From Auricularia sp. M13 (taxonomy: Eukaryota; Basidiomycota; Agaricomycetes; Auriculariales; Auriculariaceae): a stretch of DNA of 64,000 bases. Positions within the stretch are counted from its first letter, which is position 1. Each line of letters begins with the position of its first letter. Of this stretch, positions 1-64,000 are shown one piece after another. The stretch lies in NCBI GenBank assembly GCA_037042915.1, contig CM073200.1:3220832-3284831 (forward strand), read 5' to 3'. Under the pieces are notes generated by a model. The model was not told where the DNA came from and searched no databases. It saw only the letters and a list, made by a program, of their open reading frames with translations. The position numbers and the translations under genes were made by a program.

Positions 1-564
1 GGCCGACTCAGCCAAGACAAGCCTCCGCGACTTGCTGCGCTATGCACGTACCGGAAACTCATATTATTCTACAAATCGAGAGAAGACCCTCATAGTATGA
101 TGTGCAGCCGGATATATGAGTGCAGGGCATCGGGCTCGCTATCCTACCGGTCTCTGCTCACAGCCAACCTACTCGCCGCCCTTCGTGACGCTGGTGGACC
201 TGCAGCGGGCGACGTCGCCTTCCGAACCCGGTGAGTCGATGAATACCTTGAACCCCCGACAAGGTATTCACTCCATGGCTAGCCCAGAGACCACGACAGA
301 GATTCAATCAATCGCGGCAGAGCAAGCTCAAGCACGCGCCGATGCGAGTGCATCCGTCATCCGAGTCAGTCCCCTGCTTTCGCTTCGACATCCAGTTCAC
401 GCCTGCCTAGTATTTGTCAAATTTACCGCCGCCAAAGGTACGCCTCATCTCACGAGCTAGGTTTCAAATCCTCAAATCTGTTATATTTCAGTGGAAATTT
501 GTCAGTATATGTCAACGGTCAAACCTTCGAATCGCTCACTGCGCCATAGGACAACGTCCTTACT

Positions 565-1344
565 GTGTGGTGGAAGATATACCCGCAACTAGGATTGAAG
601 GGATTTACTGCTGTCCCACCCCAGTTCATACTTGAGCACCGAGGTGGGCCACTACCATCGATTCCCAGGTGTGGTTCATTAAACTCGCAAACGGCAGACG
701 AGCAGCGTTATACACGAAGCGAGATTCCTCTTCCGGACGGGGCAGCGCCAGAAAATGCCGCTGTTGTGGCTGAGGACGTCTTGGTCGTTAACAAGATCGG
801 CAGTGTCTGCGTCGGCTCTCTTCGCGGCGGCCCTCGCGTGGTACTGAAATCCAGCGAGGACGACGCTGATCCCGACGGCTGGGAAGAGCTGTATCTCGAG
901 GCGTTCAGCTACCACAAGCTCACGATGGCCGGGCTTGCGCGCTACATCCCATACTGCCATGGCTTATGGCAGGAGCGCGAGCTGACATTGCTCATTGTCG
1001 AGCACGTTGGCACTTCGTTCGAGGACTGGAGCGATCTTGACGAGGCGCAATGGTATGTCCTTCCCGCTCCATACGACGTTCTTTGCCTGCCAGTGGTTGA
1101 CATACGCGGTCGATTGCAAATTATTCGCAGGGCCTTGCTGTGCAACGCCTTGCGCGCCCTCCACACCGCCGGTTTCCACCACGGCGACCTGCTCCCCCGC
1201 AACGTCTGCGTGGACGACGCCGGCCAGCTGCGCTTCATCGACCTGGCGTGTGTTGCGGAATGTCGCTGCAGCGGGACGTGCAGGGACGTCGACGATCTGG
1301 AAAGTGACTCTGGTCGTACCATCTGGCCTGCCTATCTGCTATAA
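565..1344 (+). CDS. Fungal protein kinase-like protein (5' end uncertain)
   Basis: The reading frame shows a small kinase-like C-lobe: a catalytic-loop motif HHGDLLPRNV followed by a beta-strand and FIDLA in place of the usual DFG. This HGD..N pattern is typical of fungal kinase-like and aminoglycoside-phosphotransferase-like families. A GT..AG intron of 78 bases (1053-1130) lies between DEAQW and ALLCNALRALH; its length is a multiple of three, so the frame stays open through it. Upstream frames at 116-560 probably hold 5' exons (candidate intron 499-549 ending in ccatag), but I cannot fix the start. The loss of DFG makes kinase activity doubtful. It is not closely related to the three kinase-like genes at 43-44.6 and 55.5-59.9 kb. 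Confidence 0.6.
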   Translation: MWWKIYPQLGLKGFTAVPPQFILEHRGGPLPSIPRCGSLNSQTADEQRYTRSEIPLPDGAAPENAAVVAEDVLVVNKIGSVCVGSLRGGPRVVLKSSEDDADPDGWEELYLEAFSYHKLTMAGLARYIPYCHGLWQERELTLLIVEHVGTSFEDWSDLDEAQWYVLPAPYDVLCLPVVDIRGRLQIIRRALLCNALRALHTAGFHHGDLLPRNVCVDDAGQLRFIDLACVAECRCSGTCRDVDDLESDSGRTIWPAYLL

Positions 1345-2097
1345 AAGCATTCGCTCCCTGGCAATGACCGCGCACGCATTTCCTAACCATAACGTGTTTT
1401 TTGTCGTAGTCACGCTTACTCTATACCGTGTACCAATCCGCTCCATTCTTGGCCCGAGCATAGTTCCATGTCGTGTGTAGACGCAAAGCCACCAGCACAC
1501 CGCGAAGTGGATGAAAGCGAACAAATCATCGGAGCAAAGACTAAGTTTGACGGCGCAGGCAAAACATCACAGTCAGCCGCAGAACTAGGTCTCGGAACTC
1601 ACGTCTGTGTACCTGTGGAGAGCTGAAAATGTGCCTCGAAGCCTCGGTCAGGAGGGCATTGTAGAGAGCGTCTCAGAACAGTTTGACAAGTTAAACGCGG
1701 CAGTATACGTTGCAACGTATGCTCAGTGGAGAGGCGCGCGACACGCAACAAAAAGCAAGCATGAAGATGCGCGCGACCACATGCAATAACCGGAAGGGCC
1801 CAGGAAGGATAAGGCTAGAGACGCTGACTGCCTGCGAGCCAGATTTTATCACACTTGGAGTGGCGAGCGACTGCAGCTGATGAATTCATTCCCGATGCGC
1901 AAATATTGAGCAGTCTGAATGACGAAACAACCAAGGTCGGGGAGCATAAGCCATGAAGCATGTATTTTGCAGTGCGACACGTTCGTTCGAGGGAGGACGG
2001 GCGGAGGGGCGACACATAGGTACCATAGCAGCGGCGGCAGAGAAAGAGCAGGAGCACAGTGCAGAATACATCGTTGCATCCCAGTCTATACCGCACC
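1345..2097. other. Intergenic, nothing recognised
   Basis: About 750 bases between the kinase-like gene and the 3' end of the eL37 gene. Only short open frames without recognisable motifs are seen. It should contain the 3' untranslated regions of both convergent genes. Confidence 0.5.
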
Positions 2098-2600
2098 CTA
2101 CGCCTCGGCGGACGAGCGCGACTTCCTCGCGGGCGCACTGGTGTTCTCGCTGAATGGCCACAATCAACTTTCAAACTGCGTGGTTTGTGAAAGACGGTGC
2201 GCACCGGAAGCCGTTCTTGAAGCGCCTGGCAACGTGCTTGAGCGAGCGGAGGCGGCCCGTGCCCGTCGTCTTGCGACGCTTGGCCTTCAGGCCCCAGTTG
2301 TACGACCGCAGCTTGGCGGACGGGTAGCCGCACTGCGCGCACGCTGCTCGCAGGTCAGTCAGTCTGCCGATGGGAACAGCGAGCGGCAGAACGGACTCTT
2401 GTGCTGGCGGTGGAAGGCACGCTGACCGCAGCGGCGGCAGAGCGTGTGCGTCTTGGTGTGACGCTTACTGCAAACCGGACGCGATCAGTTCAACCGTCCA
2501 AGCCATAACGCGACGCAGAATCGACGCACCCGAAGGACGAGGTACCTAAGCACCGGCGCAGTGTCAGCCTCCAATCGAGCCAGCTACCATGAGCAGTCAT
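2098..2600 (-). CDS. RPL37: 60S ribosomal protein eL37
   Basis: A zinc-ribbon protein of the cytosolic large ribosomal subunit. Five exons join in frame: 2600-2588, 2545-2530, 2467-2397, 2343-2205 and 2149-2098, giving 96 residues, the normal length. The product starts [19 protein letters not shown], has the zinc-binding pairs CRRCG and CAQCG, then [17 protein letters not shown] and [12 protein letters not shown], all family hallmarks. The four introns are 42, 62, 53 and 55 bases and all have GT..AG ends. The very small exons (13 and 16 bases) explain why no single long open frame marks this gene. The first exon is the least certain because its intron is only 42 bases. Residue 4 is H, where yeast and human eL37 have G or K nearby. 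Confidence 0.9.
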
Positions 2601-3083
2601 AATGCGAACCTTTTGTCTACAACGCGGGCAACGGCGTCAGCATATTCCAGCCAACGACAGCAAACCCCCCGTCTGGCACGAGCAGCATCTCGCCAGACGG
2701 GGCCGCGCGCGAGGGGGAGGGGACGCTCACCATTGTGTCTTAAACGGGGGGCGCGCGAGCACTTGGACGCCGCTTTTCGTGTCGTACGGGTTGGCGGAGA
2801 AAGAAGGTTTGCGCCTATACAGCCCGGAATTTGCCGCTGATACACTGCTCCCGCCAACCGACTCACTCCAACGGCTTCGACCCGTGAAGCAGTATAAATT
2901 CGATTACCGGGGCGCTCTAGGTTTGTGTGAAGCGTTAATTAAGTGGGAAAGAGGGAAAAGATAAATTGTATTCAACACGACGCAAGGCACTATCTACTGA
3001 GCATATCCAGATGCAGCGAGGCAGCAACAGAAATCGATAAAACAAGATATAATAGGAGCCAGTCCATAGTGTACATTGATATC

Positions 3084-5513
3084 TTACGACTTGATCTGTC
3101 GCTTCGCAGTCCCAATGGTGGTGTTGTTGACCTAGGCGCGCACGCGTGAGCCTCGCAGTCGAACGTGGGCAAGTCAGCACGAACCTTCGTAGCAAACCGG
3201 AGAGAGCACAGGGATTCGTTGAGGTGTGCAGCCAGAGGCGACATGTTGAGCAACATCTGCGAGGAGGAGATAAGCCTGAATGCAAGCACTGTGTCCAAGG
3301 AACCTGTGCTTACCAGCGTCTTGGAGTTCCCGCTCAACGAATTTTGCAGCAAATATGTCAACTGTGCCACTGCATCAGCTTACTGCGACCCAGCAGGCCT
3401 GGAGCGGCAGCTCACCTTCGAGTTGCGGTACGGTATGTGGTTCTTCCCATCGCCGCCGCCGCCTGCGCCGAGCGCAGCGATGACGTCCCCGAGCGCGCTG
3501 AGGCTGCGGTTGATGCTCTGCGTCTCCTTGAGCCGGTCCTTGTCGCTTCCCGCGCCGCTGGCATTCAACCGCTCGCTGCCGGCCAGGTCGACGAGGTTGA
3601 GAGCGCCCTCGCACGTCTCGCCCGTTGCGGCGTTCGTCCCGCTGATGCGCAGCGTGAAGACCGAGTGCGAGCGCGACGAGCGCTCGTTCATCAGCGTTGC
3701 CGCGACACTGCGCCGCGATTGCGCGAGCGAGAGCAGCGAGAGGACCTGCGCTGGAGACTTCAGGGGGACTGTTTAGCGGGGACATGGTTCAGCAAGCAAG
3801 AAAGGAGGGAAAGAGGTACGAGAACTGACCGACTACGACGTCGGTCACGCGCGTCGTGCCCTTCTCATGCCTGATCTCATGTTTCTTCTTGTCGAATTCG
3901 CCCGTACCGAGCAGGTCGTTGATCGTTTCGTTGTACTGTACAAGTCAATTTTCAACCTCACGAAGAACCGAACTGCACTCACGATCTCGATGAATTGGCC
4001 TTCGAGTTTGTACTCCCAGCCCTTTGTTTTCAGGTGCCCAGCAGTCTTGAATACCTGCTCAACAGCGCGCGGGATCATGCCCATAGTATCCGGCGTCGGC
4101 CCACCCTCCATCGTGAAACTCTTGCCGGACCTGTCCTTCGCCTCAGTCCCACGCACCACAGCACCATGAAGCAAAAGCACATACCCAGTCTGCCCATATG
4201 CGAAGATGCACACATTATATCCGTCAATGCAGCTCTGCGCGAGCTGGCTGACCTCCTCAAACACCTCGTGCTGTGTGGAGTGCGGCTCGAAGACGCGATC
4301 GAAGCTGAAGTTCCACGTCTCGCGGCGCTCGGCGCCCGTGGCGGATTCGGAGCTAGACGCAAGCACAATCTCCTTATGGTCGCGGCGGTCGGGGAACGCA
4401 ACGTCCGCGAGCTCGGGCACGGCGTCCGAGGGCAGGGCCGGGCGGACACGGCAGAAGACGCGGATATTGCCTTTGAGCTCCTGCACCATGTTGTGCAGCT
4501 TGCGGCGCATCGTCTCGCCCTCGCGCAAGTCGTTCTCGAGCTCTGCCACGCGCTCGTTGGCTTTGTTGAGCTGGTCGAGCAGGTCCGCTGCGTGAGCACG
4601 GACAGCGTCGAGCTGCTGGGTTGTCGCCCCGGTTTGGGACTGTAAAGCGGTAATCTGGGCCGTAAGGGTGATGTGGGCTCCAGATTGCTGCGAAATAGTT
4701 TCCTGGAAGCCAGAGTGAGCGCAAGTCCGATGAAGATGATCGTCACGGAGTGTACCTTGAGAGTGCGGATTATGTCGTCCTTCCTGCGACTGTCGTCTTC
4801 TAAGACACGGACATCGTCCTTCAGCTGCCGGTTCTCGCGCTCTAGTCTCGTCTGGGCAAGCTCGAGGTCTATGAGCTCGTTGGCGTGCTTCTTCTTGAGT
4901 GCCTCGATCTCGTCGTTGTTGGCGATGATAACCCGCCGCGACTCTTGCTCGCGCGACAGGGCGGCGGCAAGGTCGTTCTGCATCGTGCGATGGAACGATT
5001 CCAGTTCCTCGCGTTTGGCGCGCTCGGCCGCCATCTCAGCTCGGACTACAGAACATCAGATCGGGCGTCGGGCGGGCAAGTTGAGTCGGACGTACGGGTT
5101 TCACGGTCGTTCTTCTGCGCAGCCTGCATGCCCTGCAGCTGGTCCTGGACCTCCTTCCAGCGCCCATCCTCGCGCACGGGGGCCAGCGCGGCGCCCTTGG
5201 TGGGCGGCGCGGACGGCTTGACTGCCACGCGCTGCGGCCCTCGCACGGGGCCGGTGGTGGTGGGCGCTGTCTTCGGTGGCGCGCTGACGGCCCTCGCTTT
5301 GGCCGGTCTTGTGGCCACCATGTTGGTCGTCTGGGTGAGCGGCGCGCGGCCGACGGTGAGCGTGGGCGGGTAGGCGACGGCCCTGGCTGCGCGGGTCGGG
5401 CGGAACGGTTGGGACGTCGACGAGCCCAGCGCGGGCACCTTGCTGTCGAAGGCAGACGCCAGGTCCTCTGGGGGTGCTTTGCGCTTCAGGTTGGGCTGCG
5501 GCAGCTTGCTCAT
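3084..5513 (-). CDS. Kinesin-14 (C-terminal motor, Kar3/Ncd type)
   Basis: Minus-end-directed microtubule motor expected to act in spindle and nuclear movement. The order is a basic, Pro/Ala-rich N-terminal tail ([17 protein letters not shown]), a coiled-coil stalk ([24 protein letters not shown] onward), the kinesin-14 neck and motor start ([18 protein letters not shown]), P-loop [14 protein letters not shown] split by an intron, switch [12 protein letters not shown], switch [12 protein letters not shown], then [18 protein letters not shown]. The C-terminus rejoins as [19 protein letters not shown]. The motor lies at the C-terminal end, which defines kinesin-14. Several short introns interrupt the gene, including one of about 60 bases before [13 protein letters not shown] short copy of its 5' coding sequence recurs near 6.55 kb. 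Confidence 0.92.
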
Positions 5514-5694
5514 CGTCGGCGGCGGCGAAGAGTGCGGAAACGGTGGGAAGAAGCGGTGTCACGTGCCTCAACTCCGACCTCGCGTCCAACTCTTCTTCAA
5601 ACTCCGCAACAACAATCTCGTGCGACTCGACGTATTTACCAATATCAATTCCAAAGGCAAGAGGTTTATACAGTACAATCCTGACCATGTAAGG

Positions 5695-6220
5695 CTACAC
5701 CACAGACTCGTACTTGACTTCTTCATAGCCGATCATCGCCTGCACGCTGTTCTTGTCTACGAAGTTCTGTTCGTCTGGAACCACCACGTTGCGGTAGTCG
5801 GGGTCGGAGAATATCTAGATCGACGTTTAAGAGCAGATTCTTTGTATTGCCGTGTAACTTACGGCCACGATGTCCTCGAAAGATCGTGCATAGATGACGA
5901 CGACACCGTCCCATTTCACGACGTTCAGCGCAGACGAGAGGGTCGCCATTTGTTGGCTGTTGGCATGGTACTACGAAACAATTTACAAAAATTCCCTCAA
6001 TGGTGTAAACTGCGAACCTGAGTATATTTCACGACGTTCTTCTTCGCAATCGGGATCGACAAAAAGACTTTCGCATGCGTTTCAGACCAACTGGGGCGCG
6101 ATACCAATCAGCCATTCAGACGAAAGCCTTGCGCTGGACATACTACTTATGAAACTCGTTCTCAGTCATGCCCTCTTTGCGTGAGATGAAGATGGTGAGC
6201 TTGACGAGCTGAGCGGACAT
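5695..6220 (-). CDS. EthD-domain protein
   Basis: Four exons join to a protein of about 115 residues: MSAQLVKLTIFISRKEGM, then NWSETHAKVFLSIPIAKKNV, then YHANSQQMATLSSALNVVKW, then IFSDPDYRNVVVPDEQNF and MIGYEEVKYESVV. The order FISRKEGMT.. FH..WSETHA .. FSDPDYR.VV.PDE..F is that of the EthD dimeric ferredoxin-like fold (Pfam EthD). Members include fungal polyketide-modifying and stress-associated enzymes, but the substrate cannot be read from sequence. Introns are short with GT..AG ends. It lies in the same direction as and upstream of the kinesin gene. Confidence 0.8.
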
Positions 6221-7108
6221 GGTGAATACGATGGGAGATGATTCAATACTCTTTGTTCCGATGCACTTTTATATGTCATCCCCAAGAGCCTACCGTGAGC
6301 CTTAATAATCAGCAGTTAGCCTTTCCAAGTTTCCAGAAAGCCACTCTCCCAAGCGAAACGGTGGCTCCACACGCCCGGCGCAGCAGCTTAGAGCAAAGCT
6401 GACAAAGCCATCAGCCCGTTTATAAGCCGCTGACTTCTGCTGGGCCATCTTGAGCACGCAGTGCATCAGCCTCTCCTCGGGTTTCTCTACGTATTTCCGC
6501 AGTATATACCTTGCCCCTCAGTCATATTTGCAGTCTTTGGTGGCGCTGACGCCGACGGCCCTGGCTTTGGCTGACGCCCGACGGTGAGCGTGGGCTCCGC
6601 TGTGGCAGGGCCGGCATAATGTCTGAGGGGCTCCGTAGATAATGCGCGAGAGTGCATGATACAGTTAGCGGGCCGAAAAATAACATTCAGCCGACCCATG
6701 GGCCGCACATACGAGCGAGGACGCACACGAAGCCCACGGCGAATCCTGTTGAGCTGCATGATTGAAAGCGAACAGACAAGAGTTTCCTTCAGAGGCGCGT
6801 TCCGGGTGCGCCTGGTCCCGCTCGTTGAGCCACAATGCTCACCAATACTTCTGTGGCGGATGCCTAAGTTACCGGTGAGGTACATTCGTTGGTAAACTCA
6901 CTCTCCCTGAAACAGCTGCGTTCTATTCTACTGCCCAGGGTCTGGCGGGGGAGTGGCAATGATGAGCTAGCTGGCCGGGATTAGCCATCTGTGCCGGAAA
7001 ATGATCCCTACAGACGATCCAGGGTAGGAAGGATGGCGCTCAGAAACGTAGGATAGGATGGATGAGAGAGGGCGCAGCACAATTGATGAACGTAGGAGTT
7101 GTTTAGCC
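6221..7108. other. Intergenic region with a kinesin gene fragment
   Basis: Nearly 0.9 kb between the EthD gene start and the F-box gene 3' end. No convincing gene. It contains the kinesin-derived fragment listed separately. Confidence 0.5.
6534..6592 (-). pseudogene. Fragment copied from the kinesin 5' coding region
   Basis: The segment resembles bases about 5276-5370 of the neighbouring kinesin gene. Both contain a gtctt(c/t)ggtggcgc block, then cggccct(c/g)gctttgg, then the shared 16-mer gacggtgagcgtgggc. About 38 bases are missing from the middle of the copy. The translated minus strand still reads [16 protein letters not shown]-like, as in the kinesin tail. The short length and missing flanks make this a degraded partial duplication rather than a gene. 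Confidence 0.6.
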
Positions 7109-8248
7109 CTAATTGTAATCGAAGGGAGGTGAATTTGATATATCGTACGAAATGCCGTCTTTCGAGCGGCGTAGCTTGAAGTTGTCGGGAAATATGACGA
7201 CCTGTAGGTCCCTGCAGCCTTTGGCAGCGATAGCAGCAACCAGCGCGAGACGCTGGGAGAGGTCTAATTGAACGTCGTGCTCGATGCCCTGGGCTGCGAT
7301 CATGACCAGGGTGCACAGTTGCTTCAGAGGAGAAACGAGTGTTTCCAGCCCCTCAGGAATATGCGCAGTCTGGAGAAGCAGGTAGTCGATGTGCGGGAAG
7401 TAGCCTGCCAGGCGCTCCATCATGTCGAAAGTAGGAGCATTGTCGAGGCCTAGGCGCAATTCAACCTCCCGGATATGAAATCCGTAAGTCCAGTACTCGT
7501 AGCGGGGCGCATGCTCCGCGTCACAGAGCCTGAAGATGGCTGGTAAATCGCCGATCTTGCGTACGGTGATCCGATCGAATGGTCGATTGCATGCAAAAGA
7601 GCTGAAGCCAAATAGAACGCAATCCTCGGAAATATGACCCGCGAGCGAGTGACACCATTGATTATCGTCGTCAGAATTAGGCAGCTCGATGCCTAGCATG
7701 CGCAGTGTGCTTCGTTGCGTCGTGAGTACGTTCCCCAGCCGGCCTAGATTATCGAAATATCGGCTCGGGATAAGCAGCGTCCGAAGTTGAGCGGGAGAGT
7801 CGTCACGGCCCAGAGCTGCGTTGAGATACCCGCGCACCAGTCCGGCAGATGGCAGGCCGTTTCGGATTCTGAGATCAACAAGGTTGAAGAGATTGGGGAA
7901 GACATCGACAGAGAACAGGTGCTTTGTAAGCTCCATCGCTTCCCAGTCCAACGACTTTGCACGTCCAGGATAGTTTAAAATGAGGGTGCGCACGAGAGAA
8001 GCCTTGTGGGTCGATGTCGTCAGGGTGCGGAGACAAGCCGCGCTGCTATAGAGTGTTTTCTGATTGTGCCCAAAGAAGAATGTAACGCGCGTGTAGAGCA
8101 CGGGCACACATTCAGAGTCCCATATGCGATCCACCAGGCAGAGCTGAGCCAGGGATCCAAGAGGGCAATGGACGGCGATTTGACGTCGAAGTTCTGGCGG
8201 AAGCCATTGCAGAGTACCGTTCGGGCGCTCGGTTGGCAACATGCGCAA
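7109..8248 (-). CDS. F-box-like protein
   Basis: Single long frame of 379 residues. The N-terminus LQWLPPELRRQIAVHCPLGSLAQLCLVDRIW matches an F-box: LP.EL...I..H......L..LCLV.R.W. The remainder has leucine-rich, irregular repeats (FPNLFNLVDLRIRNGLP, LRTLLIPSRYF, FHIREVELRLGLDNAP). Such proteins usually bridge Skp1 of an SCF ubiquitin ligase to a substrate; the substrate is unknown. Basidiomycetes have many of these lineage-specific genes. The start ATG was chosen because the F-box follows directly. It is divergent to the Aurora kinase, with only about 350 bases between the two start codons. Confidence 0.75.
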   Translation of the reverse strand: MRMLPTERPNGTLQWLPPELRRQIAVHCPLGSLAQLCLVDRIWDSECVPVLYTRVTFFFGHNQKTLYSSAACLRTLTTSTHKASLVRTLILNYPGRAKSLDWEAMELTKHLFSVDVFPNLFNLVDLRIRNGLPSAGLVRGYLNAALGRDDSPAQLRTLLIPSRYFDNLGRLGNVLTTQRSTLRMLGIELPNSDDDNQWCHSLAGHISEDCVLFGFSSFACNRPFDRITVRKIGDLPAIFRLCDAEHAPRYEYWTYGFHIREVELRLGLDNAPTFDMMERLAGYFPHIDYLLLQTAHIPEGLETLVSPLKQLCTLVMIAAQGIEHDVQLDLSQRLALVAAIAAKGCRDLQVVIFPDNFKLRRSKDGISYDISNSPPFDYN

Positions 8249-8599
8249 GGTAGCTGCTGACCCTGCCTCGCACGCGGGAGTCTGAAGTGGACAAGGGCGG
8301 GTCGGTAGGTAGGCTGGAGATGACGGTAGTAGAGTTGCGGATCCAAAATCGCGTTCCGACTCTTCGTGACTTCGTCGACATCAGGGAGCTGCTGGCTTCC
8401 TTATAACCGTATAGCTTTGTCTTTTTTATATGCTCCCGTTTACATGTCTCTGCTCTATATCCTGAGTACTATTCTGACAATGTTCGAGGTCACGTGATGG
8501 CGTTTGCCGAGTGCAAGCACTGCCACACCACGAGGTGAACTCCGCCAACTGGGTTTTTTCCGGACCGCCTCCGAGCATCGCCCATTCACACGCCCCGTC

Positions 8600-9716
8600 A
8601 TGCTAGCAGTAGCCTCTGCCACGGTCGTAGAACAGTCTGCGGCCTCGTCGTCGAAGGTGCAGACGGCGGCGGGCACCGTCCAAGTGTCCACCCAGAGCCA
8701 CGCAACGACGAGCCAAATACACGAGTTCATCGCGACATCGGCCAAGGCCAAGCACTGGACGCTCAACAGCTTTGAAATGGGCGCGTGCTGGCTTGTATCC
8801 CGTGCGTGCGCTCGCTGACGACGCCTGCAGGCCGGCCGCTGGGCAAGGGCAAGTTCGGCAACGTCTACCTCGTCCGCACCAAGGCCCAGCCGCACTACAT
8901 TCTCGCCGTCAAGGCACTCTACAAGGCCGAGCTCGAGCGCGACAAGGTCCAGGGCCAGCTGCGCCGCGAAATCGAGATCCAGCAGAACCTGCGGTACGGC
9001 CCACAGTCGGCACACCCAAGCCTCGCCGTCTGACCGCTCTGCAGACATCCAAACATCATCCGCCTCTACGGCTTCTTCTACGACTCCAAGCGCGTATTTC
9101 TCATGCTCGAGTTTGCAGTCAACGGCGAGCTGTACAAGCACCTGAGCAAGGTAGGCTCCTTTCCCGAGCCGCGCGCAGCCAAGTACGTCGCCCAGGTCGC
9201 CGACGCGCTACATTATCTGCACACCAAGCACGTCATGCATCGCGACCTCAAGCCGGAAAACATCCTACTTGACGTCAACGACAATATCAAGCTCGCCGAC
9301 TTTGGCTGGTCGGTCCACGCCCCGAGCAACCTCCGCAAAACCTTCTGCGGCACGCTCGACTATCTGCCGCCGGAGATGTGTCTTGGTCAGCCATACAACG
9401 ACAAGGTCGACAACTGGACGCTCGGCGTGCTCATGTACGAGCTCATCGTCGGCAAGCCGCCCTTCGAGGACCAGAGCGGGACCCGCGCGACCCAGAAGCG
9501 GATTATCAACCTCCAAATGACCGTCCCGACATTCGTGACGCCCGAAGCGAAGGACCTAATCACCCGCGTACGTCGTTGTCTCCTGTCCTTGCGGCCCGTC
9601 TAATGCGCCTGTAGTTGTTGCGTCTGAACCCCGACAAACGTTATCCTCTCGCGCAAGTTTGCGCGCACCCATGGACCGCGAAGCACTATCAGGCTCCACT
9701 GCCTCACTGGCAATAA
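8600..9716 (+). CDS. Aurora-type mitotic Ser/Thr kinase
   Basis: Exons join to a kinase with a short N-terminal tail (about 55 residues). Motifs: glycine loop [13 protein letters not shown] lysine in [22 protein letters not shown], catalytic loop [18 protein letters not shown], activation loop [37 protein letters not shown] and [10 protein letters not shown] are Aurora (Ipl1) signatures. The C-terminus is [20 protein letters not shown], ending PLPHWQ. Introns are clear at RH (gtacgg..ctgcag) and TR/LL (gtacgt..ctgtag). The first junction, at EMG/RPLGKG, fits frame only with a GC..AG intron. An in-frame upstream ATG at 8504 would add 32 residues. The Aurora kinase acts at kinetochores and in spindle checkpoint control. 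Confidence 0.93.
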
Positions 9717-10046
9717 CCTGCTGCCTGCAGCTTCCCGTCCCTTGCATTATTCCGCTGTCTTGTGCTATCCCGCCGCACTGCATTGCACATATTAACCATC
9801 TCGTAACTGTACATGGGCGTGCGTCGCGCTCGTATCATGCTGTATACTTATTTCACCTGCACATACATACATCAACGCTTGTTGCTCTGCTTACCTGGTA
9901 GTGCAGCGCCTTCAGCGTTACGCGCTACGCTTGTGTTGGTGAAGGTTGCGGGAAGGTGAAGACCGTGCGCGCACTGTGCTGCTGCACGTTTCCAATAAAT
10001 CCAAGAATACAAAAACGTGTACAATGGTCATGGCCGCAACGTGAGC
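9717..10046. other. Convergent 3' intergenic region
   Basis: About 330 bases between the convergent Aurora and F-box/LRR genes. An aataaa at about 9993 could serve as a polyadenylation signal. No gene seen. Confidence 0.4.
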
Positions 10047-11525
10047 CTACACCCATCCAACGTGCAGGATGTTCTTCCAACGATGCCAACGACTCAGTTC
10101 ACGCCGGTCGAACTTCTCCCGAAAGCTCTTCACCAGGTCATCGGTCAGCCTACGTAATTCAGCGTCAGGGATTGCAATTCACCACGATCGCACAAGCAGA
10201 GGCACTCACTTCAAATTCAGAACGAAATCAATGTCGCGGGCACCGAGAAATCCTTTCAAAAGAAAGGCAGCTATTGCCCAATTCCGCATTGTCGACGCAC
10301 CGCCAGCTCGATCCCAGAGTTGAATCTCGCGTAACGATGGGGATAAGCATTCGCGCCAGTGAGGAATGCGCGATCGTAGCCAACGAGCCATGTTCAAGAT
10401 GAACTTGAGCGATGATGGCTCTGGACTATTAGGCCGCCGCAAGCTGCTGGCCGTTACGATGGTTAATTCGACAAGGCAGGGTGGTGGTATCACGAAGTCC
10501 CGCAGCATCGTGTCAACGATGCTCAGAGAGCGGAGAGAGGTGAATCGATCCATGCCAGACAGCGTGATGCGGAGACGGAGAAAGCGAGTCCCTGTGCCGT
10601 CGATGACGGTGCATGAGACAAGGTTCTGCTCCTGTGCGCGCAACATATCTGGTAATGTAGCTTCCACCAGACCAGGGTAGTCGCAGAAAGCGGAGCCATT
10701 CCAGTCCAGCACCCGTAAATTGGGTAAGTGTGAGAGGAGAACCGGCAGCCAGTCGTGGTTGATCAAGCAACTGTGCAGCCGTAGAGTATGCAATGCCGGG
10801 AGGGTGTGCATGGCGGGCGTTGTCTTCACCACCCGTCCACCAAGAGTGAGCATTTGCAGATGCCGTAGTTGCTGTGTTGCGCTGGCGATATCGACTTCAT
10901 AGTGTCTTGGCGGCGGCAAATACATGGTGCAGCAGGTAAAGCGCACCAGAGATTCCGATAGGCGAAGCAAGGATGCGATGTCCTCGAATTGAGGCTGGCC
11001 CCCGCAGACGAAGATATCCTCGATGTTGATGCATTGTACTAGAATGCGGTTGACGGCGGCACGCACATCCAGCCAACGCGTCGTGGTGTTCTTGGGCCAG
11101 GGAACCCGCTCGTAAAGCTGTACCGGTTCAAGTGAGGATATCCGCATAGTGGTCGGCGGTAACTTGACGAGTCTGACGAAGCGAGCAATGTGCGGGCGCG
11201 CAACCAGCGTATCAGCGAATCTGACGAATTGGTGGGCTGAGCTGAATGCGACGTCGGTGTACAGGGCTGCTGTCGCCCGAGGATACCATGACCGACATAC
11301 AAGGGAAACGGACGCCAAGTTCTTCAGCGCAGCATGCTTGTAGCCAGTGTGCGGTGGATACTTTCCAGTCTCCACCTGAACCCATGAGCCAAATCGAGCC
11401 CGCGTCAGAAGCAGGTGAAAAATATTGTCCAGAATTTCCTCGGGAAGAATCGCCGCCTTGACACGCGAATTATCACGCTTACGGCGTTTAATGATCGCGA
11501 AACCGCCAAACCGCCATCTGTCCAT
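10047..11525 (-). CDS. F-box/LRR-like protein
   Basis: Main exon 11525-10210 with an F-box near residues 25-80 (ILPEEILDNIFHLLLTRARF, then LASVSLVCRSWYPRATAALY). LRR-like stretches follow: LQMLTLGGRVV, HTLRLHSCLINHDWLPVLLS, LPNLRVLDWNGSAF, FTSLRSLSIVDTML. The frame stops at 10206 if unspliced. A good GT..AG intron (10209-10150) instead joins FVLNLK to LTDDLVKSFREKF and ends at GWV with a stop at 10047; I prefer this model. Likely a substrate receptor for SCF ubiquitin ligase. It is distinct in sequence from the F-box gene at 7.1 kb. Confidence 0.75.
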
Positions 11526-11834
11526 ACAGTAAGAAAGTATGCACTAGCGTCCGTGTAGAAGGGCCAAGGCTCTGAAACGACCGGTAACAGCCAATAAGTG
11601 CCCCAGTGCAGTTGTTCTGGTCAGTGGTTTATAGAATGAGCGTTTGTGGATATTCCTGTCCAGGCCTTCGCTGCTGCCGAAATAGCAGCTGATGAGGAGG
11701 GGAGGATACTTGAAACTCCGCCTGAACTGAAGGCTCCGATCATTCATCAGATTTCACATGAGAGTCATTTGGCTGATACAGAGCAAGTGTCCTTGAATTT
11801 ATAGTACATTATCGTCATCTCATACTACTTAAAT

Positions 11835-12828
11835 TTACGAGAAATTATCCTCTATATCGGAATCCACCGCCATGCCAAGGCTGCACTGCTCGCAGTCCCG
11901 GACAAACCACACCTGTCCGGCCCACTCAGTCAGTAACCAGGTCTCAAAGACCACATCAACAACCAGGATGTGGTGTTTTAGGCCGGTGACGTGGATGAGC
12001 ACCAGAAAAAGGGCAATGATCGATCTGCTCAAATAAAACGACGCCTCGATACGCTTGCGACGTAGTGCAGCTTGGAGCCTGCGGCTGGGCTGCCATCCCG
12101 AGAACATGTCAACCCGGTTGAGACGTTTGTAAAATTTGAGATTTGGCTTGGATTTCTCCGCCCAGTATTTGTGGTACATGAAGACTTCATATGCCCTGCG
12201 ATGAGCTCAGCCCGTACGCAAATGCGAGAAAGATAAGACACGCACATAATACATGCTCCCAGTCTCATCTGCCAGTAGCTGAAATCGTACCGGCGGGTCA
12301 TCTTGAAGATGTCGGTGTAGAATGACAAGCTATTCAGCATCAGGAACATTGTCCACGCCGTCTGTTTGAGGATGTGGTCATTCGTGCATATGGGTCAGTA
12401 ATCTTGTCTCACCACTGGCAACGAGATAACTTAGAATACGAACCGGAAGCCCCGACTCATCGTCCCAGCCAGGCCAAGCTGGCCGATGCCACTCCGTCAC
12501 GCGGAACCACTCCATAAAATGCAGCGCGACGAGGCCGCACATCGTCGCGCAATCTTCAGGCGTGCCGTAGGTGACTACGCGCGCGAGCATGAGGCAGGCG
12601 AGGATGAATGGGTCGCGGGACGCCTCGGCAAGCGATGCCTTCAAGGTTGCGATTGAGCACTGGGACTGGCTCAGGCTTTCCAGCATGATATCGATCGCGA
12701 TGGGCACAACTGCGGGAGATGTGCATATGTCACCGTATGTGATGTTTTATATGGCAGGAGACACAATGCACGCTTGGATGAAGCACCGGGCTGGCGTAGA
12801 CGGGATGATCGCCGTGGTCATTGTGCAT
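11835..12828 (-). CDS. Protein of unknown function
   Basis: I do not recognise the family. Exons appear to join MHNDHGDHPVYASPVLHP to VPIAIDIMLESLSQSQCS (intron 56 bases), then RILSYL to TAWTMFLMLNSLSFYTDIF, then a last exon starting near MYHKYWAEKSKPNLKFYK. The middle has SRDPFILACLMLARVVTYG and LVALHFMEWFRVTEW. The C-terminal part has a hydrophobic stretch SFYLSRSIIALFLVLIHV that could be one membrane segment, and ends acidic (DSDIEDNFS). Consistent splice joins in three places make a real gene likely. The function cannot be inferred. Confidence 0.5.
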
Positions 12829-13994
12829 TCCTGCCCTGCCGCCGTGCCGTTGCAACGAGGCATCTGCGCTCGCTTGCTAAGCTTCTAAATGTTTCCCAGA
12901 CGTGTCGACTAACAACACCGTCGCGGAGAGACGGATGCGGGCGCGGGCCGCTGATATGCCATTGTGCAAGGCGTGAGAGACGCGGGGAAACCGAACCAGC
13001 TCCGGCGGGCCAAGCTGTCACCCAAGTGCTTCACCGCTCAGCATCGACTGACACTAGCTGAAGCAACAGGCGATCGATGCGTTTTTCTGTCCGCAGTAGG
13101 CCGCTGAGCCCTCGCATTCGGATATGAATCAGTACACAAGCACTGCCTCTCGAAGGGGGTTCAGGTGAAATTGCCCTGGACAGCCAAGCGAACCCCGATG
13201 AGCATCTTCTATCGCATGAGATATCGCCGGCTGCCAAACTGCCACTGGCAGTGCCAGTCCGCGGGGATCGATTGGACATGTATGTGCAACCTGTCAAAGA
13301 AGTGCGGTTATTCGTGTGTCCGTTTCTATGTGGTGTACTTAGACAGTGAAGAGGCCGACGTTCAAGACCTCATCGATCGGTCAATATTTATGCAATCTCC
13401 GAGTCTCGCAACGTCGCATTTCAGCTGAGCTAGCCAATGGATTGAGATCGGACATCTGACAATGATAGGGACTCCTGAAGGAGCCTCGACCGGAGAATTC
13501 ATCCATCTGCAAACTGTAACGTGCAGAACATGATATCGATCATCACCCCCTTGCGTCCTACCAAACCCCTCACATGGGACGCAGGCGCGACTGAATGGAC
13601 ATCGCAGACTAGTGACAGCGAAGAACACCGCCGTCTCTATTGCCATTGCCCGTCCGCGTCACCGGCGGGGAGAAGCATCGAGGCCCATGCCACCAGAAGC
13701 AGCACTGGAGAGACATCGATGCGCGCGAGCAGCGACTCCCGCCCGCTCGCTCGCCCGCAAAGAGGATGAGAGAATATCACTGCAACGACAGATCGCACAT
13801 CGCAGCGCCGACGACCGCACCCAATTGCAACGTTAACAGCCGCCGCGCACATCCCAGGCGCGCGGCGCCTCCGAGTCCCCCGCAACGCCGCACGTGCGCC
13901 CAAGGGAGGGCCTGAAAATCACAGCAGCGTCATCGCTGCATCATCCCAGTTCCAGACTCGCAGTCTCGAGCGCAAGCCGGCCAGGTCGTCCAAG

Positions 13995-14658
13995 TGGATG
14001 CCTTCCCGTACGGTATTCCGCTAAATCTACGTGCCCTAAACCGACGGAAGAAGTCCGCAGGCAAGGGCATCACGCTTCTTTGATCCAGGTCGACGTGCGT
14101 AAATCTCTGGCCAGAGGCAAGTCTGCGTAGGGGGGGTACCCCCCTCACGCAGATTTAACGTGCTCCCGCAAACCTGAATTGATGTGAACCGCGCTGATTA
14201 CGGCCGTAACACCCGACAACGTCTCGATGCCAAGTCAAATGTCCCAGCCATGGAGCTAACTCGAAGGCCGAGAGCACTTTCTTGTGCAATTGGACAAGGC
14301 CTGAAAATGCTGGCGGAATTTCTGCATCATTCTCTTGCACATTTCTCACTCTAAGTAACTCATCAGTCTCTTACAGCCATCCTGGTATGCTGAGAGGTCA
14401 TCTGCTATTGTTCTGTGCTCTTGCTGTAGCGTCTGGACTGGGCAGGGTTGGACATGAAGCTCCATGCGCATGCGGGCCGTTGGACATGGCACGGATATAA
14501 CGGGGAAGTGAGAGTTTGAGGCAGCCTTGCCGATCTGCGGTGCCCGTTGATGCAAGTGCGTTACGGGTTGGCGGACCCTCCGCTATTTCTCGGATGTATC
14601 CATTTGATGAAATTTGGAGCACACAGATTTAGCGGAATAGCGTACGGGAAGGCATCCA
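13995..14658. mobile_element. Possible MITE-like inverted-repeat element (664 bp)
   Basis: A 34-base sequence at 13995-14028, starting tggatgccttcccgtacg, recurs as its reverse complement at 14625-14658 with a single mismatch. The arms are about 600 bases apart. If the repeat proper starts at GGATGCC, the bases AGT flank it directly on both sides, a possible 3-bp target duplication. No transposase frame lies inside, so it would be non-autonomous. The superfamily is not determined. Confidence 0.5.
14090..14163. repeat. Nested palindromes
   Basis: Within the inverted-repeat element lie a perfect 12-base palindrome ctctggccagag (14105-14116) and a near-perfect 30-base palindrome at 14123-14152 (CTGCGT, then runs of G and C, then ACGCAG, with one unpaired base). 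Outside these, gtgcgtaaatct and agatttaacgtgc are also near complements. The DNA could fold into a cruciform or hairpin. Confidence 0.65.
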
Positions 14659-15603
14659 GTACTGACTGCACATAGGTATCCCAGGCCGTACCTGCTTACA
14701 AGCTACATACACGTCAGCCGGCGAGATACACGCGCATGCAGCTGTCCCAAAGATCTCATCCAGCATCTCCACGACCCTGCAGAACGCCAAACAATGGTGC
14801 AATTGTGCATCTGCATCTGACCACGGCACACGAATCCCCAATCGGGCAGTGAGCCGCGCTGTCCTGTCCTGTCCTTGCACACTGACAGTGACACATGTAC
14901 AGGATCCGCGCGCGCGTTGCCATTGTAATGTACCGCGCACCATGGATTTCTGACCGGACCTTGAGCGCACTCAGGGGACAAGAGAAAGAAGAGAAGAGAA
15001 GGCACTGGGCAGGACAGCGAGCACGGCTCCGAATCTCTGTAGTTGTTGCAGCTGCAAACGACAAACGACAATGCATGTGTGCGCATGCGTACTTGGTTGG
15101 TAGGAAGGAAGGGTGAAAAGCGGAAGGTAGGAAAGCGGAAAGAAAGGAGGAGGGGGTGGAAGGAGGAGGAGGGGTTCAGCGTATGCCAATAACTGAGTAC
15201 ACGCGAAAGTAAGGAAATGCCAGAATGCCAAAATGGTGTTTGTACACGAACGCAAGCGAGTTAAAACGCGGTCTGTGGAGCATTAGGCATTATAGGTGGG
15301 GGGCGGCGTGAGGTGAGGTGAGGCGTAAGGGGGTGGGGAGCATGGACACACTAAGCAAAGCACGAAGAGTCCAGTTGGAGTCGGCCGGCGGCAGCAAGGA
15401 GCAGGGGAGCAGAAAAAAAGCAAACGGGCGCACTCGCACGCACGCGCAAAGAGGGGGGCCAGCGCTGCGAGGCGGGAGGGGAGATACACAGTTGGGTGTT
15501 GCACAATTTGCTGGTACGCGTAGGTTAGTAGTTGGTCTGAGTCAGTCAAAAAGCGTTGCTTGGGGTGGTTGCAGAAGGCGAAATAAATGCTGTGGCGGGG
15601 GCG

Positions 15604-16829
15604 TCAAGCGGCCGAGGCGATGTGCATCGCGGGATTTTGCCAGCCGGGGCGCTGCTGCGACGCGGTGCGCACGGGCACGGGCGCGTGCAGCATGCGCATC
15701 GGCGCGGGGGACGGGGGCAGCGGCGGGAGCATCGACGGCGCGGGCGACGGCGCGGGCAGGGGCACGCGCGCCGGCGGCGAGCCGACGCTCATGCTGGCGA
15801 AGCTGCGCGAGAGGTCGCTGCGCGTGCGCGTGCTCGAGCTGGACGTGTCGTCGTCGAGGTCGATGAAGTTGTAGTTGTACGCGTGCGCGGGCGCAGACGG
15901 CGGCGGCTCCGGGTAGTGCGCGGCGGGCGCTGCGGCCGCAGGGACGTAGCTGGCGAAGCCGCGGCGCTCGTGCTCCTCGGCCTCCCTGCGCGCGCGCTCG
16001 CGCTCCTGCTTCTCGCGCAGGGCCGCGGCGCGGGTGGTCTCGACGAAGCGGCGGAAGCGGGTGTCCTCGGGCTGGTCGTCGTCGTCGTCCTCGCCCTCCG
16101 AGTCAAAGGGCACGAAGCTGCGGCTCTCTGGGACGGACCGCAGACCGGCCCTGAGCGAGTTGCGCTGGTTCTCTGCTCGGCCCTCGAGAGCGGCAAGTGC
16201 CCTGGAACGGTTGGTGCGGCGGTAGAGTGATGAACCGTTGGACAGCGCGCGTGTTGGACCTCCGGTGGCATCGAGCGAGGACGTCGGCTTGAGCGAGCGC
16301 GTCGAGGGCACGGGCGACGGCAGCGGGCGCAGCAAGTGGCTCTGGGTGGACTGGGTCGACAGCGCGGGCGACGGCGGCGAGTCTGGCTGCGGAACACCGG
16401 TTTTGCGACGAGGGATGGCCAGCGGCGGCGCGGAGCTGTGAAAGGGTGAGAAAATCAGGTCGGCGTCGCTGGCACTGGCACTGACGAGAAGACGGAGCGG
16501 TGGCCCTGTTCCGAGGCGTCCATGGAGAGAAACGAGGCGTGGGCGGGGTGGCGGGGCTGCTCGCCGGCGCCTGTGCTCTGGGTGGGCGGGCGCGTGCCGG
16601 GCGCCCGCAGCGAGCCCGTCTTTCCAAAGACGAAATACAGCGAGTGGGCCGAGCTCTCCGCCGCCGAGCTCGCCGTCGCGACGCTGGCCGACGGGCGGTG
16701 GACGGCGGCGGCAGCGGCGACGGGGTTCCTGGAGGGCCCTGCCTGGGGCGTGACTGTGCGCGACGGCGTGGGGGTCTTGTCTGGCTGGAGCAGGCCCGAC
16801 TGGAAGAACGGCGAGTAGTACTGGGCCAT
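15604..16829 (-). CDS. Intrinsically disordered protein, unknown function
   Basis: Two exons join across a GT..AG intron of about 50 bases (gtcagt..ttcacag), turning the frame starting MAQYYSPFFQSGLLQP into SSAPPLAIPRRKTGVP. The product is about 390 residues, rich in Pro, Ser, Ala and Arg. It has an acidic patch (DSEGEDDDDDQPED), a charged helix likely to be a coiled coil (TTRAAALREKQERERARREA, near residue 250), and a motif HAYNYNFIDLDDDTSSSS. No enzyme domain is visible. Low complexity could suggest a spurious frame, but the clean splice junction and one continuous composition favour a gene. The ATG at 16829 was chosen because upstream sequence lacks the same composition. Confidence 0.6.
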
Positions 16830-19800
16830 GGCACGGGAGAGGGGATGCGGCCGGACGGGGGACGGGGAACGGGGAGATATTATACTGGGACGGGAGGAAG
16901 GGAAGGGCGCCCGGCACCAAATCGGCTCCTCTCGCTCAGCCCTCGGCCGCCCCGTCACCCGAGCCCGCCCAGGCCATCACCCGTCCCACGCACCCGCCTC
17001 ACCCACTGCACCGCCTATCACACACGAGGCTGCAGCGTTCTCACCCGTAAAAATCACTCTCCGAGACTCCGAGATGATATCCGCGGCCCGTGCATGATCT
17101 GGATGCTGCACGCCGTCCTTCATGATCATCATGATACCCCCAGCTCCGCGCAGAGTTCATGCAAACTTTCATATCCGCCGTCAGCACAATGGAGCCACCC
17201 CCACCTGACCCATCCCGCTATTGTGCAAAGCCTCAAACGATATCTCACCCGCCACCCGCCACCCGGTGCAATGTATGTATCTGATAGCCTCTCATTGACA
17301 CCTGTTCGGCCCCGCCGTCGCGCCCTCCCAGTGCCCGCCGCAGCCCTCATTGAAACGTCGGCCAGCTCGCTCAGAAGGCCCAGCCGGCCCCGCTGGTCGC
17401 TAGCGACAGCGTTGCTGCATCGCTCCGCGTGCGCGACCGAGCCCTGTTCGACTTCGGCCGGTTCTAGTCTAAGCGCGTCCACGTCGAGTGTACTTAGCGC
17501 TGCACAGCGACGCCAGAACCCGGCGCTTCTCGCCCTTCCATCACTGCGATGAGACGCGGCGCGCATGATCGCGTTCAGTTCAGGCAATGAGCACTGTGTC
17601 CGCGCCCGCAATTCAAATATCGGACGCTCGTACAGTCCAGATCCGAGATTCAGCACTCTATAATACTCCCCCTATCTTTGCAATCCAACAGTCAACTGAG
17701 ACGAATGCAGCCGATGGGCGAATGCAGCGGTGGCGGGGATGATCCCGGAGCGCGGGATGACGGCATGACACTTCCGCTGCTTGCTTCTCCTCCTCCTCCT
17801 TCTTCTTCTTCTCCACACTGTACCCTATCTACTTACCGCCCATCCATCCCTACCACCGAGCCCGACCCACTTGAAGTATTCCTGATCCCGCCGCGTCGCC
17901 GACGATCATGACGCGGTCTGGCTGCACTAGCGCGAACTGGCACTGGCACGGTGTCTGGCGTCCACCGCTGGCCCGCCCGCAGTCCAGCTCGTAGGCGGTG
18001 CACGGTCCTCCTCCTCGGCGAAAAAATGGCGTGTCTTTTCAGGCCCGTCTCCCCAGTGTGATCTGGCCAAGTTCCAACAGGCACGCGCTGCCCACCACAA
18101 CCCTATCAGCTGGCTGGCTGGCTGGAGACGGGATGCTTAACCGGCTCAGCGCTCAGCGCTCGGCTGAATGGGATCCTCGCCACCGCGGAGTGCAGCCTAT
18201 CTACTCAACGAACCTCCTTCCGGCGCTCCAGCCGATTCTCGATTCTCGATTCTCAGGGCGATCCGCTGGGAACACTTGACTGGCCGGTTGCACCTTGCAG
18301 AGCGTGTCCGAGTCTGCATAAAATTGCAATGCAATGGGTTGGGTGGGTGGCGACGGATCACTGCCTTTTCTGCACCCTTCTGCCCGTGCGCCGTCACGTG
18401 GCGCGCTGTTTTGCCTTTGCGTCTGACTGCGAACGGTCTGTGCAATCCCGAGCCGTCTTGTCACTGCAGCACGACGAGCGCTTCGGGTCCAGCCTTCCAC
18501 TGCAGGCGCCAGGAGACCGGGCTCGGCATGGACCTGGCGACTCGCGTCCTGTACCCGCGGCCGGCACAGTAAGTTACAGTAGGATGGAGTGCTATTGTAA
18601 GTACCAGGCCCGGGATCGTCTTACTCTTCGCCGTCCAGTGCACCCGGTCGCGATGCTGATGGCCCTGACCTCCGTGCACCCCCACTACCGTCCGCCGGCG
18701 AATTGCCCTTACTGTGCCTGTGGCAAAGGTTCCCAGCTGGCTGCGGTGCACAGTCTCTCGCGCTGCTTGATAATGTTCAGCGCGCCTGAACCACTGCTTA
18801 TGCACCTGAATCGATGTTGTGTGCCTCTTTCGGGATGGCACTGGCAGGCGGATAAACTCGGACTCGAAGCACGTCTGGAATCTGGATCTCGCTCACGGAG
18901 CGCCTCGGGCTCGTGTTTTGGGCTCTGACTCTGGGGTACTGTAGTGTGTTCCGCAGTCTAAGTCGGAACGCTCTACTAACAACTGTGCTGTGCTTGACTG
19001 GAATGGTTCCTCCCGCAGCTGGCTACTTCCCGCGGATACCCCATCTTACATGACAATGCTTCTATGATTATCGTGGGGGACGGCCCCTGCATCGCTCGAC
19101 ACAGCAGACTGTCATGGTCGCGGTGCACGCACTGCGATGCTCCCCCGGGGCGTCCCGCTCAGACACGCTGTCCCACCGCTTCGCCTGCCGTTTTGTGAGG
19201 GTGCATCGTCTGCCGCTCGCTTTGAATCGGGCCCGGGCCTGGGTCGAAGCCTGTGTCTTCAGGCGCTTAGCTCAACTTCCAATAGGTGGAACAGCAGTAG
19301 CAGTACGGCCGCTTATGAGGTTGTTTGTATGCCTTGGAAGGTCAGCTGGACGTATAGGCTCGTTTGGATGCGATGATGGGCGAGCCGCGAGCGAAGCTTC
19401 ATTCTTCGTGGCCGATGTACTGTACTGTATGTAGAGTAGCATTCGGGACTGGTCCGACGTCCAGCGCCCAGGACCCGTTGGCTGTGAGCGGCTGGCCAAT
19501 GACATGCTGTCGTGAGATGCGCTATTCATCCCACGAAAATTTGTCGGTGACTGAACAGTGAATGAGGACGGGGACTCTAAGAACATGGTCGCTCTGGAGT
19601 CGAGGATTGTAGCGGAGCCGATTGACGAAATTGACGAAAATGCAACTAAAAGAAAAATTGAACCACACTTAATTACTATACAAAATTTCTCCATCTCCAA
19701 TGGAGCATCGTATGGCGAGGCAGCGGTATATACAGTAGGTAGGGATAATTCGGAAGGCGAACAACACCATTTGCATCTCCGCCCGCGCGCGTCTCAATCC

Positions 19801-19845
19801 GCAAATCCCAATCTTCCGTCTCCTCCGCTCTCGAGCCTCACCGCG
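16830..19845. other. Long (3 kb) region between divergent genes
   Basis: No supported gene. It holds simple-sequence patches: a TCC/TTC-rich run near 17789-17815, a ctgg repeat near 18107-18124, tcagcgc repeats near 18145 and gattctc repeats near 18235-18256. The longest frame (17129-17656, minus) has no motif. The region lies between two divergent starts, so it must contain both promoters. Confidence 0.5.
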
Positions 19846-21602
19846 ATGTCCGCGGTGCCACAGCGGCTGCTCGCGCGCAGCTTCACGAGCACCGCGTCGC
19901 GTGCGAAAAAAATCGGGTTCCCCGACAAGCAGGCGCGCATGGCGATCAAGCAGGAGCAGGACAAGCTGAACCGCGAGCGCACGAACGCCGCGCGGGCCGC
20001 GCGCGCGCGCGGCGAGGACTGGCAGGACTCGGGCTACGAGCCCGTCTCTGGGCGGCTTATCCTCGACAGAAAACGCGGTCCTAGAGTGCGTGCTGGCTCA
20101 TGAGCTCTGTTGCTCTGGCACTGACTGACTTACTGGCCGTTGATGCGCAGTTATTCAACCCGCTGCCGCCAGCCCAGCAGCAGATGTTCAAGGGGCGGTT
20201 ACCCGCCTTTGATAAATACAAGGAGTTTGGAGCCGTTCGTGCCCGTTGTTGCGTTCAGTTCGAGACCTGCTGAACGCGCCGCAGGACAAACTCGCTGTCG
20301 GAAAAGCAACGTTCTTTGGAAACACGGCCAAGGATCCTGTGCTCGCCTTTGGTGTCCCTCGAAGTCTGGAACTTGACGTGCATGATTTTCTGCATGAGAC
20401 TTTGTCTGTTTTTGCTCATATTCGCGCAGTTTGCGTTGCTTTCTCGTCCAGCTTCCGTCACGCGACAATGCACACTAGACGTCGTGCAATTACTAGAGGA
20501 GACCAACAACAACGAAACTTCAGTCCGCAAAGTGATCGGTGAGCGCGCTCCTGTACTCTGACAGAGCGCTTTTTTGAATCATATTCGCAGCTGGACCCAG
20601 TGGATGCGGAAAGAGCTACACGCTGCTCCAGGCTGTGGAATATGCGGCTCGAAATGGATGGATGGTCGTATATGTTCCTCGAGGTACGTTCTGTACGTTT
20701 CATCGTCTTCGTCGCTCATGTCTTGCACAGCGATCGAACTCGTGAACGATACGACCGAGTACGCGTATGATCGCCGCACTCAGACCTTCGTCCAACCCGC
20801 AGCGTCGCGCAACATCTTGTCGCAGGTGCTTGAGGTCAATACGCACTTACGTCGCACTATCCCTGGCCACGTATATCGCACCGTAGAGCAGGGTATCGCG
20901 GAACCTACAACGGCTCCGGAAGCGCTCGAAGCGCTGCTTGTCGCACTCGGCGCACAGTCGAAGTGAGTGTGTATCTATTGCGAGTCGGTGTTGGTCTGAC
21001 AAGACGCAGTGCGCCGGTGTTGATAGCCGTCGACGAGATGCAGGCATTGTACTCGACCTCGTGGTACAGAGACCCGCATTACCAGCCCATTGAGGCACGC
21101 CACCTGTCTATTCCGCGCCTCCTTCTCGAGTTTGCGTCGGGCCGGCATCCTCTCGTGCGTTCGTTCCCTTGACGTGATCTCTGAATAGCCTTTAAGCATT
21201 ATTCCGCAGACGCGTGGCGCGTTCTTAGGCGCGTACTCGACGACCAACACCCACTTCCGCCTCCCACTCGTCTTGCGCGAGGCGGCAGGCGTGCCGCACG
21301 ACAAGCCCGAAGGGCCCTACTCTGAGCGGCCCGAGGATTTGCTCACCTACACTGAGGGGCTTGAGGGCTGGCACATCTCCCCGGTCATGACGTCGCGGGA
21401 GGCTGTCGCCATCTACGAGCTCTGGCAGAACGCACAGGCCATACCGGCCGGTGAGTATTAGTACCAGCATGCCGCATCGTGTCCGTGCTGACGATGCACT
21501 TTAGTCTATACGGACCGGACGTTCATTAACGCGTTCAATGCGTCCAGTGGGAACCCGAGAGCGTTTGTCAAGGATGGGCTCTTGTCTGCAATGGAAGTAT
21601 GA
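19846..21602 (+). CDS. Mitochondrial small-subunit ribosomal protein mS29 (DAP3)
   Basis: GTP-binding protein of the mitoribosome. The start MSAVPQRLLARSFTSTASRAKK is a typical mitochondrial targeting sequence. Exons then give KRGPR|LFNPLPPAQQQMFK, DPVLAFGVPRSLELD|FALLSRPASV, Walker A in VIAGPSGCGKSYTLLQAVEY, RAIELVNDTTEYAYD, Walker B in APVLIAVDEMQALYS, and TRGAFLGAYSTTNTHF, ending NASSGNPRAFVKDGLLSAME. There are eight introns, mostly about 50-65 bases, all checked by frame; the one at EFGA|DKLAVG is 50 bases (gttcgt..gccgcag). P-loop and DEMQ are intact. It probably binds GTP in the head of the small subunit. Confidence 0.93.
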
Positions 21603-22055
21603 TGCCTGCTATCGGTGCAATCAACTTGGGTTTTATATTACCCTTTCACATGAGTAACAGCCAATGAAGACCTTGGTATACTTGCTGGCAAGGATTATGC
21701 TGACAGGAACTTCAGGAAAAACTTCCACCTTCTTTACTAAAGCAACGGGGCTCCCAGATTCTTGGCTTTACTCATACTGTAACCTCCGGACGCGGCTGGT
21801 CCTCGATATGCTGACCAGGAGACGGTGCGAGTGATTGACAGACATGACAGCTATGTTACCCAGCGATAGGCCTGATCCGTAGCGAACCAACTCACCACCG
21901 GATTGGATAACTGCTCGCTTAGGATACCTCGTCATGGAGGCGCCTGGCCATCTCGAACTGCAGGAATCCGCAGCGGGTATATCGTTATTACTTATGAACG
22001 TGCTTGGGGCAAATGTCAAATTCGCGCTCGTCCTCTCCCCGCGACGCCCACCAGC

Positions 22056-23947
22056 ATGGTCGACACTGAGAAGCATGTGCACGAGTTCGAGAAGCGCGCG
22101 TCCAGCGACGGCTCGTCGGACGTCGTGCCCGTCGACGATCAGCCCGAGTTCTCACCCGAGGAGCAGCGCAGGATTATCCGCCGCATTGACAGGCGGCTCG
22201 TGGTCACCGTCGGGCTCATGTACTGCGTCAGTCTCATGGACCGCACCAACCTGTCGGCCGCCAACATTGCTGGGTGCGTCCATTCATGTCCTGCTCCGCA
22301 CCCGCCTGACCGCCCCATGACAGGATGAGCGCGGAGCTCGACATGCAGAAGGGCTACCGATACGTGCGTCACATTATGCGTTGCGGGCTGGCCGCTGCAG
22401 TCTGAACGCGTGCCCAGTCGATCGTCACGCTTGTCTTCTTCATCACCTACGTTCTCTTCCAGCCGCCGTCGACTGTGATCGTGCGCAAAGTCGGTCCCCG
22501 CCTGCACCTTTCGGCCATTTGTCTCCTATGGGGCGCAATTATGATTGGAATGGGTTTCGTCAAGACCTGGAATATGATGGCAGGACTGCGTGTACTCCTC
22601 GGCGTCTTGGAGGTACTGTATTTCTGCCGCTTTTGGCTTTGCCGCGTCTGATTTTACGCGTTCCCAGGCTGGATTCTTCCCTAGTGCCGCGTACCTCTTG
22701 AGTACCTGGTATGTCAGATGTCAGTTGCTTCCAGTCTATCTCCAAGAAGTGGTGCTGATAACGCGACAGACGACGTGGGCAAGCGATACTCGACTTTCTA
22801 CATCATTGGTTGTGTCGCCTCAGCTGTTTCTGGTATCCTGGCCTACGGGGTATGGCTCTCTTTCCTGTCGTGCTGCAAGACTTATTCCTGACTTCTACTG
22901 GCAGCTTATGCAAATGAAAGGGCTGGGCGGCCTGGCAGGCTGGCGCTGGATCTTCATCATCGAGGGAATTGTGAGTCGCGCTATTGCATATACCTTCGGC
23001 GTTCCTGACACTTTGCAGATTACTTGTGTGCTCAGCATTGGTGGATACTGGCTGCTCGTCGACTTCCCCGATGGCAAGCACAAGTCGTGGAAGTTCCTGA
23101 ACGAGCGCGAGACGCAGTTCATCATCGACCGCGTCAACGCCGATCGTGGTGACGCAAAAACCGAGGAGTTCTCCCTTGTCAAGTTCCTCGAAGGTGGATT
23201 GGACCTCAAGGTCTGGGGCTACGCGCTCATATACTTCAGTTCGTCGACCATCGCATACGCACTGGCGTACTTCCTGCCCGTCATACTCGTGAACAACATG
23301 GGCTTCAGCGTCGGCCAGGCGCAGTGCCTCGTCGCGCCGCCGTACGTCTTCGGCGCGTTCATCATGTTCGGCACGGGCTGGGCGGGCGACAAGTACAAAG
23401 TGCGCGGGCCCATCATCGTGTTCAACATGCTGCTCTGCATTATTGGCCTGCCCGTCATGGGCCTGGCGAACAACCCCGGCGTGCGCTACTTCGGCGTATT
23501 TCTCGTCACTGCGGGCGCGAACGCCAACATCCCCGTCACACTCACCTATCAGGCGAACAACATTCGCGGGAACTGGAAGCGGGCGTTTACGAGCGCCGCT
23601 GTCATTGGCTTTGGCGGCATTGGTGGCGTCGCGGGCAGCTTGGTCTTCCGGTCAGCCATTCGAGCTGCTGCTGCGTCGACAGCTACTGACCGTCATACTG
23701 CAGCTCACAAGACGCGCCCAATTATCGCCCGGGCATGTGGGCATGCATCGCATGCGCGTTGTTGAACATCGTCATTGTCGGCCTGCTATCCCTGTCCTTC
23801 TGGCGCGCAAACAAAAAGCAGGCACGCGGAGAGCTGATCATCGAGGGCAACGGGGTAAGTCTCTGCAGCGTTCAGCGTTTGTGGCGGAGCGCCTGATGAG
23901 TCGTGCAGGACGGGGAGGACGCGGTGAATTTCCGCTATACTTACTAA
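22056..23947 (+). CDS. MFS transporter, allantoate/Dal5-like (copy 1)
   Basis: Proton-linked carrier of the anion:cation symporter family (Dal5/Tna1 type), which takes up organic acids, allantoate, ureidosuccinate, vitamins or dipeptides. Nine exons join to about 500 residues with 12 predicted membrane segments. Signatures: RRLVVTVGLMYCVSLMDRTN at TM1 with following NIAGMSAELDM, STVIVRKVGPRLHLSAICLL, LEAGFFPSAAYLLSTWYVR, GWRWIFIIEGI, LLVDFPDGKHKSWKFLNERE, and ending AVNFRYTY. Introns of about 50-60 bases lie at GYRY/SIVTL, VLE/AGFFP, RYD, YG/LMQM, GI/ITC, FR/SQDAP and GN/GDGE. Over 80 percent identical by eye to copy 2 at 26.6 kb, with the same exon layout. Confidence 0.92.
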
Positions 23948-24295
23948 CACCAGATGACTGAGTGTATATTACGATCAGCCATATTCTACAGCGCTACACA
24001 TCACTGGAACTGCAACCTCTTCAACAAGCGTAGCCGAGTCGCCTCCCAGCGACTTCGACGAGCCGCGCACAGGTCTTGCAGATTATTTACGAGACGCCTG
24101 CGATCAATGAAGGCGAAGTTGATGTCCACATGGTTGACGCTGAGCAAGACGGCGAAGAGCATGAAGTCGGGCTCTGTAGAGCTGGAACAGCCAACGTCAT
24201 TGGACAAAGCGTGCACGATAGATTTGATGCCGCGACTGCAGGTGACCGGAATTCCTCGGCCTTGCTCCTTGCCTTGAACCCTCGCGCTTTCTATC
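23948..24295. other. Intergenic, transporter to rhomboid gene
   Basis: About 350 bases. A 150-residue minus-strand frame (24001-24453) overlaps the rhomboid first exon and shows no domain; I consider it a chance frame. Confidence 0.4.
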
Positions 24296-25808
24296 ATGGT
24301 CCTTGGCGCTCTCCTGGAGATTGCTCTCAACAAACTGATCGCGCCCCGCCTTGAGCGTAACCTATACTTGTACAATCTTCTATTAACGAAGCACAACATT
24401 CCCGCCTGCCGCTCGCCGCGCGTCTTCAGGCGGACAGCTGTGAGTCCCTGCATTATCTACCTTCAGACTACTGATTTTACAAAGGTCCTCTTTGCTGTTT
24501 CTGGATCTGTCTTGGCCGCTGCTGCTTGGACGACGAATGAGATGGAGTATCGTTGGTGGTACCGAGCTGTTCGTCCCATTGAAGGCGGTGCGAAACATGC
24601 TCATGCCATTCCTTCATGCTATCACTGGGCTCGCTGATGCACCGCGAAGACCTCCTGGGTGGCAGTAAGAAACTGCCGGATGCGTCGCCCGTGCAAGTCA
24701 GAGAACAAGAGCACATTGACGTACGTGGCTCGCTCGTTGGGAGTTGCCGCCTAATATCTTTGTTTAGGCCATAAAACGGTTCCGGCAGAGACTCACTGCT
24801 ATATTGCCAGAGCGTCTCTCGGGCCTCGTTGCGTATCCTGAAATGTGGCTCACACGCGTCGCAAATATGAACGACATCGACCGCTTCGTCGCAATCGTCG
24901 CGGCCATTAACGTTTCTATCTATGCGATATCCCGCAGCACCAAAGGATTTATTGGGATCACGACCCGGTTGGCTCACGCGGGCTTGTCAGGGAAAACCTA
25001 CGCCATCTTTACGGCGCCATTCGTGTGAGTCTGACAATTCGTCGTGAGTACGAACCAGAGGCTCAGTTTTTCAGTCACCTTGGCGTTATCCATCTCACGA
25101 GCAACACGTTTGCCTTGCTCTGTTGCTGTAAGCTCGAGCATCTGTGACAAAGTTCATTGCCGTCTTACAGATCATTATCCTCTCCAGATCCAGGATACTG
25201 GCATCTGGAGCAAGAAGACAATCATTCCAATTGGGCAATGCCTCTTCCTAAACTCCTGGCATTTTACGTCATTGGTACGTTCCGTCTTATCTTCAATGAC
25301 CTCCTTCCTTTGGTTAAGAGCGTGCCCAGCTGGTGGGGTGAGTATGTACATCCCAACCTTGTGGGCCGTCACCACACAGCGGCACCTCCTTCGAAGCCTG
25401 CCGACAAACGCCAAGGCCTACGCAGAGGTCCCAGCATCATACCCAACGGGCCTGGGCGTCGTCGTCGGTGGCTCTGGGGCTCTGATGGCTCTATTGACAC
25501 TTACGCTCCTCCCCGAAAACGTCCCAATAAAGATTGGCCCAATATCTTTCACCAGCCATCAAAGCTGGTGGGCCACTCTAGCAACCGACCTGCTCTTGAT
25601 GAAGGCTTTTCCTATGGTCGCCGTTGCGGGGCATTTTTCAGGAGTAGGCTTCGGGCTTGCGTATATGTATGGCGGCCAGAGAGTTTGGAACTGGGCGAGG
25701 GATGCGGTAGGTAATCGAAACACGCGTACGCGAGTCGATCTGCAGGATGGCCGGCCCTTCTATCACTTTGGTATAACGCGGCGTGAAGTGGAGTCAACGG
25801 ACAAGTAA
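24296..25808 (+). CDS. Rhomboid intramembrane serine protease (PARL/Pcp1-like)
   Basis: Exons assemble to a multi-pass protein: MVLGALLEIALNKLIAPR, VLFAVSGSVLAAAAWTTNE, AIKRFRQRLTAILPERLSG, AIFTAPF|SHLGVIHLTSNTFALLCC, LPKLLAFYVIA|CPAGGRHLLR, then the active-site helix VVVGGSGALMALLTL and the second catalytic segment MVAVAGHFSGVGFGLAYMYGG. The catalytic pair is Ser in GGSGA and His in AGHFSG, as in PARL and yeast Pcp1. HLTSN replaces the usual HxxxN with H and N kept. A mitochondrial inner-membrane location is expected from the family. The 5' exon and the intron around LLCC are the least certain; no read-through stop is needed in the model. Confidence 0.82.
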
Positions 25809-26584
25809 TCGTTTTCTGGAGTATGAACCGTGCAGTTTTATTGCAGAGTTATTTGTTAGATCGCCTGTACGTCCATGTTGTACAAGCGACTGACTTCTTC
25901 CCTTCCAGGCAGACGTTGTAAATGACGACCTTCGCCTTCTACGTGTAATGGTCAATGTCTGTTGTTCCGCGCCTTATGCCGCCGCTTCTGCTTGCTCCCT
26001 GCATCGCGAGGCTCCGCACTCTCTTTTCCCGTTATAGACCCTCGTCGTCCAAACCAGGGGCATTCTGGGGTGACCCCACAGAACCTGGGTCTAAGACTCA
26101 TATTTTTCTCCTGACTTTGCGCTACGCGGGAGATTGTAAACCCACCGATCGCAAGTCGAACAAGAAAGAGGGGCGGAGTGTGAATACGTGTGTCACGAGT
26201 CCAGCACGAGTCTTCTTCATTCTGCCCGGTATCTGTAGATATCATCACGGATTGCCAGCGCCTGTCTTTCCTGCGGCCCCGTTGCGCTACCGACGTCCGC
26301 AGCGGGCGAGGTAGGCGACGCCAAGCGAAGCCGTGGGGGCGGGAGAACAGAGCAGGCGTCCGAGCGCACTATTATGTGGGGCACATGGGGGCCTGGTACC
26401 CTCCGGGAGACCGCGTCCTCCGACACCAGTCCAGTGGCTTGGCACCGTGCGAGTCAAATGACCAGGCCCCAGGGACGGTGCGGGGAAAAGGCCCCGCTGC
26501 CCCGCATTGATTGAAAATGAGGCCCTGGGGATCATTCCCCGGATTCTCGCTCGTCCTCCCCCCACGACGACCGCGACCGCACCC
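25809..26584. other. Intergenic, upstream of MFS copy 2
   Basis: About 0.8 kb with no supported gene. It includes the promoter of the second transporter. The last 60 bases before its ATG resemble the same position upstream of copy 1 (tcgctcgtcctc.cccc.cgacg), so the duplication probably extended slightly upstream of the start codon. Confidence 0.5.
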
Positions 26585-28491
26585 ATGGCCGACATCGAGA
26601 AGCACGACTCCGAGTTCGTCGAGCGCGCCTCCACCAAGGGCTCGTCCGACGTCGCGAAGGATGCCTACCGCGACCAGCCCGAGTTCTCACCCGAGGAGCA
26701 GCGCAGGATCATCGGCCGCATTGACGGGCGGCTCGTGCTCACTGTCGGGCTCATGTACTGCGTCAGTCTCATGGACCGCACCAACCTGTCTGCCGCTAAC
26801 ATCGCTGGGTGCGTCCCTCTCTGCCTGCTTTGCTTACAACCGGCTGACCTCCATGACAGAATGAGTGCGGAGCTCGACATGGAGACGGGCTACAGATACG
26901 TGAGTAGCATCGTCCGTTGCGCGTCTTCCAGCCCATTCTGAATGCGTTCCCAGTCAATTGTCACGCTGGTCTTTTTCATTACCTACGTTATCTTCCAGCC
27001 CCCGTCGACCGTTATCGTGCGCAGAGTCGGCCCCCGCCTGCACCTTGCGGTCATCTGTCTTTTGTGGGGCTCCCTCATGATCGGAATGGGCTTCGCCAAC
27101 ACATGGAACACGATGGCAGGGTTGCGTGCTCTCCTCGGTGTCTTAGAGGTATCTCCGATTCTGTCGGGATTAGCGTCATGTCTTACGCGTTCCCAGGCTG
27201 GATTCTTCCCTAGCGCGGTGTACCTTTTGAGTACCTGGTATGTCCGATGTGAGTCTGCTTTCCGCACATTCTCTGGAACATGTTACCCATAATGCGACAG
27301 ACGACATGGGCAAGCGGTACTCGACCTTCTACATCATTGGCTGCGTCGCCTCGGCCCTTTCTGGCATTCTGGCTTATGGGGTGTGTGCCCCTCTTCGATC
27401 ATGCTGCGCGGAACTCGTTCCTGACTTCCTGCTGACAGCTTATGCAAATGAAAGGATTGGCCGGCCTGGGAGGCTGGCGCTGGATCTTCATTGTTGAAGG
27501 AATTGTGAGCCACCTGATTGGAAATTCCAGTCAGCACCCCTGACCTGCCGCACCCCAGCTCACATGTCTCCTCGGTATCGGGGGGTACTGGCTCCTCGTT
27601 GACTTCCCCGATGGCAAGCACAAGTCGTGGAAGTTCCTGAACGAGCGCGAGACGCAGTTTATCATCAACCGCGTGAACGCTGACCGCGGCGACGCGAGGA
27701 CCGAGCCGTTCTCGCTCGTCAAGTTCCTCAAGGGCGGACTGGACATCAAGATCTGGGGCTACGCGCTCATCTTCTTCGGCTCGACGACCATCACGTACGC
27801 GCTGGCGTACTTCCTGCCCGTCATCCTGGTGTACAACATGGGCTTCACCGTCGGGCAGGCGCAGTGCCTCGTCGCGCCGCCCTACGTCTTCGGCGCGTTC
27901 ATCATGTTCGGCACGGGCTGGGCGGGCGATAGGTACAAAGTGCGCGGGCCCGTCATCGTGTTCAACATGCTGCTGTGCGTCATCGGCCTGCCCATCATGG
28001 GCTTCGCGAAGAACCCCGGCGTGCGCTACTTCGGCGTGTTCCTCGTCACCGCGGGCGCGAACGCCAACGTGCCCGTCACGCTCAGCTACCAGGCGAACAA
28101 CATCCGCGGGCAATGGAAGCGCGCCTTCACGAGCGCCACCCTTGTTGGCTTTGGCGGCATTGGCGGCGTCGCGGGCAGCTTGGTCTTCCGGTCAGCTATC
28201 TTCTTTGGGTCATTACTGCGTGGACATCCGCTCACTGTGTCGTATTTGTTGCAGCTCGCAAGACGCGCCCGCATACCGCCCGGGCATCTATGCGTGCATC
28301 GCGTGTGCGCTGATGAACATGACCCTTGTCGGACTGTTGTCCCTGTCCTTCTGGCGCGCGAACAAGAAGCAAGCGCGGGGCGAACTCGTCATCGAGGGCA
28401 ACGAGGTGCGTCTCTGCGGCGCCACCAACGCAGTAGCTGATAAATCGTACAGGATGAACCGGACGCCACGAATTTCCGCTACACTTACTAA
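26585..28491 (+). CDS. MFS transporter, allantoate/Dal5-like (copy 2)
   Basis: Paralogue of the transporter at 22.1 kb with the same intron positions and nearly the same residues. Landmarks: RPEF-type N-terminus DQPEFSPEEQRRIIGRIDGR, VGLMYCVSLMDRTNLSAANI, RRVGPRLHLAVICLLWGSLM, LEAGFFPSAVYLLSTWYVR, GWRWIFIVEGI|LTCLLGIGGY, then VKFLKGGLDIKIWGYALIFF, and the same ending (ATNFRYTY). About 500 residues, 12 membrane segments. OHCU decarboxylase starts less than 300 bases downstream on the same strand. A 259-residue antisense frame (27334-28113) is a shadow. Substrate is inferred only from family and neighbour. Confidence 0.92.
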
Positions 28492-28783
28492 AGACGACTG
28501 AATGTATATTACGATCATGGCATAGTTACTCGCGCGATGGGAGCCTTCGAGACGGTGTGAAGTTGGGCGGGTGATGTCGACTCTAACATGTAGTACATAA
28601 AAACCTTGTAATGCCATACAACGATGGTGGCACTCTGAGCACAGGACATCGCTTGCTCGGGTGTTCAATGAAATTAGTCCTTCGTGCTTGGAGTTGAGTC
28701 TCTCGATCTCCGAGCGCAGATCTTTCTGAGCTCAGTTGTCTCTGCTCAACTGCTTTCTCCACCTCAGAGTGCGGCATTGACTC

Positions 28784-29335
28784 ATGTCGGAACTACCACC
28801 ACTCTCGACGATTGCAACCGATTCACAAGCGTTGGACCAGGCGCTCGCGCTTCTCTTCGAGTCCTCGCCCGTGCTGCACGACACGCTCGTCCCGCAGCTC
28901 TCATCCTCGCTCGCATCTCAGAGCATCGACTCGTACGACGACCTGATCGAGCGCGCCCTCGCGACGATTCGCGGGTGGCCGTACGCGCAGCAAGCCGCGT
29001 TCGTCGGCGCGCACCCGCGCATCGGCGAGGTGCGCGGGCTGTCCGCGCTCAGCGCCGCGGAGCAGGCGCGCGTCGCGACGCCGCAGGCTGTGCTTGACCG
29101 GCTGCGCGAGCTCAACGAGATGTACGAGCGTCGGTTTGAGGGCTTGCGCTATATCACGTTTGTCAATGGGCGCAGCAGGACGGAGGTCGCTGCTGAGTTC
29201 GAGGAGAGGATGAAGGCTTGGCCCGAGGGTGTTGAGACTGCCTTGGGCGGCGAGCTGTGGACCAGGGAGCTTGAGAGGGCTGTGGACGAGGTGGGGCTCA
29301 TTGCGAAGAGTAGACTGAAGGTGCTGTTGAAGTGA
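28784..29335 (+). CDS. OHCU decarboxylase (uric acid degradation)
   Basis: Single exon, 183 residues. The family converts 2-oxo-4-hydroxy-4-carboxy-5-ureidoimidazoline to S-allantoin, the last step from uric acid. Diagnostic segments: FESSPVLHDTLVPQLSSSL, SYDDLIERALATIRGWP, AFVGAHPRIGEVRGLSALS (containing the active-site HPRIGE), then LRELNEMYERRFEGLRYITF and NGRSRTEVAAEFEERM. Length is usual for the family. It sits directly behind two Dal5-type transporters, whose family includes allantoate carriers, which suggests shared control by nitrogen source. The C-terminus ends KVLLK with no SKL-type peroxisomal signal. Confidence 0.93.
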   Translation: MSELPPLSTIATDSQALDQALALLFESSPVLHDTLVPQLSSSLASQSIDSYDDLIERALATIRGWPYAQQAAFVGAHPRIGEVRGLSALSAAEQARVATPQAVLDRLRELNEMYERRFEGLRYITFVNGRSRTEVAAEFEERMKAWPEGVETALGGELWTRELERAVDEVGLIAKSRLKVLLK

Positions 29336-29774
29336 ATGCGGGTGTATAATATCAATGCTATGTATGTACAACAGCGACGCAAATGAACAGTAGTGAATGT
29401 CTGAAGAAAGAGTCAGTAAAACGAAGACCGATGAGAGGACGAGGATGTGGGGTAAAGGGATCAGTCAAAGCGAGGTACGCCGCCAAAGCAGCGCCCTCGA
29501 AGGTAGCTGAGATAATTTTCTGCACTGCGGGGGGCGCCCCCGCATAAAGCCAAATGCCTCAAACATCATATCGAACGGAGAAGTGAACATGGACGACGAC
29601 AAGGAGAACGGCACTCACAGTCAGGATGAAGAGACGAGTCCAGAAGGAGAAGGAAGGAGAGCAGGAGCAAGTGCCGTTGTCGGAGAAAAGCCACAGCGAA
29701 AATTTATGGCCGAGCGCGGGTCGGACTTTCAACGGAGCTTTCTGTGCCGCCCGACGACCTCGAAGCCACTTGGA

Positions 29775-30354
29775 ATGTCGTCGCAAAGCTCGTCTGGCAG
29801 CAGCTCGTCGCAGCAGGCGCAGTCGTCGCCGCCTACCGTCCCCGAGTCGTCTAATGCGTCCAACGCTGCCCCGCCGCCCGCGCCTACGCGCGCCGAGGCC
29901 GAGCAGGCGCGCAAGGACCGCACGCTCGCCGAGTTTCTGCTTATGCTTGACGACTACGAGCCCCTGGTGCGTAACCCATTCCGCATTTCTAAGGGCCTAG
30001 TACTAAGTCGAGTTCAGATTCCTGAAGAAGTGACTGATTATTACTTGCAACGCGTCGGATTCGCCTCCGAGGACCCGCGCCTGTGCGTTGCAGTAGTTCC
30101 GCCCTACATACTCCTGCTGACTGCTCATGATGTGCAGGAAGCGGCTGCTTTCGCTCGCCGCCCAGAAATTCGTGAGCGACATCGCGGCGGACGCGTACCA
30201 GCACGCGCGCGTGCGCACCGGCGCAGCAACCGCGCGTGGCAACACCGCCCGCACAGCGCGCGACAAGACCAAGACGGTGCTCACAATGGACGACTTGTCT
30301 GCTGCGCTCACCGAGTACGGCATCGCCGCCCGCAAGCCCGAGTTTTACATCTAG
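29775..30354 (+). CDS. TAF10: TFIID/SAGA subunit TAF10
   Basis: Histone-fold protein shared by the TFIID and SAGA transcription complexes. Three exons join (introns 29967-30017 and 30083-30137) to give 157 residues from the ATG at 29775, or 221 from an in-frame ATG at 29583. The N-terminus is Ser/Pro-rich. The conserved domain reads RTLAEFLLMLDDYEPL|IPEEVTDYYLQRVGF then PRLKRLLSLAAQKFVSDIAA, with KTVLTMDDLSAALTEYGI and the ending KPEFYI, all TAF10 hallmarks. The loop between helices carries an extra Arg/Thr-rich insert. The shorter start is preferred because the upstream part is acidic and unlike the family, but either is possible. Convergent with the makorin gene. Confidence 0.92.
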
Positions 30355-30808
30355 ACGCCCGACCACGTCCCCGCGGACTCTTTGTATAGTATCATGTGGT
30401 GTTTCAGTAGCTGCTGCAATTTCAATGCGTAATACGGGGTTTCGCAATGCTTTCAACGAGTCGTAACGCCAAGTCGCATCGAAGTCCGTAACGGAAGTCG
30501 CGAACTCGTCAAGAACTCGTGCTCCGCAACTTCCCAACGCCTTGCAACGAGCATTTTTGCAACATTTCTCTCAGCTCAGGTCTATTATGTCTATAACCTT
30601 CCTTCAAGAAGTCACGCAGTTTGGCAGTAATTTGTAGCTCTCAGGGCATGAACAAGTCGGGCGCACCGTCACAGGGGTGCTCCGCAACACTCGCAACGCT
30701 GTCGTTGCCATACTTCGTTTTGTATCTGATTCGACGATCCCCGAAGCGCATAGCCAAAGCAAGACGTATGGCGACAACGAGAACTGTGATTCCACATGTA
30801 CGATACAC

Positions 30809-32734
30809 TCAGTCGAGCTCGAACACGTCCAGCTGACGGTTCGGGTCTGGCGACGGCGAGCGCGGACGCGCGGCCTGGGACCTGAGAATGTAGATCGACT
30901 CGCTGATGGCAGCGAGCAGCTCGGGGTCCGCATCCTCGTACTCCTCGTCCGTCATCTCCCCTTCCTCGTCGCTCGGGTCAGAGACCGCCTCTAGCGGTGG
31001 CATCCGGTCATCATCGTCCTCCTCGTCGGTCGTCGCCCAGTCTTCCTCCCCATCGCTTGGGTCGAGAATGTGCTCCAGCGGCGGCATCTGGACCTCGTCG
31101 TCCTCTTCGTCATCGCTCGAGTCGGACACGGCCTCCAGCGGCGGCATGCGGTCTTCGTCGTCGTCATCTTCCGCGCTACCGCCGCTTGTCGTGGCTGCCG
31201 TCGCCCCAGTACTGCTCGCACCTGTCGGTGCACGCTGAAACACGAATAAGCATCGCCCTTTCGCATGCATGCACAATCCCACAAAACTCACCGCAAGCGG
31301 ACGCACAACATCCGGCGGTGCAGACGCCTGCAGCAGCGCGCGGACGTCCGCATCGCTGATCCGCACCGTGCGAATCTCGCCGCCGCCGACGCCGAAGCCC
31401 GCGACGCCGAAGATGCCGGGCTCGAGCAGCGAGTCGGCGATGCTGCGGATCGCGTCGAGGAACGAGTCCGCGGCGGCGTGCGGCTGGAAGCTCTGGTTCT
31501 GCAGCTTGCGCTTCCAGCGCTCCATCAGCTCGTCGACGCCCTCGCGGAAGACGAAGGGCGTGCCGTCCGGCAGCGCGTGCCGGTAGAAGCAGTCGCGCCC
31601 GTACGGGCAGAACGGACGCTCGCGCGGCGACGCGGCGAAGTACCGGCATGCGACGCGCGCCATCGACGCCTTGTAGTTGTCCACGAACGCCTTCTTGAGT
31701 GCTGGAGTGCGAGGGAAGGTGCTGGAGGGGATGATGAAGCGAGAGCGTGTGCGGCATGAGGGACAGGTCTGGCGGTGCGATTGTGAGTCTCATGAAGAGG
31801 AAACGACACCACCGAATGAGTCCGGTATGTCGTGCAAGGAAGCCGTTCCCATTGACGCCAGGTAATTTCAGAGAGACCATCCGGCAGAAGACTGAATGGA
31901 TGTGCCAAATATGAAGATAGGCGTCGGTATTCGGATACCAGCTGGTCCGGCCCCTGCCACATGTCTTCATTGTGCCCTGCAGTGCACAGCTGGCGCAAGG
32001 TAAAATCGAACAAGACATTTCCAGGCGCAACATGTTGGACTCATCCGGTGGTGTTGGTGGCGAGGGCAGAACGCACCTTGTTCATCTGCGAGATGAGCAC
32101 GTCGACCGACTTGCCCTGCGGGTCACGCCATCCGCGAATGCACTATTACGACAGTTAACGGTTATAAGGCGGGCTCAGTGGTGTTCAGCAAGACACAAGA
32201 CGCACCGTCCGGCAGTAAACGTGGTTGCAACTTTCTGCGCCACACGTCAGCGTGCTGCATGGAGCCAGCTGCAGCACAACGCACCCAGTAAGCCGTACTC
32301 GGTGGGCTTCTCCAAACAGATCGCGCACATCAGGTCGTCGTCGTCGTCCTCCTTGGGCAGTGCGCTGGTCGATGCGACCGGCGGCGGCTCGTGCTTGAAC
32401 CAGCATTGTGCGCCGCGCCGACAGTATCCCTGCCATACATTACAATAATGAATTCAAGCCAGAAACAGCTGCTAACTATGTGCGCACCTGCTGGAAGAAT
32501 TTGCAGACCTTGTTCGCGTCGTACGGCGACATCTTGACGCTGCCGGGGTCTGCGCCTTTCGGGACATGCATGAACTTGCACTTGTCGCCCGCGAAGCACC
32601 CGCCCGGCGCCAGATAGAATCTGCACTCGCCGCGGTTGCGGGTCGTCGCTGGCCGGGAGGGCGGTGCGGACATGGCGAGCGGTCGGGAGGAAGAGGGCGT
32701 AAGTGCGGAGTGCGGAGATGCAAATCGCGACATT
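30809..32734 (-). CDS. Makorin-type CCCH/RING E3 ubiquitin ligase
   Basis: Exons give, in order: CCCH finger 1 (CRFYLAPGGCFAGDKCKFMH), CCCH finger 2 (CKFFQQ .. CRRGAQCWFKH), RING (CAICLEKPTEYGLL, then CGAESCNHVYC, CIRGWR, TCPSCRTRSRFIIPSS), and CCCH finger 3 (CRYFAASPRERPFCPYGRDC, then FYRHALPDG). This finger-finger-RING-finger order defines makorins. An intron of about 270 bases, long for this window, lies before TCPSC. The C-terminal third is an acidic tail with three repeats of MPPLExxxDxSDxEE. The start MSRFASPHSALTPSSS at 32734 is likely; MSAPPSRP further in is an alternative. The protein probably ubiquitinates RNA-associated targets. Confidence 0.88.
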
Positions 32735-33911
32735 GTTTCGCCCGATTGGGCCTGTGCTGGATTTATCGAGATCAATCTCCCTGGAAAGACAAGGTTTTCT
32801 GCCAGCAGAGTACTCTTGGTGTCTAGACTTCTTTTTTGATTGTAAATTTTGGCGAAGGCCGTTGGAGGCACTCGCACAAAGCTTATGCGCCGAATTGTGA
32901 CTGTTGTGTTGTAGTTTGTCCCTGTCTCATGAGATAACCACATGTGATGGGAGGATTGAAGCCGGATAAAGTTAAGCTTGGTCCACAGGTGCTGGTAAGT
33001 AATACAGTATTGTGAGTGTATGAAATCCAGGGGATCATTCTCGGATACCTGGCGTCACCGACGTCCCCGGTGACCAAGCTCAGCAGACTGCTCAGGAGAT
33101 TCAGGAGTTGGGCTTCTGTGCTGCCCGGGAGGTTTACATAGCGGGAGCATGGACCATCGAATCCTAATAAGTACCCCGAGCATTCTACCACCGGATATGA
33201 TTGACGTCTATCCCTACCCTGCTTCCGTGTGGCTCACAGTCTCAGCTTGTACTTCCTGCGAGGAGCATTAGCTGATACAAGGAATAGGGCACAGATATCC
33301 AGACCAGAAACGCAGGCCCGGTTCAATGGATTCATGCCACGCGAGCAGGCTTACGCCAGTTTCGGGACGCAATGAAAGATTGACGACGAGATTTCCCAAG
33401 CAATCATTGTGATTCAATCGACTCGGTGACGATAGGAGCAGCGTGGCCCGTGTGTCATTAGAAACAGCTCGCTTAAACCGATTTCCACGTCTCCCGGGGT
33501 CTAGCTGGCGGACGGGCAGGTCTAGCAGCTCCAGAAGGTCTGATTGAACTTGATAAGCAGGTGTTGAAGGCATTCACCATGCGGGAGAAGACGCGACAGG
33601 TGCAAGAAGAGGACGTGACGCGTTCCGGGGTTGGACGAGCGGAGATCGAAACCCCGGATTTGCATTTCAGTTGATCACGAGCTCTGCGGGGCGCCGGACT
33701 GAGCGTGCGTGCGGTCTTGACTCGCGATGCTGACGCACGGTGCTGGGCGCGTGGACGACGACTTCGCCGCAGCGCTGATGGACGCGCTGGGCATCAGCCA
33801 GCCAGCAGCTGCTACTTAAGCCTCGGACGGCCTGTTCGCGTCTGCTGCTTGCAGTCGCTGTGAGTCGCGTCCGTTTGACCCCTCAGCCTGGCTAACAGGT
33901 CGCAGGTGACC
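32735..33911. other. Intergenic, 1.2 kb between divergent genes
   Basis: Separates the divergent makorin and GH31 genes. A 101-residue minus-strand frame (33268-33573, MPSTPAYQVQSDLLELLDLP) is open but has no recognisable domain; it could be a small gene or remnant. Nothing else is supported. Confidence 0.4.
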
Positions 33912-36579
33912 ATGGCTCGCAATGTCCTCGCCGCTCTTGCCGTCCTGGCACAGGGAGCTGCCGTTCTCTCGTCCGGCGTTGCTCGTCGCGACGACCCGGC
34001 GATTGCGAATTGCCCCGGCTACAGGGCCACCAATGTCGTTAAAAACGAGCAGGGCATAACTGCGGACGTCAGCCTTGCTGGCATCGCCTGCAACGCCTAC
34101 AGCAGAGACTTCACCAGCCTGAAGCTGGTCGTCGAGTACCAGACGAGTGAGTCGCACATTTACCGCGGACCCGTGCCTGTACGCTGACCCGCATATCAGA
34201 GGACCGCCTGCACGTCAAGCTCTGGGACGCCGGCAACAACATCTACCAGGTCCACCAAAACATCTTGCCGCGGCCCCCGAACAATAACGTCGGTGCCTCC
34301 CGCTCCAACTTGAAGATCGATGTCGTCGAGTTCCCGCTGTCGTTCTCCATCACCCACAAGACCACGGGCGAGGTGCTCTTTAACACCACCGGCTCTCAGT
34401 TCGTCTATGAGACGCAATATGTGCACCTGCGCACGCGTCTCCCCAACAACCCCAATATCTACGGCTTAGGCGAGCACAGCGACTCCTTCCGTCTGGGCAC
34501 AACGGGCTACCGGCGCACGTTCTGGAACGCCGAGTCGCCTTTCCTGCCCCGCAACGGGAACCTCTACGGCTCGCATCCAATCTATGTCGACCACCGTGCT
34601 AATGGCACCCACGGCGTCTTCCTCCTCAACGCCGCTGGTATGGACATCAACATTGACAAGGACGAAGGTGGCCAGTTCCTCGAGTACAACACCAATGGCG
34701 GCATCGTCGACTTGTACTTCCTCGCCGGTCCCACGCCCAACGACGTGAGCAAGCAGTATGCCGAGATTGTTGGCCTGCCCGCCTTGCAGCCGTACTGGAC
34801 GTTCGGCTTCCACCAGTGCAAGTACGGCTGGAAGAACATCGACACGTACAACGAGGTCGTGCGGAACTACTCGGCCGCCGGCATCCCGCTTGAGACGCTC
34901 TGGGGCGACATCGACTACATGAAGAACCGCGCGGACTTCACCACGGACCCCACCAACTTCCCGCTCGACCGCTTCCGCACGCTCATCGCCGACCTGCACA
35001 AGAACGACCAGCACATGGTCATGATGCTCGACCCCGGCATCCTGCGCGACCCCGCGTACGAGCCCTATGCGCGTGGCTCGGCGGTCGGCGCCTTCCTCAA
35101 GGCCGACGATGGCTCCGACTACATCGGCGGCCAATGGGCTGGCACGACCGTCTTCCCCGACTGGTTCTCGCCTGAAGCCGCGAGGTGGTGGTCCGACGAG
35201 ATCCAGCGCTTCTTCGACCCCGCTACGGGCATCGACGTCGACGGCCTGTGGAACGACATGAACGAGGTCAGCAACTTTTGCCACGAGGACCGCTGCCCGG
35301 TCGTCCAGGTGGCCAACCCCCGCGTCAAGCCCCAGGACGGCGCTGCGCTCGGCCTTGCCGAGCATCGGGACCTGGTGAACCCTAATTTTAAAATTCACAA
35401 CCACCTCGGCGCTCTGAGCCATCAGACGCTTTCTACGAACGTGACTCAGTGGGACGGGTCAGTGCAGTACGACGTGAGTAGTTTTCCACGATGATAAACG
35501 GATTGGCCCATTGTCGTTCACAGACTCATAACCTGTATGGCAATGCCATGGTCAGCGCTACTCGCAACGCTCTTCTCAAGCGTCGCCCTGGTCGTCGTCC
35601 CTTTGTCCTGACCCGCAGCAACTTTGCTGGCGTGGGGCGCCTCGGCGCGCACTGGTTCGGCGATAACAACTCGACCTGGTCCGACTACCGTGTCCAGCTG
35701 TCGCAGATGCTTGCGTACGTTGCGGTGCAGCAAGTCCCCATGGTTGGCTCAGATGTCTGCGGCTTCAACGGCCAGGCCGACGAGTTCATGTGCCAGCGCT
35801 GGGCCATGCTGGGCGCGCTGTCGCCCTTCTACCGCAACCACGCCGACATCAGCGCTCCCAACCAGGAGTTCTACCGATGGCCGTCCGTCGCGGCGACCGC
35901 GAAAAAGGCCATCGACATGCGCTACCGCCTGATCGACTACCTCTACACGCACATGCAGCGCCAGTCCAAGACCGGCGAGCCCGCCATCAAGCCGCTGTTC
36001 TACGTGTACCCGAAGGACGCGAACACGTACACGATCGACCTGCAGTACTTCTTCGGCGACTCGCTGCTTGTGTCGCCGGTGACGCAGGACAACTCGCAGG
36101 ATGTGACGTTCTACCTCCCGAACGACCTCTTCTACGACTTCTGGACGGGCGCGCGCGTGCAGGGCGAGGGCAAGACGGTCACGCGCACCGGCGTTGCGTG
36201 GGACGACCTGCCGCTGCATGTCCGTGGCGGCAGCATTATCCCACTGCGCGCGGAGTCAGCGGCCACGACGACGGCGCTGCGCAAGAAGAACTTCCAGCTG
36301 CTCATCGCGCCCGGCAAGGACGGCAAGGCCAAGGGCAGCCTGTACCTCGACGACGGCGAGAGCATCGACGTCGGCAACTCGTACACGCAGATCGAGTTCA
36401 ACTGGAACGGTCTGTTCCTCACGACCAGCGGCCACTACAGCTTCCGCGCGCCCGTGTTCATCGAGTCGATCGTCTTCATGGGCGGCAAGAAGGGCAAATC
36501 GAGCGTGTTCTCCAAGTCTGGCAACCCCGCGGTCACGGGCAAGTTCCCGCTCGACAAGGACTTCTCGGTGAAGCTTTAA
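33912..36579 (+). CDS. Secreted GH31 alpha-glucosidase
   Basis: Three exons (introns 34147-34199 and 35474-35523) give 854 residues, the normal length for fungal extracellular alpha-glucosidases. A signal peptide is evident (MARNVLAALAVLAQGAAVLS). The GH31 catalytic nucleophile is Asp in GLWNDMNEVSNF and the acid/base is Asp in GAHWFGDNNSTW. Other hallmarks: YGLGEHSDSFRL, PYWTFGFHQCKYGW, ETLWGDIDYM, PMVGSDVCGF, and the proximal C-terminal domain LPLHVRGGSIIPL. Several N-glycosylation sites occur. It should release glucose from maltose, starch dextrins or related alpha-glucosides outside the cell. The short linker NAYSRDFTSLKLVVEYQT|KDRLHV confirms intron 1. Confidence 0.95.
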
Positions 36580-36927
36580 GAAGCATGGACGACGCTGGTG
36601 TGGAATGATACTTGTGCAGTCTGCAGCGTATCATGGCCAAGGGATATGTAAAATGGCACCGATATGAAGCAATGGTGATAGCCAACACCAAGTTCTCGTC
36701 AAATTCTGGGACGGTGGTACAGTGTGTGCCGCGTAGAGTCGCGTTACCAGTCACAAATCGCGCAACTATACCTCAAAACTGATTAATTGGCAACCTCGGT
36801 GGGCAGAAAACGCTGGTTGAGAGCAGTGAAAATGAGCAGGAAGCGGTCGGAGTGCAAGACGCGACTGAAAGAACGGTCGGGGCGCGAAAATTGCGGCCTG
36901 CTTTCTGCGACACTCGACTGGCAGGGG
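36580..36927. other. Short intergenic region
   Basis: About 350 bases between the GH31 stop and the mL44 start. Nothing recognised. The frame upstream of 36928 remains open to 36787, but that extension does not look like a targeting peptide. Confidence 0.4.
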
Positions 36928-38060
36928 ATGCGGTGTTCTGCGCGGAGGCTGGCAACCGCGCCCTTACGGTTCCCCAAGGCTGGATTTACCCAGGGATTAA
37001 CGCCGGAAATATGGGCCCAGCTGACGCCGCCGCCGCCCGAGGCGCTGTCTGCGCTCGTCGCTCGAATAGGCCTGCGCAACGTCCTGCCCGACACGGACGC
37101 CGTCCAGCAGGCGTGCACGCACCAGTCCATCTTGCAGCTGCACGCGCGCCACGCCGCGGACCTGCCCATCCCGTCGACGAACGCGGTGGCCGCGTCGCTG
37201 GGCAACGCGCTCATGGGCCTTTTCGTGACCGAGTACCTGCACGCCGCGTACCCGCACCTCCCGACGCGGGTCATGAAGGCGGCGTTGACGGCCTACGTCG
37301 GCCGCGCGACCTGCGCCGCCGTCGCGCGAGAAATGGGCGCGGCGCCGCTGCTCAGATGGCACCGCACAGACTCGACACCGACAAAACCCGCGCTGCTGCA
37401 CGACGACGCCCTGGCCACCATACCGCGTGCGCTCACGGCCCTCGTATACACGCAGCGCGCGCTCCCCACCGCGCGAAAATTTGTGCACGCTTTCTTCCTT
37501 GCGCGGACTGTAGACCTGCGCTCTTTGATCAAATTTCGCGATCCAAAGCTCGCACTCAGCATTACTGTAGACAAATTCGGCCGCGAGCGTCCTGTATCAC
37601 GGTGCGTACTCGCCCAGATGCCTGTTCTTCGGTCTTGTCTAACACGCTCCCATAGGCTGTTAAAAGAAACGGGTCGTCTATCCAACTCGCCAACGTTTGT
37701 CGTAGGCATCTTTTCTGGCGCAGACCAGCTGGGCGAAGGATTCGGTTCCTCTCTGCGCATGGCAGAATTCCGCGTAAGATTTCTCCGTGCATGACGTTTG
37801 TGTCCCACCTTACACCTTCGCAGGCTGCAGAAGATGCATTGCATAGACTGTACCTCACACGGACACCCGAGGAGATGCTGTCACTCCCCACTTCGACCTT
37901 CCCTACCGGCCTCGGCACGGTCTTCGACACCCTGGGCGCAGAGCTTGCGTACAAGCCTAATGCGCTGGGCGAGAGCGAGGTGCTCTTTGGCATGGCCGAC
38001 CGCGCGCCGGGCATGCGCGAGCGGAGGAGCGAGCCTGCTAGTAACTCTGGCAAATATTAG
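36928..38060 (+). CDS. Mitochondrial ribosomal protein mL44 (RNase III-like)
   Basis: Large-subunit mitoribosome protein with an inactive RNase III domain and a double-stranded RNA-binding domain. Start MRCSARRLATAPLRFPKAG is Arg-rich and lacks acids, as in a mitochondrial presequence. The RNase III part has AACTHQSILQLHARH-type (QQACTHQSILQLHA), then STNAVAASLGNALMGLFVTE and LHAAYPHLPTRVMKAALTAY. Exons 2 and 3 give SR|LLKETGRLSNSPTFVVGIF and FR|AAEDALHRLYLTRTP, the RNA-binding part. Ends TSNSGKY-like (PASNSGKY). Introns have GT..AG ends. Fungal mL44 is known as MRPL3. Acidic RNase III catalytic residues are not evident, as expected. Confidence 0.88.
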
Positions 38061-38282
38061 CGCTATTTAATACGCTGATCGTGCGCGCTTTGGGCGCAGT
38101 GTGAACATAGGTTACATATCGACTGGTGGTTCCATTGCATCTCTAAGGCGGATGACAACCGGCGAGTCTGCGTCGCCGCCCAAAGGGAGGGGTGCATTGA
38201 TTAAATTTGATACCGTGAGATGAGGAAGACGAGAGGCGTACTCAAGCAGTACAATTACATCTGAGTGAAGGAATGGCAACAG

Positions 38283-41200
38283 CTAAATGTCCAGCACGCT
38301 ACCATGCTCCGAGCCGAGGTATTGCACTAGCACCTTCCTGTCTCCCAGTCCGCGAGCCTCTACAAATTGCACGTCGCCAGGCCACAAGTCCAAGCCGTTG
38401 TCGCTCCATTTGACTTCAGGCCCGTCGCCGGCAGCAGACAGCACCAGGCCCTTCAACGGTGCCGCGACCTCAATTCGGAGGTTATCTGCTTCACCGCGCG
38501 CGATCTTGAGCCCGGGCTTGGGGAATTCGAGGTAACGGTACGGCTGAGGCCAGTCGGCGCATCGCGCGAGCACCTCGCCGTTCTCGTCCCTCAGCTTCGC
38601 GTACGCAATGACGCTGTACGTCGGCGTGAACGGCGGGTCCTTCTCCTTGGGCGGCTCGCGCTCTGGCGGGTACGGCACGGCGAACTTGAGCAGCTCCTGC
38701 GTCTCGGTCGTCTGGTTCGGCGCGAGCGTCAGCTTGTACGCTTTAGCCCAGCGCCACGCCGGCTGCTCGAGGTCGTGGAACTCGAGCTCGAGCGCGACGC
38801 GCTTCGGCGCGAGCGTCGCGTTCGTCGCCCAGACGTCGAGCGTGGCGCCGCGGCTCTGGAACGCGCCGAACTCGTAGTACTGCCGCGGCCGGTCGTCCCA
38901 CCGGTTCTTCGCGACCTCGCGCACGAGCCCGACGGTGAATGGCCGCAGCTCGCGCTTGATCGTGAAGTACACGGGCTTGCAGCGCAGGAAATAGTCCGCG
39001 ATGGCCCACGACGTAACCGGCCAGCAGTCGTTCAGCTGCCACACGAGCGCGCCCGCCGTGTACTGCCGGCCCTCGCCCTTCCACTCGCGCCGCCATACGC
39101 GGTAGGCGCCGCTAACGCCTTCGGACTGCATGAGCTGCGTTAAATACACATGGCTGTCCAACGCTTTTCAGCATCGTCAGACACATGGAGACGACGGTAC
39201 GCTACCTCTCAAAGTCGTTCGTGATGCGGAAGTTCTCGTTCATGAGGATCGCAAAACGACGCTCGTGCGCGCCCGCCTTGTTGTGTTGCGCATTCGTCTT
39301 GGACTGCGAGTAGCGCTGGCTCGTATCGCCGTCAAGCCAGTAGTCAACCGTGCGGATATCCGGGAACGCCGGGATGCCAAACTCACTGCATACCATGAGT
39401 ACAACAGACAAAAGGTTGCACGCAGAACAGACGGACCTGACGAAGCGCCCACCCAGGATATCGTAGTTCTGGTAATACTCCATGATGCCCGCGCCGCCCC
39501 ACACCTTCCACTGGTGCACGTCGCCGACGGTCGGGTCGGACGTGTCCCATCCCTCGCCGCCGTACGGCGAGCCGGGCCAGTACGGCACCTGCGGGTCCGT
39601 GAGACGCGCCACCGTTGCTGGCAGGATTTTCTCGTAGAAGAGTTTGGCGGGCAGGTCCTTGACGTCGCCCCATTGCAGCACCTGCTGGTAGTCCTCGTTG
39701 TTGCCGCACCAGAGGACGATGCTCGGGTGCCGCCGCAGGCGTACGACGTTCGCCTCCGCCTCTGCTGTCACGGACTTGACGAAGTAGTCCAGCGCGGGAT
39801 AGACGCCGCATGCGAATTGGAAGTCCTGCCACACCAGGATGCCCAGCTCTGTGTCCCAAGGAACGTGTCAAAATAAATGATGCGAGAGGAGAGTGCCCTA
39901 CCGTCGCAGATATCGTAGAAGTGGCTTGGCTCGTAGACCCCGCCACCCCAGATACGGATCATATTCTGGTTGCCCTCGACGAGGAGCGTAAGCCATTTGC
40001 GATAGTCGTCAAGCGTGATGCGGGTGAGGAAGCTGTCCGCCGGAATCCAGTTCGAGCCTGCGCAAAGACAGTAAGCTACCAACAGCATTTCACGCATATG
40101 GCAGCTTACCTCCCATGAAGATGCGAATGTTGTTTATCTCGAAGAGGAAAGTCGTCCCCGGCGCATCTTTCAGCGGTTCCTGCACCAGCTCGACGCGACG
40201 GAAGCCGATCCTTTGAGTGTTCACATCGAGGACCTCTTGATCCTGCAGTCCCGTAGCATTTAACGGCGATAGCGAGGGCTGCAAGAAATACGCACCTTCC
40301 CGAGTAATGTGGTTTCCACGGTGTACAAAGTCTGTGCGCCATATCCAACCGGCCACCAAAGCTGGACCTTGTCTGTACCCAGGTCCCATTTCACGATTCC
40401 CTTTGCATTCTTCGGGTCCGCAAGTTTCTGCACGGCTTCGATAATGACGTTGCCATTGGCATCGCGCAGGACTGCGCGCACAGCGTCGGCAGATTGCACG
40501 TCGCCCTTGAGCGCGACGTCCAGATGGAGCGAGCTCTCCAGCTTCTTAGACACGCTCGCCGCAGCGTGAACTTCGTCGAACGCCGCGCGGTATGTCTTGA
40601 GATGGATAGGCTGCCACGGTCCGGCGCACAAGATCTCTGGGCCCTGTGCAACACCTCAGCGTGCGGTGCCATGGGAACCTGCAGACGGCTGACCCAGTCC
40701 CAGCGCCAGTGATACTGTGCCTTGCGCACGTACACGCGCGATGGGTCGCCCAGGTTGCATGAGCCTGCACGCACGCGGCCGTGCTTTGCTTCGAGCTCTT
40801 TTGCGATCAACTTTGCGGACTTGAAGTGCAGCAGGAGGGAGTTTGTCGGTTTGAGGCTCTTGGTGTCCACGGGAACCTAAGTATGGCTAAGAAGATCGTT
40901 GAGAATTTCACGAGGGGTGCAACGCACCACCCAGGGACGGAACATGTTGTCTGCCTCGAGGATGACATTGCCGTTCTACAAACGCGGATGAGCATCAAAC
41001 GACGGTCGAAGACGGGGGCGTACAAGATAAACGGTGCAGAATGTATCGAGTCCCTCGAATACAAGTTCGACGTGCTCTTTCGCCTCGCATTTAAACTCGG
41101 AGGTGTAGAGCCATTCGCTCTGCCCGACCCCTGCATATTCATTGCTAGTGAGTGCCGTTCTCGTCTAATGAAGCGAGGACGTACACTGTATCTTGTGCTC

Positions 41201-41374
41201 ATTATGCCCCAGGAAAGGGTCAGGGATGCGCCCGGCCTTCATGAGCTCGAGATGAATCTCGCTAGGCATTGCTGTGGCCGGCGTCCATCCGTCCTTGTCG
41301 TCCAGCACCGGTACATCGTGGTTGCGCTCCTTCCACGACCAGCCCTGCTTAAGCTCCTCGACATGCGCTGCCAT
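38283..41374 (-). CDS. GH2 beta-mannosidase
   Basis: Multi-exon gene for a GH2 exo-beta-mannosidase. The N-terminus MAAHVEELKQGWSWKERNHD leads to ATAMPSEIHLELMKAGRIPD and FLGHNE, then WLYTSEFKCEAKEHVELVFE and GLDTFCTVYL, LEADNMFRPW, and WHRWDWG-like (QYHWRWDWG). Catalytic residues: acid/base Glu in WCGNNEDYQQVL and nucleophile Glu in VCSEFGIPAFPDI. The C-terminal exons carry VWQLNDCWPVTSWAIADYF and a beta-sandwich tail. No signal peptide, so an intracellular type is likely, acting on mannobiose or beta-mannosides from hemicellulose or N-glycans. Internal exon borders were not all resolved, but no broken exon was noted. Confidence 0.9.
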
Positions 41375-41951
41375 ATTCGAACTAAGGAGAACGGGGCCCG
41401 AGTAACAATCGCTGGTCCTTTTGAGGAGAATCCTGCGATGTGCGGTCCGGACTGACCGCCATCGTCCGGATCGTCATTCTGCGGGGTCGCGTGGCAGGAG
41501 CGTGACGCTCAGAAACAGCTCGGCATGGAGGTCGATTCCGTAAAGGGCCCCTCAGGTGCCTGCCGCGGCGATATAGGAACGGGTAGCAAGCTCATTTCGC
41601 TCTGCAACGGAAGGCATTTGCTACATGAGGACGCTCAGCAATAAAATAGCCAGCAAGACAGCATAGAACTGACAAAGGATTTTCTTGACTAGCAGTCCCT
41701 GGGCAGCGGAACATGTCTGCCGAGTCCGTAGTTCGTGCCGTTTCCAAGTGGCTCACGGCGGCCTTCGCGTGCGTCAGGGTCGCAAGGACGCAACGGCGCA
41801 TTTTGCTGCATTGTGCTGGCCTCAGAGCTCTATTTCGGACGGCTGAGCGAGTCGCTACTGTTAGTTCTACTTGGGACATGTGAGCGGCGCCGACTGGTAC
41901 GTGGGAAGGACTCGTGCTCGAAGCGCTTGTGGCTTGCGTGAGGTCAAGGGT
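41375..41951. other. Intergenic next to the duplicated block
   Basis: About 580 bases between the beta-mannosidase start and the left arm. Serves as promoter of the mannosidase and of the left Med4 copy. No gene supported. Confidence 0.4.
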
Positions 41952-42004
41952 TGACACGAATTCCAGGTCCGATCTTCCGACCTTGCCTCCTGCCACCGCG
42001 CACG

Positions 42005-42769
42005 ATGAACGCAACGCTCGTTCAACCTATTGAGCAGCTGGAGCGACTCATAATGCAGCTCTTCCACTCTATGGGCCCGCCTACGAACAAGCCGCCCCCG
42101 GCGCCGTCGGCAGAAGCCATCCTCCAGGCCGACATGGAGCTCGCCAGCGCCCTACACCTCGCGCGTGCACACCAGCGCCGCCAACGGCGCATAGAGGCTC
42201 TTGTTGCGGAAATAAGCGGCCTGGACGACTCACTTCGCTCTGTCTGCGCTGCGCTGGGCGAGGGCAAGCGCGAACTCGATGACATTCTGGACGACGCGGA
42301 TGAGCGGCTTGCTGCGATCGACAAGGCCAAAGAAGGTTCGCTCCTGTGACAGTATGTCTATCAGTACGTTGACGGTTGCAGCGGCCATACCGTACCCGGA
42401 GCTGCTCGCGTACGCCCAAACGCTCAGTGCATTCACCTCCGCCCCGCCGGGTGTCTCGCTACCGGACAGCGCTGCACCCCCACCGCCGCTGTTCTTCCCA
42501 CCGTTCCCGAACGAGGAAAAGATGCGCCGCGGAAGGCTGAACGCAGAAGAGCCGCTAGGCGTGCTCGGCGAAACTCATTCTGTTGGTCGGCGTAAGCATC
42601 TGGTCACGCATTCCGTCTGGTGTACCGTGCTGAATGTCTTGCAGCTCCGTCGCCCGAGAAGGCGCTCCCCCCTCAGCCTCATGCGCCTCTTCGGAACGGA
42701 TTTGGTCACGACCATAGACCACAACTGCAAGACTTTGACTTCGATCTTGATCTCAATCCGGACTTGTAA
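42005..42769 (+). CDS. MED4: Mediator complex subunit 4 (left copy)
   Basis: Three exons: MNATLVQPIEQLERLIMQLF through DERLAAIDKAKE (coiled coil), AAIPYPELLAYAQTLSAFTS through PPPLFFPPFPNEEKMRRGRL and GVLGETHSV, then APSPEKALPPQPHAPLRNGF and the acidic end DFDFDLDLNPDL. Introns are 46 and 59 bases; the product is 219 residues. The (I)PYPELLAYAQ.LSAFTSAPP and FPPFPNEEKMRRG motifs identify Med4, a middle-module subunit of the RNA polymerase II Mediator. A second copy with the same 765-base gene length lies at 60180-60944 on the other strand. Only 53 bases upstream of the ATG are shared by both copies. Confidence 0.92.
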
Positions 42770-43090
42770 ACACGCCCGCGATGTCCTATGCAGTGCGCGA
42801 GGACACTCACTTTGCAAATACAGTCGTGCATCGGGAACAATTGGCACCTGCCGAATACCAGGTCTTCCGATAGACACTCTGACTGCCATATGTGCGAGAT
42901 AACCACGCCAGCAAGTCGCAGCCGGTTTTTCCCGCAGTGTCGTCGTGATTGCTTTAAGGACATGACCAGCGGAGCATTCTTTGCACACCGTGCCCAGTAC
43001 GACAACGGGGCGGCAGCCTCCGTCTCCGGGCTGCGTTGTACAGTGTCATCAAACATCCCCAACGAATACGATTCATTGCATGTCTCTAGC

Positions 43091-44581
43091 CTATTCACTC
43101 GCCACATTGACTTCGACACATACTGGAGGAGCATTCTCAACACTATCAGCTAGATCTGGACGGTCGCCCTCCTGTCCAACTGGTGGAAATACGATTCGCA
43201 CGCCGTCGTCTTCAAACTGGATGGTGCTCAGTTGAAATCACATGAGGGTCGATGAACAATACCCACCACCATGACACCGGGTTGCTTTACTCCTTCCTTC
43301 AACTCGGCATGAAGACTAAGCACGTGAGAGGGAATCTCGGAGCGGATGGCTAGTAAGGCCTGCAGCGCTTGCTCGGCGGTCGGACGCAGCGCCGGATCTT
43401 CCGAGCTCATCTCTTCCATGAGCGGTGAAAGTGATGGCATATGCAGGTCAACAAGTTCCCAGATATTGGTGAATGGCTGGCCGGTTCTCATTCAACCTCA
43501 ACATCGACTCAGGGTGACTTCACGTACTTCGTCCTCTGTCAGGTAATCAATAAAAGTTCTTCCGAGTTGGTAGACCTAGATCATGTGAATCAGTATTCTT
43601 CCTGGGCCCGCGCAACATCTCACATCAACGCTGAAGGGGTTGAAAGGTGTGTCCTCTAGTTGCTCCGGCGCCAGAGTTGCTGCGACATCCCCTGTAGCCA
43701 GACACGAAGACAGCTCCATCTCCTTCGGGAACTGCTTGGATTGCCCAAAGTCGACATAGGCATAGCGCGCGTTGAACAGAGAGCGGAAAGGGCCTGGGTC
43801 CCATTTGAAGCGGGACGGTCCTTCGAAGTTCATGACGATATTCCACATGTAGACATCCTGGTCATGGAGTAAGTTGGGTGAAAAGACGGGAATAGTCGCG
43901 TACCAAATGCGCTATGCGATGCTTGTGGAAGAAAGCCAATCCCTGAAAGGCGATGAGTATTTGTTCGGAATGCACAGGACGAGAAGTGAGTATAACCTCT
44001 AGGCATGCCTCGAAGTGATCTAGCACGTCTCCCAAGGTCCAAAATGGCACCACAGAGTCTCTCCATTTGGGCATCACGACAAAAGCTGTCGTATCGACTT
44101 CGATCACGTCGAGGATAGGGATGGTGTGGTCGGCAGGGTCAGGAGCCAACAGCCTCACATTCCGCAAATATTTCACGATAGCGTACTCGTCACTGCTGAC
44201 GATCATGGCTTTTATCGCAACTGGGCGTCCCTGTATGTCATTGGCAACGCGTACAAGTGGCTATACTCTTGTCAGTAGCGTACACTACGCACGTTGAGCG
44301 CGTACATGGCTTGTGGAGGTAGACGGTGGGCGCATTATCGGAAAGGCAACGAAGCTTTCGTTTGGTTTTGGAAAAAATGGGTCTGCAGCGGGTGGGAGGT
44401 GGAAGCCGCGAGGAGTTTCGTCTCGGTCAATGCCAAGGTCCGCCCATGTGACCGTATATCCGCACGTCGCCAGCAGGGGTTCAAAATGTTGCCATTGCAG
44501 GCGCCATTCGTCGGGCAAGTCGTTCGTCCTCAAAGCGTGCCATTCGTAGGGTGGAGGCGGCCAGTGTAGTGGTTGATTCAT
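43091..44581 (-). CDS. Fungal kinase-like protein, copy A (in left arm)
   Basis: Start MNQPLHWPPPPYEWHALRTN. The product has an N-terminal Trp/Pro-rich module (residues 1-95) and then a compact kinase-like domain: PVAIKAM (ATP lysine), EYAIVKYLRNVRLLAPDP, AFVVMPKW hinge, HRIAHLDVYMWNI (catalytic loop H-L-D....N), YVDFGQS (DFG) and LAPEQLE. The canonical HRD Arg is replaced by Leu and the loop Lys by Met, but Lys, Asp, Asn and DFG remain, so activity is possible. After DVYQLGRTFIDYLTEDE the C-lobe continues PFTNIWELVDLHMPSLSPLM. A last intron joins PGVMV to FEDDGVRIVFPPVGQEGDRP. Convergent with Med4. Function unknown. Confidence 0.8.
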
Positions 44582-44611
44582 TGAGTAAAGAGCAGATAAA
44601 CGAACCCAAAC

Positions 44612-45569
44612 ACCTTCGCGGGAGCAAATTAGGATCGTTGATGGCTGACTTTTGAGTCTTACAGTACGCTCGCTAGCTTTACCCGCTCTTGCCAGGTGTT
44701 TCGCTGTTCGATAGCAGCTCTGAGCCGCTCTTCTACCTTTCCTCTCTAACCGAGGATAAGAGGATAAGATGTTGGCATGCCGCAAAAGGTTGATGAAACG
44801 AGTCACTGGACATGCTCGGCAGCGTTACTTGAACGCCGTAAAATGATGTTTATGGTCACATGTTTGGATTCACAACGCGGGACACTGCATCACCGCAGTA
44901 TGAGAAGACTGGGCGACGTCTCAGAGAAGTCGCCCGTCGCGCGACAGCCTCCTAGCCCACTTTGGCACTACCGCCGACAGCTGTGTCTGGCCTTGCTGAA
45001 TTCGAATGGACCAGTGGGAGCGATCCAGCCACACGTAGCGTGGTCACCTCATCCAATGGAGACAGCATCTGCAGCAGCCGCGCTGCGCTTTATTACATTT
45101 ACTATTTACTACATACGGCGACCGTCCGAGCGACTGCATTCATCATGCCTTATATGATAATAACCATGTGCGTGAGAGCCCGATTACTGAGGAGCACAAA
45201 TATGTGGATTTATACAAATCCGGCTGTGTCTGTCCGACCGACTCTGTCAGGATCGGACCGGCATGCTCTGAGATTTGAGCTCGCATCCTAGCGCTCAACG
45301 GCTGTTCGGGATTCCTTTCAAGTTTCTCGTGCTCCAAGCATCGGTAATGACCATCGTGCTTCTACTTCGGTTGCACTAGCATAGTCGAAACGATGCCCAA
45401 GGCTCTGTCCAAGCTCTTTCTCCCCGCACCTTCGAGACTAATATTGCATAGTTACACGAGCTTCTGAAATTCCTGAGGCAGCAAGAACCTTTACATGGGG
45501 CTAGCAGGTGACTACAGCTTGTACAGACATCATTGGCATCACGGACAATGAGCTCAAAAAGCCAATCCT
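44612..45569. other. Intergenic beyond the left arm
   Basis: About 1 kb without a supported gene. The start of the region is the promoter of kinase-like copy A and is unrelated to the sequence upstream of copy C. Confidence 0.4.
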
Positions 45570-45980
45570 TCAACCATATACTGCCTGACCGTTACGGATA
45601 AGCCAGTCATCCGACGCGAAGGGTAATGGAGCTCCGAAATCGTATATGTGACACCGTTGTATGCGGGCCCATTGCGCTATCGTCGTCGATAAGTTACTGC
45701 AGATGGTGAAAGACGCAATCACGACTCGCACCATGGACGAAGAGGATTTTGCTGTGTCGATCATGCCAAGGCAGCGGGGGGCGTTGGCGGTACGGCGGAA
45801 CCAGACGTATTGTCCTACAGCATATTGCGGCATGACATGATTGACGATGACCGCCTGGACGCCCGCGGGCACCCCCCCTCGCCCCCCGGGAGCCCCTCGC
45901 CCCCTGGGAGCCCCTCTCCCCCTGGGAGCTCCTCGGCCTCGACCTGCGCCTCCTCGTTGAGCAGCAGGATTGGCGGCCAT
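45570..45980 (-). CDS. Small RG-rich protein, unknown function
   Basis: Open frame of 136 residues. The first 35 residues hold four repeats of GRGAPR/G (from an 18-base tandem repeat), a type of RG-rich sequence that often binds RNA. The rest, YAVGQYVWFRRTANAPRCLG then STTIAQWARIQRCHIYDFGA and DDWLIRNGQAVYG, has no match I can name. V.QYVWFRR...P..LGMI could be a small beta-barrel fold, but that is speculation. No introns are needed. It could also be a chance frame created by the repeat. Confidence 0.4.
   Translation of the reverse strand: MAANPAAQRGGAGRGRGAPRGRGAPRGRGAPGGRGGVPAGVQAVIVNHVMPQYAVGQYVWFRRTANAPRCLGMIDTAKSSSSMVRVVIASFTICSNLSTTIAQWARIQRCHIYDFGAPLPFASDDWLIRNGQAVYG
45885..45950. repeat. 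18-base tandem repeat
   Basis: About three imperfect units of the form cccctgggagcccctcgc. They encode the GRGAPR repeats of the small RG-rich protein on the minus strand. Confidence 0.7.
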
Positions 45981-47277
45981 GCGTATGACGATGAGTTTGA
46001 GTGGGGAGGCTGGTATGAACGACGAAGGCTGGCAGCCAACGAAGAGGTGCCAGGAGTCAGGCTGCTAAAGTCCAGCCTCAGTCTGAAGTTATAAGGATCC
46101 AAAAACATACTTTGAAAGCAACGTCGAGAAGCCAAGCGTGTGAGACGGAGCGTCAAAGACGGTACCTATCACGGCGCATGAGAACCACGTGTAAGTGCAA
46201 GACGGAGCGTCCTGTCAGTGAACTGACGTTCCGCTCAGTTTTCCCATCCACCGTGTCTGTTTCCGAGTAACTGACGCTGCCAAAGAGTGGCCCATGAGAC
46301 TTCGCTTTGGGAGAACATAATCTGAGGGTCTCATGCGTCGAGCCGAGTAAACAAATTGAAGGGCGATGATAGATGACTCTGAATCTGTCACATCGCCGCC
46401 CACTGCTCAACACAGGCGGCTTGCTCCGAGGCACGCAACTTTTACGCAGTGTGCCTCAGTGTTACGAGCTTAACAGATGACATCATTTCTCCGCCCACCG
46501 ATCTACGATTGCCTCGCAGGCAGGTCGCTGGAATTGAACGCCAGCAATCGCACACATGGGAACGCGTTGGAGGTTGTGAGTCGGGGAGGGTGAAAACCAA
46601 TGTGCCTGCATGTCAGGATCGCGCTCTACCCGGTTATCTGGATCCAGTGAGCGCCGCAGTGAGCTCGCAGCGCTAAACGGCTGGCCACCATTAAACCCAT
46701 TTTGGATTCCTGGGTGATGTTCCCAAGGGCGAAACACCGGGAAGGACACGGCAAGTCTACAGCTTTAGCCGTATGCCGCCCACTCATGATTCTTGATGCC
46801 CTCGAGACGGTAATCGCTTGCGTTGCATAATATTGATGACTCAAACTGTTTATGCGAACTCGTGAGACTCCTGAGACGCAGGCAGATGAGCAACGCATGG
46901 GCACACCCTGAGCCATGCCACGGCCTGCACCAGCGGGGACCTGCTGGTCACCCTTCCTCCAATATGGTTTACCTCATCCCCAGCCGGTATCGCCGCATGA
47001 GGAGCATGAATGAAGGTCACACAATCTATAATTCTGTACAGGAAGAGCCTGGTATGATGTCGATAGCTCAAAGCTCACAAATTTTCAGAAGAGCTGCCAC
47101 AAACTTGCTGAAATCACCAATGTGCCCTGTGACTGCTCAATCTAGTTCAGAGGGAATCGACACACTGCTTGGGAGGGGTGCTGAAGATCGGCACGAATCA
47201 CAGCACCTGAGAATGGTGACTACGTGACCGTTCCTATCATGCCATAGTTTCTGATTGCGATATCTCTCCGGCAGACT
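45981..47277. other. Intergenic, 1.3 kb
   Basis: Several short frames but none with motifs or conserved splice structure. Nothing supported. Confidence 0.4.
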
Positions 47278-48878
47278 TTACACGTTTCCGACGACCTTCT
47301 CCACGCCTGGCGGAAGGGCGTAGCCGCTCTGTTTTCTGACCTCATCGAAAACTTCCATCTCGAGAAGACTCTTCTCCCATCCCCAGAGCTGACTCTGCGT
47401 CTTACCGTCTCTCACACACCGCGCGACTTCGTCGGCCTGGAAGTGCCATCCCCCGCCCTCGAACTTGTTGAACAGCTCCACAGCGTGTTCGACAACCTCG
47501 TCTGCCCCGCCATCATTGTAGTAGCGCACGGAGAACGACGGCGGTTTGTAGATGGGATGCTGCACGGTGATCTGGCCCTTGTCGAAGCGGATGGTGAGAG
47601 GTGGGTCTGCTGCGTGCGCATTGATGCTGTCTGAGAGGATCGCTTGGGCGCCGAGGTTTTGGAAGTCGAGCACAAAGGTGGTGTTGCTGTCCACACCCGT
47701 GAGGTCCGTCTTCACCATAGTTCCCGTTACCTGGAGTGAATGAGATATGAGACGCGAGTGACGGGATACTCGAGCAGCCTGAATAATGACGGACTTTGCT
47801 AGGCTTCGCGGCTTTGTTCTGTGGGCGTTCGTAAAGCGCTATGATCGCCTGCGCGCCGGTATCAGTATTTCATACGATCTCGATCGACGGTTGACGTACC
47901 CAGACGAGCGGGTACGGGCCACTGAATGGACTCAGAATATGCATGGATCATAGAAGCTGAGACTCGGACGTACAGGTCCAACAAAGCTCCTCCGCCGAGT
48001 TGCGGGTCCAAAATGCGATGCGTAAGGGGGATGTCTATGCAATGCAAATGCAGTCAGCCTGACGTCTCGCTCTGCGCAATGGATATACTGTACGCACTAT
48101 GGATATCGAAGTCGCCCGAGAGGTCCGCTTGCCTGACATGCAGCTCGCATTAATGACCCATCGCCGCTGAGAATCCGAGATGCGACTTACAATACCCGAA
48201 CGTCGCCGAGCCTGGGGTCCTCCGCGGCCTTCTTGACTGCGTCCGCAATGGGCAAGAAGCGCGTCCACATTGCCTCCATGAAGAACAGCTTCTTCTCGCG
48301 GGCGATGTCCAGCAGCGCGCTCAGCTCCGCCGCGTTGACCGTCACCGGTTTCTCCACCAGCACGTTCTTTCCCGCGAGGAGAGCGTCGCGCGCATTTTCG
48401 TAGTGGTGGGCGTGTGGAGACCCTATCAGTATGCTGCGTCAGTGGATGGGGAGGGGGAGGAGTGAAGGGGAGACAGACCGATGTAAACGGCGTCTACGTT
48501 CGCGTCGGCGTAGACGCCGTTGTAGCTGCCGTACGCCTTGGCGCCGGAGCCGGAGGCATATGTGTCAATGAACTCCTGAGCCTTCTTTTCGTCGCGCGAG
48601 CCGACTGCGACGAGCTTATGGACAACGTCGGTGACACCACGGCTTTTTGAACCAATCAGGCCTACTCGTAGGAGAAATTTTCGCGAGGATACAGAAGGAA
48701 AGCGTACGTTTGCGGGTCGACGAGGATGTCCTGTGTGATGCGATGAGATAAGATTGGCCGATCGCTTAGATTGCATGGACGCAGAACGAAGGAAGCTCAC
48801 TTTGACGAAGACGCTGCTGATGCGGCCGGTGGCCACGACGCCCCAGCGCAGAACGAACGGTTGTGTAGCAGAGGACAT
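47278..48878 (-). CDS. Gfo/Idh/MocA-family oxidoreductase
   Basis: NAD(P)-dependent sugar or diol dehydrogenase, closest in pattern to dihydrodiol dehydrogenase/D-xylose 1-dehydrogenase. MSSATQPFVLRWGVVATGRI begins a Rossmann fold (GVVATGRIS). Then GVTDVVHKLVAVGSRDEKKA, YNGVYADANVDAVYIG, ENARDALLAGKNVLVEKPVT (EKP motif, Lys essential in the family), REKKLFFMEAMWTRFLP and the C-terminal domain with HRILDPQLGGGALLDLYVR and VTGTMVKTDLTGVDSNTTF. Ends KSLLEMEVFDEVRKQSGYAL then PPGVEKVVGNV. Introns are short; the exon near PHAHHYENARD follows one. Complete by appearance. The substrate is not determinable. Confidence 0.88.
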
Positions 48879-49562
48879 GATGGTTATACACCAAGGCACA
48901 GACGGCAATGAGCAGGGTGATGGAGAAAGCTCGGTTCGGCTCGCGGTCCGGGTACCGCGCGCAGTTGCCGTCTCGTCCTCAGTTGGAAGATTCAGAGAGG
49001 AACGACACAGCGACTCAGCGCATACCTCAGTGTCTCTACATTCAATAATTGGCACGGTTTTCATTTCGTACTGGTACTGTGGTCAACCTTAGTAGACCGC
49101 ACGACAACGTTGCGGTCAGATACCGCACACACCAACCGGTGTGCGCCTCCAGCAACGTTATCGCTACACAACAGCATAGACGAGGCGCACGATCACGTCG
49201 AGCCATTTTTAGATAGCATCTCGGCGTTGCTGGTGAGCTTCGCCGAAAAAAAATATGTGCGCAGCAGATTCCTGCTGTCTATACATGAGCAGCGCCGGGA
49301 ACGCTCGTTAGTCGTGATGGAATAGGTGAAAGAATGGCATGCACACCAGACTCAGATCTAGAGCGTAGACAGTCTTGACGAGGTGTAGTATCGTGTTTCG
49401 AGGCCTAGAAACTCGGACTCGACCAGGCATTTGGTTAGTTCCCTCGTTCCATGGTCGTAGTTCTGCTAGTGACAGGTTGAGATAGGGATGTCCGTCATGA
49501 ACCACAGCCAGTGGCGCAGGAGCAGGTACCCGCTGCTCAGTGGCAATCGTCAAGTTCGATCT
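48879..49562. other. Intergenic, 0.7 kb
   Basis: Between the Gfo/Idh/MocA start and the SET gene 3' end. Some of this may hold the last exons of the SET gene, for example a frame giving NLSLAELRPW near 49308-49553. Confidence 0.4.
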
Positions 49563-50826
49563 TTACGACCAGAGGCAGACGTTTTGTTTTATGCCGCCGG
49601 TCCTTTCGAGGACCGTGCGTTCTTCGAGCACGTATTGAAGGGCAAGACGGACGCTGCGTTCATATGGCGGTGTGGCCTACGAAGAATTAGACATGGCGAT
49701 GGAATAGCTGTAGTGACCAACATACCTCTAATAGCACCGCGAGCTGCGCGACGCTGTAGTCCATCGCGCACGACATGCCACTGCCATTTCCAGGTAAAAC
49801 AAAGCCGTAGCGCGCCAGCAGCTCGGCGTTGGAGAGGCCCGCGGGATCGTATGTATTATATATCTCGTCGCCGGCACGTATCGGCGCGGTGGTCACCATA
49901 TCGCACGTATCCTCGCCCGGCGCGTCCTCCTGCACGTCGGTGCGTGGGTGTGGACACTCGGACAGACTTCCACAGCTTGGACAGACATCGAAGTCCGACT
50001 GCAGCATGATGAGATGGGTTGCACAGCTAGAAAACGAAATTCGTACGTACTTGCATCTGGACGGTGTACGCGTTGGTGTGGTTGAACGCGTCCGCGATGG
50101 GCACCATCGACAGGCCGTGGTAGGCATCGACGACGAATGCGCGGGAAGACACGAGCGCGTATGCGTGAAGGTACTCGCTCTCGTCTGCCTGCTCCAGCCC
50201 GTCAAGATTTTGTACCACGTTCCGGAAATACGAACGCGCTGTCGCCTGCGAATGCGTAAGGAATTGAATCACGCGAAGTCTCAAAAGAGGTGGCAGACCA
50301 AAATGTTGCTCTCGCGGATGACGGAGAGCGCGGGCGTTCCCTCGAGCCAGCGTAAAGCCTCTGCATCCTCGACTGCGTCCCAGAGATGACCAATGCTGAG
50401 TGCTTCTGGCCCTGGCAGTGACTGCAAGTAACCAAAAAAGCGCGAGAGAAGTCCTTTTTGCCTTGTATGAGCTTTTATATCAGATTAGAAATGCTCACAA
50501 CACGAGTGCACTCACATTTCGACCAGGAGTGCAGCTGCGAGCGTGAACGCATCTGGCGAGGTATCGTTGCGCAATTCTGGGACAGAACTCGTCTTTGCAG
50601 AGAGTATAGCGCGCTTGGGTATAGTCACAACTACATAGACCGCCTGGTTAGAGAGTTGAAACGGACACAGGTGGCCAAACGCACGCGTGACTTCTGCTGG
50701 GATGTCGTTGCGGGCACGGACATATATCGAGCCAGTGTGGTCCTGGAGGACCTCCGCGCGTGGGTCTATGCGTATTCCGTTGTTCAAGCACCAGGAGAGC
50801 AAAGTGGGCACCGTCGTCCGTACCAT
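49563..50826 (-). CDS. SET-domain protein (lysine methyltransferase family)
   Basis: Residues include MVRTTVPTLLSWCLNNGIRI, VTIPKRAILSAKTSSVPELR, FFGYLQSLPGPEALSIGHLW, FVVDAYHGLSMVPIADAFNH (the NH substrate/cofactor motif), PIRAGDEIYNTYDPAGLSNA and ELLARYGFVLPGN (the terminal SET motif). This layout fits the RKM/SETD3/SETD6-type SET group, which methylate non-histone proteins such as ribosomal proteins. A GT..AG intron then joins AVLLE to ATPPYERSVRLALQYVLEER, and the frame ends NVCLWS with a stop at 49563. A further exon downstream is possible, so the C-terminus is uncertain. It starts 97 bases from the divergent APN2 gene. Confidence 0.8.
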
Positions 50827-50923
50827 CGAGCAGCACGCATGAGTGGCGCAAAGACAAGAGCGACGCGGTCGCCGGACTCAGCCGAACGCGTTTTGGCTTC
50901 TGCTTTCCTCGCCGCGCTCTGCA
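50827..50923. promoter_or_regulatory. Compact bidirectional promoter (SET gene / APN2)
   Basis: Only 97 bases separate the two divergent start codons. Whatever drives the genes must be shared or lie inside one of them. No clear TATA box is seen. Confidence 0.5.
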
Positions 50924-53119
50924 ATGCGCATTGTGACATGGAATATTGTGCGTTAATAACCTAAGCTCAGGATTAACGGCTCTAAATCAATTATTTTTCA
51001 TCAGAATGGAGTGCGCACGTTACCCAAGTATCATCCGTACGCTCGTCCTTACATGTGGCTTAAGAGCGCGTATTTACGACTGGTACTTTCAGATGGAACA
51101 CGCTCGGGTCCTGGAAAGCAATTTTGGACGAAATAGGCGCGTCCATTATATGTTTCCAAGGTCCGTTCCTCTGTATCAAGTCGCCGAGCATTCATCTCAT
51201 CGCCGAAACAGAAATGAAGACGACCCGCCAGCAACTGGACCGGGCCACAGCGCTCCCCGACGGCTACGACTCGTTCTTCTCATTCCCGCAGCAGAAAGGC
51301 GGCTACAGCGGCGTCGCAGTCTACACCAACCGCGCCGACGCAGTCCCGCTCAAGGCAGAGGAGGGCCTCTCCGCCCGTCTGCAACCCAGCAAGCCGCCGC
51401 TGAGTGCAGAGGAACGCATCTCGCGGACGTACCCCGACATTGACGATTTTGCCTCGGACCTCTGTCCCAACGACGACGGGAGCGTGCCGCAGGATGTGAT
51501 CGAGCTCGACGGCGAAGGCCGTGCCCTGGTGCTCGACTTTGGGCTCTTCGTGCTCGTCAACCTTTATTGCCCAGCGGAGACAAGCGACTCCCGTGTACCG
51601 TTCAAGGTACTCTAGTCCTAGCATCTCTGTTCACCGAAATGAACGGCAATTTCACAGGCGAACTTCCACCGTCTCCTCAGCGAGCGCTTGCGCATCCTGC
51701 GCCACGAAGGCCGCGAGATAATTGTCCTAGGCGACATTAACATTTGCTCGACAGCGCTCGACCACTGCGACTTTACGCTGCCCAGCACACACGCAACGTT
51801 CTACGAGCGCCCCATCCGCGTCTGGATGCGCGACCTGCTCGAGCCCGTGGGCCCTTTCGTCGATATCGTACGGCGCTTCCACCCCGGCCGCAAGGGCATG
51901 TACACCTGTCCGTCCATCGTCCCCGTTGCCGCTCCCTTCCCCTCATTGACCGCGCTGCAGGCTGGAACACCAAGATCAACGCGCGAGAGTCGAACTACGG
52001 CACGCGCATAGATTACATCCTCTGCACACGAGGACTTGTGCCCTGGATGAAAGGGGGTGACATTCAGCCTTTAGTCAAAGGCTCGGACCACTGCCCCGTC
52101 TACGTGGACCTCCACGATGAGATTACTGGCGAGGATGGCAACATCGTCAAGCTGCGCGACGCCATGCAGCAAACTCCCGAGCCTCGCCCACCGCCGAGGT
52201 TGGCGGCATGCTACTGGGATGCGTTTTCCAAACGGCAAACGTTACTCGGAAACTTCTTCGGCAAGGGCGCTGCTGCGAAGAAAGCTGCTGCTGCTGTGGT
52301 CACCACAACAGAGAGCGCTGCCGTTATCGATGTGGATGAGCTCCCTCCGTCGCAGACATCATCATCCTCGCCTTCGCAGCTATCGACGCCGTTACCATCG
52401 TCACAGCAATCTACCGTCACGGAGACCGACAGCGACGTCGTCGAGGTCGATGCACCCTCCACCTCTTCGTATTCACGGCCTCAACTACAGCCCAAACGGA
52501 CCAGCTCGCTGTCGTCCACGACGCCCAAGGCCAAGGCTAAACCCAAGCCCACCACAAAGAAATCCGGCCAAATGAAACTCTCCTCTTTCCTCAAGCAGGC
52601 ACCAGCTGCCTCGTCTTCCGCATCCTCCGCCTCGCCCGCGCCACACGACTCAGAGCAGATCGACGCCGACTACGAGTTCGCGCGGCTCCTCGCCGCATCC
52701 GAAGAGGCCTCGGCGCCCATCCCACGCACCTCGTCCACGGAATCCAAGAGCGCATGGTCTTCGCTCCTCGCGCCCGTGAAGCCGCCCTGCTGCGAGGTGC
52801 ACAACCAGCCCACGATCCGGCGCACCACGACGAAGCCCGGGCCGAACAAGGGCAAGGTGTTCTACATCTGCTCAATGTACGTCCCCACTGCTCCGTCTAT
52901 ATTGACGTTCTCACTCAACTCTCCGTGTGCTCTCGTAGGCCGCTGGGTCCGGGGTACGACGCGGGGCGGGGTAAGCGGCTGCGCGAGGAGGTCGACACGC
53001 GGTATAAATGCGACTACTTCAAGTGGGAGAGCGACGTCAAGCGCGAAGCACTGCGCAACGACGCGGCCAACGTCAACGGCTCAGCTGCGAAAGCAAAACG
53101 GCCGCGGTTGGATAGTTGA
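50924..53119 (+). CDS. APN2: AP endonuclease 2 (APN2)
   Basis: Base-excision-repair nuclease of the exonuclease III family. Exon 1 MRIVTWNI joins NGVRTLPKYHP, then WNTLGSWKAILDEIGASIIC and FQ|EMKTTRQQLDRA, reading correctly across three introns. Catalytic motifs: GDINICSTALDHCD, RESNYGTRIDYILCTRG and GSDHCPVYVDL. The long C-terminal region has a PCNA-binding PIP box (GQMKLSSFLKQA) and a zinc-finger GRF (CCEVHNQPTIRR, GPNKGKVFYICS, then YKCDYFKWES), the standard APN2 tail. Ends AKRPRLDS, a likely nuclear signal. The Glu of FQEMK is the metal-binding residue. Confidence 0.93.
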
Positions 53120-53407
53120 TAAGATATCGATGCTTCAATGTGAGGCTTCCCTGCTTTCGATGCTTGCTTTGGTGTGCTGTTTGTATCCATAGGTGTACTA
53201 TTATCGTCGCTACCCCGTACAATTTCAATCGCATCGTCCAATGATCGTCGCATCTGGGGAATCGCGATTTTGACAGAAATCTAGGAAGGTGTATTCTATT
53301 GCCTGTGGTATGATCTATCTACTATCGATACATGTCTAACACTCTCATTGCACTTGCACGAAACGATGAAGAGATACAGTATGTGGGTGCCGCCGTTAAA
53401 TATGTAT

Positions 53408-55176
53408 TCAAGCCTCCGTGGTCGACACGAGAACTCCATCGAGCTCCAGTTCGATGTCCCTCCAGACAACAATCTCGCGGCCGTGAATATGCTCCAAGAA
53501 GTCGCAAATAAGCTCCAAGGACACCACGGTGGCGACATGAGGACCCGGGAGGTCGTCATTAGCAGAATGGCACTCTTTGAGCGGTCGCGTCGTCGTCAGA
53601 CACAGTCGAGAGAGTCCGAGGCAGCACGACCGGCCAGAGGCTCGGTACTCGAGCAGACGTGTTCGTCCTTCCAGCAGCTGCGCGCCGCCGTGCCATATGC
53701 AAAGTGTCTCGAGCCCGCGTGGGAAACAGCCAGTACCGAAGAGCAGGTCGAGCTCGTGCGCAAGCATCCACTCGCCGAGTGTCAGACTCTTCAGCGTCCA
53801 CATAAACATCTTACAGAACAAAAACGAATCCGATGTGATGTACTGGCCCGCAGCACCATGAAACGTCTGCGCCATATCGCTGTAGTCGACGAACTGCAGA
53901 CAGCCGTCGAGCAGGGCGCACGCGCGGAGGCTGTCCGTGAACTTGACGCAGTGGCGCACAGTCGCGCGGGATGCGTTGCGGATGCGCAGGTCGCGGATGT
54001 GCTCGGCCTGGAGCACCCGGAGCGTCGTGATCATGCGGTCGGGCGTCCACAGGGCGGAGTGGCCCTCGTCGATCAAGAGATAGCTGAGCAAGGGCCGGTG
54101 GGAATTGCGAGCAGGAGAGCACGGTCTGAGAAGCGGAGGGTGCGAGAAGGGGGTGTTGATGCTGAGGGACGTGACTCGAGGCGCGACATCGCGTAACATG
54201 TCGAGGGAGGGGAAAGCAACGTCATTGACAGCGATGTTGTCCTCCCCAAGAAACGTGAGGCAGCTTAGCTGGCTTGCCGCCAGTCGCCATGAATCGGTGA
54301 GCGAGGAAAGAGCATGGAACGTTGAGAAGGAATCGAGCCGCGAGAGGATGTGGCGCCTCGACTCAAGGGAGTGGTAGCTAGCAGTTGATTCTAGCGTGCT
54401 CAAGGTCTGCGCGCAGGAGAGATTTGGGGGCCCCGAAGGCGCCTGGACGGACAAGAGCGGTTCCGGAGGAAATATCAGATGCATCGGGTCCAGAGGCGTT
54501 AAGGGCGACGGAGAATCTGGCTCAGTCGCGAAAGACGCGTCATCGATAGTGGAAAGGGGAAAGGGGTCACGGGGATCATGGTCGTGTTTTGCTGTCGATA
54601 TGGCGTTGAGACGTGGCCTCAAGGTTGATTGCGCTGAATAATGGACCCGTGGAGAAGGGAAATGGAGAGCTGCGGGCTGGTCGGTGGAGAATGAGGCGAG
54701 CTGGTGTGAATCATGGCGGAGGCCAGCCGAAAGTGTCTGAACGTCATCCAATGCCGCCGCCAGTTGCGTAGTTCTAGAGAGTCATTCAGCTACCACTACC
54801 GCACGGAGACGTAGACTTACTGGACAGGAGGATCCACATCATTTGTGCGGGTCTCATGAGGAAGGTACTGCTCGAGATCCTGAAGTCGTGCAGGTCGTCC
54901 TTCGATGTATGTAGATTGTCTTGCTGTAGCCTGTGGTAGAGGCCAATGTGATAAGAAGGCTGGCAGTACGCCTTCCGTGTTGAGAATGGTGTCGAACTTC
55001 TGAGTGTACGCGGAGACTTGTTCTGTGACGAGTTCCCTCATTCTGCGCTTGGTATAAGTAGGGCCGAGCAGCCGTGAACGAGTTGTAACTTACGCGGAGT
55101 CGCTGTGCCCAAGCTCCTTGACGAGGGGCTCGATGTGCGAAGAGAGTGTAACGCGGGGTGGAGGGGAGGAAGTCAT
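53408..55176 (-). CDS. Protein of unknown function
   Basis: Three exons: MTSSPPPRVTLSSHIEPLVK then ELGHSDSA|MRELVTEQVSAYTQKFDTIL, then DPPVQ|TTQLAAALDDVQTLSAG (both junctions GT..AG and in frame). The product is about 550 residues. The N-terminal 90 residues look helical; the middle is Ser/Pro-rich; the C-terminal half has leucine-rich segments (LRDVAPRVTSLSINTP, LLSYLLIDEGHSALW, RVLQAEHIRDLRIRNASRAT, LETLCIWHGGAQLLEG, VVSLELICDFLEHIHG) like those of fungal F-box/LRR proteins, but no F-box is seen. I cannot name the family. Divergent from kinase-like copy B. Confidence 0.6.
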
Positions 55177-55544
55177 TGGGTTTAGGAGTTTATGGATCGA
55201 ACATTCATACCGCGCTCGATTGAGGACGTGTTTCCGCCGCTGCCCGTGTTCACGAGCGGCAAGCATTGTGTTCCCGAAAGTTGCGTCTGAGGAAGACTAC
55301 ATCACTCCCGAGGCTGTCAGCCGTCCACCACCAGCTTGGAAGGACGATATTCTTTGGAGAACACGATACCAACGGAGCTGGCAGGAATTTGGATCTATGG
55401 TTGCTCTGCGTCAAGCTTCAGGCACAGCACGGGTGCAGCAAGCAGCGAGCAAAAGGAACATTGGAGCGTCACAGCGGCGGCTGGCAAGGGGTGAGTTGTT
55501 TAGATTTGTTTGTCTAGCTCTTCGTCTTCAAGTTGCGCTGCCCA

Positions 55545-57037
55545 ATGAATCAACCTCTACACTGGCCGCCTCCTCCTTACGAATGGCACATTCTGAGGGC
55601 GAGCAACTCGTCCGAAGAATGGCGCCTGCAATGGCAGCACTATGAGCCCTTGCTTGCTTCTTGCGGATATACTGTCACATGGGCCGACTTCAGTATTCTC
55701 CCAGACGAGTGCCCTCGCGGCTTCCTCCTCCCGCCCGCCGCAGATCCCTTTTTTCCCAGTCCAGATGAATCTTTCGTCGCATTTCCCATGGCACGCCCGT
55801 TATTCACGTCCACCAACCATGTACGTCGTGACCAATGCGTGCATTCAAAGCCGCTGATGACAACGTAGCCGCTCGTACACGTCGCCAACGACGCAAAAGA
55901 GCGTCCAGTCGCGATTAAAGCTATGCTAAAGAGTAGTGATGAGTATGCCATAATGAAATACCTGAGGAATTTGAGGCTGGTGGCTCCTGACCCTGCCGAC
56001 CACACCATTCCCATACTCGACACGATCGAAGTCGATGAGACAGCCTTCGTCGTAATGCCAAAATGGGGGGAATCAGTAGTCTGCTTCTGGACTCTGGTGG
56101 ACGTTCTGGATCACTTTGAGGAATGCTTGCAGGTAGCCCTCCCGCTCAATGTGTTTTGACGCATACTGATCTATTACAGGGACTGGTCTTCATGCATGAG
56201 CATCGCATCGCGCATTTGGTGCGTATCCTTTTTAGACTTACCGCTATATTCATCCGTGAATAGGATATTTATATGTGGAACATCCTCATGAATTACGATG
56301 GACCGCCGAGGTTCAAGTTCGCACCAGGTCCCTTCCGCTCTCTGTTCAACGCCCGTTATGCCTTCATCGACTTTGGACAGTCTAAGCAGTTCCCGAGGGA
56401 CATGGATCTATCTCTGTGCATGGCTACAAGCAACGTCGCGGGAGTCCACGCTCCGGAGCAATCCGCGGAGGCGATCCCTTTCAACCCCTTCAACGCCGAC
56501 GTGAGCTTTCAACGAGTTAATGCCAAACGCTAAGCGGATATCTAGGTGTATCAACTCGGCAGAGCATTCATCGACTATCTGAAAGAAGATGAGGTCCGCC
56601 GAATGCCGCAGAGCCTGTTTGGAGTCGCTGATACTAATTCGTCCAGGAATTCACGAACATCTCAGAACTTGTGAATTTGCACATACCCGAGCTTTCACGG
56701 CTCATGGAAGATATGACCTCACAAGCCCCTGAACTCCGTCCGTCTGCCGAACATGCATTGCAGACTCTGCGTGCCGTCCGGTCACATATCTCTTCCGACG
56801 TTCTCTGTCACCACGTCGAACCGAAAGAGGGGGTAGATCAGAACGGGGACTACGAGGTGTGTGTTGATCCCTACTCGATGATGAATGCTCCTGATCCCCC
56901 TCCAGTTCGAAGATCAGTCTATCCGAATCGTAGTCCCACGAAACGAGGGCCATGATGCTCGTAATTGCCTGCCTACTCCTGGCGATGGAGTGCCTTCGCG
57001 AACTCAAAGTGAGTCCATAGGTGTTAATAATGTGTAA
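55545..57037 (+). CDS. Fungal kinase-like protein, copy B (diverged paralogue)
   Basis: Same architecture as copies A and C: MNQPLHWPPPPYEWHILRAS, PVAIKAMLKSSDEYAIMKYL, AFVVMPKWGESV, HRIAHL|DIYMWNILMNYDGP, FIDFGQSKQFPRD, HAPEQSAEA, VYQLGRAFIDYLKEDE, then EFTNISELVNLHIPELSRLM. Introns occur at the same places. The last intron joins DYE to FEDQSIRIVVPRNEGHDARN, and the protein ends GVNNV. Overall identity to A and C is perhaps 65-70 percent by eye. It is outside the inverted duplication and in the same direction as copy C, 0.5 kb upstream of the transposon. Catalytic Lys, Asp, Asn and DFG remain. Confidence 0.78.
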
Positions 57038-57517
57038 GAACGATACCCAGCAGCAGGAGCTTCTTGTTTGTCGAAAGCTCCCGAGTCAAATATATTCGCC
57101 GTGACTTGACGAGTTTTTTTCTCCGTCAAAGCCCCTGAATTTTCGAAGCGCGTTATGTGACGATGACATTCCCCGGGGCGGGTGGAATCTTCAACTTCAA
57201 GTTGTTCTGCAACCGGAAAACTGAACCGCTTGGGAGGTTGGGATTCTCTAGAGAAAGGTGACGGAGCTGTCCTGCGATCAGAATCCGTGGGTGCTGGATG
57301 CCACGCAGCTTCAAGAACAGCAGACCGGGCAGCACACGGTGTGTTCTTGCAAAGGCGGCACCGCCGGTAGGAATAGCATCGGTAGGTAAGAAGTAACAAA
57401 TTTCTGTCACATTCGATGTTCCGAAAAGTCATGCGTTTACCTATTCCCGGAAGAGTTGGACGACTCGAGATCAGGGCCGCCGTCGGTTCCGATTTAGTCA
57501 TTTACGGCAGATGCAAT
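57038..57517. other. Intergenic between copies B and the right arm
   Basis: About 480 bases. A minus-strand frame reading LKLRGIQHPRILIAGQLRHL and LPSGSVFRLQNNLKL is open, but I recognise no family. No gene is supported. Confidence 0.35.
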
Positions 57518-57542
57518 GTTTGGGTTCGTTTGTCTGCTCTTT

Positions 57543-58342
57543 TATGGCGGGCGGATGTGGACAAAAGTGCGTCAAACAAGCTGACATCTCGTTTATCCTT
57601 CACATCTATTCCCGCATCATTCCTGCATGATTCCCGCATGATTCCCGCATCTAAGGTTACTTGATATCCTTTATTTCTTCCTTAATCCTGCAGCCATCCC
57701 GCATCCACATCCCGCACCGATCCCGCAGTTGTCCTGTAGTACTTGTACTGATTTTGCACTGCTCTGTTCCCTGTAGATGTCATACTCCAGATTGATAGGG
57801 CCACTGTTCATGCCGGGCCATGCAGGTGTATCCATTAGAGAAAAACCCACAGAAGACCAGTCTCCTCGGAGACTTTAAGCATTGCACATCTGGTGGCAGT
57901 GCCATTCGTGCCAGTTTTCAGACAGTTCCGTCTTTTTCTGGCATGGTTGGCACTGCCACCATCCTTGATCTCTCTCTGCCATGCGGGAAGGCTGCAGGAG
58001 AAGTGTTTGCTCAACTTGAGCCATGTCTTGCACCTTGTGGGAACAATGCAGGAAGATCACAGCGATCATACAGGATGCATGCGGGATTGTGGCAGTGATC
58101 ATCCCGCATGATCTGGTAGAATCCCGCACACTTCCTGCATACTTCCTGCATGATTCCTGCAGTCTTCCCGCACATATACTGCATGATTACCGCATACAAT
58201 CAGAAAAGGTGCAGGAAGTATGCAGGAATCATGCGGGAATAGTGCGGAATCATGAGGGAATTATGCGGGAATTATGAGGGAATTATGCGGGAACGCGAAG
58301 GGGAATGGAATTGCTACCTTTTGTCCACATCCGCCCGCCATA
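57543..58342. mobile_element. Non-autonomous DNA transposon (MITE-like), 800 bp
   Basis: Ends TATGGCGGGCGGATGTGG and its reverse complement, continuing through ACAAAAG, form terminal inverted repeats of about 25 bases. Flanking CTCTTT at 57537-57542 and 58343-58348 is a 6-bp target duplication; the left arm shows the empty site with a single CTCTTT. Subterminal regions are packed with short repeats of the ATTCCCGCAT / ATTCCTGCAT type, mainly direct near the left end (57600-57655) and reversed as ATGCGGGAAT near the right end (58225-58290), as expected of transposase-binding arrays. No transposase frame is present. It sits 11 bases upstream of the copy C ATG. Confidence 0.88.
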
Positions 58343-58353
58343 CTCTTTGCTCA

Positions 58354-59858
58354 ATGAAGCAACCACTACACTGGCCGCCGCCGCCCTACGAATGGCCCGC
58401 TTTGAGGATGAACGACTCACCCGATGCTCCCGAAAAATGGCGCCTGCAATGGCAACATTACGAGCCCCTACTGGCCTCGTGCGGATATACGGTCACATGG
58501 GCGGACTTTGAGTTTGGCATCCACCCAGATCTAGACGAATGTCCCCGCGGCTTCCACCTCCCACCCGCTGCAGACCCATTTTTTCCAAAACCAAACGAAA
58601 GCTTTGTTGCCTTCCCGATAACGCGCCCGTCGTCTACTTCCATAAGCCATGTACGCGCTCAACGTGCGTAGTGTATGCTACTGACAAGAGTCTAGCCACT
58701 TGTGCGCGTTGCCAACGACGTACAGGAACGTCCAGTCGCGATAAAAGCCATGCTCATTAGCAGTGACGAGTATGCTATCTTGAAATATTTGCGGAATCTG
58801 AGGCTGGTGGCTCCCGACCCTGCCGACCACACCATCCCTATCCTCGACGTGATCGAAGTCGATACGACAGCTTTCGTCGTTATGCCCAAATGGAGCGACT
58901 CTGTGGTGCCATTCTGGACGCTGGGAGACGTGCTAGATCACTTCGAGGCATGCCTAGAGGTACTGCCTGTTTCCCGGCTGGCGCAGAAAATACTCATCGC
59001 CTCCAGGGATTAGTTTTCTACCATGAGCATCGCATAGCGCATTTGGTACGCGACTATCCCCGTCTCTTCACCCAACTTACACCATGGCCAGGATATCTAC
59101 ATGTGGAATATCGTGATGAATTTCGAAGGACATACCCGCTTCAAATGGGACCCAGGCCCTTTCCGCTCCCTGTTCAACGCGCGCTATGCCTATGTCGACT
59201 TTGGGCAATCCAAGCAGTTCCCGAAGGAGATGGAGCTGTCTTCGTGTCTGGCTGCAGGCAATGTCGCAGCAACTCTGGCGCCGGAGCAACTAGAGGACAC
59301 AGCTTTCAACCCCTTCAGCGTTGATGTGAGATATTGCGCGGGCCCAGGAAGAATACTGATTCACATGATCTAGGTCTACCAACTCGGAAGAACTTTTATT
59401 GATTACCTGACAGAGGACGAAGTACGTGAAATCACCCTGAGTCGATGTTGAGGTTGAATGAGAACCGGCCAGCCATTCACCAATATCTGGGAACTTGTTG
59501 ACCTGCATATGCCATCACTTTCACCGCTCATGGAAGAGATGAGCTCGGAAGACCCTGCGCTGCGTCCGACCGCCGAGCAAGCGCTGCAGGCCTTACTAGC
59601 CATCCGCTCCGAGACTCCCTCTCACGTGCTTAGTCTTCATGCCGAGTTGAAGGAAGGAGTAAAGCAACCCGGTATCATGGTGGTGGGTATTGTTCATCGA
59701 CCATCATGTGATTTCAACTGAGCACCATCCAGTTTGAAGACGGCGGCGTGCGAATCGTATTTCCACCAGTTGGACAGGAGGGCGACCGTCCAGATCAAGC
59801 TGATAGTGTTGAGAATGCTCTTCCAGTATGTGTCGAAGACAAGGTGACGAGTGAATAG
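58354..59858 (+). CDS. Fungal kinase-like protein, copy C (in right arm)
   Basis: Starts MKQPLHWPPPPYEWPALRMN, 11 bases after the transposon. Same order as copy A: VPLVRVANDVQERPVAIKAM, EYAILKYLRNLRLVAPDPAD, AFVVMPKWSDSVVPFWTLGD, HRIAHL|DIYMWNIVMNFEGH, YVDFGQSKQFPKEMEL, LAPEQLE, PFTNIWELVDLHMPSLSPLM and the last exon FEDGGVRIVFPPVGQEG. The 3' half is nearly identical to copy A; the 5' half, with a small indel (DAPEKW; FGIHPDLDECPRG), resembles copy B more (LRNLRLVAP, QHYEPLLASCGYTVTW). No disruption is evident. The transposon occupies the position of the 5' leader, so promoter use may differ from copy A. Confidence 0.78.
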
Positions 59859-60179
59859 GCTAGAGCCGTGCAATGAATCGTATTCGTTGGGGATATTTGA
59901 CGACACTGTACAACGCAGCCCGGAGACGGAGGCAGCCGCCCCGTTGTCGTACTGGGCATGGTGTGCAAAGAATGCTCCGCTGGTCATGTCCTTAAAGCAG
60001 TCACGACGACACTGCGGGAAAAACCGGCTGCGACTTGCTGGCGTGGTTATCTCGCACATATGGCAGTCAGAGTGTCTATCGGAAGACCTGGTATTCGGCA
60101 GGTGCCAATTGTTCCCGATGCACGACTGTATTTGCAAAGTGAGTGTCCTCGCGCACTGCATAGGACATCGCGGGCGTGT

Positions 60180-60944
60180 TTACAAGTCCGGATTGAGATC
60201 AAGATCGAAGTCAAAGTCTTGCAGTTGTGGTCTATGGTCGTGACCAAATCCGTTCCGAAGAGGCGCATGAGGCTGAGGGGGGAGCGCCTTCTCGGGCGAC
60301 GGAGCTGCAAGACATTCAGCACGGTACACCAGACGGAATGCGTGACCAGATGCTTACGCCGACCAACAGAATGAGTCTCGCCGAGCACCCCTAGCGGCTC
60401 TTCTGCGTTCAGCCTTCCGCGGCGCATCTTTTCCTCGTTCGGGAACGGTGGGAAGAACAGCGGCGGTGGGGGTGCAGCGCTGTCCGGTAGCGAGACACCC
60501 GGCGGTGCGGAGGTGAATGCGCTCAGCGTTTGGGCGTACGCGAGCAGCTCCGGGTACGGTATGGCCGCTGCTACCGTCAACATACTGATAGACATACTGT
60601 CACAGGAGCGAACCTTCTTTGGCCTTGTCGATCGCAGCAAGCCGCTCATCCGCGTCGTCCAGAATGTCATCGAGTTCGCGCTTGCCCTCGCCCAGCGCAG
60701 CGCAGACAGAGCGAAGTGAGTCGTCCAGGCCGCTGATTTCCGCAACAAGAGCCTCGATGCGCCTTTGGCGGCGCTGATGTGCACGCGCGAGGTGCAGGGC
60801 GCTGGCGAGCTCCATGTCGGCCTGGAGGATGGCTTCTGCCGACGGCGCCGGGGGCGGCTTGTTCGTAGGCGGGCCCATAGAGTGGAAGAGCTGCATTATG
60901 AGTCGCTCCAGCTGCTCAATAGGTTGAACGAGTGTTGCGTTCAT
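60180..60944 (-). CDS. MED4: Mediator complex subunit 4 (right copy)
   Basis: Second complete Med4 gene, equal in length to the left copy (765 bases with introns), same exons and ending DFDFDLDLNPDL. Only a few base differences are seen, for example within the first intron (acgttga against catactg/atgttga side). An upstream ATG at 60968 would add MPPAPPRT because of a 2-base indel relative to the left copy. Shared sequence extends only 56 bases upstream of the ATG, so each copy has its own promoter. Head-to-head with the first alpha/beta hydrolase. Confidence 0.9.
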
Positions 60945-61175
60945 CGTGCGCGGTGGCGCAGGAGGCAAGGTCGGAAGATCGGACCTGGAATTCGTGTCAG
61001 CTTTGGTCTTACGAGTGACACGGCTTCCAGGTCAGCGCCATGTTTCCATTCGCTGGTCTGCGAAAGACGCTTCAGTCTGCCCGTTATTGCGAGAATCAGC
61101 TATCTGGCAGAAATCGTGGGAACATCGGATGATTGCGAGATGTCCACTCTTCTTGACTTCTGCTCGCCGTAGCCA

Positions 61176-62105
61176 ATGTCTGGCGGGCCAGATTCAGCGG
61201 CAGCGGCAACCGCGGCAGGAACAGCTGTACAGACGCTGGTGCTTGCAGACGGACGCACGCTCTCCTACGCGGTCTACGGCGACTCTTCGAGCTCAGCACC
61301 CACTGTCTTCTACTTTCACGGCTATCCAGGCTCACATGCGGAGGCAGCTCCGTACCACCGTCCCGCACTCGCTCGCAACCTGCGCATTGTCTCGCTCGAC
61401 CGGCCAGGGATGGGCCACTCGACCTTCCAGCGCGCTCGGCGCCTCGCTGACTGGCCGGCGGACGTGCTCGCGGTGGCCGACCATCTGTCTGTGCAGCGTT
61501 TCGCGCTTATCGGTATGTCGGGTGGTGCGCCTTACGCTTTAGCGTGCGCGCACAGCCATGGCATCTCGAACGAACGACTACGAGGCGTTGCGCTCGTCTC
61601 GGGCTGGTATCCACTGGCCATCCCGTCCGCTCAGCGCGCGACGCTCTGGTTTGCACGCTGGTGTACCCCCCTTGTGCGCTGCGTGCTCTATTGGCTCTTT
61701 GCGCGCGCCGCTACTCGCTCCGACCCCGCGCAGCTCCTCGCGCTCATGAACCGCGAGATTGCGCGAACACCGAGGCCGGACCAGGTCGCATATGACGCGA
61801 ACCGCGACGCGCTATTAGAGAGCATGCGCGGCGCCTTCCGCCAGGGTGCCGCCGGCCTTGCCTGGGACGCGCGTCTGTACGGCTCTCGATGGCATTTTGG
61901 GCTTGAGGACGTCAAGATGGACACCGGTCGGCTCGTCATGTGGCATGGTGCTTTGGATAACGCCTGCTCGCTCGGCATGGCACAGCAAGCTGCTGCGCTA
62001 TTGCAGGGCGCTGAGCTGCGCGTCTCGGCTGACGACGGCCACTTGTCTGTCGCTATGCATAGGGCCGGCGAAATCCTCGACACCTTAAAAGATCTGCTTT
62101 CTTGA
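61176..62105 (+). CDS. Alpha/beta hydrolase (tandem copy 1)
   Basis: Single exon, 309 residues. Family features: LADGRTLSYAVYGDSSSSAP, VFYFHGYPGSHAEAAPYHRP (oxyanion HG), IVSLDRPGMGHSTFQ, nucleophile elbow ALIGMSGGAPYALACA (Ser), acid Asp in MWHGALDNACSL and His in SADDGHLSV. The catalytic triad is intact. No signal peptide, so cytosolic. Substrate unknown; it may act on small esters or epoxides. Its promoter abuts the right Med4 gene. Paralogous to the gene at 62.5 kb (similar motifs in the same order, perhaps 50 percent identity). Confidence 0.88.
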   Translation: MSGGPDSAAAATAAGTAVQTLVLADGRTLSYAVYGDSSSSAPTVFYFHGYPGSHAEAAPYHRPALARNLRIVSLDRPGMGHSTFQRARRLADWPADVLAVADHLSVQRFALIGMSGGAPYALACAHSHGISNERLRGVALVSGWYPLAIPSAQRATLWFARWCTPLVRCVLYWLFARAATRSDPAQLLALMNREIARTPRPDQVAYDANRDALLESMRGAFRQGAAGLAWDARLYGSRWHFGLEDVKMDTGRLVMWHGALDNACSLGMAQQAAALLQGAELRVSADDGHLSVAMHRAGEILDTLKDLLS

Positions 62106-62523
62106 GCTGGCGGCTGCGAAAATTCGCTGTGCTCGTAAAACGGCCTCCTGGGGGATTAGATTTTTCACTATCGGGCAGCTTGCCGGCTTGGTGTTCAATG
62201 CAAATCAATACAGAGGTTCCTCGCTTGCGCGGGCTCCTGCTCCCTTGTGCACAGTAAAATTACGCGGGCAGACATGACTTTCCCGGGCATTCTTGGCCTT
62301 CCCGCGAATGGTTGCCTGGACACGTTACGCTGAGCCGCCGACGCGACACCTGGCGGCGCGTTCTTTGCATACGATTATTACGAACAACGTTGCTGCGATT
62401 CTGGCGGCGTCGTCCAACCACCGCCCGTCAAGCTGCGGCTTGTGCGAGCAACTGCGGCCAGCTTTGAGACTGCTTACGTGGGCAGGAGGATCATGATCAG
62501 TATCAAGTCAAATTTGTGCTGCG
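62106..62523. other. Intergenic between the two hydrolases
   Basis: About 420 bases, no gene supported. Promoter of the second hydrolase. Confidence 0.4.
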
Positions 62524-63504
62524 ATGCAGATCAATCTGGAATCGCATACAAATATGGACGCGTTGCAATGGAGCAACATCATTGAACAACAGCTCGCCTC
62601 CCTCGCCATGACATCTCAGCCAGACACCGACGATGCACGTGTATTCCAGCTCCCCGATGGCCGCACGCTCTCGTACGCCATCTACGGCTCGCCGTCACCC
62701 ACGGCGCCGACGATATTCTACCTACACGGCTTCCCGTCGTCGCACGCCGAGGGGCGCATGTTCCATCGTGCAGGGCTCGCGCGTGGCATTCGCATTATCG
62801 CACCCGACCGGCCAGGCACGGGGCAGTCGACGCACCAACCCGACCGCCGCCTGGTGGACTGGCCCGCCGACCTCCTTTCGCTCGCAGACCATGTGGCAGC
62901 ACAGACGTTTGCGATCATCGGCGTCTCCGGCGGCGCGCCGTACACGCTGGCCTGCGCCCGCGTCCTGCCCCACGAGCGCCTGCGCGGTGCCGCGCTCGTC
63001 TGCGGCCTGTACCCTACCGCGCTCGGCCTAGCGGGCATGGCGATGGAGGGGCGCGGGCTGCTGTGGATTGCGCCGCTGCCCGGCGCGACGTGGCTGCTGA
63101 GCCGCCTCTTCAACTCCGTGCTCACCGACACCGCGCAGCTCGAATCCGCGATGAAGCGCCGGCCAGCGCCGGACCGCGCAGTCTTCGAGAGCAACGAGGA
63201 CAACTTCAGGGACAACATGATCGCTGGCTCGCTTGGTGCCACGCCTGACGGCGCAGCACTGGAGGCGCATATCCTCGGCAGCGCGTGGGGTTTCGAGCTC
63301 GAGGACATTAGTCTTGGCCACAAGCGCATCCTGATGTGGCATGGCGCGCTCGACGAAAACGTCCCGGTTGCCATGGCCCACAAAGCGGCGGCCCTGTTGG
63401 GCGACGCTGCTGAGCTGCATGTCTCGGACGACGAGGCGCACGCGTCGCTTATCGTGCACAAGGCCGACGAAGTGTTGGAGGTGTTGCAGAAGTTCCTTGA
63501 TTGA
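62524..63504 (+). CDS. Alpha/beta hydrolase (tandem copy 2)
   Basis: Single exon, 326 residues. Features: LPDGRTLSYAIYGSPSPTAP, IFYLHGFPSSHAEGRMFHRA, IIAPDRPGTGQSTHQPDRRL, nucleophile elbow AIIGVSGGAPYTLACA, acid Asp in MWHGALDENVPV and His in SDDEAHASLIVH. N-terminal extension of about 30 residues (MQINLESHTNMDALQWSNII) relative to copy 1; an ATG further in (near MTSQPDTDD) is possible. Cytosolic, triad intact. Tandem duplication with copy 1 is evident from the shared motif order. Confidence 0.88.
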   Translation: MQINLESHTNMDALQWSNIIEQQLASLAMTSQPDTDDARVFQLPDGRTLSYAIYGSPSPTAPTIFYLHGFPSSHAEGRMFHRAGLARGIRIIAPDRPGTGQSTHQPDRRLVDWPADLLSLADHVAAQTFAIIGVSGGAPYTLACARVLPHERLRGAALVCGLYPTALGLAGMAMEGRGLLWIAPLPGATWLLSRLFNSVLTDTAQLESAMKRRPAPDRAVFESNEDNFRDNMIAGSLGATPDGAALEAHILGSAWGFELEDISLGHKRILMWHGALDENVPVAMAHKAAALLGDAAELHVSDDEAHASLIVHKADEVLEVLQKFLD

Positions 63505-64000
63505 AGGTCTCTTTGCTTGTTGATTCCCATATGTACCCTGTTATCCTAGGAGATACTGGAAGTCTCGATCCCGTTCATATTCTGTCTTCTACATGGTTAA
63601 TTCTGCGCGCGAGGGCTCAAGAAATACAGTACTTACCTGACGGTACGAGCAGGGCGGCCCAAATAGCAGCTGTTATGTAAAGCGCAAAGTCGTCGCCACA
63701 TTCAATGGGGAATCTCGTGAGATGAAGTCAAGATGAAGTCAGAAAGCAAACGCCGGCCATGGTTAATGCAGCGTTCCTCGGCAATCGCAAAGGTCGACAG
63801 AGCTGCAGTCTAGCAGCAGTCGTGTGGCAGCAAGTCAATGAATTTTGTCTGAATACCCGTATCACGTCACGGTTGGTCCCCCTTGTCAAGACGGATGAGA
63901 ATGGATCCTGGGCATCGTGAAGCTTTTCGCATTCAAATACTGTTTCCTGTCCTGCCTTGCTGATGCCCAGACCTTGACTCCCCCGCCATGGCGGACACGG
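63505..64000. other. Region at window end
   Basis: About 500 bases after the second hydrolase. No gene supported; the window ends before the next recognisable coding sequence. Confidence 0.4.

Follow-up and report, generated by a model that had tools for sequence, protein, structure and literature searches.

A Med4 gene and a kinase-like gene occur together in two inverted copies on one contig of Auricularia sp. M13, and this Med4-kinase block is a real inverted segmental duplication of mosaic age. Duplications of this kind are known, and the second Med4 gene is the unusual part of the one described here. The sequence-only reading of the same DNA had described two intact inverted Med4 and kinase-like blocks; the presence of two copies held up, and the block proved not to be uniform, having a recent Med4 side, an old 5′ kinase side and an extra tandem kinase gene. 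That the arms have two ages is new beyond that reading.

Structure of the inverted repeat

The window, which is the whole stretch of DNA analysed, spans 64,000 nucleotides (C8:3220832-3284831) of an assembly that comprises 14 contigs and 52.1 Mb. Five gene models (two Med4 copies and the kinase-like genes kinA, kinB and kinC) were built by hand with GT..AG introns, related genes being modelled by analogy. All five are open from start to stop, and their introns are 45-54 bp long (Table 1). The inverted match found by BLASTN runs from 41952-44592 against 60999-58343 over 2664 columns at 94.5% identity, and arm homology resumes, past an insertion that interrupts the right arm, with a 26-bp piece of 96% identity. 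The left arm measures 2661 bp and the right arm 3483 bp, or 2677 bp after subtraction of the 800-bp element together with one copy of its 6-bp target duplication, and the arms are separated by 12,904 bp; these values agree with the 2.66 and 2.68 kb and the spacing of about 13 kb that had been estimated from the sequence. The two blocks are borne out by this identity over 2.66 kb and by Med4 and kinase-like genes without internal stops in both arms. Across the entire assembly, the left arm has three matches, namely to its own position, to the right arm (94%) and to a further stretch that covers a kinase gene (70%).

Beyond the arm edges, the outer and inner flanks compared with each other show no similarity above chance. 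Between the two outer flanks the global match is weak (p ~0.07 for 40 bp and for 80 bp) and the local p values are 0.22 and 0.73, and a search of the flanks for kinase or Med4 relics returned a best E of 0.94, aside from the end of kinA itself. Within the interval, a 2.7-kb piece (50500-53200) matches only itself in the assembly. The APN2 label given earlier to one interval gene has sub-cut-off support: its frame hits the Pfam families Zn_ribbon_GRF (E 7.3e-5) and Exo_endo_phos (E 0.002) with scores under the curated cut-offs. The same holds for oxidoreductase-like frames, whose hits to GFO_IDH_MocA have E values of 0.011 and 0.019. The SET label of another interval gene is not confirmed, as the three frames scanned at that gene contain no match to a SET domain.

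Other repeated sequences occur in the window. Tandem direct duplicates of a Major Facilitator Superfamily transporter gene lie at 22020-23977 and 26543-28517 (80% identity), and a 46-bp inverted repeat, 89% alike, lies at 13995-14040 and 14613-14658, its halves ~570 bp apart. Beside the right arm, two adjacent alpha/beta-hydrolase frames in the same orientation (61173-62105 and 62497-63504) share a 305-bp stretch that is 69% alike.

Table 1. Features of the inverted repeat and its interval (positions in the window)
Feature	Position	Strand	Description
Left arm, inverted repeat	41952..44612	+	2661 bp
Med4, left copy	42005..42769	+	3 exons, 221 aa; hand model, Pfam PF10018
kinC, left-arm kinase-like gene	43091..44581	-	7 exons, 398 aa; hand model, Pfam Pkinase
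Recent part of left arm	41952..43777	.	silent + non-coding divergence 26/1024 vs right arm
Old part of left arm	43778..44581	.	silent + non-coding divergence 54/357 (39/310 without intron 2)
Interval between arms	44613..57516	.	12,904 bp; oxidoreductase-like and APN2-like frames, SET gene by the label of the sequence-only reading only, kinA
kinA, older tandem paralog of kinB	55545..57037	+	7 exons, 401 aa; Pfam Pkinase
Right arm, inverted repeat	57517..60999	-	3483 bp with insertion
Non-autonomous TIR transposon	57543..58342	.	800 bp, 25-bp perfect inverted ends, 6-bp target duplication CTCTTT
kinB, right-arm kinase-like gene	58354..59858	+	7 exons, 405 aa; hand model, Pfam Pkinase
Med4, right copy	60180..60944	-	3 exons, 221 aa; protein identical to left copy

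The two Med4 genes

Med4 is normally a single-copy gene, and one would not expect a core Mediator subunit to have a second intact copy. The protein matches Pfam PF10018 with 76.3 bits (cut-off 26.9; E=3.2e-21) over residues 36-172 of 221. A search of the 52-Mb assembly with the Med4 profile, to E 10, gave four exon matches in two places only, both within the window; the control for this search gave a signal, under the cut-off, in one genome of 14. Med7 and Med31 were each found in one place in the assembly, with two exon matches each. In the portions of the literature on Med4 or Mediator duplication that were available, including part of PMC4770211, no report of a duplicated Med4 was found.

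The left and right Med4 proteins are identical at 221/221 residues, and their genes differ at 11 codons, every one of them silently (NG86 analysis). Without constraint, the probability that all 11 differences would be silent is 2.5e-7 to 1.0e-6, depending on transition bias, and about 14-16 replacements would be expected if one copy were free of constraint. The differences are therefore unlikely to stem from random sequencing error or from the decay of one copy. The likeness of the copies may reflect either selection on both of them or an exchange between the arms that keeps them alike, and both Med4 genes are probably in use.

Divergence along the arms

Alignment of the arms, a check proposed in the sequence-only reading, showed that the overall identity of 94.5% is unevenly distributed along their length, with a sharp step in silent divergence. 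A change-point scan used third codon positions together with intron and intergenic sites; the 31 bp just ahead of the kinase, which misalign across the insertion, were left out of the alignment. The scan located a single step at position 43777 of the left arm (L43777), in exon 4 of the kinase, with differences at 26/1024 sites (2.5%) on the Med4 side and 54/357 (15.1%) on the 5′ side of the kinase, and none of 2000 shuffles gave a step as strong. Third codon positions alone place the step at the same site (14/402 vs 33/219; 0/2000 shuffles), and non-coding sites alone place it at L43615, the nearest non-coding site before exon 4 (11/614 vs 22/146; 0/2000 shuffles). Intron 2 of the kinase aligns poorly, with 15/47 mismatches, and its exclusion leaves 26/1024 against 39/310, an old side of ~13%, with 0/5000 shuffles as strong and a support interval of 43675-43825. 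No second step was found inside the recent or the old part, where 464/1000 and 491/1000 shuffles, respectively, were equally strong.

These results rule out a single uniform duplication. Protein selection is likewise ruled out as the cause of the step, because the introns and the intergenic stretch follow it. For codon positions 1 and 2 the strongest step falls elsewhere, at L43101, close to where the kinase gene ends (1/451 vs 39/791; 1/2000 shuffles), and constraint on Med4 would give such a step. The Med4-side edge of the repeat is clean: its outermost 53 sites show 0 mismatches and one 2-bp gap, which has a chance of 1.7e-4 at the old rate, a value that is partly selected since the edge is set by the start of the match.

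The three kinase genes

The Pkinase profile PF00069 (cut-off 31.7 bits) scores 38.7 bits for kinB (E 9.5e-10), 34.0 bits for kinA and 44.7 bits for kinC (E 1.4e-11), and comparison with solved structures gives weak kinase matches with a best E of 0.0024. By eye, all three proteins contain VAIK, HLD(I/V)YMWN and DFG, which we take to be the VAIK lysine, the HxD..N catalytic loop and the DFG motif of protein kinases; no glycine-rich loop is evident by eye in any of the three. The third gene, kinA, is absent from the sequence-only reading and stands in tandem on the right side, with 70% DNA identity. A search with kinB gave 48 matches in the assembly, those outside the window having at most 52% protein identity. 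More distant kinase relatives are grouped at C9:1109535-1112729 and C10:1257553-1321647.

kinB and kinC are identical at 358/398 residues (dN 0.047, dS 0.141, NG86), and kinA differs from each of them by a dN of ~0.22 and a dS of ~1.4 (NG86). Window dS between kinB and kinC is 0.17-0.35 in windows starting at codons 0-180 and 0-0.06 from codon 210. By eye, the DNA upstream of kinA, kinB and kinC is alike for ~30 bp, and the kinase-side arm homology fades ~30 bp ahead of the start codon, roughly where the upstream likeness to kinA ends. As an outgroup for the direction of copying between the arms, kinA gives mixed counts: at sites where kinB and kinC differ, it agrees with kinB at 7 and kinC at 11 in exons 4-7, and with kinB at 26 and kinC at 19 in exons 1-3. 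In exon 1 (44306-44581 in kinC, 58354-58650 in kinB and 55545-55820 in kinA) kinA sides with kinC, 15 to 10, and in exons 2-3 with kinB, 16 to 4. This switching among exons hints at further exchange among the three kinase genes.

A transposon in the right arm

The insertion in the right arm is, judging from its structure, a non-autonomous TIR DNA transposon. It has perfect 25-bp inverted ends, a CTCTTT duplication and a longest frame of 103 aa, and the left arm carries a single CTCTTT, corresponding to the empty site. The element ends 11 bp ahead of the kinB start codon and now separates kinB from its former upstream DNA. Two more full-length copies, on C5 and C7, are 84-85% identical. Duplications of 6 bp are also present at the C5 copy and at a longer relative (C8:1646349); the C7 copy is without one, and on its right side it abuts what reads as the end of another element. 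A pattern made from the element end (at most 3 mismatches) has 22 matches in the genome, and the reversed pattern has 0.

History of the duplication

The history that we favour, with about even confidence, is that recent copying or conversion, anchored in an old inverted kinase pair, created or renewed the second Med4. The inverted paralogs kinB and kinC would have come to stand ~13 kb apart, kinA being a tandem relative older still than this pair. DNA synthesis would then have been primed within the kinase homology, at about L43675-43825, and the copied tract would take in one kinase's 3′ half, the intergenic stretch common to both arms and the entire Med4 gene to ~53 bp ahead of its start codon. 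Joining of the new end without homology would have left the second Med4 with different upstream DNA. The divergence step, the extension of the recent tract to the Med4-side edge, the lack of similarity past the edges and the silent-only Med4 differences are consistent with copying from the kinase; the global p of ~0.07 between the outer flanks counts against it, and a simple two-step history does not explain why kinA is closer to kinC in exon 1 and to kinB in exons 2-3. A repair type of copying, and a direction for it, are proposed parts of this history.

The same divergence step is accounted for by an old inverted duplication of the entire Med4-kinase block that was later partly homogenised by gene conversion, with the 5′ half of the kinase near the transposon escaping. 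We consider this unlikely, though credible: a transposon ending so close to kinB might hinder pairing nearby, and the Saccharomyces flip/flop repeat provides a fungal precedent in the available part of PMC9731477, but the recent tract would then have to extend all the way out to where homology ends, and no decayed remnant is seen beyond that point. An improbable alternative is a recent duplication of the entire block, after which one kinase had its 5′ half replaced by sequence from a divergent allele or paralog absent from the assembly. The flip in kinA agreement between exon 1 and exons 2-3 (15 to 10 for kinC, then 16 to 4 for kinB) fits such a replacement, and dikaryotic fungi can carry divergent alleles; however, the assembly holds no fitting donor, given the low identity of the kinB matches outside the window, and the replaced tract would also need to reach the kinase-side edge.

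An assembly artefact is very improbable, whether through the merging of dikaryon haplotypes that differ in the end at which Med4 sits or through a misjoined copy. A silent divergence of 2.5% is within the allelic range of some fungi, and silent-only differences in Med4 would fit alleles too. The flanks of the two arms are nonetheless unlike each other, and the 11 silent and 0 replacement differences also speak against an artefact. The assembly is unlike two merged genomes, because the 2.7-kb interval stretch, Med7 and Med31 are each present once. Copying anchored in an old kinase pair remains the simplest reading and the one that we prefer.

Relation to known systems

The closest precedent is the flip/flop region of Saccharomyces chromosome XIV, where, according to the available part of PMC9731477, a gene block lies between inverted, nearly identical 4-kb repeats that carry whole genes, among them sporulation genes. 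The arms of that repeat are homogenised, a mobile element interrupts one arm in three strains, and both orientations of the block occur across strains and species. The Auricularia locus resembles what is described there in having inverted high-identity repeats with whole genes that flank a block, and a mobile element in one arm. It differs in that one orientation is known from one assembly, that only ~1.8 kb of the arm looks recent and that the gene carried by the arm encodes a Mediator subunit. With inverted repeats of high identity on both sides of the 12,904-bp interval, flipping of the interval is plausible by analogy.

Recursive ectopic gene conversion in Aspergillus, in which regional paralogs exchange sequence, is tied to gene splitting and loss in the available part of PMC12844118. 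The likeness to that account lies in fungal paralogs of one region exchanging sequence, and the difference is that all three kinase frames and both Med4 frames are open here. A broader comparison is with ordinary segmental duplication accompanied by interlocus gene conversion, which gives mosaic identity along paired paralogs; unlike such cases, the recent tract here bears a whole extra gene and reaches the edge of homology.

In a more speculative extension, which we regard as doubtful, the inverted kinase pair would be a landing pad for one-sided-homology copying of the neighbouring Med4, the 13-kb block could switch orientation, and Med4 genes under different promoters would be kept identical by exchange. 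Among the titles on one-sided-homology gene duplication, no case from fungi was found.

Biological significance

The two-age boundary within one exon is a readable record of a gene pair that was perhaps extended into a longer inverted repeat, and such an extension may be a step towards rearrangements of the flip type. With two Med4 genes that encode an identical protein behind different upstream DNA, the locus makes Med4 dosage and promoter divergence testable.
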